Source: an uncultured Bacilli bacterium | Lineage (GTDB): Bacteria; Bacillota_I; Bacilli_A; RF39; UBA660 | Reading direction: 5' to 3' | Length of the DNA stretch: 33,467 bases | Assembly (NCBI GenBank): GCA_944350305.1 | Contig: CALVOO010000005.1 | Span: 1 to 33,467, forward strand | In this document: positions 1 to 33,467 of the stretch, one piece after another | How the letters are laid out: each line of letters starts with the position of its first letter | Numbering within the stretch: position 1 is the first letter of the stretch | Made by a program: the position numbers and the translations under genes | The notes under the pieces: generated by a model | Told to the model about the DNA's origin: nothing | Databases searched by the model: none | The model's input: only the letters and a program-made list of their open reading frames with translations

Positions 1-437
1 AATACTTGAAAGTATTAATGGATGAATAACATCTTTATTTTTTCATCAAATACCACTTCATTTGCAATTCTAAAATGGCCCGATCTAGAGACTATTAAAT
101 GTATCATAATACCATATATCTTTTTCAAATCTTTAATACTATATGGATTAGTTTTTTGTAACATTTCGTAAGCATTATATGCATTTTTGACTTCTTGAAT
201 ATCTTTTGGCGGACCTAAAACAATTTTTCCATCTATAACGTCTTTAACTTGCTTCTCTGTAAGTTTATTATTTTCTATAGCTAAAGACGCGTAAATAGAA
301 TTTATTTTAATTTGTCTTCTTAAATATGGTTTTTTATCTAAATTTGTAGTTGATAATTTTGTTATCTTTTCAGATATATTTGCAACTCTTATCAATATCA
401 ATTGTGTAACCTCATATGGCGGCTTATATTTTACCAT
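1..437 (-). pseudogene. Fic family protein, N-terminal part, apparently frameshifted
   Basis: Fic proteins usually transfer AMP to target proteins. The readable 140 residues match the Fic N-terminal region: a YKPPYEVT start, an inhibitory-helix motif S51-x3-E55-N56 (SLAIENN), a VLGPPKDIQEVKNAYNAYE-type segment, and SGHFR near the break. I chose the ATG at 437 because AGGA lies 9 bases upstream and family members begin at this point; in-frame codons further upstream add a poor N-terminus. The frame stops at bases 15-17, before the HPFxxGNGR catalytic motif. Adding one A to the six-A run at bases 38-43 (minus strand) restores an open frame, reading KDVIHPLILSSI, to the window edge. It is therefore a decayed gene or a homopolymer sequencing error. 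The catalytic half, if present, lies outside the window. Confidence 0.65.
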
Positions 438-529
438 AATTAACGTTCCTAAATATACTAACAATATTATACGTTTTTCCAATTTTGTAATTAACTACAT
501 GCATAAAACTTACACAAAATAACTTAATA

Positions 530-1957
530 TTACTTGTACTTAATATCAAAATTACTAGGTCCTTCAATACAGTTACCATCAATATAAAATCTAGAACCAT
601 GGCACATACAATCCCAAGTTTTTTCAACACTATTAAACAACAACCCACATTTCATATGCGGGCATTTATTGAGTACAACATGCCTTTTTTCATATTCATC
701 AACATAAATTGCAACATCTTTTCCATTAATTTTATCATACATAATAGACTTATTATTTTGATTAGTTTTTCCACTAGATAAATATGCTTTAGCGCTATTA
801 AATAAATTAATTGGAAAATTCGCTATTTTATTTAAATTAAAACATCTATTTGGATCAAATAGTTTAATATATTTATTATGTTTTTTAATAACAATATCAT
901 TCAAAATAACACCAGCGATAGTTGCATTAGTCATACCCCAAGTATTATAACCACATGCAATTAAAAAAGTATCATCATCTTTATAAACTCTACCAATAAA
1001 AGGTCTATAATCACTCGTTATAATATCTTTATTACTCCAAACGTATTCAAACGGATAATTCTTTATCAAATCATTAAAATTATCTTCAATATTTTTAACA
1101 CTTGAACCAACATAAGAACCATATAAATAAATTAAATAATTACTTTTTTTATTACTATAATATCTTAAAGATATACATTTTTCATCAATATTAATCGCAC
1201 TAATGGGAAAGTCTTTTTTAACTTTAACCGCGCCTAAATAGGACACTTCAATATGACTTTTCATAGGTAACAAAAACGGATAAATAAAATAAGGATAATG
1301 AGTTGCAATAATGACATACTTAGTTTTAATACAAAATCCATTTACATAACACAAATAAAAGCCATCTTTTTTTTCTATTCTTTCAACCTTTGATTCTTCA
1401 TAAATATAATCACCTAGTAACTTCTTAAGTCCATTTATATATTTAAATGGGTTAAAAACATATGTATCAAAAGCACGAATACCTAAAATATCATTAAGTT
1501 CTTTAATATCATCCAATTTAACACTAACCTTAGAGTGTTTTAAAAACTTGTATTCATCTTTTAATTTATCAAAATTATTTCTAGTAAATAAAATAGAATC
1601 AACTTTTTTTAAACCACACTTTATATTTTCTTTTTTTATTATATCAACAAGCAATTTAATCGCATCAACTTGACTATTTAAATACTTTCTAGCGACAACT
1701 TCACTTTCTAATTTTCTAATATTCATATAAATCTTTTCTTGCAAATACGTTATCTTTGCAGTGCTTTTAGAAGTCACACCCATACCACAAATATTTTTTT
1801 CTACCAACAAAACTTTAAACTTGTTTTTATTTAGTTGATATAATGCAGATAACCCTGTTATACCTCCACCTATAACTAATACATCTGTTTTTAAATTTGA
1901 ATTAACTGACTTTAATTTATTAAAGTTTTCATCTAACCATATACTTTTATTTATCAT
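530..1957 (-). CDS. FAD-dependent oxidoreductase with C-terminal Rieske [2Fe-2S] domain
   Basis: This 475-residue protein combines a DAO-type flavin oxidoreductase with a Rieske iron-sulfur domain, as in the YhfW family of Bacillus. The N-terminal dinucleotide fold is visible as DVLVIGGGITGLSAL (glycines about residues 30-35). The C-terminal Rieske ligands are present as C432-x-H434 and C450-M-C-H453, followed by GSRF and EGP. The protein should be cytoplasmic; the substrate is unknown, and amino-acid or amine oxidation is the usual guess for the family. It is monocistronic: a terminator separates it from the peptide cassette upstream, and the Fic remnant follows 92 bases later. A possible promoter (TTGTGT, 17 bases, GATAAT) overlaps the end of that terminator but is weak. 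Family assignment is firm, biochemical role is not. Confidence 0.88.
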   Translation of the reverse strand: MINKSIWLDENFNKLKSVNSNLKTDVLVIGGGITGLSALYQLNKNKFKVLLVEKNICGMGVTSKSTAKITYLQEKIYMNIRKLESEVVARKYLNSQVDAIKLLVDIIKKENIKCGLKKVDSILFTRNNFDKLKDEYKFLKHSKVSVKLDDIKELNDILGIRAFDTYVFNPFKYINGLKKLLGDYIYEESKVERIEKKDGFYLCYVNGFCIKTKYVIIATHYPYFIYPFLLPMKSHIEVSYLGAVKVKKDFPISAINIDEKCISLRYYSNKKSNYLIYLYGSYVGSSVKNIEDNFNDLIKNYPFEYVWSNKDIITSDYRPFIGRVYKDDDTFLIACGYNTWGMTNATIAGVILNDIVIKKHNKYIKLFDPNRCFNLNKIANFPINLFNSAKAYLSSGKTNQNNKSIMYDKINGKDVAIYVDEYEKRHVVLNKCPHMKCGLLFNSVEKTWDCMCHGSRFYIDGNCIEGPSNFDIKYK

Positions 1958-2000
1958 ATATAAACACCATTATTAGTATTATCAATCACAAACTTTACAT

Positions 2001-2030
2001 ACACAAAAAGAAGTGAATATCACTTCTTTA
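2001..2030 (-). terminator. Rho-independent terminator of the peptide cassette
   Basis: A 10-base-pair inverted repeat (2007-2016 with 2020-2029, loop ATA) is followed on the minus strand by a TTTTTGTGT tract. It begins at the stop codon of the second peptide and closes the transporter-peptide operon. Confidence 0.85.
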
Positions 2031-2183
2031 TAAAGAACAAATAGTTCCAGTTTTAGCTCTCCTAATCGCAGTTCCAACTGCTTTACCAAATTCAAATAAA
2101 GCTGTAAAACCTCTCACTAACGCATTAACTAAAGTTGCGCTTATAGCACCTCCAACAACATTAGTTAACTCTTCATTATTCAA
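2028..2183 (-). CDS. Double-glycine leader peptide B (candidate class IIb bacteriocin subunit)
   Basis: A 51-residue peptide read directly from the sequence. The leader MNNEELTNVVGG ends in the GG processing site recognised by C39 peptidases, and the predicted mature part is 39 residues (AISATLVNAL...KTGTICSL). It is hydrophobic and helix-prone at first, carries a GxxxG motif (GKAVG), then a basic patch (IRRAK) and a single cysteine three residues from the end. The TTG start at 2183 is chosen because AAGGAGG lies exactly 8 bases upstream, the same geometry as for peptide A; a GTG one codon earlier is an alternative. The gene follows peptide A with its ribosome site overlapping the peptide A stop. 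GxxxG motifs in paired small peptides are typical of two-peptide bacteriocins; a signalling role cannot be excluded. Confidence 0.83.
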   Translation of the reverse strand: MNNEELTNVVGGAISATLVNALVRGFTALFEFGKAVGTAIRRAKTGTICSL

Positions 2184-2199
2184 CACATCTTCCTCCTTC

Positions 2200-2331
2200 C
2201 TAATTACATTTTAATGGTCTCATATAACCATCAATAACTCCAACAACAAAAGTAATTATGCCAGCAATTAAACCAGCAATACCCCATCCGATTCCTCCGC
2301 CGCTAACGGAATATAGTTCATCATTAGACAA
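2200..2331 (-). CDS. Double-glycine leader peptide A (candidate class IIb bacteriocin subunit)
   Basis: A 43-residue peptide with leader MSNDELYSVSGG and a 31-residue predicted mature part beginning GIGWGIAGLIAG. The mature part is glycine-rich and very hydrophobic with three GxxxG motifs (GIGWG, GLIAG, GVIDG), then ends RPLKCN with one cysteine. GxxxG motifs mediate helix pairing in two-peptide bacteriocins. I prefer the TTG at 2331: AAGGAGG ends 8 bases before it, while the ATG at 2337 (giving MKLSNDEL) is only 2 bases from that site. The gene overlaps the 3' end of the transporter gene by 8 bases, so its ribosome site lies inside the transporter coding sequence and translation is probably coupled. 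Its natural partners are the downstream peptide B and the transporter upstream. Confidence 0.85.
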   Translation of the reverse strand: MSNDELYSVSGGGIGWGIAGLIAGIITFVVGVIDGYMRPLKCN

Positions 2332-4357
2332 TTTCATCACCTCCTTTCATAAAATATCTATATTTAAATAAACTTATAATTTCTTTTTTATGCGAAACAT
2401 AAATAATAGTTTTATCACTAAAATAATTTTTAATGTTTTTTATAATATTTATTTCATCTTCTGAATTAACTTCGCTTAAGCCTTCATCAATAATCAAATA
2501 ATTAAAGTTTTTTAAAAGTGCCCGAGCTAAAATAATTTTCTGGCGTTCCCCGCCACTTAAATTAATTCCATCTTCATAAATAACAAAATCATCTCTAAAT
2601 TTTCTACTGTTTCTGATTTTATCGACTAAAGTAATTTTTAAAATATTTTCATAGTCTTCTCTATTTACTTTTCTATAAAGTTTAATATTATTTTCTAACG
2701 TTTCATTAAAAAGCTTTTCTTCTTGAGAAACTATGGATATGGAATTCATAAGTACATTGTTCTCTAAGTCTTTTATATTAATATCATTAACAAAAATATT
2801 GCCAGAATAATTGGTATATTGACCAGCAATTATTTTAAGAATCGAACTTTTACCACTGCCACTTTCGCCACATATTAAAAACAATGAACCTACTGGGATA
2901 GAAAAGTTAATTTTATATGATTTATTAATGAGATTTAATTTAACATTTCTAAAGCAAATACTTCCATTTATTTTATCTGGATTTTGTTCTTCTTCGCGAA
3001 TCTTAAACAATTCATTTACTCTTTTGACAGAAACTTTTACCTCTTCTATTAGACTAAATTTACCAAAAATGACTTTAATAGGATCGATAATACTTAGTGC
3101 GAGACTATAAGCAAAAAATAAGTCACTTAATTTTAAGATATTTTTATTTACCAAAATAATTGCCAAAGTAACTATTAGTATAAGAAAAAAATCACTTAAG
3201 TTATTTTTTACAAATTCAAAATTATTGAGATTATTAAGGGTATTTTTAACTTTAAATAGATAAGCATAATATTTACTTAAAAGTTTTCCGATAAAAATAT
3301 CTTCGACTTGCAAATTCTTAATACTCACATAATTAGAGATACTTTCATTAGCAAAACTTTCATATAAACTGTAAATATTTTTAACTTCAAATATTTTTCT
3401 CTTGAAGTATTTATAATAAATAAAAGAAAAAATAAAATAAATAAAAATAAATAAAATAGTAATAAAAAATAACATCGTATTAATAAAAGCTAACAGAAGT
3501 ATAATACAAATTAATAATAAAATATTCACAAATATGTTTAAACTAATATCAACCAATTTATCTTTAATGTTTTCTAAATCTCTTATTCGATCAAGAATAT
3601 CACCGGTGTTTTTATTTTTAAAATACATTATTGGAACCTTAAAAATATAGTAAACAATATCTTTTAATAAAATAACGCCAATAGTATTTTGAATAGAAAT
3701 AATATGTTTTTCTAATAAATAATTAAAAAGATTTTTAAATAAAATAATAATTATAAAAATCATACTTAAAAATTTTAAATTATTTAACTCTAAAAGAAAT
3801 TTTAGTAATATATTTGTCAATAAGGTAAAGAAAATAACAAATAAAGATAAAACTATAATTTTAGACAATAATATCTTATATTTACTTAGAAGTTTAAAAA
3901 TTTTAAGTAAAATAATTGTGTCAGCTTTTATTTTGGGAATATCTCCTACAGGCATAATTTCTAAAACAGTAGACAAATAAATTTTTTTAAACTCATTAAA
4001 CCTAATCCGTTTAATGCCTACACTAGGATCCATGACAATTAAAATTTTTCTTTTTTTATCAATTTTATATATAACCAAAAAATGATACAAATTATTACTA
4101 ATGACATGAGCAATTAATGGATTAGTTAATTCATAATTAATCAGATCTTCAAAAGATAATTTAATGCCACGTCCATCAAAACCAATATTCTTAACACCAT
4201 TCAAAATATCAAAAGCATTAGTTCCATATCTAGAAGCATTTAAAATAACATTTAACTCCTCATAAGATATATTACCACCATAATATCTAATTAAAGATAA
4301 AACACATGCGGTAGCGCAACTATAAGAACTGTTTTGTTTAACAACATATCTTTTCAT
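2324..4357 (-). CDS. Peptidase-containing ABC transporter (bacteriocin processing and export)
   Basis: A 677-residue half-transporter of the PCAT type, which cuts double-glycine leaders and exports the mature peptide. The N-terminal C39 peptidase shows Q8, C14 (nucleophile, in SYSCATAC), H92 (YHFLVI) and D110 (DPSVG). A six-helix membrane domain spans roughly residues 150-430. The C-terminal ATPase has Walker A GESGSGKS, signature LSGGERQ, Walker B LIIDEG and the switch histidine in VSHKK, so every catalytic element is intact. Length is normal for the family. The start ATG has AAAGGA 7 bases upstream. The two leader peptides directly downstream are the evident substrates. No accessory HlyD-like protein and no immunity gene is visible beside it. 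The aspartate that usually precedes the catalytic cysteine is serine here. Confidence 0.95.
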   Translation of the reverse strand: MKRYVVKQNSSYSCATACVLSLIRYYGGNISYEELNVILNASRYGTNAFDILNGVKNIGFDGRGIKLSFEDLINYELTNPLIAHVISNNLYHFLVIYKIDKKRKILIVMDPSVGIKRIRFNEFKKIYLSTVLEIMPVGDIPKIKADTIILLKIFKLLSKYKILLSKIIVLSLFVIFFTLLTNILLKFLLELNNLKFLSMIFIIIILFKNLFNYLLEKHIISIQNTIGVILLKDIVYYIFKVPIMYFKNKNTGDILDRIRDLENIKDKLVDISLNIFVNILLLICIILLLAFINTMLFFITILFIFIYFIFSFIYYKYFKRKIFEVKNIYSLYESFANESISNYVSIKNLQVEDIFIGKLLSKYYAYLFKVKNTLNNLNNFEFVKNNLSDFFLILIVTLAIILVNKNILKLSDLFFAYSLALSIIDPIKVIFGKFSLIEEVKVSVKRVNELFKIREEEQNPDKINGSICFRNVKLNLINKSYKINFSIPVGSLFLICGESGSGKSSILKIIAGQYTNYSGNIFVNDINIKDLENNVLMNSISIVSQEEKLFNETLENNIKLYRKVNREDYENILKITLVDKIRNSRKFRDDFVIYEDGINLSGGERQKIILARALLKNFNYLIIDEGLSEVNSEDEINIIKNIKNYFSDKTIIYVSHKKEIISLFKYRYFMKGGDEIV

Positions 4358-4410
4358 CTATTCATCCTTTCTAATACTATTATTATCAAAAGAACAAATG
4401 AACGCTTTAA

Positions 4411-4440
4411 AAAACAAACATAATCTAATGTTTGCTTTTT
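4411..4440 (-). terminator. Terminator of the amidase gene
   Basis: The minus-strand hairpin GCAAACAT...ATGTTTGT is followed by a TTTTTT run and overlaps the amidase stop codon. It isolates the amidase from the peptide-export operon immediately downstream. Confidence 0.75.
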
Positions 4441-6233
4441 TTATTTTTTAATAAACTCACAAGTAGTTTGAGTAAAAATATTAATAAAATAGATAATATT
4501 AATATAATTATTAAAAATAAAGTTGTGTTTCTTTCGCTTTTAGCTTCCTTAAGGATTTGTATTGATTCTTTATATTTTTTTAACAAGTTACTAGCAGTCG
4601 AAGATTTATCTTTAGTACTATTATAATTATCAAAGAAATTGATTATTTCATCAAGTGCATAATTGTATTTTTCTAAAGCTTCTTTATTATATTTATATAA
4701 ACTTTTTAAATCAACATTCATGTAATAATTAACCAATTCTGTTACTTCATCACGAACTTCATATAACATGGGTGCATCACTAGGTAAAACATAATTATTT
4801 TTTAAATTAGATAGCAAATCATAAAGTGTTTGTTCATTACCATTTGTGGTTAAGAACTCCATTGAATATGCTAGGCCATCTATATAACCCATATTATAAG
4901 TAATTGCAGGAAAACCAGTAGCAGGTGCAATAATATAACTTGAAGTAACATTATTACTTTCATAATATAAACTAGTTTTAGATTTAATATTAGGATAAAC
5001 CAAAACATCAATGTCATTTTCTTCCATAAAGTCACTTACATAATTTCTATATAATTCCATAAGCGATTTTTCTTCAGTAAACGATTCATCCATACCACAG
5101 TAATAAACATAATCATTTAAACTATAAACCCTACCACTAGACTTAGCTAACTCTTCAAAACTTTTTATATCACTACTCGTATTAATTATGTATTTATTAA
5201 ATTCATTACACATAGACTTTCCGCTAGTAGAATCATTTTCATAACCAATAACCTCTCTAGTAAAAAAATCATCTAAATAAATAATTTTATAACCTAAAGA
5301 CTCTAAATAATTAATGTTTTCGTTAAACAATGCTTTAATTTCACTATCAGTATCTCTAAAAGCGTTGCCATAAAGGTTATAATCTCCGTCTACAATTTGG
5401 CTTAAAACACCTATTGTAAGTTTTGAACTAGTCAAATTATTTAAATACTTTTCACCACTTCCACCACTTATAATATCAAAAACAATAGCATTATCGACGA
5501 TATTCCTACTTAGCACTCCTACAGTATCACGATTAACGTCATACTTAATAATGCCTTCCCCCGATACTAAACCAAAAGAAGGTCTTAATCCGAATAATCC
5601 AGCTGCAGAAGCAGGCACTCTAACTGAAGAATTTGTATCAGTACCTAAACTAACAGTACTAAACATTAAAGCAGTACTAACTGCTGATCCTCCACTAGAA
5701 CCATAACTTGTATAATTTTTATCAAAAGCATTCATAACGTGTCCATACGAACTATAAGAATTTTGAACACTTAATGCAAGTTCACTCATATTAGTTTTAC
5801 CTAAAATGATTGCCCCGTTATCTACAAGGTAATTAATAACTTTAGCATTGGCTTGGGGTATTGAATCAGATAATGCTTTAGTGCCACCAGTAGTCGGCAT
5901 TCCTATATAATCGATATTGTCCTTAATCAAAATAGGAATACCGTGAATTAAACTACGAATGCCACTTTCTTTCCTTTCTTCATCAAGTTCCTTAGCAATG
6001 CTTATAGCATTCTCATTTAAACTTAAAATAGAATTATATACACTATCATATTCAGAAATTCTATCTAAATAAACATTAACCAAATCTTCATAACTAAAAA
6101 CACCTTTTTCTACATATTTCTGAATGTCAATAATAGTTAAATCAGAAATATCTACAGGCAATTCAGTGTATCCTTTAACAAGTAAAGGAAAAAAAGAAAT
6201 AATTAATGTTATTATATATTTAATACTTTTCAT
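4425..6233 (-). CDS. Amidase-signature hydrolase, exported and membrane-anchored
   Basis: A 602-residue amidase-signature enzyme, a family that hydrolyses C-N amide bonds with a Ser-cisSer-Lys triad. Visible elements are K104 (LIKDNID), the GSSGGSA loop with the cis-serine at S179 or S180, and the nucleophile S203 in GTDTNSSVRVPA, where family members usually have GTDTGGSIR. Residues 1-21 form a signal peptide or anchor, and the C-terminus has a strong hydrophobic segment (about residues 570-593) with a lysine-rich tail, so the catalytic domain should face outside. About 70 residues before the final helix look helical and coiled. GatA-type aminoacyl-tRNA amidotransferases belong to the same superfamily but are cytoplasmic and lack these segments. 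It is transcribed alone. The substrate is unknown; extracellular peptide or cell-wall amides are possible. Confidence 0.87.
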   Translation of the reverse strand: MKSIKYIITLIISFFPLLVKGYTELPVDISDLTIIDIQKYVEKGVFSYEDLVNVYLDRISEYDSVYNSILSLNENAISIAKELDEERKESGIRSLIHGIPILIKDNIDYIGMPTTGGTKALSDSIPQANAKVINYLVDNGAIILGKTNMSELALSVQNSYSSYGHVMNAFDKNYTSYGSSGGSAVSTALMFSTVSLGTDTNSSVRVPASAAGLFGLRPSFGLVSGEGIIKYDVNRDTVGVLSRNIVDNAIVFDIISGGSGEKYLNNLTSSKLTIGVLSQIVDGDYNLYGNAFRDTDSEIKALFNENINYLESLGYKIIYLDDFFTREVIGYENDSTSGKSMCNEFNKYIINTSSDIKSFEELAKSSGRVYSLNDYVYYCGMDESFTEEKSLMELYRNYVSDFMEENDIDVLVYPNIKSKTSLYYESNNVTSSYIIAPATGFPAITYNMGYIDGLAYSMEFLTTNGNEQTLYDLLSNLKNNYVLPSDAPMLYEVRDEVTELVNYYMNVDLKSLYKYNKEALEKYNYALDEIINFFDNYNSTKDKSSTASNLLKKYKESIQILKEAKSERNTTLFLIIILILSILLIFLLKLLVSLLKNKKSKH

Positions 6234-6290
6234 AATTAATATTTTAACAAATATATTAACTAAAATCTATAAAATTAAAAAAGCCTTTAC

Positions 6291-7556
6291 TTAATTACTA
6301 TTATTAATACGTAAAATGCTTTTGTTATTAAAATTTAAATTTTTATATATGTTTTTGAATATTTTATAATCTAAGCTTAAAAGCTCATTTTTAGCATTTT
6401 TTATGATTTTTCCATTTAATTTAATTTGGTCAGTTATGAAACTTTCAATATTAACAATATCTTCAAAATCAAGAATAAGTCCACTTATCATTACTTTTAT
6501 TTTACTTTCAAAATCTAATTTACTAATTTTGATATTTTTTGTACTTTTGATAATAAAATCTATAAATTTTTTACTTTCACCTGATCCACTTAAAATTATC
6601 ACAAAGTAATTGTTAATTCTTTTTGTTAAAAAATTAAAACCAGTTATTCCTAATTTTTCAAGATTTGTTTTAACAAATGAAGTGTTGCCATACATACAGG
6701 TAAATAAAATATTTAAGTAGCGATTTAAATCAGTATTTTTGATTTTTTTAAAATCATTAAGTGGAATTTTAAAAACAATTCCAGTTTTATCTTTAACAAC
6801 ATCTCTATTTATTTCAAGATAATCAATTTTTACTTTATCACTTTCTTTGTCATAAATTATTTTAATTTTATCATTATTATCAAATTTATTTTGAAAGTAA
6901 TTATGAATATATTGGCTTATTTCATCAATATTGAAGTTGCCACATATCACAATATGCATTTTATCGTATCTATAAAAGTCTTTATATATTTCAACTAAAT
7001 AATCACTAGTTATTTTATCAATATCTGATTTTTCACCTAAAACAGGAATACACATGCTTTTATCATTAGTAAATGTATTGTTCATTGCTTTGTAAAGCAT
7101 AACAGTATTTAAATTGTCATTCTCCATATCTATTTCTTCGCTAATAATGCCTTTTTCACTTATCACATCTTTTTCTTTAATATTTGGATTAAAAACTCTG
7201 TCTAAAAGTAACATTAAATTTTTGTTTAAATCCGTGCCACCAAATATATTATAATTTGTAATGTCATGCATAGTATAGGCATTAGGCATGCTTCCTAAAT
7301 CACTAATAAGTTTCATAGCCCTTTTGTTTTTAGTAAAGTCCATTATTCTGTGTTCCAAAAAATGAGCGGTCCCGGGAATTATGTTAATTAATTTTCCATT
7401 TTTTTTGTATTTTGTTACTCCAGCTCCATACAATGTACTTATACTTATATAAAAATTTTTTGTTTTTTTGGTATTATAATAAATAACTTTTAACTTGTTA
7501 GGTAAGGTTTCCTCATATAAAATTTCATTAATGTTTTTAAATTTTATTTTTTTCAT
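6291..7556 (-). CDS. ymfH: M16 family zinc metallopeptidase, active-site subunit (YmfH-like)
   Basis: A 421-residue M16 (pitrilysin-type) peptidase. The inverted zinc motif HxxEH is present as H65-F-L-E68-H69, with a further acidic ligand about 72 residues later in the ISEEIDM segment (E141). It is paired with the preceding gene product, which lacks the motif; M16 enzymes of this class act as an active/inactive dimer. Its start overlaps the end of the upstream partner by 20 bases, with GGAGG 7 bases before the ATG, so translation is coupled. In Bacillus the YmfF-YmfH pair lies next to spoIIIE, as here. The native substrate is not well defined; small peptides are likely. The pair could also mature a ribosomally made peptide, but nothing here shows that. 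Confidence 0.9.
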   Translation of the reverse strand: MKKIKFKNINEILYEETLPNKLKVIYYNTKKTKNFYISISTLYGAGVTKYKKNGKLINIIPGTAHFLEHRIMDFTKNKRAMKLISDLGSMPNAYTMHDITNYNIFGGTDLNKNLMLLLDRVFNPNIKEKDVISEKGIISEEIDMENDNLNTVMLYKAMNNTFTNDKSMCIPVLGEKSDIDKITSDYLVEIYKDFYRYDKMHIVICGNFNIDEISQYIHNYFQNKFDNNDKIKIIYDKESDKVKIDYLEINRDVVKDKTGIVFKIPLNDFKKIKNTDLNRYLNILFTCMYGNTSFVKTNLEKLGITGFNFLTKRINNYFVIILSGSGESKKFIDFIIKSTKNIKISKLDFESKIKVMISGLILDFEDIVNIESFITDQIKLNGKIIKNAKNELLSLDYKIFKNIYKNLNFNNKSILRINNSN

Positions 7557-8808
7557 AATTTCCCTCCATAAATAAAACGGTATTTAGTTTCATTTTTGAG
7601 TTTAATTTTATTATATCGTCGATAGAAACACTGTTATATTTTACTCTCTTTTCTTCAATTCCGTCAGTATTATCAAACTCACGATAAATATAACTATCAA
7701 TTATTCTATCGGTATTGTCATAAACGTCGTTTAGTGAAAGATTTATTGTGTTTATTGCATTTTTATGTAACTTTTTAATTTCTGATTTATCATTCATTAA
7801 TTTAACTGATTTCTTAATAACATTTAAAGCTTTATCGTAATTTTTGTAACTTATTCCACATTCTATAGTTAATGCGGGCACCATCTTATGAAGGTAAGAA
7901 ATAATTGAATAACATAGTGAGTTTTTTTCTCTAACATTAACAAATAATATAGAATTATTCATATTGCCTAAAATCATGTTGTATACTGGTAGTACATAAT
8001 GTCTTTCATAATTGTTTAAATTATAAAATTTGTAACCAATAAGCAAAGTAGATTGTAAAAAATCTTTTTCAATTTTAATTTTTTTGACTTTTTTTGTTTC
8101 AATTTCTTTTATATATAAATCGTTTAGTTTATTATTGGTTTTTATTTTTTTCATTAATTTTTCGATGTTTTTTATTATAGATTTTTCGTCAAAGTCTCCT
8201 AATACAGTTATAATAACTTTTGAATCAGTTATTAGTTTTTTATAAAAGTTGTAAAGTTTTCTATTTGTTATCTTTTTTATTTTATTTAGCATATTAAAGG
8301 TGGTATATTCATAGCTTGTTCCTTTAAACATAATTTTGTCATATATATTTTCGGCTAAAATAGTTCCGTTTTCATTTGCTCTTTCTATATTGGATACAAC
8401 TGTTTTCTTATCAACTTTAAAAATTTCTTTAAAAAAACCATCTTCGTCTGCTACTGGATTTAATAAAAGTTCACTAAAAATTTTAAAGGATTTATCATAC
8501 ATATTTTGTTCAGTGAACTTTGGATTTATAAATTCTAAATTAAAATTAATTAAAAAATAATTTCCATACATATTACTGGATGTAGAAATATTAGGCAAAT
8601 ATAATTTTTCTAGTTCTTTAACAAGTTTAACATTAGAATTATATTTTTTTGATTTGGTTATAAGAAGTTTTTGTAATAAAGGAACATTTTTAACAAAATC
8701 TTCTTCAAAATCATTTATAAAGGTTAATCTTATAACTATAGTTTTAAATCTATCTGTTTTTATAAGATTTATTTTATATTTTTTTTTGTCAATTAATTTA
8801 TGTTCCAT
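7537..8808 (-). CDS. ymfF: M16 family peptidase-like protein, inactive partner (YmfF-like)
   Basis: A 423-residue M16-fold protein with the two-lobed layout of the family (peptidase M16 N-terminal and C-terminal domains). The position where the HxxEH zinc motif should stand reads VPLLQKLLITKSKKY and has no metal ligands, so it is the non-catalytic partner of YmfH. It retains the GCG-like substrate-binding region around VREKNSLCYSI, typical of the C-terminal domain. GAGGTGA 4 bases upstream supports the ATG at 8808. It follows deoD by 28 bases and overlaps ymfH by 20 bases, forming one operon with ftsK. Confidence 0.88.
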   Translation of the reverse strand: MEHKLIDKKKYKINLIKTDRFKTIVIRLTFINDFEEDFVKNVPLLQKLLITKSKKYNSNVKLVKELEKLYLPNISTSSNMYGNYFLINFNLEFINPKFTEQNMYDKSFKIFSELLLNPVADEDGFFKEIFKVDKKTVVSNIERANENGTILAENIYDKIMFKGTSYEYTTFNMLNKIKKITNRKLYNFYKKLITDSKVIITVLGDFDEKSIIKNIEKLMKKIKTNNKLNDLYIKEIETKKVKKIKIEKDFLQSTLLIGYKFYNLNNYERHYVLPVYNMILGNMNNSILFVNVREKNSLCYSIISYLHKMVPALTIECGISYKNYDKALNVIKKSVKLMNDKSEIKKLHKNAINTINLSLNDVYDNTDRIIDSYIYREFDNTDGIEEKRVKYNSVSIDDIIKLNSKMKLNTVLFMEGNYEKNKI

Positions 8809-8836
8809 ACTTCACCTCATATTTTATTATAACCAT

Positions 8837-9538
8837 TTATATTTTAATAATGCTTTCTAATGCAAGAATAATCATTTTATCAAAACTTTTTTCTCTTTCT
8901 AAACTAGTTAATTTTTTTCCTGTAACTAAGTTATCACTTACAGTCACTAATGTACTACAAAGTTTGTTTAAAACTTTTGCATTTGTAAAAAGCGCAAAAG
9001 ATTCCATTTCTACAATTTTGCAATTATATTTATTTACTTCAGATTCATTTATTATATTATAAAATGCATCTACATTATTCCCTGTAATACTTTCTAAATT
9101 TATTTTTAATTCCTCAGCTGTTTTCATGATAGTATCATTTAATATTTTGCTAGAAGACATTAGTTTTTCGTTTAAATTAGCGTATTCTAAAGCATAATTA
9201 CTATTACTGAAAACATTACTTAGAATGAAAAGATCGTTAATATTTATGTTTTTGCAGTAACTTCCACATGAACCTACCCTTAAAATTGCTTTTACATCAT
9301 AGAATTTGAATAATTCATGAGAATATATTCCCATTGATGCGTTTCCCATTCCGCTACTGAAAACGGTTATTCTTATGTTTTTGTAAAATCCAGTATAACC
9401 ATATTCTTCTCTAACTGAATTAACTAGTTTAGCATTTTTCAGATATTTTTCGGCAATGTACCTGGCACGTTTAGGATCTCCTGGCATTATAACTAATGGT
9501 GCAATATCATTTTTTTGGCATTCTATATGTGGTGTCAT
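8837..9538 (-). CDS. deoD: Purine nucleoside phosphorylase, DeoD type
   Basis: A 233-residue hexameric-type purine nucleoside phosphorylase that splits purine (deoxy)nucleosides into base and sugar-1-phosphate for salvage. Family residues are all visible: H4 in TPHI, phosphate-binding G20 and R24 in PGDPKRAR, R43, R87 in RVGSCG, E177-M178-E179 for ribose contact, and the catalytic D202 in VSDN. Length is normal. The start overlaps the ftsK stop as ATGA, so the two are translationally coupled. Placement between ftsK/spoIIIE and ymfFH is unusual compared with Bacillus, where deoD is elsewhere. Confidence 0.95.
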   Translation of the reverse strand: MTPHIECQKNDIAPLVIMPGDPKRARYIAEKYLKNAKLVNSVREEYGYTGFYKNIRITVFSSGMGNASMGIYSHELFKFYDVKAILRVGSCGSYCKNININDLFILSNVFSNSNYALEYANLNEKLMSSSKILNDTIMKTAEELKINLESITGNNVDAFYNIINESEVNKYNCKIVEMESFALFTNAKVLNKLCSTLVTVSDNLVTGKKLTSLEREKSFDKMIILALESIIKI

Positions 9539-11706
9539 TCTACATTCTCACTTTCAGTTTTAAGTTTAACCAAAACTTCCCTAGGTTTACTTCCATTTTG
9601 CGGGCCAATTATCCCTTTTTCTTCAAGTATATCTATTATTCTAGCTGCACGATTATACCCTAATCTGTATTTTCTTTGGATTAAGGACGCACTTATTCTA
9701 CCTGTTTTAATTGCAAATTCAACTATTTCATTGTATAGTGGATCTTCCTCTCCAGTTACTTCTTCATTAATTTTGCTTGGTAAATCTAAATTTGTTAGTT
9801 TTTCATCATATACTGGTTTTTTTCCACGTTTCACAAAATCCACTACTCTTTTTATTTCATCATCACTGACATAGCTACCTTGAATTCTTATTGGTATATT
9901 TTCACCCATTGGAAGGAATAGCATATCACCTCTTCCTAATAATTTTTCTGCACCAGTCATATCAAGTATAGTTCTTGAATCTATACTTGAAGAAACTGCG
10001 AAAGATAGCCTTGAAGGGATATTTGCTTTAATTAATCCTGTAATAACATCAGTTGATGGTCTTTGTGTTGCTACTATTAAATGAATACCTGCTGCACGCG
10101 CAAGTTGTGTTATACGTGTTATACTTTCTTCTACTTCTTTACTACAAACCATCATTAAATCTGCCAATTCGTCAATTATAACAACTAAATATGGCATTTT
10201 GTCTATATCTTTCCCTTTATTTTTTTGTTTCTCTACATATTCATTATATGTGGTAATGCTTTTTGTACCTGTTTGTTCAAACATATCATATCTTTCATCC
10301 ATTATTTGTACAACTTTTTGAAGAGCTACACTTGCTTTCTTTGGATCTGTTACTACTGGCCTTAATAAATGAGGTACTCCTTCATATACACTTAATTCCA
10401 CTTTTTTGGGATCAACTAAAATCATTTTAACTTCCTCTGGTTTTGTTCTCATCAAAATAGATACAATAAAATTATTTATGCATACACTTTTACCACTTCC
10501 AGTTGCACCAGCAACAAGTAAATGTGGCGCTTTATTAATTTCAAAATATTGTATGTTTCCCATTATATCTTTACCTAAAGGTGCGACTAATTTTGAATTT
10601 TCTAATTTTTTTGGTAATCCTAATAAAATATCTTTAAGTTTAACATCAGCTTGAACAGGGTTGGGTATTTCTATCCCTATTGTACTTTTGCCAGGTATAG
10701 GTGCTTGTATTCTTACATCTTTTGCTGCTAAAGCAAGTGCAATTTCTCTATTTATGCTTAAAACTTTATTTACCTTAGTTCCAGCTTTAAGCTCTACTTC
10801 ATATTGAGTAACTGTTGGACCTACATGCACTTCGACAACTTTTCCAACTATGCCAAAATCATTAAAAACTCTTTCTAAAATTTTATTATTTGATTGAATA
10901 AATTCAGTGGAATTTATTTTTCCTCTATTTTTGCTTTCTTCTAGTAAACTCATTGGCGGTAAGATATATGTGTCATCTGTCTCAATTTCAATTGACAATT
11001 GTTCTTTTGACGCATTTTCTTCAATTGGTGTGGCACTATCAATTATTTCATTTAAATTAGTAATTACTACTTTTCCATTATCCTCCTCTGTTTTATCTTC
11101 TTCTGCTTCTACTGTTTCTTTCTCATTTTTATTTTCTTTATGCTTAAATGGTTTTATAATTATATTTAAAATATCGGCCAATGTGATGTCAAATAACATT
11201 ATTATTCCAAAAATTGCTAAAACTACAACCACAATCATTGTTCCATTTATATCAAATAGTGTTACAAATAAACTTGAGAATAATGCGCCAAATACACCGC
11301 CTCCAGTGTCTCTTAATAAATCAAAATTATTCAATGATGCCATTATATTATCAATTGTAACACGGAAAATGTCTAGTCCCGATAAATCATTATTGTTCAC
11401 ATAATTTATGTGTGAAAAAAGTAAAATAGCTATAATAATTGTGTACAATCCTATTAGTCTTGCAGTGAAATAGTTTGGACTTTTTCTTTTAGCAACAAAA
11501 TATATACCTAAAATTAGAGATAGTATTAGAAAAATAGGATACCATGTACCACATAAAAAAATTGAAAATCCTTTAATAATTGTTCCAACTATGCCAAAAT
11601 CTCCGAAACCTATAACGCCTATTAAAATTAGTAATAATCCTTGTAACTCTTTACTATATTGAAATTCTTTCTTTTCAGTTTCTTTTTTAGTTTTTTTCTT
11701 TGCCAT
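9535..11706 (-). CDS. spoIIIE: FtsK/SpoIIIE DNA translocase
   Basis: A 723-residue septal DNA pump that moves chromosome ends across the closing division or sporulation septum. Four membrane segments lie within residues 22-175, followed by an acidic linker (about 190-245), the alpha/beta motor with Walker A GATGSGKS at 400-407 and the IIDELADLMM Walker B, and a C-terminal gamma winged helix (about 655-715) of the type that reads polar DNA sequences. The start is preceded by AAGGTG and a TTTACT-17-TATAAT promoter. In a genome with sigE and sigG it most likely serves forespore chromosome transport as SpoIIIE; the vegetative FtsK role is also possible, and the sequence alone does not separate the two. 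It leads the deoD-ymfF-ymfH operon. Confidence 0.95.
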   Translation of the reverse strand: MAKKKTKKETEKKEFQYSKELQGLLLILIGVIGFGDFGIVGTIIKGFSIFLCGTWYPIFLILSLILGIYFVAKRKSPNYFTARLIGLYTIIIAILLFSHINYVNNNDLSGLDIFRVTIDNIMASLNNFDLLRDTGGGVFGALFSSLFVTLFDINGTMIVVVVLAIFGIIMLFDITLADILNIIIKPFKHKENKNEKETVEAEEDKTEEDNGKVVITNLNEIIDSATPIEENASKEQLSIEIETDDTYILPPMSLLEESKNRGKINSTEFIQSNNKILERVFNDFGIVGKVVEVHVGPTVTQYEVELKAGTKVNKVLSINREIALALAAKDVRIQAPIPGKSTIGIEIPNPVQADVKLKDILLGLPKKLENSKLVAPLGKDIMGNIQYFEINKAPHLLVAGATGSGKSVCINNFIVSILMRTKPEEVKMILVDPKKVELSVYEGVPHLLRPVVTDPKKASVALQKVVQIMDERYDMFEQTGTKSITTYNEYVEKQKNKGKDIDKMPYLVVIIDELADLMMVCSKEVEESITRITQLARAAGIHLIVATQRPSTDVITGLIKANIPSRLSFAVSSSIDSRTILDMTGAEKLLGRGDMLFLPMGENIPIRIQGSYVSDDEIKRVVDFVKRGKKPVYDEKLTNLDLPSKINEEVTGEEDPLYNEIVEFAIKTGRISASLIQRKYRLGYNRAARIIDILEEKGIIGPQNGSKPREVLVKLKTESENVE

Positions 11707-11728
11707 ATGTCATACACCTTCTATCTAA

Positions 11729-11757
11729 ATTATAACAAAAAGAAATTTATAAGTAAA
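11729..11757 (-). promoter_or_regulatory. Promoter of the ftsK/spoIIIE operon
   Basis: Minus-strand TTTACT (-35) and TATAAT (-10) separated by 17 bases, 23 bases before the ftsK start. The -10 is perfect and the -35 is partial. Confidence 0.6.
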
Positions 11758-11799
11758 ATTAAACATCTAAATTTTACACTTACTTATAACCTTATTATG

Positions 11800-11827
11800 A
11801 AAAAAACAATTAAATTAATAATTGTTA
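11800..11827 (-). terminator. Terminator of ezrA
   Basis: Minus-strand stem AACAATTA/TAATTGTT (805-812 with 819-826 of kilobase 11) followed by a run of T residues, starting at the ezrA stop codon. Confidence 0.7.
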
Positions 11828-13543
11828 TTTTTCATAAGCTTTTAAAAGCTTTTCGTGAATCCCTGGTTCAACTAGATTTAAAACGTTTAGTATTATTTCT
11901 AAGCTTTTTCTATATTCACCTTTCCAAAATTCTTTTTCACTTTTTAAGATCCCTTGTTCTATTTCTTTGTATGTGCTTCTATATCTATTGGCATAAACTA
12001 TGGCCATTTCACTCATGGCACATGTTTTGATTAGTTCATTTGATGTGTTGTATACTTTAAATGCTAAATCTCTTCCGGTATCCACTCTCGTATTAAGTGT
12101 ATTTATATCAATTGGTTTTTTCTCAAGCTCTTTAATAATTTCTTTAAGGGCCATCGCGCTTTCTTCAAGTTCAACAAAATATTTCTTTGGAATTATTGGT
12201 AATTTATAACTTTTAATTTTAATTTTTGATTTACTAATTAATTCTCTTATTTCTGACAATTGCTCTCTAGCCCTCAATTCATCTTCTTTTAAACTGCTTA
12301 AACTTTTAAGTGCAATTTCTATTTTATCTTCAATTTTATTTAATTTTACACTTAAATTTTCACTTTCTTTGCTTAATAATGAATATGAAGTGGTTTTGGT
12401 TCTTGTTCTGTCACTCATTAACTTGTAATTATCTTTACATGTAATTAAATCTTTACGTATGTCGTTAATAACATCTATCTCTGCATCGTTTAATGTATAT
12501 GTGTTTTTTAATTCTTCAATTTCTATATATATATTTTTTAAAATAGAATTAAGATAATTAATCTTTTCGTTTAATGAATAAATACTATTTTCATAAATTT
12601 TCCTGCTAGCTTTTTCTTTATCAAAATCTATAAATAAACTATCAAAATAATCAAGCATTGTTTTTAATTCGAAAATGCTATCCTCAAGATTTAAAACATT
12701 TAATCGATCGAATATATCGCTTAATTTTTTTTCAGCTTCATCAATATTATAGTTCAAATTTAAATAATCTAAATTATAACCGCTTTTTTCTAATTTTTTA
12801 TAAAGACCTTTGATGTCACTTATTTTTTTTGGAATAACTATTTTCCCCATTAATATAACTACTGGTGCTTCGTCAATTACAATAACCATGTTTTTAATAG
12901 TTTCATCAAGCGCTTTAACAATCTTACTCACATTATCGTATTCATTATGTTCCATCGCACTTTCAAATGCACCAAATAATTTATTTATATTTTCAAATTG
13001 TAACTCTATTGGATTAATTACTTCTTTATAATCATTTTTGTTTTTATTAAACTTAGTTAGTGCTTCACGATATATGGTCTTTAGCTTTGTTACCGTATTT
13101 CTGTTTCTTTCTTCACTCATAGTGATTTCTTTTATATTTTCCAATAAAATATTTACTTCATTGTTAAGTATGTTTATATCCATTTCTGCTTGTGCAATTT
13201 TATACGATGCTTCTTTAAACTTGCTTTGTTCTATTAAACTTTCAATATCTAAGATATTGTCAGTAATTTCAGGAATTTTCAATTCTTTTATTTTATTAAA
13301 TTCTTTATTCCATTTTTCGTATAATTCTTCTAAATATTTATTATTAATAAGACTTTTAACTTTATTTAATTCTGTTAATATAGTAGCTGAAATAATGCCA
13401 TTTTTTAAAATTTCTAAATTGTTAACTTCTTTTTCCAATTTATTTTTTAAATGTTTTCTAATTCCAAATAATGAGGCAACTAATAAAATAATTCCAATAA
13501 TATATATCATTATAAATGTCAAAATTATTCCACTTTTAGTCAT
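11825..13543 (-). CDS. ezrA: EzrA, septation ring formation regulator
   Basis: A 572-residue EzrA. It has a single N-terminal membrane segment (about residues 6-26), a short basic stretch, and then an almost entirely helical, spectrin-like coiled-coil cytoplasmic region to the end; family length is about 560-570. EzrA binds FtsZ at the membrane and limits Z-ring assembly to mid-cell. Its presence points to Bacilli rather than Clostridia. It stands alone, transcribed away from rpsD, with ftsZ-ftsA a short distance beyond rpsD. The ribosome site is weak (GTAGGTG), 6 bases before the ATG. Confidence 0.93.
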   Translation of the reverse strand: MTKSGIILTFIMIYIIGIILLVASLFGIRKHLKNKLEKEVNNLEILKNGIISATILTELNKVKSLINNKYLEELYEKWNKEFNKIKELKIPEITDNILDIESLIEQSKFKEASYKIAQAEMDINILNNEVNILLENIKEITMSEERNRNTVTKLKTIYREALTKFNKNKNDYKEVINPIELQFENINKLFGAFESAMEHNEYDNVSKIVKALDETIKNMVIVIDEAPVVILMGKIVIPKKISDIKGLYKKLEKSGYNLDYLNLNYNIDEAEKKLSDIFDRLNVLNLEDSIFELKTMLDYFDSLFIDFDKEKASRKIYENSIYSLNEKINYLNSILKNIYIEIEELKNTYTLNDAEIDVINDIRKDLITCKDNYKLMSDRTRTKTTSYSLLSKESENLSVKLNKIEDKIEIALKSLSSLKEDELRAREQLSEIRELISKSKIKIKSYKLPIIPKKYFVELEESAMALKEIIKELEKKPIDINTLNTRVDTGRDLAFKVYNTSNELIKTCAMSEMAIVYANRYRSTYKEIEQGILKSEKEFWKGEYRKSLEIILNVLNLVEPGIHEKLLKAYEK

Positions 13544-13606
13544 CCGTGCACCTACTCTCTATTAGTATTTTACCACGCATTATATTATTTTAAAAGCATA
13601 TTTTTA

Positions 13607-13635
13607 TTGATATTTGTTAATTTTTTTAGTATAAT
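13607..13635 (+). promoter_or_regulatory. Promoter of rpsD
   Basis: TTGATA and TATAAT separated by exactly 17 bases. The predicted start near 13642 leaves a leader of about 150 bases before the gene. Confidence 0.85.
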
Positions 13636-13641
13636 TAAGTA

Positions 13642-13792
13642 CGTATTCATTTGGTGAGTTATTTATTAGTAATGCGTTTGCTAAGTTTATTTCGTAAGTA
13701 GTTAGCCAAAAATGAAAGCGTTTATGCAAACACCCTACTATGAGAATAATATTAACCTTTGTTTACAAATATGTTTGTAAAGGAGGAAAGAC
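13642..13792 (+). promoter_or_regulatory. rpsD 5' leader, candidate S4 autoregulatory RNA
   Basis: The leader can form two interleaved helices, GTTTGC (13676-13681) with GCAAAC (13726-13731) and AGTAG (13697-13701) with CTACT (13735-13739), which together make a pseudoknot. Nearer the gene, TTTACAAA (13762-13769) pairs with TTTGTAAA (13774-13781) next to the GGAGG site, and CCTTT (13756-13760) can alternatively pair with AAAGG to cover it. S4 is known to repress its own synthesis through structured leaders in Bacillus and Escherichia. The structure here is inferred by eye. Confidence 0.5.
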
Positions 13793-14392
13793 ATGTCAAA
13801 ATATACAGGACCTGTATTTAAAAAGTCTAGACGTTTAGGTTTTTCAGTGCTTGAAAGTGGGAAAGAGTTTAGAAAGAGAACTACTGCTCCCGGGCAACAT
13901 GGGACAAGTAGAAAAAAACTTAGCGAATATGGTATTCAATTACAAGAAAAACAAAAAGTAAAGAATTTATATGGACTAAGTGAAAAGCAATTTAGAAAAA
14001 CATATGAAACTGCGGGCAAGAAAAAAGGTGTTCATGGTACTAACCTATTAATCATGCTAGAAAGCAGACTTGATAACATAGTTTATCGTTTAGGTTTAGC
14101 TAAAACAAGAAAAGCTGCAAGACAAGTAGTAAATCATGGACATATACTTGTAAATGATAAAAAAGTTAATATTCCATCTTTCCAAGTAAAACCAGGAGAT
14201 GTTATAACACTTCGTGAAAAATCTCTAAATCATCCAACAATTAAAGAATGTTTAGAAAACACAACTAACAGAGTTCAATATGTAGGCTGGGATGATAAAA
14301 AACAACAAGGTACTTATTTAAGATATCCTGAAAGAGAAGAACTAAATGCAGAAGTTAACGAATCATTAATAGTTGAATTTTACAACAGATAA
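13793..14392 (+). CDS. rpsD: Small ribosomal subunit protein uS4
   Basis: A 199-residue S4, a primary 16S rRNA binder of the 30S subunit and, in many bacteria, a translational autoregulator. The N-terminal S4 region begins MSKYTGPVFKKSRRLG and lacks the zinc-binding cysteine cluster found in some S4 paralogues. The S4 RNA-binding domain (about residues 90-150) is clear at RLDNIVYRLGLAKTRKAARQ. GGAGG lies 6 bases before the ATG. The gene is monocistronic, with its own promoter and terminator. Confidence 0.98.
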   Translation: MSKYTGPVFKKSRRLGFSVLESGKEFRKRTTAPGQHGTSRKKLSEYGIQLQEKQKVKNLYGLSEKQFRKTYETAGKKKGVHGTNLLIMLESRLDNIVYRLGLAKTRKAARQVVNHGHILVNDKKVNIPSFQVKPGDVITLREKSLNHPTIKECLENTTNRVQYVGWDDKKQQGTYLRYPEREELNAEVNESLIVEFYNR

Positions 14393-14420
14393 AAAAGTAT
14401 CAAAATTGATACTTTTTTTA
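14391..14420 (+). terminator. Terminator of rpsD
   Basis: A 13-base-pair stem AAAAAAGTATCAA/TTGATACTTTTTT with a two-base loop, starting at the rpsD stop and ending in a T run. Confidence 0.85.
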
Positions 14421-14445
14421 ATTATACTTTTTTGTTAAATTTTAA

Positions 14446-14476
14446 ATTAAAAACTCAAAAATTTAATTTTGAGTTT
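14446..14476 (-). terminator. Terminator of ftsAZ
   Basis: The 10-base-pair stem AAACTCAAAA (14451-14460) with TTTTGAGTTT (14467-14476) overlaps the ftsZ stop codon and is followed by T-rich sequence on the minus strand. Confidence 0.7.
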
Positions 14477-15530
14477 ATATATCTCTATCTCTTAAAAATG
14501 GTGGTAAGTCATCAAGATCAGAACTATCCATTGTTAAATTAGATTCGCTACTGTAACTTTGATATAACGGTTCGCTTTCTTCTTCAAAACCTGTTGCGAT
14601 TACTGTAACTATAACTTCTTCGCTTAAAGCCTCATTAATAACTGCCCCAAATATGATATTTACATCTGTATTTGCTGCAGCTCTTATTACCTCAGCCGCT
14701 TCTTCTGCTTCATAAAGTGTTAAGCTACTTCCACCAGTTATATTAACAATACAATCTGTAGCTCCATTTATAGTAGTTTCAAGTAAAGGACTAGAAATGG
14801 CTTGCTTTGCTGCTTCGGCAGCCCTATCTTCTCCAAATCCAACACCGATTCCTATTAAAGCTGTACCTCTATTTTCCATTATAGCTTTAACATCTGCAAA
14901 ATCCAAATTAACAAGTCCTGGTACGCTGATTAAATCTGAAATTGATTGCACACCTAACCTTAAAACGTTATCAACTTCTCTGAATGCATCTCTCATAGGT
15001 GTCGATTTATCTATTAAATCTCTCAATCTGTCATTTGGTATAACAACAATTGTATCAACATGTTTTTTTAATTCGTCTAGCCCGAGCAAGGCATGATCCA
15101 TTCTCTTCTTGCCCTCAAATTTAAACGGTTTAGTAACTATGGCAACTGTTAGGCATCCTAAACTTTGTGCAATCTCAGCAATAACAGGCGCTGCACCTGT
15201 TCCAGTTCCTCCGCCTAAACCACATGTGACAAAAACCATATCTGCGCCTCTTAACGCATCTTCAATTTCGCTTCTGCTTTCAAGTGCTGCTTCTCTTCCA
15301 ACTTCGGGATCAGCACCTGCTCCTAATCCGTCAGTTATTGTAGCTCCAATTTGCAATTTATTTTCGGCTTTTGATGAATTTAAAACTTGTAAATCTGTAT
15401 TTGCAACAATAAATTCTACACCCTTAAGCCCCGAATCTATCATTCTATTTACTGCGTTACATCCACCGCCACCTATACCTATTACTTTTATTTTTGCTAT
15501 TTGATCCATTTCTAATGACGTTCCTTGCAT
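14475..15530 (-). CDS. ftsZ: Cell division GTPase FtsZ
   Basis: A 351-residue tubulin homologue that builds the Z-ring. The tubulin signature GGGTGTG is at residues 106-112, the N-terminal nucleotide loop [13 protein letters not shown] is intact, and the T7 catalytic loop follows the NVDFADV-like NLDFADV segment. The C-terminal linker is short and ends in [12 protein letters not shown], the conserved tail that binds FtsA, EzrA and SepF. AAGGAG sits 10 bases before the ATG. It follows ftsA by 13 bases in one operon. Confidence 0.99.
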
Positions 15531-15543
15531 TTTAAATCACTCC

Positions 15544-16776
15544 TTAATTATCGAAAAAGTATCCATAAACTTTGCCTAATAAATTGCTATATTTTTTCTT
15601 CACTTGAAACATTATTTCTTGCTCATCTTCGCTTATGGTACTGGCTTTTCTGTTTCTAAAATTTATTTTTTCTACGTAGTATTTTGTTATTCCTAATGCA
15701 CTACTAAATTTATTATTTCTAACTCCTAATTCAGTAATATTACCCAAGATTGCTTTTTTGCCTATTACTTCCTCTACTACTTCAGCAAAATCCTCAATTT
15801 CTGTACAACCACCTGTAATTATTATATAACTAATTTCCTTTTTTGTTAAGATATTAATTTCCTTTTTTGAAAGTTCAAGAATTTCTTTTACTCTTTCGTA
15901 TACAATCTCGCTTACTTCATATTGATTTATTTTAACTTCTTCGCCATTTTTTGTCAAGCATTCATATTTTTCACTAGTACTTGAATGTTTTTTGTGTGCT
16001 AAAGCAAATTTTTCTTTGATTTTTGCAGACTCTTTTAATGTTAGATCATATACATATGAAATATCACGATCTATGTTTTTTCCTCCAACATTTATAACAT
16101 CGTTGCCGATTAAAACATTATTGCTTATTATACTTATTTCTGTTTTATCTTTTCCAATATTTATTACTGCAACATCTGAATTCTCTATGCTTTTTTTCTT
16201 ATATTCATAATAATCTGCTAATCCCCCGAAACAGATATCTGTTACTCTTATATTTAGATTTTCGAGTAACGTGAATAAACCATAAACATTTTTTTTGGGC
16301 ACTATTCCTATAACAGAATTAATTGTTAATTTATCTGCTTTTTTTCCCTTAGGATCAGCCACTATGTTACTTTCGTCTATTACGTATTCTAAAGGCATAA
16401 TATTTACCAGTTCTTTATTTGTTGAAACATTATTATAAACACATGATTGCAAAGCTCTAACTATATCATCGCCATTAATAATTCTATCTTCTCTAGTAAT
16501 GGTCGTGTATCCACTACTCTTAATAAATTCACTTGAATCCGAAGGTATTGTTAATATAACATTATCAATTTTGATGCCTAATATGTCATTTACTCTTTTG
16601 AAACTTTCTTTTAAACTAATTATTGCTTCATCTGGATTTACTACAAAACCTTTTTTAATACCTTTGCTATTAACTTCAGAACATGACAAAATATAAAGAT
16701 TGTTGTTGTGTACTTCGCTTACAACTAATTTTATTTTATCACTGCCTATATCTAAACTAGTAATTATTTGTTTCAT
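15544..16776 (-). CDS. ftsA: Cell division protein FtsA
   Basis: A 410-residue actin-like protein that tethers FtsZ to the membrane. It begins with the actin-family phosphate-1 loop (SLDIGSDKIKLVVSE), carries the FtsA-specific 1C region in the first third, and shows the later nucleotide-binding segment IIITGGCTEI. The last 20 residues form an amphipathic helix rich in lysine, leucine, tyrosine and phenylalanine, the membrane-targeting sequence. AGGAAAATT precedes the ATG. It is the first gene of ftsAZ; the usual upstream divIB and murein genes are not present here. Confidence 0.97.
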   Translation of the reverse strand: MKQIITSLDIGSDKIKLVVSEVHNNNLYILSCSEVNSKGIKKGFVVNPDEAIISLKESFKRVNDILGIKIDNVILTIPSDSSEFIKSSGYTTITREDRIINGDDIVRALQSCVYNNVSTNKELVNIMPLEYVIDESNIVADPKGKKADKLTINSVIGIVPKKNVYGLFTLLENLNIRVTDICFGGLADYYEYKKKSIENSDVAVINIGKDKTEISIISNNVLIGNDVINVGGKNIDRDISYVYDLTLKESAKIKEKFALAHKKHSSTSEKYECLTKNGEEVKINQYEVSEIVYERVKEILELSKKEINILTKKEISYIIITGGCTEIEDFAEVVEEVIGKKAILGNITELGVRNNKFSSALGITKYYVEKINFRNRKASTISEDEQEIMFQVKKKYSNLLGKVYGYFFDN

Positions 16777-16812
16777 AATTTTCCTACCTTTATTCTCTAC
16801 TGATTATTATAA

Positions 16813-16843
16813 CAAAAAAAATTATACTTTAAAAGTATAATTT
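16813..16843 (-). terminator. Terminator of the pilin-like pair
   Basis: The 12-base-pair stem AAATTATACTTT/AAAGTATAATTT with a one-base loop is followed by eight T residues on the minus strand. It overlaps the stop of the second pilin-like gene. Confidence 0.85.
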
Positions 16844-17168
16844 ATTTATAAGTGCAATTAATATCATATTTGTACGTGTAATCTAAATTATCTTTAGTAA
16901 TAGTAATATAGGCAGTGCATATGCTGTTATTATATTTTAAATCTTCTTCAGTTAAATAACTATTATCTATTAATTCATCTGTTTTTACTGTAATATCTTT
17001 TTCCGGCCATAAATTATAGTCATTTAAATACTCAATTGTACTATTTTTTATTTTTTCTTTTAATAAATTGTACTCTTTCGTTCTGTTATTATTAATACCA
17101 ATAATGTATATAGTTGTTATAAGTCCGAAAATTATAATAGACCATATTATAATTATTTTATTATTCAT
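16842..17168 (-). CDS. Pilin-like single-pass membrane protein (second of pair)
   Basis: A 108-residue protein of unknown function. A hydrophobic segment spans residues 5-25 and is followed by a polar ectodomain with the pattern NSTIEYL, DELIDNSYL, a cysteine, YITI, and a second cysteine near the end (DINCTYK). The first gene of the pair shows the same order, including KLRNSTIKYI, so they are paralogues. The ATG at 17168 is chosen because AAAGGA lies 5 bases upstream and the upstream gene ends 8 bases inside it, implying translational coupling; a longer reading of the frame is unlikely. The layout resembles a type IV pilin or pseudopilin without a classic prepilin cleavage motif. No pilus assembly gene is nearby. 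Confidence 0.75.
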   Translation of the reverse strand: MNNKIIIIWSIIIFGLITTIYIIGINNNRTKEYNLLKEKIKNSTIEYLNDYNLWPEKDITVKTDELIDNSYLTEEDLKYNNSICTAYITITKDNLDYTYKYDINCTYK

Positions 17169-17613
17169 TACTGTCCTTTCTTTCAACATATCCTTCTGTT
17201 TCATACAAATCATCACATTTAACGTATGGTTTGTACTCAATTACATCATTTTCATTTATGTAAACTTCGCAGTAGCCTGAACAATACTTTCCGTTTTCAT
17301 CTGAATAGTCAGTTAAATATCCTTTTTCACGTAATGTGTCTGATTGTATGATTAGTGTATCTATCCCAAGTTGATTATTATATTCTTTCTCTATATATTT
17401 AATTGTACTATTTCTTAATTTTTCTTCTAATGAATTATAATCGTATTCTTTTTCAACGGCCCCATTATTAGTATTGGTATTGCTATGATAATTAGGGTTA
17501 AAATTTTCAAGCAAAGAAAGTTTATTTAGTCCAATTACAACAATTACTAAACATATAATAAAAATTAAAATAAATATCAACTCATTTGTTAGGCCCCAAC
17601 CATTTTTGTTCAT
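17161..17613 (-). CDS. Pilin-like single-pass membrane protein (first of pair)
   Basis: A 150-residue protein of unknown function. The N-terminus NKNGWGLTNELIFILIF, followed by a long hydrophobic helix to about residue 32, recalls a type IV prepilin: a short basic leader, glycine, a glutamate near the helix start. The spacing differs from the standard G-FTLIE form. The ectodomain contains SLEEKLRNSTIKYIEK, TLREKGYLTDY, C-x3-C and a later cysteine, matching its downstream paralogue and the larger protein at 29825-31096. GGAGG lies 8 bases before the ATG, with a strong promoter upstream. No prepilin peptidase, ATPase or platform gene is in the window, so membership of a pilus remains inference. 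Confidence 0.78.
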   Translation of the reverse strand: MNKNGWGLTNELIFILIFIICLVIVVIGLNKLSLLENFNPNYHSNTNTNNGAVEKEYDYNSLEEKLRNSTIKYIEKEYNNQLGIDTLIIQSDTLREKGYLTDYSDENGKYCSGYCEVYINENDVIEYKPYVKCDDLYETEGYVERKDSNE

Positions 17614-17637
17614 TTTTTTTCCTCCATAACTGCTTTC

Positions 17638-17666
17638 ATTATATCAAATCAACCTTTTATTATCAA
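17638..17666 (-). promoter_or_regulatory. Promoter of the pilin-like pair
   Basis: TTGATA and TATAAT on the minus strand with a 17-base spacer, 24 bases before the first pilin-like start. Confidence 0.85.
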
Positions 17667-17684
17667 TTATCTTTAAAAACTTAG

Positions 17685-17722
17685 TAATTAAAACAGTAAA
17701 TCTTTTATAATTTACTGTTTAG
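17685..17722 (-). terminator. Terminator of rpsP-khpA
   Basis: An 11-base-pair stem (17691-17701 with 17710-17720) built on AAACAGTAAAT/ATTTACTGTTT, followed on the minus strand by TTTTAATTA. It overlaps the khpA stop. Confidence 0.75.
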
Positions 17723-17961
17723 AAAGAATCTATATTTATTTTAACATTTTTTATGCCTAGTAAATAACCTTTTGTTTGTATAAGCGTTTTTATTGAATTA
17801 GCTACTTTTCCATTTTTGCCTATTATAGAAGGCATATCATTTTCACTTACTAAAATTTCAATAATTAGTCCTTCTTCAGTCTCAAAATCTTTCACTTTTG
17901 ACATCTCGGGATCACTTATTAAATTTTTTATTAACATTTCTGTATATTCTGTTATAGACAT
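17719..17961 (-). CDS. khpA: KH-domain RNA-binding protein KhpA
   Basis: An 80-residue single KH domain protein (YlqC in Bacillus). The RNA-gripping GxxG loop is GKNG at residues 48-51 within MPSIIGKNGKVANSIK. KhpA usually pairs with KhpB/Jag to bind many small RNAs and mRNAs and affects cell length. It starts one base after the rpsP stop, the conserved arrangement in Bacillota. The genes that normally follow in Bacillus (ylqD, rimM, trmD, rplS) are absent: a terminator comes straight after. Confidence 0.95.
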   Translation of the reverse strand: MSITEYTEMLIKNLISDPEMSKVKDFETEEGLIIEILVSENDMPSIIGKNGKVANSIKTLIQTKGYLLGIKNVKINIDSF

Positions 17962-18228
17962 TTATTTTCTTTTATTATTATGAAATTTTTCCATAATACC
18001 AACTTGACTAAAAATACTTCTTACAGTGTCAGTTGGCATAGCTCCTTTGCTTAGCCACTTTAAAGCTAATTCTTCATTTATATTGTATTTATTAGATTCT
18101 TTTAATGGTTGATAAGTTCCTATTAATTCTATAAAACTACCATCTCTTCTATCTTTGGAATCAGCTGCAACGATTCTGTAATTAGCATTTTTCTTTGATC
18201 CTGTTCTTTTTAATCTTAGTTTTACCAT
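17962..18228 (-). CDS. rpsP: Small ribosomal subunit protein bS16
   Basis: An 88-residue S16, needed for assembly of the 30S body. The conserved start [20 protein letters not shown] and the [13 protein letters not shown] and GAMPTDTV segments are all present. AAAGGAG lies 7 bases upstream. It opens a two-gene operon with khpA behind a TTGACA promoter. Confidence 0.98.
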
Positions 18229-18254
18229 AGTTTACTCCTTTCTCAATATAGATT

Positions 18255-18283
18255 ATATTACCTTATTTTATTAGAAATGTCAA
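18255..18283 (-). promoter_or_regulatory. Promoter of rpsP-khpA
   Basis: Minus-strand TTGACA and TAATAT spaced by 17 bases; an alternative TATAAT lies three bases further on. Confidence 0.75.
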
Positions 18284-18305
18284 CTTATTTTGGTTGACTA
18301 ATATT

Positions 18306-20318
18306 CTATTTATCACATTCTATACATGTTTCTTCGTTGTTTTTATAAACTAACAAATTACCACATTTATTACATAATTTTCCAGTAGGTTTATCCCACA
18401 AGGCATATTTACATTTAGGGTAATTATTACATCCATAAAATACTTTACCACGTCTAGTTTTCTTTTCTACAATCTTACCACCACATTTAGGACAATCACA
18501 AATCTCATTAATTTTAACTTCTTCTTTTTTAATATATTTGCATTCTGGATAACCACTACACCCCACAAAAGAACCATATTTACTTTTACGAACAACTAAA
18601 TCTTTTCCACATTCAGGGCATGTTTCTCCTACTTTTTCAGGTTCTTCTTTTTCCATGTTTTTAAATGCTTTATTTAAAAGAGGATCAAAGTCATTATAAA
18701 ACCTCTTTAAAAGTTCATACCAAACCTCTTCACCATCTGCTATCTTATCTAAGTCACTTTCCATATCCTTAGTATATTCCACATTTATAATATCACTAAA
18801 AAATTCTTGCAACTTATCAGTAATTTGAATACCAGTTTTAGTAGGAATAAACTTCTTTTCATTCACTTCTATATAAAGTCTTTTTTTAAGAATATCAATA
18901 ATAGTTGCATAAGTACTAGGTCTACCTATTCCCAATTTTTCCAATTCCTTTATCAAACTAGCTTCAGTATATCTACTAGGTGGATTAGTAAAATGTTGTT
19001 CTTTTTCAATCTTTTTACTAACAACAACATTACTTTTATAACTACTAAAATCAGGTAAAGTTTTATCACTAACTTCTTCATAACTATTATATATTTTTAA
19101 ATAACCATCGAATTTAACAATTTGTCCATTTGTTTTAAACTTATAATCATTATTATCAAAAGTAATATTGGTTTTATCGATTAAAGCATCACTCATTAAA
19201 CTAGCAAGAGTTCTTATATATATTAAATTATAAAGTTTAAATTCATCTTTATCTAAATAATCTTTAACACTTTCTGGAGTTCTTAATATACTAGTTGGTC
19301 TAATAGCTTCATGAGCATCTTGTACATTATCACTTTTCTTAACTTTTTTAACATAACCAATATATTCATTACCATACTTATTTTTAATAAACTCTTTAGT
19401 TTCATTAACAAAAACATCACTAAGTCTAACACTATCAGTTCTCATATAACTAATCAAACCAACAGTTTCATTCAATAGATCAATTCCCTCATAAAGTTTC
19501 TGCGCAATTCTCATAGTTTTAGAAGCAGTAAAGCCAAGTCTATTACTAGCCATCTGAGTCATAGTACTAGTAGTAAAAGGAAGCTTGCTTCTTTTCTTAG
19601 TTTCTTTTCTTTCAATATCCTCTATTTTAAAAGAATTACTTAATTTATCTAATATATCATTTGCTTCTTTTTCGCTTTTAATTTCTATTTTTTTGTTTTT
19701 ATATTTGGTAAGTACTGCGTCAAAATCACTAAACATGGCGTTTATAATCCAATATTCTTCACTTTTAAATCTTTCAATTTCTCTTTCTCTATCAACAATA
19801 AGCTTAAGTGCTACACTTTGTACTCTTCCAGCACTTGTTCCATCAGTTTTACTTCTCATTAAATTACTTAGTCTAAAACCAATTATTCTATCTAATATTC
19901 TTCTTGCTTCCTGACTATGTACCAAATCCATATCTATATCTCTAGGATTTTTAAAAGCCTCTTTAATTGCATCTTTAGTTATCTCATTAAAAACAACTCT
20001 TTTATAATTTTTTAAACCAAGAGAATCCTTCAAATGCCAACTTATTGCTTCACCTTCTCTATCCGGGTCAGTAGCAAGAATTACATCATCATAATCCTTA
20101 ACTTCTTTTTTTAAATCAGTTATAAGTTTACCTTTACCTTTAATAGCTTTATAATTTGGTTTAAAATTATCTTCAATATCCACACCAAGACCATATTTAC
20201 CAGTAGTAGCAAGATCTCTAATATGACCTTTACTAGAAGTAACTTTATAATCTTTGCCTAAATATTTTTCAATTGTTTTGCTTTTACTAGGACTTTCAAC
20301 TATTACCAATTCTTTCAT
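18306..20318 (-). CDS. topA: DNA topoisomerase I
   Basis: A 670-residue type IA topoisomerase that relaxes negative supercoils. The Toprim domain shows E8 in VESPSKSKT and DPDRE at 84-88; the catalytic tyrosine is Y291 in GLISYMRTDS. Three C-terminal zinc ribbons follow, two with the four-cysteine CPECG...GYPECKY pattern and a shorter one at the end (CNKCG...CIEC). I start at the ATG at 20318 because AAGGA stands 6 bases before it, whereas the ATG five codons earlier contains that site and has none of its own. It has its own promoter. In Bacillus topA, rnhB and rpsP share one neighbourhood, as they do loosely here. Confidence 0.97.
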   Translation of the reverse strand: MKELVIVESPSKSKTIEKYLGKDYKVTSSKGHIRDLATTGKYGLGVDIEDNFKPNYKAIKGKGKLITDLKKEVKDYDDVILATDPDREGEAISWHLKDSLGLKNYKRVVFNEITKDAIKEAFKNPRDIDMDLVHSQEARRILDRIIGFRLSNLMRSKTDGTSAGRVQSVALKLIVDREREIERFKSEEYWIINAMFSDFDAVLTKYKNKKIEIKSEKEANDILDKLSNSFKIEDIERKETKKRSKLPFTTSTMTQMASNRLGFTASKTMRIAQKLYEGIDLLNETVGLISYMRTDSVRLSDVFVNETKEFIKNKYGNEYIGYVKKVKKSDNVQDAHEAIRPTSILRTPESVKDYLDKDEFKLYNLIYIRTLASLMSDALIDKTNITFDNNDYKFKTNGQIVKFDGYLKIYNSYEEVSDKTLPDFSSYKSNVVVSKKIEKEQHFTNPPSRYTEASLIKELEKLGIGRPSTYATIIDILKKRLYIEVNEKKFIPTKTGIQITDKLQEFFSDIINVEYTKDMESDLDKIADGEEVWYELLKRFYNDFDPLLNKAFKNMEKEEPEKVGETCPECGKDLVVRKSKYGSFVGCSGYPECKYIKKEEVKINEICDCPKCGGKIVEKKTRRGKVFYGCNNYPKCKYALWDKPTGKLCNKCGNLLVYKNNEETCIECDK

Positions 20319-20339
20319 ATCTTTTCCTTTCATTTATAA

Positions 20340-20368
20340 AAAATAACTTAGTTTAATAAAAATGTCAA
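20340..20368 (-). promoter_or_regulatory. Promoter of topA
   Basis: Minus-strand TTGACA and TATTTT spaced by 17 bases, 21 bases before the chosen start. Confidence 0.7.
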
Positions 20369-20423
20369 GTAATATATTTATATATATGCTTTTTTAAAAA
20401 TTAATTACACTATAAATTTAATT

Positions 20424-20454
20424 ATAAAAAAGAACCTTTATTTTAAAAGATTCT
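20424..20454 (-). terminator. Terminator of tkt
   Basis: Minus-strand stem AGAATC/GGTTCT (one G-T pair) with a loop containing the tkt stop codon, followed by a TTTTTT run. Confidence 0.65.
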
Positions 20455-22399
20455 CTATTTTCATAAGCAATGTATCTTTATCAAATCCCAAATGTTTAAG
20501 TACGTCTCCTTTTTTTCCGCTTATACCAAATCTATCTATATTTAATATGTATTTGTTATTGTATACAAATTCATACCATGTTTTATCATTACTTGCTTCA
20601 AGCACTATGATTTTGCTACCTATAGGCATAAGTTCTTCTCTATACTCTTTAGTCTGTTCATTAAATACTTCAACTGAAGGCATACTTATTACTCTTAAAT
20701 TAATGTTTTTTTTGCTAAGTTCATCACTTATTTCAATTGCCGTATGTACATCCTCTCCAGTTGAAATCAATATGCCACTAAGTCTTCCTTTTTCTTTTTT
20801 TATAATATATGCACCTTTTTCAGTAAAAGTAATATCGCTACTTTTGATTTCAGGTAATTTTTCTTTTGTTACTATTATACAAGCAGGAACGCGATTGTTA
20901 ATTATATAATCCCAACTACCAACTAGTTCTTTAACATCTGCAGGTCTAAATACTTTTAAATTTGGTATATTTCTTAACATACCAAGTTGTTCGATGGGTT
21001 GGTGCGTTGGTCCGTCTTCACCTATGCCAACTGAGTCATGAGTAAATATATAAGTGACCGGTAGTTTCATCATTGCACTTAGTCTAATACCAGGTTTCAT
21101 ATAATCACTAAAAGAAAGAAAAGTACTACCAAAAGGTCTAAGCCCGCACAATGCAAGGCCATTTAAAACTGAGCTCATGACATTTTCTCTTACACCAAAA
21201 TGAATATTTCTTCCTTTGCTATCATTGATTTTAAAGTCATTTCCGTGTGTTAGATATGCCTTTGTAGAACTAGCAACATCTGCACTTCCTCCAATTATCA
21301 AAGGAGTTAAATTTCCAATTAAATTTAAAAGCTTTCCATTTGTTATTCTAAGTTCTTCAGTTTGTCCTTCTTCAAAATTAACTTTTATAGTTTTTAAATT
21401 TATTCTAAATTCTCCAGTTTCAATATAATTAAGTAATTTTTTATTCACACTTTCTTTTGATACAAATGTATTGTATCTGCTAACCCATTCATTGTATAAG
21501 GGTATGCATCTTTTTTCTATTTCCTCTCTAAATGTTGTTGCAGCTTCTTTAGAAACATAAAACGGTATTAGGTTAACATTCATTTTATTTTTTACAAGTT
21601 CTATGTCATCATCGCTTAATGGTTTTCCATGAACTTCACTACTTCCAGCTTTGGATGTTCCTATTCCTAATACTGTTTTAATTTTTATGATACTAGGTTT
21701 ATCTATTACTTGTTTTGCTTTGCTAATTGCATCATTAATTAAAGTAAAGTTTTCTCCGTCATTTATTTCTTGAATATGCCAGCCACAAGCTTCAAATCTT
21801 TTTAAAACATCTTCGTTAAATACTCCGGTAGTTGGACCATCTAATGATACATTGTTAGAATCATATAATACAATGAGCTTGCCTAATTTTAAACTTCCGG
21901 CTAAGCTTGCTGCTTCATGACTGATTCCTTCCATTAGGTCACCATCGCCGACTAAGACATATGTAAAATAATCATAAATTTCTTTACCAATGCAATTTCT
22001 TAAATATTCTTCAGCAATTGCAATACCAACACTAGTTGCAAAACCTTCGCCTAAAGGACCGGTAGTAGTTTCTATACCTATTTTGATATTAAGTTCAGGA
22101 TGGCCAGTAATTTTGCTACCAACTTGTCTAAAAGTTCTTAGTTCTTCCAAACTAATAGGATAGCCAGCAAAAAATAATGTGCTATATAAAAGCGCAGATC
22201 CATGCCCAGCACTTAATATGAATCTATCTCTATTTAACCAGTTTCCATCCTCTGGATTAAAATTTAAGTGATAACGAAATAGTGTATATATAGTTGGAGC
22301 AGCTCCTAAACAGATTCCCGGATGGCCACTTTGCGCTTCGTTAATCATATCAATGCTTAAACTTCTAATACCATTTATTATCTTCCTATCAATATCCAT
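20438..22399 (-). CDS. tkt: Transketolase
   Basis: A 653-residue full-length transketolase, the thiamine diphosphate enzyme that moves two-carbon units in the non-oxidative pentose phosphate pathway. Substrate and cofactor residues are visible: H26 in SGHPG, H66 in SAGHGS, the GDGDLMEG diphosphate motif at 151-158, and HFGVRENVMS in the pyrimidine-binding domain. The C-terminal transketolase domain is complete. AGGAG precedes the ATG by 8 bases and a TTGTAC-18-TATAAT promoter lies just upstream. In Bacillus tkt lies in the same lexA-yneA neighbourhood, so the position is conserved. Confidence 0.97.
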   Translation of the reverse strand: MDIDRKIINGIRSLSIDMINEAQSGHPGICLGAAPTIYTLFRYHLNFNPEDGNWLNRDRFILSAGHGSALLYSTLFFAGYPISLEELRTFRQVGSKITGHPELNIKIGIETTTGPLGEGFATSVGIAIAEEYLRNCIGKEIYDYFTYVLVGDGDLMEGISHEAASLAGSLKLGKLIVLYDSNNVSLDGPTTGVFNEDVLKRFEACGWHIQEINDGENFTLINDAISKAKQVIDKPSIIKIKTVLGIGTSKAGSSEVHGKPLSDDDIELVKNKMNVNLIPFYVSKEAATTFREEIEKRCIPLYNEWVSRYNTFVSKESVNKKLLNYIETGEFRINLKTIKVNFEEGQTEELRITNGKLLNLIGNLTPLIIGGSADVASSTKAYLTHGNDFKINDSKGRNIHFGVRENVMSSVLNGLALCGLRPFGSTFLSFSDYMKPGIRLSAMMKLPVTYIFTHDSVGIGEDGPTHQPIEQLGMLRNIPNLKVFRPADVKELVGSWDYIINNRVPACIIVTKEKLPEIKSSDITFTEKGAYIIKKEKGRLSGILISTGEDVHTAIEISDELSKKNINLRVISMPSVEVFNEQTKEYREELMPIGSKIIVLEASNDKTWYEFVYNNKYILNIDRFGISGKKGDVLKHLGFDKDTLLMKIENLLK

Positions 22400-22424
22400 A
22401 ATACAACTCCTATTTTATACGTAA

Positions 22425-22454
22425 ATTATACCACGGAATAATTTATAAGTACAA
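22425..22454 (-). promoter_or_regulatory. Promoter of tkt
   Basis: Minus-strand TTGTAC and TATAAT separated by 18 bases, placed between the microprotein stop and tkt, so tkt can be expressed without the SOS promoter. Confidence 0.75.
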
Positions 22455-22467
22455 GTTTTATAATTAT

Positions 22468-22620
22468 TTATGCGTAATAAGTTTCGTTAATTTTTTCTGA
22501 GTCTATTGCGTTAGCTTGTGAATTTAAGTCTTCTACTCTTAAAGTAATAAATAAGGATATTAATGCAATAAAAATATAAAACAAAATAACTCCTTTAAAA
22601 TTATCTAAAATCTTTTCCAT
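22468..22620 (-). CDS. 50-residue single-pass membrane microprotein divergent from lexA
   Basis: A 50-residue reading frame with ATG at 22620, AAGGG 6 bases upstream and a consensus promoter. A short charged N-terminus (MEKILDNFKG) leads into one hydrophobic helix (about residues 11-27), then RVEDLNSQANAIDSEKIN and the terminal ETYYA. It sits where Bacillus has yneA, the SOS-induced division inhibitor: divergent from lexA and upstream of tkt. YneA has one membrane segment plus a LysM domain; this protein has the membrane segment but no room for LysM. Small SOS membrane inhibitors such as SidA of Caulobacter are of similar size. Function is inferred from position and promoter only; I do not recognise a family. 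Confidence 0.75.
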   Translation of the reverse strand: MEKILDNFKGVILFYIFIALISLFITLRVEDLNSQANAIDSEKINETYYA

Positions 22621-22643
22621 TTATATCCCTTCTTTCTGTATAT

Positions 22644-22672
22644 ATTCTATGGCGTATATTTGTTCGTGTCAA
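22644..22672 (-). promoter_or_regulatory. Promoter of the microprotein with candidate LexA site
   Basis: Minus-strand TTGACA and TAGAAT with a 17-base spacer. Inside the spacer, plus-strand 22653-22666 reads CGTATATTTGTTCG, which matches the Gram-positive SOS box CGAACATATGTTCG at 11 of 14 positions. Binding there would block the promoter. Confidence 0.65.
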
Positions 22673-22691
22673 TAAAAACACAAAAAAATGT

Positions 22692-22720
22692 TTGACAACT
22701 TTACGTTCGTGTGTTAACAT
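22692..22720 (+). promoter_or_regulatory. Promoter of lexA with candidate LexA half-site
   Basis: TTGACA and TAACAT with a 17-base spacer. The spacer holds ACGTTCGTGTG; the 14 bases at 22696-22709 match the SOS box well only in the right half (GTTCG). The octamer GTTCGTGT occurs here and in the divergent promoter in the same orientation. The transcript would start close to the AGGAGG ribosome site. Confidence 0.65.
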
Positions 22721-22742
22721 TTTAATAGGAGGTAAAAGTTAA

Positions 22743-23360
22743 ATGGAAACTTTAACTAAGAAACAAGAAGAAACTTTAAAAGCTATTAAAAAATTTATTG
22801 CAAAAAATGGATATAGTCCAAGTGTTAGAGAAGTGTGTGATATGATGAATTTAAGTAGTACAGCTACTGTTTTTGTCCATATGAGGCATTTAATGAATAA
22901 AGGTTATATTTCTCAAACAAATAATAAATTTAGAACACTTGAAGTATTAGTGCCAAATGAATATTTGGAAACAAACGAGGATGTTGTTTCGGTGCCATTG
23001 TTAGGTAAAATTACTGCAGGAAATCCTATTGAAGCAATAGAGTTTCCAGATGAATATATGCAAATTCCAACATTTATGATACCTAAAAATGAAGAAGTAT
23101 TTACTTTAAAAGTGGATGGTATGAGCATGAAAAACATTGGAATCTATGATGGAGATATAGTAGTAGTAAAAAGGACTAGCAGTGCAAAAAATGGTGATAG
23201 AGTTGTTGCATTAGATGAAAATGGATATACAACTTTAAAAACTTTTTATAAAGAAAATGGATATTTTAGATTGCAACCAGAAAACGAGACAATGAGCCCA
23301 ATAATATTGGACAAAGTTAATATATTAGGAATCGCCATTGGTTTATATAGAAAATTATAA
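22743..23360 (+). CDS. lexA: SOS repressor LexA
   Basis: A 205-residue LexA. The N-terminal winged helix (about residues 1-65) includes the SPSVREVCDMMNLSS recognition region. The self-cleavage bond is A92-G93 in LLGKITAGN, and the serine-lysine dyad is S128 (GMSMK) with K166. RecA filaments trigger self-cleavage and release of SOS genes. AGGAGG lies 10 bases before the ATG. Its own promoter and the divergent one carry candidate operators, consistent with autoregulation. Confidence 0.97.
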   Translation: METLTKKQEETLKAIKKFIAKNGYSPSVREVCDMMNLSSTATVFVHMRHLMNKGYISQTNNKFRTLEVLVPNEYLETNEDVVSVPLLGKITAGNPIEAIEFPDEYMQIPTFMIPKNEEVFTLKVDGMSMKNIGIYDGDIVVVKRTSSAKNGDRVVALDENGYTTLKTFYKENGYFRLQPENETMSPIILDKVNILGIAIGLYRKL

Positions 23361-23388
23361 AAAAAATGATTTTTAAAATCATTTTTTT
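23361..23388. terminator. Bidirectional terminator between lexA and the rhomboid gene
   Basis: The 13-base-pair stem AAAAAATGATTTT/AAAATCATTTTTT serves both converging genes, with T runs on either strand. Confidence 0.8.
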
Positions 23389-24520
23389 ATTTTATTATTA
23401 TCATATATATCAATGAAGCTAATAAAATGATTGTCATAATTAGTCCGTGGATATTATGATTTTTTTTATTAAAACCTTTTATTCCTAACATGTATGAAAT
23501 TAAAAATCCACCTATCAAGCCTCCTACGTGGGCTGCAACATCAATGCCCGGAACGATTAATCCTACTAGTAGATTTATTAAAATTAATGGAATAATCTGT
23601 CCTTTTAAATAACTGTCTAGTGTAGCTCGATAATTAAATCCAAAATATAAAAGTGAACCAAATAATCCAAAAATAGCACCACTTGCACCAATCGATGCTG
23701 AAGTAGTTAAAACCGCAGAAAATAGTGAACCAATTATTCCGCTCATTAAATATATAATCAAAAATTTTAAAGTACCGTAATACCTCTCAATCTCAGGGCC
23801 AATTATGTATAAAGCATACATATTAAAAAATAGATGAACTGAATTTCCATGCAAGAATATTGATGTAATAAGTCTATATATCTCTCCATTTTGGATATTT
23901 ATATAATAATTTGCAAATAAATTTATAAAATCGTTATAAATTGCTGGACTTAACATAAGAATAAAAATCAAAATGTTTAAAAATATTAATATATATGTAA
24001 TTATTGGAATGCCATTTTTAAATAATTTTGACATTTTTTTATCGTCCTTAACTGTTTTATCATTTAATTCCTCTGTCATCTTAAACATATCTATTACATT
24101 TGATTTTTTGCTATTAATCTTATCTTTTAAATCAGGAAAATATTCATTAACAAATTTATTTTTTTTAATATCACTTATTTTTTTAACTTCAACACTTTCA
24201 ATATCCTCTGTGTTACCTATAGTGACATTTTCTCCGCAATCAATTAAAATGTTTAAAACTTTCATTTTAAATATATAAGTTTTTTTCTTAATGTTTTTTC
24301 TAATAGCATCAACTTTTCTTAAATCATTATTTAATTGTTCATTATTATGTATATAATTAATATTAAGTCTAATAATTTTTATGTCATTGTTCATATTTTC
24401 TAACCAAATCTCATTTTTCAAACCGTTTACAACTATAGGTTTGTAATCTTTTTCAGTAACAAAATAATGAACAAGTTTAACAACAATATCATCTTTTTTA
24501 TTAATTATTATGTTTGCCAT
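23387..24520 (-). CDS. Rhomboid family intramembrane serine protease with N-terminal soluble domain
   Basis: A 377-residue rhomboid. An N-terminal cytoplasmic domain of about 160 residues precedes six or seven membrane helices. The catalytic dyad is S280 in GASGAIFG and H331 in AHVGG; the HGNSVHLFFNM segment after the first helix is also typical. The layout resembles Bacillus YqgP (GluP), though no TPR repeats follow the membrane core. The start at 24520 is supported by AAGGAG 5 bases upstream; ten further in-frame codons lie upstream without a ribosome site. It is divergent from the TspO gene. Confidence 0.92.
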   Translation of the reverse strand: MANIIINKKDDIVVKLVHYFVTEKDYKPIVVNGLKNEIWLENMNNDIKIIRLNINYIHNNEQLNNDLRKVDAIRKNIKKKTYIFKMKVLNILIDCGENVTIGNTEDIESVEVKKISDIKKNKFVNEYFPDLKDKINSKKSNVIDMFKMTEELNDKTVKDDKKMSKLFKNGIPIITYILIFLNILIFILMLSPAIYNDFINLFANYYINIQNGEIYRLITSIFLHGNSVHLFFNMYALYIIGPEIERYYGTLKFLIIYLMSGIIGSLFSAVLTTSASIGASGAIFGLFGSLLYFGFNYRATLDSYLKGQIIPLILINLLVGLIVPGIDVAAHVGGLIGGFLISYMLGIKGFNKKNHNIHGLIMTIILLASLIYMIIIK

Positions 24521-24579
24521 ATTAACTCCTTCTGTAATTATATTATACACTTTTTCATATATTTTATAAAGAGGTGAAT

Positions 24580-25035
24580 ATGAAAAAAATATTTTACTTT
24601 ATATTTATATTATTATTGTGGTTTCTAGGCAGTTTAATTTTTAAATATGATCCGGTTTATTATGAATTGTTAAACACTCCTTCTTATGTAATAAATCCTA
24701 CTTTAAATAGTATTGTATGGATTATATTATATTTTACTATTACTACATCTATTATATTAGTTAAAAATAAAAGAAATATAATAGGTAATAATGATTATTT
24801 TTTTGTATTAATAATTAACTATCTAGCAAATATGATTTTCCCACTAATGTTTTATAATTTAAAAAGCCCTTTTTTAGGTTTTGTAATAAACACAATAGTA
24901 TTAATAAGTACATTTTATTTACTAGTTGAAAGTAAAAAAATTGATAAAAAAAGTTTTTATGTTTTAATACCTTATTTTATATATACAATATATTTATTTA
25001 TAGTAAGTTTAAGTATATGGCTTATGAATTTTTAA
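24580..25035 (+). CDS. TspO/MBR family membrane protein
   Basis: A 151-residue five-helix protein of the tryptophan-rich sensory protein family, which binds porphyrins and similar ligands in the membrane. Family landmarks are GSLIF with a following YY...TPSYV segment, SIVWIILYF in helix two, NYLANMIFPLMFY in helix three and the VLIPYFIYTIYLF helix near the end. Tryptophans are fewer than usual. The ATG at 24580 is chosen because GAGG lies 5 bases upstream; the in-frame GTG two codons earlier falls in that site. Its end overlaps the end of the convergent rluD gene by 14 bases and no terminator is visible between them. Confidence 0.82.
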   Translation: MKKIFYFIFILLLWFLGSLIFKYDPVYYELLNTPSYVINPTLNSIVWIILYFTITTSIILVKNKRNIIGNNDYFFVLIINYLANMIFPLMFYNLKSPFLGFVINTIVLISTFYLLVESKKIDKKSFYVLIPYFIYTIYLFIVSLSIWLMNF

Positions 25036-25909
25036 AAGAGTTTAAAATTTCCAAAAATTTCTTTTCCAAAGGACAAGTAAATTCCATAAACTCTTTTTTT
25101 ATTGGGTGAATAAAACCAATGTATCCAGCATGCAACATTTGCCCATATTTGTCAAAATTTTTTCCATACAAAGGATCATTTATAATTGGATGATTTATAT
25201 ATGCCATGTGAACTCTTATTTGATGAGTTCTCCCGGTTTCAAGTACACATTCAACCAAAGTTGAATTTTTAAATCTTTCCAATACTTTGAAATTAGTTAT
25301 AGCTTTCTTGCCATTTGCACATATCCCCATTTTGATTCTATCGTTTAATTTTCTTCCAATAGGCGCATCAATTTTGCCGGAATTTTCATTTATCACGCCT
25401 TCTACTAAAGCAATATATTTTCTTTTGATTTTTTTATTTTTAAAATCTTCACTTAAAATTCGATGAGCTTTATTAGTTTTAGATATTAGTAACAATCCGC
25501 TAGTATCTTTATCAATTCTGTGAACAATACCAGGTCTAAATTCACCGTTAATATCAGATAATTTACCTTTTGTATAGTGCATTAAAGCATTAACTAACGT
25601 TCCATTTTTGTTTCCAGCTCCTGGATGAACTACCATACCACTAGGCTTGTTAACAACTATTATATCATCATCCTCATAATAAATATCAAGTTTAATATTT
25701 TCGGGAATTATGTTTGGTGTATCATTTTTTAATTTAACAAGTATTATATCTCCTATCTTAGGTTTATACCCGCTTTTTACAATTTTATCATTAACTAATA
25801 TGTTACCTGAACTGATATTTTTTGTAATGTTATTTCTGCTTTCGCCAAGAATTTTAGATAAATATATATCAATTCTATTGTTTATTTTCTCAGTTATTTC
25901 TATTTTCAT
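25022..25909 (-). CDS. rluD: RluD-type 23S rRNA pseudouridine synthase
   Basis: A 295-residue RluA/RluD family enzyme. An N-terminal S4 RNA-binding domain (about residues 1-70) leads into the catalytic domain with HRIDKDTSG at 130-138, where D133 is the nucleophile, and GRTHQIRVHM further on. In Bacillus the homologue YlyB follows lspA, as here. The start at 25909 has GGAGG 6 bases upstream and overlaps the lspA end by 20 bases; earlier in-frame codons are inferior. Which uridines it modifies cannot be told from sequence. Confidence 0.93.
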   Translation of the reverse strand: MKIEITEKINNRIDIYLSKILGESRNNITKNISSGNILVNDKIVKSGYKPKIGDIILVKLKNDTPNIIPENIKLDIYYEDDDIIVVNKPSGMVVHPGAGNKNGTLVNALMHYTKGKLSDINGEFRPGIVHRIDKDTSGLLLISKTNKAHRILSEDFKNKKIKRKYIALVEGVINENSGKIDAPIGRKLNDRIKMGICANGKKAITNFKVLERFKNSTLVECVLETGRTHQIRVHMAYINHPIINDPLYGKNFDKYGQMLHAGYIGFIHPIKKEFMEFTCPLEKKFLEILNSFKNS

Positions 25910-26360
25910 TTTTATCCTCCATAATAAGTCCAATAGCAAACAAGATTGTCCCGAATACTATAAAAGAGTCTCCAATGTTAAAAATAGCAAAATCATAATT
26001 CCAAAAATCAAAATCTAAAAAATCAATAACGTGACCATAGACAAGTCTGTCAAATAAATTGCCAAGAAGCCCACCTATAACAAGGCTTATGGATGTTGTA
26101 ATTAAATTATTATGTATTCCTTTTTTTATCTCATAAATTAAATAAGCAAAAATTATAATTGAAATCAAAACAATAAAAACTATTTTACCATCCAATATGC
26201 CAAATGCTGCTCCATGGTTATTGACGTATGTAATATTAAAAAAATTTTTTATAATTGGTATACTCTCTCCTAATGATAAGTTGTCGATGACAAGTATTTT
26301 ACTAAGCCTATCTAATATAAAAATGATTGTTATAATTAAAATAATTTTTATAGTTTTCAT
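25890..26360 (-). CDS. lspA: Lipoprotein signal peptidase (signal peptidase II)
   Basis: A 156-residue four-helix aspartic protease that removes signal peptides from lipidated prolipoproteins. The catalytic pair is D104 in GNLFDR and D131 in FNIGDSFI; the NNHGAAFGIL segment is also diagnostic. The ATG at 26360 has AAGGTG 6 bases upstream and gives the normal family length; the frame extends 15 codons further but without a good site. It is coupled to rluD downstream. Confidence 0.95.
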   Translation of the reverse strand: MKTIKIILIITIIFILDRLSKILVIDNLSLGESIPIIKNFFNITYVNNHGAAFGILDGKIVFIVLISIIIFAYLIYEIKKGIHNNLITTSISLVIGGLLGNLFDRLVYGHVIDFLDFDFWNYDFAIFNIGDSFIVFGTILFAIGLIMEDKNENRNN

Positions 26361-26401
26361 TTCGTTCACCTTCTTCATTTTATAAAAAAAAAAAACTTTA
26401 T

Positions 26402-26632
26402 TCAAGTATTAATATTTTCAATAAGAATAACGTCGCTACCCATTTTTTTTATTTGTTCGAATTTAATTAAAACTTCATTGGATTCTGTAAAAAATAGTTT
26501 GTTTTTGTTTTTTTCTAAAACTAAGTCAGTTATTTTACCACTTTCATCAATAATGACGTCGATAATTCTACCTACAAATGAACCATCAATTAAATTAATT
26601 ATATTTTTTCTTTGTAACTCAGATAATCTCAT
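26402..26632 (-). CDS. ylmC: PRC-barrel protein of the YlmC/YmxH sporulation family
   Basis: A 76-residue single PRC-barrel protein beginning MRLSELQRKNIINLIDGSFVGRI, matching the YlmC/YmxH family that travels with sporulation genes in spore-forming Bacillota. Its biochemical role is unknown. It sits 22 bases after sigG, as ylmC lies near sigG in Bacillus. The ribosome site (AAAGTG) is weak. Confidence 0.88.
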   Translation of the reverse strand: MRLSELQRKNIINLIDGSFVGRIIDVIIDESGKITDLVLEKNKNKLFFTESNEVLIKFEQIKKMGSDVILIENINT

Positions 26633-26654
26633 AGTACACTTTATGAAAAAATAA

Positions 26655-27428
26655 TTATTTTATTAATCTTTTCATTGTTTTTATAGCATTTTTTTCAAGT
26701 CTAGATACTTGTGCTTGACTAATACCTATTTCTTCAGCAATTTCCATTTGAGTTTTTCCAACGATAAATCTGTTTATTAATATATCTCTTTCACGTTCTT
26801 TAATTTTCATAAGTGCTTTTCTCATACTTATAAGGTCATCTAATTCTTTATTTTCTTTTTTATCTTCAATTTGATCAAGTAAATAAATTGTGTCTCCTCC
26901 ATCATTATATATTGGTTCAAAAATACTCATCGGCTCCTTTAAACATAAAATTGCATTTGCAACTTCATATTCGCTAACTTCAAAGTGTTTTGCAATTTCA
27001 CTAGTAGTTGGTTCCGAATTATTATTATATGTATAATCCTCTTTAAATTTTAATATTTTATATGCTAAATCTTTAATGCTTCTACTAATTCTAATTGGGT
27101 TATTATCTCTAATGTATCTTTTAATTTCTCCCTCAATCATTAATACTGCATAAGTGCTAAATCTCACATTATGCGAAAGATCAAAATTGTCGATTGCTTT
27201 TATTAATCCAATGCATCCTATCTGGAATAGATCATCCATATTATCGGTTTTATTATGATATTTTTTTAATATTGACAAAACTAATTTTAAATTTCCATTA
27301 ACTAATGTGTCTTTAGCAGTTTTATCGCCTTTTTTAAGCTTTCTAAATAATTCAATCATTTCTTTATGCTTTAATACCGTTAAATTACTAGTCTTTATAC
27401 CTGTTATTTCTACCTTGTTTTTTGCCAT
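26655..27428 (-). CDS. sigG: RNA polymerase sporulation sigma factor SigG
   Basis: A 257-residue sigma factor close to Bacillus SigG, which runs late forespore transcription. The N-terminus NKVEITGIKTSNLTVLK, region 2 (DDLFQIGCIGLIKAIDNFDLSH), the SIFEPIYNDGGD block and the region 4 helix-turn-helix (TQMEIAEEIGISQAQVSRLEK) are characteristic. AGGTGA lies 6 bases before the ATG. It follows sigE after a terminator and has its own candidate SigF-type promoter, so it would be switched on in the forespore. It is the best single sign that this organism makes endospores. Confidence 0.96.
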   Translation of the reverse strand: MAKNKVEITGIKTSNLTVLKHKEMIELFRKLKKGDKTAKDTLVNGNLKLVLSILKKYHNKTDNMDDLFQIGCIGLIKAIDNFDLSHNVRFSTYAVLMIEGEIKRYIRDNNPIRISRSIKDLAYKILKFKEDYTYNNNSEPTTSEIAKHFEVSEYEVANAILCLKEPMSIFEPIYNDGGDTIYLLDQIEDKKENKELDDLISMRKALMKIKERERDILINRFIVGKTQMEIAEEIGISQAQVSRLEKNAIKTMKRLIK

Positions 27429-27446
27429 CTTATATCACCTATTATA

Positions 27447-27475
27447 TATTTGGCGATATTCGTACTTTTTTATAC
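27447..27475 (-). promoter_or_regulatory. Candidate SigF-dependent promoter of sigG
   Basis: On the minus strand GTATA is followed after 15 bases by CGCCAAATA. The SigF pattern is GYATA, about 15 bases, GGNNANA; the -35 matches fully and the -10 partly. It lies directly after the sigE terminator and 18 bases before sigG, where Bacillus has its SigF promoter. Confidence 0.5.
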
Positions 27476-27501
27476 AAAAAAAGTATAAAATAATTATACT
27501 T
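27475..27501 (-). terminator. Terminator of spoIIGA-sigE
   Basis: Minus-strand stem AAGTATAA/TTATACTT with a five-base loop and seven T residues, overlapping the sigE stop codon. Confidence 0.8.
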
Positions 27502-28174
27502 TCATTAAATTTTGTAATTTTTTAATTGTTTTTTTCTCTATTCTTGATATATAAGACTGACTTATTCCTAACATGTCTGCTACCTCTTTTTGCGTAAATT
27601 CTTCACTGCCCATTAACCCGTATCGCATTTTAATAATTTCTTTATCTCTTTTATTTAATTTTTCAATTTCTTTTAATAAAATTAGTTTATCTATTTTTTC
27701 TTCGTAAGATTTAGGAATAAGTTCAGGATCTGTTCCAAAAACATCTTCTAAATGCAATTCATTTCCTTCTCCGTCAAAATTAATTGAATCTTCAAAGCTT
27801 ATCTCAGTATTTCTTTTTTTATTTTTTCTTAAAAACATTAATATCTCATTTTCTATACATCTTGAAGCATATGTAGCAAGCTTTATATTTTTGTCAGGCT
27901 TATAAGTTTTAATTCCTTTTATTAGTCCAATTGATCCTATGCTTACTAAATCTTCTAATGTCTCGTTAGTATTGTCATATTTTTTTGCTAAAAATACTAC
28001 AAGCCTTAAGTTATGTTCAATTAGCTTATTTCTTGCATTTAAATCTCCATTATTACTTTTTATCACTAATTCTAATTCCGTATCTTTATCTAAAGGTGGT
28101 GGCAATATATCTGTACTGCCTACATAATATATCTCTTTTTTAAATAATTTTATTAATAAATCTAGTATCTTCAT
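27494..28174 (-). CDS. sigE: RNA polymerase sporulation sigma factor pro-SigE
   Basis: A 226-residue sigma factor made as an inactive precursor. The basic, hydrophobic pro-region (about residues 1-17) precedes EIYYVGSTDILPPPL, matching the cleavage zone of Bacillus pro-SigE. Region 2 (EDLVSIGSIGLIKGI) and region 4 (TQKEVADMLGISQSYISRIEKK) are intact. SigE directs early mother-cell transcription after cleavage by SpoIIGA, whose gene lies immediately upstream and overlaps as ATGA, with GGAGG inside the spoIIGA end. Confidence 0.97.
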   Translation of the reverse strand: MKILDLLIKLFKKEIYYVGSTDILPPPLDKDTELELVIKSNNGDLNARNKLIEHNLRLVVFLAKKYDNTNETLEDLVSIGSIGLIKGIKTYKPDKNIKLATYASRCIENEILMFLRKNKKRNTEISFEDSINFDGEGNELHLEDVFGTDPELIPKSYEEKIDKLILLKEIEKLNKRDKEIIKMRYGLMGSEEFTQKEVADMLGISQSYISRIEKKTIKKLQNLMKV

Positions 28175-28965
28175 ATTTTTTCCTCCATTAATATATTTAA
28201 TAAACAGTCTATCCCATCTATTTTTATTTTATTTTCACTTATACCAATAACCACATTGTTTTTTAAACCAATTCCATCAATATATACATATTTTGGCACT
28301 ATACATTTAATAATTCCGTCATAATTTAATGTCTTGTACGGTACTAAAATATAATTGTTTGCTCTCATGTAATCACTGATTTCTTTATTATGAGCTATAA
28401 TAACGTATTTACCACCATAAGGTTCAGTCAATGTATTTCCACTATCAACGTAACCATTTAACTCAACAATTTTATTGTTATTTAAATAAACATTTACTTT
28501 TTTTCTATTTGTATAAAATAATCTCAATTCTTTAATTTGCTTAGTATAAATATATAATATAACTGGACTAAATATTCCAACAACTAAAAAATTAAGTTTA
28601 AAATTATTATTGATAAAAGTAATTCCAACTTTTTCGTAACCTATTTGTATATTTAAAAAATATAAAAAACCGCCCAATATTATGCTAGTAGTATAAAAAT
28701 ATAAAAGATTATTAAAAAAATATTTTATATCTTTATATCCAAAAGCAATTAATATTAATATACTACTTAATATTAACTTATATAAAAATAATAGAAAGTT
28801 ATTCATATTAATAAATAAGATTAAAATTGATAAACTACCAATAAAAGTAGAGAATAATATTCTTTTCATTTTAGCATTTCTTCTAAGTATTATAGAAATT
28901 GTTACAAGTATTAAAAAGTCTATTATAAAATTTAAAAGTAAAATTAAATCAATATATACTTTCAT
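28171..28965 (-). CDS. spoIIGA: Sporulation sigma-E processing peptidase SpoIIGA
   Basis: A 264-residue membrane protease. Five hydrophobic helices fill roughly residues 1-145, followed by a soluble aspartic-protease-like domain with D174 in YVDSGNTLTEP, the catalytic motif. It cleaves pro-SigE in the mother cell on a signal from the forespore. I start at the ATG at 28965, preceded by GGTG; a TTG four codons earlier is less likely. It forms a two-gene operon with sigE, as in other spore formers. Confidence 0.94.
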   Translation of the reverse strand: MKVYIDLILLLNFIIDFLILVTISIILRRNAKMKRILFSTFIGSLSILILFINMNNFLLFLYKLILSSILILIAFGYKDIKYFFNNLLYFYTTSIILGGFLYFLNIQIGYEKVGITFINNNFKLNFLVVGIFSPVILYIYTKQIKELRLFYTNRKKVNVYLNNNKIVELNGYVDSGNTLTEPYGGKYVIIAHNKEISDYMRANNYILVPYKTLNYDGIIKCIVPKYVYIDGIGLKNNVVIGISENKIKIDGIDCLLNILMEEKI

Positions 28966-28982
28966 ATTGGTCACCAATTAAA

Positions 28983-29018
28983 ATTATATAAAAACGACAA
29001 GTATTAATTTGTCGTTTA
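28983..29018 (-). promoter_or_regulatory. spoIIGA promoter region overlapping a hairpin
   Basis: A minus-strand TATAAT (28988-28983) has no matching -35 at 17 bases. Upstream lies the inverted repeat AAACGACAA/TTGTCGTTT (28992-29000 and 29009-29017), followed by T residues, which terminates the 29016-29774 gene. Its arms resemble Spo0A boxes (TTTGTCGAA): one arm reads TTTGTCGTT. In Bacillus spoIIG is a Spo0A-activated promoter with a poor -35. The terminator reading is solid; the Spo0A reading is speculative. Confidence 0.45.
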
Positions 29019-29774
29019 ATGTTCTACGTAATCCCATAATTTATATTGATGTGCTTGTCCTGAGTCAATCAAAGATTCAATTCTTTCTTTTTCTCTAAGT
29101 TCCATTTCTTCTTTATTTCTTATTAATTCTGCAATATATCTCTTGGCACGATAATTTCGTGAACCGTTTTCTTTTTTTATAAAACTATTAAAAAAATCAT
29201 ATGCAGGTTTAATTAAAATTTCAGGTGAATGTGTATTATTATCTACTCTATTTTTATATAATAATAACTTTTCTAAGTGATAAAATACTTCCATATTTTT
29301 ACATTTATTTATGTAGTTATCACTAAATAACTCATATACAAAATCAGAATCAAGGCATCTATCAATAATTGCGTTCCTTAAATATGAATTTTCTAAATAT
29401 TTTTTATCTTTTTCATAAAAAACTGGTAAATTTGTTATACTACCATTTGATCTTAATGCAATATTAATTGGCCTAGTTTCTAATTTTTTATCTCTACAAA
29501 ATTCTATATAGTTTTTATAATTTGTTGTAGATTTATCTATTTCATCCAAAAAATCTGGTTCAAAAAGTTTTAAAAACTTTCTATAGATTACTACAAATCT
29601 TAATTTTTGTTCTTTTAATTCATAATCAGAATAAAAATATTTTTCTTTTTTGCTTTTATTTAAAGTCTTTAACGTTTCTATAAAATGAATTGCTGAAGAA
29701 TAATCTTTAAAAGCTTCTACTTCTGTACCATAACTTTGAACTATTGTATATCTCTTTATTTTTTTTGATTTCAT
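29016..29774 (-). CDS. Uncharacterised soluble protein, last gene of a three-gene cluster
   Basis: A 252-residue protein I do not recognise. It has no signal peptide and no membrane segment, and looks mixed alpha/beta at first (KRYTIVQSYGTEVEAFKDYSSAI) with a long, highly charged helix near the end (about residues 215-242). Several YxxxF and KYLEN-type segments suggest helical packing. AAGGAG lies 8 bases before the ATG. A hairpin separates it from the cysteine-rich membrane protein gene upstream, 50 bases away, so it may be read through or expressed separately. A terminator follows. No function is proposed. Confidence 0.7.
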   Translation of the reverse strand: MKSKKIKRYTIVQSYGTEVEAFKDYSSAIHFIETLKTLNKSKKEKYFYSDYELKEQKLRFVVIYRKFLKLFEPDFLDEIDKSTTNYKNYIEFCRDKKLETRPINIALRSNGSITNLPVFYEKDKKYLENSYLRNAIIDRCLDSDFVYELFSDNYINKCKNMEVFYHLEKLLLYKNRVDNNTHSPEILIKPAYDFFNSFIKKENGSRNYRAKRYIAELIRNKEEMELREKERIESLIDSGQAHQYKLWDYVEH

Positions 29775-29795
29775 TTTTAAATCTCCTTATAATTA

Positions 29796-29819
29796 AAGCA
29801 ACAGAAATTTCTGTTGCTT
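29796..29819 (-). terminator. Perfect 24-base palindrome after the cysteine-rich protein gene
   Basis: AAGCAACAGAAA/TTTCTGTTGCTT is a perfect inverted repeat with no spacer, just after the stop at 29825. The following minus-strand sequence (TAATTATAAGG) has little T run, so termination may be partial and the downstream gene could be read through. Confidence 0.5.
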
Positions 29820-29824
29820 ATTAT

Positions 29825-31096
29825 TTATATTGCCACACTTCTTGTTTTTCCTGTTCTTTCCCAGCCTTCTAATGTTTCAGAAGTACTCCATTTATATTTA
29901 TATTTTGTAATCTGAGATATATTAGTAACAGGTTTTTTAAAAATATTAGACAAACATAATTTCAAATTAGAATTATAAGTATATCCATTAGGACATGTAT
30001 TTGCTGTTTCTATTTTATCCGTACCATAACACTTTAAATTTTCTCCTGATCCAATTTGCGTAACTGTTTGCTCTGGACAGTAATATTCAGTTGCTGTTTC
30101 AGTTTTATAACATATTTTGGAATTTGTTGATTCATAATCATTACATTCTTGGTATGGCACTTGAACAGGAACTTTCTCAGTGTATGTAACAGTATATGGT
30201 ACACTTACATTTGAACAAGTTTTTTTCGGAACAGTCTTGTAACATGTATTACATGATGTAGTATATTTTCCATTAACAAATTTTGTTGTACATTCACAAG
30301 CATAAGATTCTTTTTCATATTTAGTTGTACACTCTTGCTCAGTTTTATATTCAATACGTTCAAAGGTTTCTGTCTTGTATTCAGTTCTATATTTTGTCGT
30401 ACATATAGTTTCAGTATCAATTTCACTACAATCGTAAGAAACTTCTTTGTTATAGTCTTTTTTTAATGTCTCTAATAATTTGTCTATTGTTTCATAACTA
30501 GTTTCTGCTTTAGTAGTTGCATAACACATTCCATTAATCAAAGTACTATATAAACTACTATCACATTTGGTTGATGTTTCATTAACTGTATAAGCTTGCC
30601 TAAATTCATATTGTAGTTGTTTAGCAATTTCTTCATTTTCATCTTTTAGTTCTGTTTCGCATTTATTACCTTCACAGTAATCATAACATCCTAATGTTTC
30701 AATTATATATGAACTTTCAGTATCGCAAACTAAATTCACTTTTAATGAGTATTCTTCTTCACTTTCCTTAGTAACTTGTACGTATGATTCGTTGGTGTCA
30801 CAAGGATTACCATCTTTATCAACAAAAGGTATAATTAAATTTTTATTAATCATATCTTGTAAAGTCATTTCTGCTTTATCCCCTATGTTTTTTGGTAATC
30901 TTTCATTAGTATAATAACTCTTGGCTGCGTCTTGCATATAAGATATGTTTTCTCTAAATACATTACTATAAAATGCTGTCATATTAGGAACTTTTGGAAA
31001 TAGCCACATTAATAAAAGTATGAAAATCGCAAAAAATATAACTTTTATAATTAAATCTTTCCAATTGATTCCAGGATTTTTTTCACTACTATACAT
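29825..31096 (-). CDS. Pilin-like membrane protein with cysteine-rich repeat region
   Basis: A 423-residue protein of unknown function. One membrane helix (about residues 16-34) follows a short polar N-terminus. Residues 45-145 repeat the ectodomain pattern of the two pilin-like proteins at 16842-17613: an AAKSYYTNE helix, TLQDMINKNLI, a cysteine, SYVQV and a later cysteine. Beyond this come about 270 residues rich in cysteine, threonine, tyrosine and lysine, with CTTKY/F repeated three times and runs of TEYKTE type, ending in WSTSETLEGWERTG. The many cysteines suggest an extracellular, disulfide-linked stalk or adhesin. GGGGGA precedes the ATG. It follows the upstream membrane protein by 18 bases. 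Confidence 0.78.
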   Translation of the reverse strand: MYSSEKNPGINWKDLIIKVIFFAIFILLLMWLFPKVPNMTAFYSNVFRENISYMQDAAKSYYTNERLPKNIGDKAEMTLQDMINKNLIIPFVDKDGNPCDTNESYVQVTKESEEEYSLKVNLVCDTESSYIIETLGCYDYCEGNKCETELKDENEEIAKQLQYEFRQAYTVNETSTKCDSSLYSTLINGMCYATTKAETSYETIDKLLETLKKDYNKEVSYDCSEIDTETICTTKYRTEYKTETFERIEYKTEQECTTKYEKESYACECTTKFVNGKYTTSCNTCYKTVPKKTCSNVSVPYTVTYTEKVPVQVPYQECNDYESTNSKICYKTETATEYYCPEQTVTQIGSGENLKCYGTDKIETANTCPNGYTYNSNLKLCLSNIFKKPVTNISQITKYKYKWSTSETLEGWERTGKTRSVAI

Positions 31097-31114
31097 TTTA
31101 ATTTCCCCCTCTCA

Positions 31115-32575
31115 TTAATTATTTTTATATACGTATTGAGATTTATATTCTAATTCTTTGTTTAAGTCGTAATAAAATTCTTCACTAATAATTTGGTAAC
31201 CATCTGGTGCATTGACTGCCAACGTCGCATCATTACTTATTCCTAAAATTATGGCATTAAATATATCTTCTACTGGTATTTTTTTAGTTTCACCTGAATA
31301 GTAATCTATGCAGACATCCGTACATACTGTTTTGCTGTTTGCATTTTCATATTCCATTACATATGAACTATACCTCTCAGTTGAAATACCTAATGCTAAT
31401 AATCTTTGGTCTGGCTCAAAATTGTAAGGATTTGTTCCACTATACATTCCTTGTAATACCCAATCGTTATACATTTCTTCTCCTAGTTTTTGAGTATTTA
31501 ATTCAAAGCTTTCCCAATTTTTTGTGTTTCTAGCTTCGGCAATAGAATTATATAAAACGTCATATTTTTCTGCAAACTTTTGCAATTTTATATCGTCTGT
31601 TACAATATCAGCGTAATTTACATTATATATCTTGTCAAGCTGTGGAGATGATGGGTAGTTTGCAAATAAATCACATCTTGCTTCAATATATTTATTTATA
31701 GCATTTGGTGAATATTGTTGCTCATTATTAATTAAAGGTAATTCTCCATTAGAAATTCTTATTATGTTTACTAATGTTTCTAATTCTTCGCCATCAAAAT
31801 CATGTTCTATTTCACTTAAATATTCCATGTCATCCAAAATTTCTTCGGATTTTGCATATATACCTTCAACATCATCAGATTGTAAAATTTCGCTACTTTC
31901 TACAGCAGGCGTTAAATCGATAGAAGGTGTGCTCTCGATGCCATTTGTTATATAATTAGTCGTATTTGGAGTAACTGTAATTGTTGGTGTTTCAATTATT
32001 TCTTTTTTGGAATTTCCACATTGTTTAATAGTCGAAACAACCAATACTATTAATGATGCTCCAAAAACCGTATATAAAATTCTTCTTATTTTGTGATTTT
32101 TCTTTTTATTTTTATTATCTGTATTATTTTTTGGACTATTTTCTTTATTTTCGTCCTTTTCTGTTACATTGTCGTTATTATTTTTGTTTTTCTCATTATT
32201 TTCATCTTTATCCTTAGATTCTATATAGTAAGCTTCTAATTCTTCTTCAGCTTCAACCAAAATTTCTATTTTTTCATCATATAATTCTTTCAAAGTTTTT
32301 TTAGTTTGAGGTTTTTTTTCAGCTGAAATTAATTGATCTAATTCTTCAACTTTCTTACATAAGTCTTCGTATGATACGTAATCCTGATTTATAGATTTTA
32401 TCTCTGCATCTATATCTTCAATCATATCATTTAATTCAAGGATTCTTGATCTACCTTTGCGACTTAAATATCCTTCGTTTCCCTTTAATCTTTTTAATTC
32501 TTTCGCAAGTTCTTTCTTTTCCTTTTTTAGATTTTCTAGTCTTTCGCTTATAGCTTTTAATAATTCACTTTTCAT
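31115..32575 (-). CDS. Membrane protein with cytoplasmic coiled coil and extracellular domain
   Basis: A 486-residue protein I do not recognise. Residues 1-120 are a charged coiled coil (lysine, glutamate, leucine heptads), 120-160 a linker rich in asparagine, lysine and aspartate, 166-183 a membrane helix, and the rest an extracellular region with a threonine/proline-rich stem (about 190-225) and a folded, acidic, tyrosine-rich domain. Topology is inferred from the lysine- and arginine-rich flank before the helix. The ATG at 32575 has a GGGGGA site 6 bases upstream and a consensus promoter further up. It opens the cluster with the cysteine-rich pilin-like protein; the two may form an envelope complex linked to an intracellular scaffold. 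Confidence 0.75.
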   Translation of the reverse strand: MKSELLKAISERLENLKKEKKELAKELKRLKGNEGYLSRKGRSRILELNDMIEDIDAEIKSINQDYVSYEDLCKKVEELDQLISAEKKPQTKKTLKELYDEKIEILVEAEEELEAYYIESKDKDENNEKNKNNNDNVTEKDENKENSPKNNTDNKNKKKNHKIRRILYTVFGASLIVLVVSTIKQCGNSKKEIIETPTITVTPNTTNYITNGIESTPSIDLTPAVESSEILQSDDVEGIYAKSEEILDDMEYLSEIEHDFDGEELETLVNIIRISNGELPLINNEQQYSPNAINKYIEARCDLFANYPSSPQLDKIYNVNYADIVTDDIKLQKFAEKYDVLYNSIAEARNTKNWESFELNTQKLGEEMYNDWVLQGMYSGTNPYNFEPDQRLLALGISTERYSSYVMEYENANSKTVCTDVCIDYYSGETKKIPVEDIFNAIILGISNDATLAVNAPDGYQIISEEFYYDLNKELEYKSQYVYKNN

Positions 32576-32605
32576 AACCATTCCCCCTTTTGTGAATATG
32601 CACAT

Positions 32606-32634
32606 ATTATACTACACTTTACACTTTTTGTCAA
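32606..32634 (-). promoter_or_regulatory. Consensus promoter of the three-gene envelope cluster
   Basis: Minus-strand TTGACA and TATAAT with a 17-base spacer, a perfect sigma-A match and the strongest promoter in the window. Confidence 0.9.
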
Positions 32635-32658
32635 ATTTTATCGTTTAATTTAGAAAAA

Positions 32659-33258
32659 CTATTCGTATTCACTAACTGGTTTAAAACTTTTCCTGTGTTC
32701 GTTTATTATACCATATTTTTTTATTGATTCAATGTGTTTCTTTGTTCCATAGCCTTTGTTATTAGCAAAATCGTACATTGGATATTTTTTATCCAGTTCA
32801 TACATCATATTGTCTCTTGTTACTTTTGCAATTATGCTAGCTGCTGCTATACTTTGGCTTTTAGCATCACCTTTTATAATAGATAGTGAAGGTATATCTA
32901 GTTCTAGTTTCATAGCATCAATTAATAAATAATCTGGTTTAAAGCTTAAATTTTTAACTGCCAGAATCATTGCTTCCTTTGTTGCTTCGTAAATATTTAT
33001 TTCATCAATCCTTTTATTTGAGATTATGCCTATACCAATTGAGATTGCATTTTCACAAATTATTTTGTATAACTCGTTTCTTTTTTTTTCACTTAGCTTT
33101 TTAGAATCATTGATTCTTTCATCAAAAAAATTTTTTGGTAATATCACTGCAGCTGCTACAACAGGTCCTGCTAATGGCCCACGCCCTACTTCATCTATGC
33201 CTGCAATTAATTTTATTCCTTCATTATATAAATCATTTTCATACTTTAACATTTCCAT
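32659..33258 (-). CDS. rnhB: Ribonuclease HII
   Basis: A 199-residue RNase HII, which cuts RNA in RNA-DNA hybrids and removes single ribonucleotides from DNA. The acidic site starts with D22-E23 in [13 protein letters not shown], with a further aspartate in LLIDAM and the [17 protein letters not shown] segment of the family. I start at the ATG at 33258. A TTG six codons upstream is unlikely because it overlaps the promoter -10. There is no clear ribosome site, and the predicted transcript begins only a few bases before the ATG, so translation may be nearly leaderless; a second ATG two codons on is possible. Confidence 0.95.
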
Positions 33259-33267
33259 AGTAATTTT

Positions 33268-33297
33268 ATTATACAATAGTAAATTGAAATTTTACAA
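33268..33297 (-). promoter_or_regulatory. Promoter of rnhB giving a near-leaderless transcript
   Basis: Minus-strand TTGTAA and TATAAT separated by 18 bases. The -10 ends 9 bases before the rnhB ATG, leaving a leader of about 0-4 bases. Confidence 0.6.
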
Positions 33298-33327
33298 GTT
33301 TAATTAAATGTTGTTATCATTTAAATT

Positions 33328-33467
33328 TTTGCTCGTTGATAAAATAATATAATATAATAAATCATTTTTAAATATATTTAAAATGATTTATTCAGACTGT
33401 TGACAAAGTAAAATTTTGTTAATAGTCTTTTTAGTTTAGATAATTTGTTATATAATAAATTTGTAAG
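33328..33467 (+). other. Right-edge intergenic region with two hairpins, possible leader or small RNA
   Basis: No gene is visible here. On the plus strand a weak promoter (TTGCTC-18-TATAAT, -10 at 33353-33358) precedes a 12-base-pair hairpin (33356-33367 with 33381-33392). A second, 14-base-pair stem follows (33394-33407 with 33415-33428, two G-T pairs) ending in TTTTTAG. Another TATAAT lies at 33450-33455. This could be an attenuated leader for a plus-strand gene beyond the window, a small RNA, or the terminator of something unseen. Confidence 0.35.

Follow-up and report, generated by a model that had tools for sequence, protein, structure and literature searches.

The window, by which we mean the whole 33,467-nt stretch of DNA analysed here, carries a compact cassette on its minus strand, running from a gene for a C39 peptidase / ABC exporter (PCAT, 4357-2324) through the genes for two short peptides, A (2337-2200) and B (2186-2028), to an intrinsic terminator (2029-2007). 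An initial annotation of this DNA had described a complete C39-peptidase ABC transporter followed by two short GG-leader peptides, with mature parts of 31 and 39 residues, three GxxxG motifs in A and one in B; every one of these elements was recovered where the annotation had placed it. The features are as follows.

2324..4357, minus strand: PCAT, C39 peptidase / ABC exporter of 677 aa (Pfam PF03412, PF00664 and PF00005, all over cut-off)
2200..2337, minus strand: peptide A precursor, ATG start, with an in-frame TTG further in as a possible start; family-wide signature F-x-x-G-x-x-D-G-[YF]-x-R-P-x-x-C
2203..2295, minus strand: mature part of peptide A, GIGWGIAGLIAGIITFVVGVIDGYMRPLKCN, 31 aa with three GxxxG motifs; conserved GxxxG (GVIDG) at 2227-2241, invariant Cys at 2206-2208
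2192..2196, minus strand: Shine-Dalgarno sequence GGAGG of peptide B, from sequence context
2028..2186, minus strand: peptide B precursor, GTG start, with a TTG one codon further in as a possible start; HMM matches in 144 of 150 family genera
2031..2147, minus strand: mature part of peptide B, AISATLVNALVRGFTALFEFGKAVGTAIRRAKTGTICSL, 39 aa, cationic, with one GxxxG motif (GKAVG) at 2073-2087; invariant Cys at 2037-2039
2007..2029, minus strand: intrinsic terminator directly 3' of peptide B, with a 10-pair stem and a T tail

The peptide A gene overlaps the 3' end of the exporter gene by 14 bases, and strong Shine-Dalgarno sequences lie 5' of both A and B. Both leaders are of the ...ELxxVxGG type, as annotated; their annotated length of 12 residues holds approximately only for the in-frame TTG codons, which have the better Shine-Dalgarno spacing, and becomes 14 (A) and 13 (B) when counted from ATG2337 and GTG2186. 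Three terminator-like sites were found, against 0.2 in shuffled sequences, and in the window's species the transcript probably ends after B. PCAT contains all three expected domains (C39, ABC-membrane and ABC-ATPase), its catalytic residues C14, H92 and D110 are conserved in relatives together with the Walker/LSGG residues, and it is the sole full-length copy in the genome. Judging from its family, PCAT would cleave both precursors at GG and export A and B. Single-sequence models predict helices in both peptides, with a helix over precursor residues 4-45 of B (AlphaFold2 single-sequence model, pLDDT 84). The cassette is adjoined in the window by a gene for an FAD-dependent oxidoreductase with a C-terminal Rieske domain (530-1957), which occupies this place in G000, G002, G004 and G005, four genomes of the six in the genus; in the other two, G001 and G003, rpsO/pnp is found there.

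Relatives were gathered by an exporter search, after which the flanks were read. This revealed the same ordered gene set, PCAT-[accessory]-A-B-[T], in 90 distinct loci, where T denotes a third, B-like protein; the shared order and co-inheritance identify PCAT, A and B as one cassette. The genes rpsU (S21) and yqeY lie downstream of the cassette in many genera, and its position upstream of rpsU-yqeY in most genera argues for vertical inheritance. Two loci show insertions between A and B with both peptides intact, namely a methyltransferase-like ORF in L131 (genome G021) and about 1.2 kb in L133 (genome G306).

The peptide B profile matched 356 of 386 sampled family genomes, distributed over 144 of the 150 genera, and 242 of the 252 near-complete ones; an order sample, in which every listed genome belonged to this one family, gave matches in 269 of 288. 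Profile searches detected no full-length B in about 258 class genomes outside the family, and none outside the family in the phylum sample. What did match outside the family were weak, partial alignments starting in the leader (E at least 1.8e-5 in the class sample and at least 3e-7 in the phylum sample), those in other class families, mostly family f4, extending from the leader into the beginning of the mature peptide. No copy of B was found by tblastn in plasmids or, using a typed consensus-like B in place of the exact gene, in phages, and hence nothing in these collections hints that B came from a mobile element.

Ten of the 252 near-complete genomes gave no B match. Sporadic loss was considered as an explanation, but this number is close to the expectation from incomplete assemblies alone at a MAG completeness near 93%, and we infer that the gaps in distribution are no more than assembly gaps would produce. 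In 27 genomes the B match was weak or missing altogether. The exporter is absent too from 18 of these, and another five have an exporter match that is incomplete or lies at, or not far from, the end of a contig. That leaves four, all of a single genus, g8, which has kept the exporter and in which recognisable diverged peptides are present in two of the four genomes. The relatives, whose class, Bacilli, is assigned by inference from the outgroups, have genomes of 0.4-1.9 Mb, and the cassette is retained even at 0.5-0.6 Mb. The cassette is thus a family-wide core possession and probably an order-wide one, the order being RF39 by inference. The annotated compact export cassette therefore stands as such, although not as an isolated one, since across relatives it behaves as a vertically inherited core trait.

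Codon comparison within the window's genus showed both mature peptides to be under strong purifying selection. Mature A and B have pN values of 0.01-0.08 at pS values mostly of 0.2-0.6, whereas at similar pS the exporter reaches a pN of 0.18-0.26 in most comparisons and the leaders mostly 0.1-0.27, two close pairs being lower throughout. This contrast places the constraint on the secreted parts of the cassette. Across relatives, a GxxxG-type motif is present in 84/86 A and 88/89 B sequences. The distance from the last GxxxG to the cysteine is seven residues in 83/86 A peptides, and that from GxxxG to the cysteine 12 residues in 87/89 B peptides; PxxC occurs in all 86 A relatives and a cysteine within the last six residues in all 89 B relatives. 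To our knowledge, a fixed Cys pair is not a hallmark of class IIb, and at the sequence level it suggests that A and B may form a covalent heterodimer. The A and B profiles resemble each other only around the leader, and their distances correlate after removal of exporter distance (r 0.34, by a partial Mantel test, which can overstate coupling). The proposal that A and B act together is supported by this linked evolution and by their co-inheritance.

The pair had initially been read as a class IIb bacteriocin, and comparison with curated families bears this out in part. Peptide A scored 24.4 bits against TIGR03949 ('class IIb bacteriocin, lactobin A/cerein 7B family'), over the cut-off of 21.5 bits, with a match that covers only the leader and the N-terminal mature part, and 25 of 25 aligned A sequences matched the same model at E up to 0.1. 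Peptide B, at 13.1 bits, fell below this cut-off, as it did below all curated cut-offs. Against the lactococcin G/enterocin 1071 family (NF038034/NF038035, cut-off 37 bits), both A (25.2 bits) and B (13.2 bits) remained below threshold. Profile searches of the PDB with both peptides returned no meaningful relative, the hits being plant methyltransferases for B and the leader-like CtA peptide for both. The second-best NCBIfam match of the exporter, at 225 bits where the cut-off is 500, was to NF045998, the Mbov_0121-family peptidase-domain ABC transporters of mollicutes, which are small-genome relatives in the class.

In anatomy the system resembles the class IIb families of TIGR03949 and NF038034/NF038035, with adjacent GG-leader genes, mature peptides of 30-40 aa, GxxxG in each and a dedicated C39 ABC exporter. 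It differs from them as an order-wide core trait with a single invariant C-terminal cysteine per peptide, and no immunity gene could be recognised in the window. The distribution of class II bacteriocins tends to be patchy, and they need a linked immunity gene; order-wide conservation in place of diversification is unusual in competition toxins. We consider the class IIb label reasonable in the sense of 'works like'. A plain competition bacteriocin is an uncertain reading, given the vertical core status, mature parts more constrained than the exporter, the invariant C-terminal cysteine of each peptide and the failure to recognise any gene for immunity within the window's genus.

About half of the loci encode two further proteins. 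The accessory protein (about 120-170 aa, with one N-terminal TM) often lies between the exporter and A; its size, single N-terminal TM and position allow the guess that it may be HlyD/LcnD-like. T genes were identified in 49 loci, including 41 of 82 exporter-holding ones, directly downstream of the second peptide. T proteins are leaderless and about 43-70 aa long (most 48-60), mostly with an N-terminus rich in lysine; they have a single hydrophobic stretch, and their C-terminus takes the form G-x-x-x-G-T-x-[IA]-R...C. Pfam scans of the accessory protein and T returned no consistent family. Both proteins are found across most parts of the exporter tree and for this reason look ancestral.

In profile comparison by hhalign, T aligned with B along the C-terminal half of the mature peptide (E 2.4e-7, score 34.9); column-shuffled T scored at most 13.2 and reversed T 17, and removal of the leader changed little. 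The corresponding comparison of T with A gave no match. With exporter distance removed, T distances correlated with those of B at r 0.26 versus r 0.16 for A (partial Mantel, with the same caveat). Local mimicry, in which each T would be closest to the B of its own locus, found no support (30% to own B versus 29% to other Bs, p 0.11). The sequence kinship points to T as a putative B-derived decoy that would bind A, and so as a candidate immunity protein; the lack of a preference for the local B counts against this. We know of no described immunity protein that mimics a partner peptide. Small immunity proteins with one TM do exist, among them CbnZ of carnobacteriocin XY (42 aa), BrcI (53 aa) and AbpIM (55 aa) (PMC6957408). 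T is like them in being small with one hydrophobic segment, and unlike them in its kinship to the mature C-terminal half of B, which suggests protection by mimicry. No T gene was detected in the window or in the genomes of its genus. The clade of this genus lacks T, the accessory protein and the rpsU-yqeY position, with A and B nearly unchanged, and this retention of the peptides without T is what is hardest to reconcile with a killing role.

We favour, with some reserve, the interpretation that A and B are a secreted, membrane-active, class IIb-like pair that has become a core vertical trait of an order, probably RF39, and acts on neighbouring cells. PCAT would cut both leaders after GG and then export A and B. 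The hydrophobic helix of A and the cationic amphipathic helix of B would dock through their GxxxG faces, perhaps with their C-terminal cysteines joined in a disulfide that locks them together, and the pair would insert into the membranes of neighbouring bacteria, which would thereby be permeabilised. Where present, T would be an inactive B-like decoy that binds A and shields the producer; in the window's genus protection would have to come from elsewhere, for example from absence of the target.

A core physiological role other than killing, in which the peptides use a class IIb-like secretion route but serve in signalling, as a factor of the cell surface or of the producer's own membrane, or in adhesion or colonisation, would fit a near-universal, vertically inherited cassette whose mature parts are under purifying selection and which is kept in genomes of 0.5-0.6 Mb, as well as the retention of the pair in several lineages that have no recognisable immunity gene. 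We nevertheless consider it rather unlikely: a cationic amphipathic B, a TM-like A and paired GxxxG motifs suit membrane insertion, T as a mimic of B resembles a possible immunity protein, and the neighbouring ORFs of the window, read by eye, include no obvious sensor kinase or receptor. The same potential immunity protein lends itself to an ordinary competition bacteriocin of class IIb, fixed early in the order, with T as its immunity protein and, in the window's genus, with immunity encoded at an unlinked place. The anatomy, the TIGR03949 match of A, the presence of T in about half of the loci and the precedent of small one-TM immunity proteins (PMC6957408) all agree with such a system; conservation of both mature sequences throughout the order does not, nor does the fact that whole clades have lost the putative gene for immunity and kept the peptides, and we hold this account to be improbable. 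That the peptides are chance ORFs or decayed remnants, as their shortness and the non-standard start codons in the genus might suggest, has a negligible likelihood, being already refuted by conservation in 90 distinct loci under strong purifying selection, with Shine-Dalgarno sequences and a terminator in place.

If the lineage is RF39, a peptide pair as universal as a marker gene, present in the smallest genomes too, is probably important for the life of these bacteria among their neighbours. Under the favoured interpretation of a membrane-active pair, the cassette would exemplify the fixation of a bacteriocin-like system as a core trait, with T suggesting immunity through mimicry of one partner peptide; the main interest lies in this order-wide core status and in the B-like third protein. 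A search of the literature covered here found no publication tying a two-peptide system to RF39, and two short synthetic peptides would offer a directly testable entry to the ecology of that order, should the assignment hold. RF39 is an uncultured order, prevalent in the gut, with highly reduced genomes and loss of fatty-acid synthesis (PMC6784871). FabF is missing in 57 of 58 family genomes and present in 20 of 38 class outgroups, and the agreement with the published loss is the ground for assigning the lineage to RF39. The exporter, used as query against the named genome collection, matched nothing but unrelated ABC proteins. A bolder version of the favoured interpretation, which we advance as speculation with little probability, is that the pair is an order-defining, disulfide-linked pore former that would constitutively open neighbours for lipids and other nutrients beyond the synthetic abilities of these auxotrophs, which would protect themselves with a decoy copied from B and anchored in the membrane. 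Genus g8 (L135-L138) is the sole FabF-positive genus found in the family, and no other has A and B as diverged or decayed as its own; with a single genus behind it, any connection of FabF loss to the peptides is anecdotal.

Elsewhere in the window (26655-28977), SpoIIGA, SigE-like and SigG-like genes lie near ftsA/ftsZ in a 0.8 Mb genome, called from best matches that fall under the NCBI equivalog cut-offs. Outside the window this genome also has a Spo0A that scores over its cut-off, as do most genomes of the family, suggesting that sporulation genes have been kept in this reduced lineage.

Peptide A also serves as a prophage integration site in two genera, where elements with large serine recombinases interrupt the gene (L130:15149-15403 with L129:90-302 in genome G169; L128:17092-18898 in genome G020). 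Lysogens of this kind would be A-negative unless the element excises. The break falls directly after ...[VI]IDG, and in G169 the tail of A (YIRPLACR) is intact beyond a prophage of roughly 35 kb.

Follow-up and report, generated by a model that had tools for sequence, protein, structure and literature searches.

A conserved gene pair encoding a pilin-domain protein and its membrane partner in an uncultured Bacilli lineage

Gene order, promoter and the place of P1

The window analyzed here is a stretch of 33,467 nucleotides (contig C5) from the genome of an uncultured Bacilli bacterium (G000). Three minus-strand open reading frames, P3, P2 and P1, lie behind a single perfect TTGACA-17-TATAAT promoter, as the original prediction had stated, and the order on that strand is promoter, P3, P2, hairpin, P1, hairpin and spoIIGA. 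P3 (31115..32575) encodes a bitopic partner protein of 486 amino acids starting at the ATG at 32575, and an alternative longer start at 32605 would give 496 amino acids. P2 (29825..31096) encodes a Cys-rich pilin-domain protein of 423 amino acids with 21 cysteines, and P1 (29016..29774) encodes a soluble protein of 252 amino acids with 3 cysteines. P1 is followed on the minus strand by spoIIGA (28171..28965) and then by sigE (28174-27494) and sigG (27428-26655).

The promoter (32606..32634, minus strand) is of the sigma-A type and matches the consensus at 12 of 12 positions. It was the sole 12/12 site (32634-32606) in a promoter scan of positions 15000-33467, and the exact pattern occurs once in the whole window and at 15 sites in the genome, compared with none for the backwards control pattern. 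A looser scan was at chance level (142 sites found and 136.4 expected), and therefore weight is given to the exact match and to its conservation alone. The description of this promoter as the strongest in the window holds in the sense that it is the closest to consensus and the sole exact match, and in that sense only. Among the four relatives checked, the site before P3 scores 12/12 in G001 and G002 and 11/12 in G003 and G052. The short 5' leader upstream of P3 (32576..32597, minus strand) contains a conserved ribosome-binding site, ATTCACAAAAGGGGGAATGGTT, that is identical or nearly so before P3 in G001, G002 and G003 and has a shorter match in G052; the leader around AAAGGGGG is common to the P3 upstream regions of relatives. 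The hairpin between P2 and P1 (29796..29819, minus strand), a candidate weak terminator or attenuator, is more stable than its shuffled versions (z-score -4.84, with 0 of 200 shuffles equally stable) and is retained with paired changes in G001-G003. The terminator-like hairpin with a T-rich tail 3' of P1 (28987..29017, minus strand) was read from the sequence and is not among the sites of the terminator scan; its fold has an energy of -9 kcal/mol, 7 of 200 shuffles are equally stable, and a similar hairpin is found in G052.

The three proteins had been predicted to form one trans-envelope complex. The membership of P1 in such a complex is rejected by synteny, as spoIIGA-sigE comes directly after P1 in 17 of the 18 loci examined, whether P2 is there or not (the 18 loci are those of G000-G004 and G052, eleven more with spoIIGA linkage, and the exception, G037). 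P1 comes directly after P2 in only six of these loci (the window, G001-G003, G247 and G399) and is one ORF away in G120; in the others it is apart from P2, or a contig end hides the arrangement. In five genomes (G052, G187, G290, G392 and G234) the main P2 is on a different contig than P1, and in the window genus the hairpin separates the two genes. P1 belongs to the spoIIGA-sigE unit as a gene of its own, and it comes after P2 only in the window genus and a few other genomes. As a new spoIIGA-linked gene, it can be tested directly through the rule that P2 goes with P3 and P1 goes with spoIIGA-sigE.

The pilin-like domain and the stalk of P2

The original prediction recognized none of the three protein families, and this stands: P1, P2 and P3 have no Pfam match near a curated cut-off, and in NCBIfam P1 and P2 have no match and P3 matches only far below the cut-off. 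Searches against PDB sequences gave no match better than E 1.7 for the P2 profile and none at E<=1 for the P1 profile. The description of P2 as cysteine-rich and pilin-like also held up, the pilin resemblance coming from profile matches and modest structural matches. P2 has a single predicted membrane helix at residues 12-32 (31001..31063, minus strand), placed from the predicted model and the alignment, and a long part predicted to be outside. The helix is followed by a pilin-like globular domain at residues 37-137 (30686..30988, minus strand) and by a variable Cys/Thr/Tyr-rich stalk with a conserved C-terminal W..GW..TG.R motif (29840..30655, minus strand), in which W403, G411, T415 and G416 are invariant or almost so in the family alignment. 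Within the genus, residues 1-150 are 88-90% identical to the window protein and the stalk is 38-46% identical. No Pfam family covers this extra C-terminal region after the pilin module in the window P2; cEGF matches were found in 6 of 34 P2 homologues but not in the window protein.

Type IV pilins have a lollipop fold that is made up of a long N-terminal helix and an antiparallel beta-sheet. The predicted P2 structure has this arrangement, with helices at residues 12-32 and 40-61 and strands at 105-110, 116-123 and 128-135, and with pLDDT values of 88-97 per block over residues 41-130. When residues 37-137 were compared by VIA-align, five of the seven top rows were pilins or pseudopilins with Z of 5.0-6.5, which is below the level of a sure match. 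These include 2ret_E (Z 6.5, rmsd 3.2, 78 residues aligned) and 5bw0_B (Z 6.2, rmsd 3.2, 79 residues aligned); all pseudopilin matches have Z under 8, and the unrelated 5iw9_A ties at 6.2. Foldseek searches against the PDB with the full-length P2 and P3 models returned nothing at E<=0.001. The P2 list, made up mostly of long-strand pore proteins that match low-confidence strands, was given no weight, and the best VIA-align hit for whole P3 (2pms_C, Z 8.9) was set aside because it is confined to the cytoplasmic helices, whose arrangement is a common one.

Prepilins encoded elsewhere in the family are better evidence for a pilin domain in P2 than the canonical pilins of the genus. The P2 profile matches the globular domain of three prepilins in G009 (L213, L214 and L215) and one in G019 (L216) with E of 3e-13 to 1e-15 in a small frame set. 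The canonical prepilins of G000 match the profile weakly (best E of 2e-5 in five loci and 1.5e-5 in another search). In hhalign, P2 aligned with canonical pilins of the genus at 26% and 63% probability when the helix was included (E 7e-4 and 7e-5) but at 0.3% and 2.3% when the membrane helix was removed, and therefore that comparison rests on the helix. The P2 domain occurs in 350 of the 386 genomes of the family (91%) and in 140 of 150 genera; the best E is weaker than 1e-15 in 19 of the 350, which may hold ordinary prepilins. No P2 relative was found in the viral contigs searched.

P3 and its pairing with P2

P3 has a single predicted transmembrane segment at approximately residues 167-183 (32027..32077, minus strand), supported by a hydropathy window at position 177 in the 496-residue numbering and by low-confidence helices there in the model. 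Its long part is predicted to be outside and, in the AlphaFold model, has a mostly alpha-helical extracytoplasmic domain at residues 236-479 (31139..31870, minus strand). Within the genus P3 is 33-43% identical to the window protein.

Of 99 P2 loci, which are best matches and not a random sample, 67 have a partner gene (same strand, at least 280 amino acids) no more than 40 bp away. It is downstream of P2 in 52 cases and upstream in 15; of the other loci, 27 are without a partner and 5 are at contig ends, so P3 is dispensable or encoded elsewhere in the 27. A single-TM neighbor of the partner kind is found beside 52 of the 99 P2s and beside 16 of 399 other genes. Fifty of the 67 partners fall into three remotely related families, A, B and C, with the window P3 in family A. 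In hhalign, family A aligns with C at 91.9% probability (E 7e-7) and B with C at 97.6% (E 4e-12), compared with 0.2-0.8% for reversed controls, and A with B alone aligns weakly (57.3%). The portion aligned between families is the outside domain. P3-like partners are homologous in this domain and adjoin P2, with a weak A-B link. The other 17 partners are outside all three families, several of them without hhalign support, and hydropathy found no transmembrane segment in several partners. Iterated profiles from 15 partners recruited two non-partners in total, and four of the 15 seeds recruited only themselves. At E<1e-7 the P3 profile found members in 22 genomes, of which one is at a contig end and 21 adjoin P2 directly (nine of the 21 built the profile and 12 did not). 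Eight weaker matches (L173-L180) were inspected and dropped, as none adjoins P2.

The cytoplasmic part of the partner is exchanged between lineages. It is a coiled coil in the window P3, where an N-terminal DnaJ domain was not found; DnaJ models match 4 of 21 A-type members, a Pfam scan of five of these found the domain in L098 (E 2.9e-13) and L164 (E 6.7e-7), and a lipobox-like start is present in 2 of the 67 partners. The inside scaffold that had been predicted is rejected as a conserved role of P3 because this part is swapped.

Both gene orders occur, and family B holds one clear flip, as a single member (L067, in G032) is upstream among 22 that are downstream. On the tree the 'upstream' label changes five times, at least four of them forced, but these changes include partner gains and losses. 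Eight other neighbors are 70-97% identical to the window proteins, in contrast to P3 and the P2 stalk; P1 diverges as fast as these two (44-48% identity), and therefore the speed of divergence alone is no sign of pairing. P2 stalk type follows partner type: the stalk motif WSxW is present in 0 of 9 P2s with A partners and in 35 of the 43 whose partners are of family B or C, kinship being ignored in these counts. The conserved unit is the P3-P2 pair. Of the predicted three-protein complex, what stands is this pair of conserved neighbors, each with one predicted membrane segment and a long outside part, and conservation of the neighborhood extends to P3-P2 adjacency but not to P1.

Possible roles and known systems

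The explanation that we prefer, and hold at about an even chance, is that P3 and P2 make up a static, pilin-derived surface display module of two proteins, probably for contact or adhesion. P2 consists of a short cytoplasmic leader, a membrane helix, the globular pilin domain just beyond the membrane, a long Cys-rich stalk that evolves fast and the conserved end motif, with the stalk presumably exposed and held by disulfides; VKOR, a candidate oxidant for it, was found in none of 40 genomes, of which 25 belong to this family. P2 would probably stay in the membrane unpolymerized because the prepilin cleavage site appears to have decayed in most P2s. P3 would be its dedicated membrane partner; its helical outside domain would stand beside P2 and most probably serve to bind or fold the stalk, since the genes are adjacent in either order, stalk type follows partner type and both proteins diverge fast. 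The likely role of the pair would be surface contact or adhesion. Held more tentatively is the view that the pilin domain left the filament and became a permanent membrane foot for a fast-changing Cys-rich stalk, held by a partner whose inside part (coiled coil, J-domain or lipid anchor) is exchangeable, an arrangement that differs from pili, from S-layers and from sortase-anchored proteins. If right, this would name a surface protein that roughly nine in ten genomes of a large, uncultured, small-genome lineage encode, and would link it to pilin evolution, and the window, its relatives and the P2-P3 rule would make the surface role directly testable.

P2 may instead still function as a modular type IV pilin, or as a tip or priming subunit, that is cleaved by the genome's prepilin peptidase, joins the pilus and carries a grafted stalk, with P3 as an accessory protein at the base or tip of the pilus; we consider this possible but rather doubtful. 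Class III signal peptides have a hydrophilic leader up to a Gly or Ala, followed by 20-25 mostly hydrophobic residues, often with Glu5. By alignment the window P2 has G9 and D14 at the pilin -1 and +5 positions, and the P2s of G187 and G290 have NKKGF- or NTNKKGF-like leaders and open with a KKGFGLSS stretch. G009 also encodes prepilins that join GFTMVEL to a domain of the P2 type, including two in reading frames of 930 and 984 amino acids, and G000 encodes a prepilin peptidase, a PilC-type platform protein and eight N_methyl matches, seven of them over the family cut-off. However, P2 is not among these matches, and in the window P2 the Lys residues at +4 and +9 would sit in the filament core. 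The peptidase and platform genes are both on contig C6, away from P2, although type IV pilus machine genes are often scattered even for true pili. Gly occupies the -1 position in 29 of the 87 P2s that could be read there, the window genus included, and another residue does so in 58 (Ala in two of them), whereas leader peptides are said in passages of PMC10191384 to end invariably in Gly or Ala.

It is unlikely that P3-P2 is a sporulation-stage envelope complex functionally tied to spoIIGA-sigE-sigG. The P2 locus is linked directly to P1-spoIIGA-sigE in the window genus, G120, G247 and G399; in G392, G326 and G234 sigE is followed by a weak relative of P2 and by a coiled-coil/TM protein, and in G022 SigE- and SpoIIGA-type ORFs are six and seven ORFs from P2. 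Additionally, nothing in G005 matches P1, P2 or P3, and its matches to the spoIIGA-sigE-sigG stretch are weak and partial, but a single deletion accounts for this. Only 6 of the 99 fetched loci (median of 8 ORFs each) were seen to have SpoIIGA, SigE or SigG near P2, and the promoter is of the sigma-A type. P2 is also present in 91% of the genomes of the family, which, if it is RF39, is predicted in passages of PMC10868615 to include both sporulating and non-sporulating species. Still less probable is that the three genes are an incidental cluster of unrelated, fast-evolving membrane genes on one promoter. P1 is indeed separable, and the P2 loci without a partner and the 17 unplaced partners fit such a cluster, but it is disfavored by the conserved pairing, with adjacency across genera in both orders and profile homology of most partners.

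The preferred display module can be compared with several known systems. Literature on RF39 type IV pili or pilins, RF39 genomes, monoderm uncleaved pilin-like proteins, modular pilins and TopJ yielded no P3-P2 pair by title. Some A-type partners resemble Mycoplasma TopJ, a terminal-organelle protein, in having an N-terminal J-domain, which the window P3 lacks; NCBIfam TopJ models match 1-2 of 21 A-type members, and generic DnaJ models score better. The minor pseudopilins of type II secretion (EpsJ/EpsI and XcpW/XcpV complexes) are the best structural matches of P2 residues 37-137. Pseudopilins are processed and polymerized, and unlike the minor pseudopilins P2 has a long stalk. The same-family prepilins of G009 and G019, whose globular domain matches the P2 profile, differ from the window P2 in carrying KGFT[ML][VI]E leaders. 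PilB and PilC of Streptococcus sanguinis, described in passages of PMC8179133 as modular type IV pilins, combine a pilin module and a bulky outside module, as P2 probably does, and both hosts carry type IV pilus genes. In contrast to PilB and PilC, no N_methyl motif could be detected in P2, and its residue at -1 varies; the extra module of P2 is a stalk rich in Cys, which has no Pfam family in the window protein, and a membrane partner is often encoded next to P2.

Gene order, promoter and hairpins

The cluster lies on the minus strand in the order RNase HII, promoter, P3 (32575-31115, 486 aa), P2 (31096-29825, 423 aa), P1 (29774-29016, 252 aa), spoIIGA, sigE and sigG, with 18 bp between P3 and P2. 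The original prediction was of three genes clustered behind a promoter, and that cluster is real. The promoter preceding P3 is an exact TTGACA-17-TATAAT site (32634-32606, minus strand), a pattern found once in the window and 15 times in the genome (803 kb, 45 contigs, 89.7% complete), with no occurrence of the backwards control pattern. A general promoter scan was at chance level, so the weight of the promoter rests on its conservation before P3 in relatives: 12/12 in G001 and G002 and 11/12 in G003 and G052, the first three of these genomes being from the window genus. A hairpin between P2 and P1 (z -4.84) is preserved, with paired changes, in G001-G003, and a second, terminator-like hairpin 3' of P1 is less exceptional (equally stable in 7/200 shuffles). 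The transcription unit probably stops short of spoIIGA, and P1 would receive just part of the P3-P2 transcript.

P1 and the spoIIGA-sigE neighbourhood

The grouping of all three genes as one unit held for P2 and its partner, a large gene found beside P2 at 67/99 loci, and failed for P1, which has spoIIGA-sigE directly downstream in 17/18 inspected loci (G000-G004, G052, G334, G245, G399, G117, G187, G290, G247, G392, G326, G234 and G120; exception G037), a count that leaves out five weak P1-profile matches. The unit worth study is P2 with its partner, and P1 is an uncharacterised gene linked to spoIIGA-sigE in part of the family. The P1 profile matches 22/386 family genomes (10 genera), with no useful match in Pfam, NCBIfam or PDB sequences. 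P1 immediately follows P2 in G000-G003, G247 and G399 and is one ORF apart in G120; SpoIIGA, SigE or SigG is near P2 at 6/99 P2 loci.

Identities to the window proteins were determined in G001, G002 and G003, respectively. Those of P1 are 48, 46 and 44%, and P1 therefore diverges as fast as P3 (36, 33 and 43%) and the stalk, the variable Cys-rich C-terminal region of P2 (P2 beyond residues 1-150: 38, 42 and 46%). The values are 89, 90 and 88% for P2 residues 1-150, 78, 79 and 74% for SpoIIGA, 92, 94 and 92% for SigE, and 70, 71 and 72% for LspA.

At loci L321, L322 and L323 (G392, G326 and G234, respectively), two further genes come after P1-spoIIGA-sigE: one for a 568-aa protein that matches P2 weakly (E 5e-7 to 3e-13), the other for a charged protein that resembles a coiled coil and has a hydrophobic segment late in the chain. 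They are possibly a second P2/P3-like pair inside the sigE unit.

P2 and its partners

A profile of P2 residues 1-160 matches 350/386 genomes and 140/150 genera of the family, which we take to be UBA660 of order RF39. The best E, read from the match list, is weaker than 1e-15 in 19 of the 350, and ordinary prepilins may account for these matches. A search with P2 alone, as one protein, was positive in 46/98 genomes, every one within the family. G005, of the window genus (92% complete), has no P1, P2 or P3 match, and the window's spoIIGA-sigE-sigG stretch finds only weak, short DNA matches in it; perhaps this is a single deletion in a non-sporulating member.

A gene counted as a partner if it lay on the strand of P2, no more than 40 bp away, and encoded 280 aa or more; the 99 loci were picked from the best P2 matches. 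The 67 partners are downstream (52) or upstream (15); 27 loci have none and five are interrupted by a contig end. Nine partners belong to family A (that of P3), 23 to B (22 downstream, one upstream), 18 to C and 17 to none of these, and two appear lipoprotein-like. The hhalign probabilities between the families are 97.6% (B-C), 91.9% (A-C) and, more weakly, 57.3% (A-B), with reversed controls at 0.2-0.8%. On the P2-domain tree the label "upstream" takes five changes, at least four of them forced, with partner gains and losses counted in. The family A profile matches 53 of the 386 genomes at E<=0.001; the 22 matches at E<1e-7 all adjoin P2 save one at a contig end, and P2 was beside none of the weaker matches at eight inspected loci. 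The stalk motif WSxW is found in 0/9 P2s whose partner is in family A versus 35/43 whose partner is in B or C (Fisher p 6.6e-6, uncorrected for kinship).

The predicted P3 model (mean pLDDT 74.2) combines cytoplasmic helices (3-134) with an outside domain (236-479) that is largely alpha-helical; the linker and TM segment between them are modelled poorly. NCBIfam DnaJ models match 4/21 A-type members, and Pfam finds DnaJ in two of five (L098, E 2.9e-13; L164, E 6.7e-7). In both (from G199 and G307) the DnaJ domain is N-terminal and is accompanied by a membrane segment and the outside helical domain.

At L062-L087 and similar loci with a downstream partner, a sugar-kinase-like gene and an 88-aa Smr-like gene often precede P2, sometimes with a PPDK-like gene ahead of them (all named by eye), and the pair is often followed by a conserved 140-aa protein, for one member of which Pfam gives no match.

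Pilin resemblance and the proposed display

The label "pilin-like" for P2 was correct: the P2 profile matches prepilins of relatives, and there are modest structural matches to pseudopilins. The predicted model (mean pLDDT 75.8) is highly confident for two helices (12-32, 40-61) and for the strands as far as residue 135, and portions of the stalk are modelled poorly. VIA-align of residues 37-137 gave pilins and pseudopilins (2ret_E, Z 6.5; 5bw0_B, 6.2; 6qvf_A, 5.2; 9a1f_R, 5.2; 6qvi_B, 5.0), tied by an unrelated protein, 5iw9_A (6.2). As all Z are below 8, the sequence evidence for pilin kinship counts more. The P2 profile matches G009 and G019 proteins that share its globular domain (E 3e-13 to 1e-15) and start KGFT[ML][VI]EL; these prepilin loci were chosen as positives of the earlier single-protein P2 search. 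For the canonical prepilins of the window genome, the profile match is weak.

Two small one-helix proteins adjoin ftsA (named by eye) at 16842-17613 on the minus strand. The P2 profile picks them up weakly (E 7e-6 and 9e-5, two-sequence set), and hhalign gives 80.5% for the larger and 3.0% for the smaller; they are possible pilin-domain paralogues beside division genes.

Of 97 aligned P2 rows, 84-96 keep each of five Cys positions, which lie within or close to the pilin domain. The Cys count is odd in 84/98 P2s, and one Cys may pair with another protein. VKOR was not found in 40 genomes searched.

The best mechanism, favoured with moderate confidence, is static display: a pilin-derived foot of P2 would show the variable stalk and P3 would hold the foot, and we infer adhesion as the role of the P3-P2 module. 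The main rival, that P2 is a working modular pilin, seems rather unlikely. Genes for a prepilin peptidase and for PilC are present in the window genome. Of its eight N_methyl matches, seven are above the cut-off and none is P2. Around the position of the pilin cleavage site, 98 P2s were taken in and 87 counted (11 unreadable): Gly occupies the -1 equivalent in 29/87 and Asp the +5 equivalent in 69/87, both residues being present in the window P2, and KKGFGLSS is found near the N-terminus of the P2s from G187 and G290.
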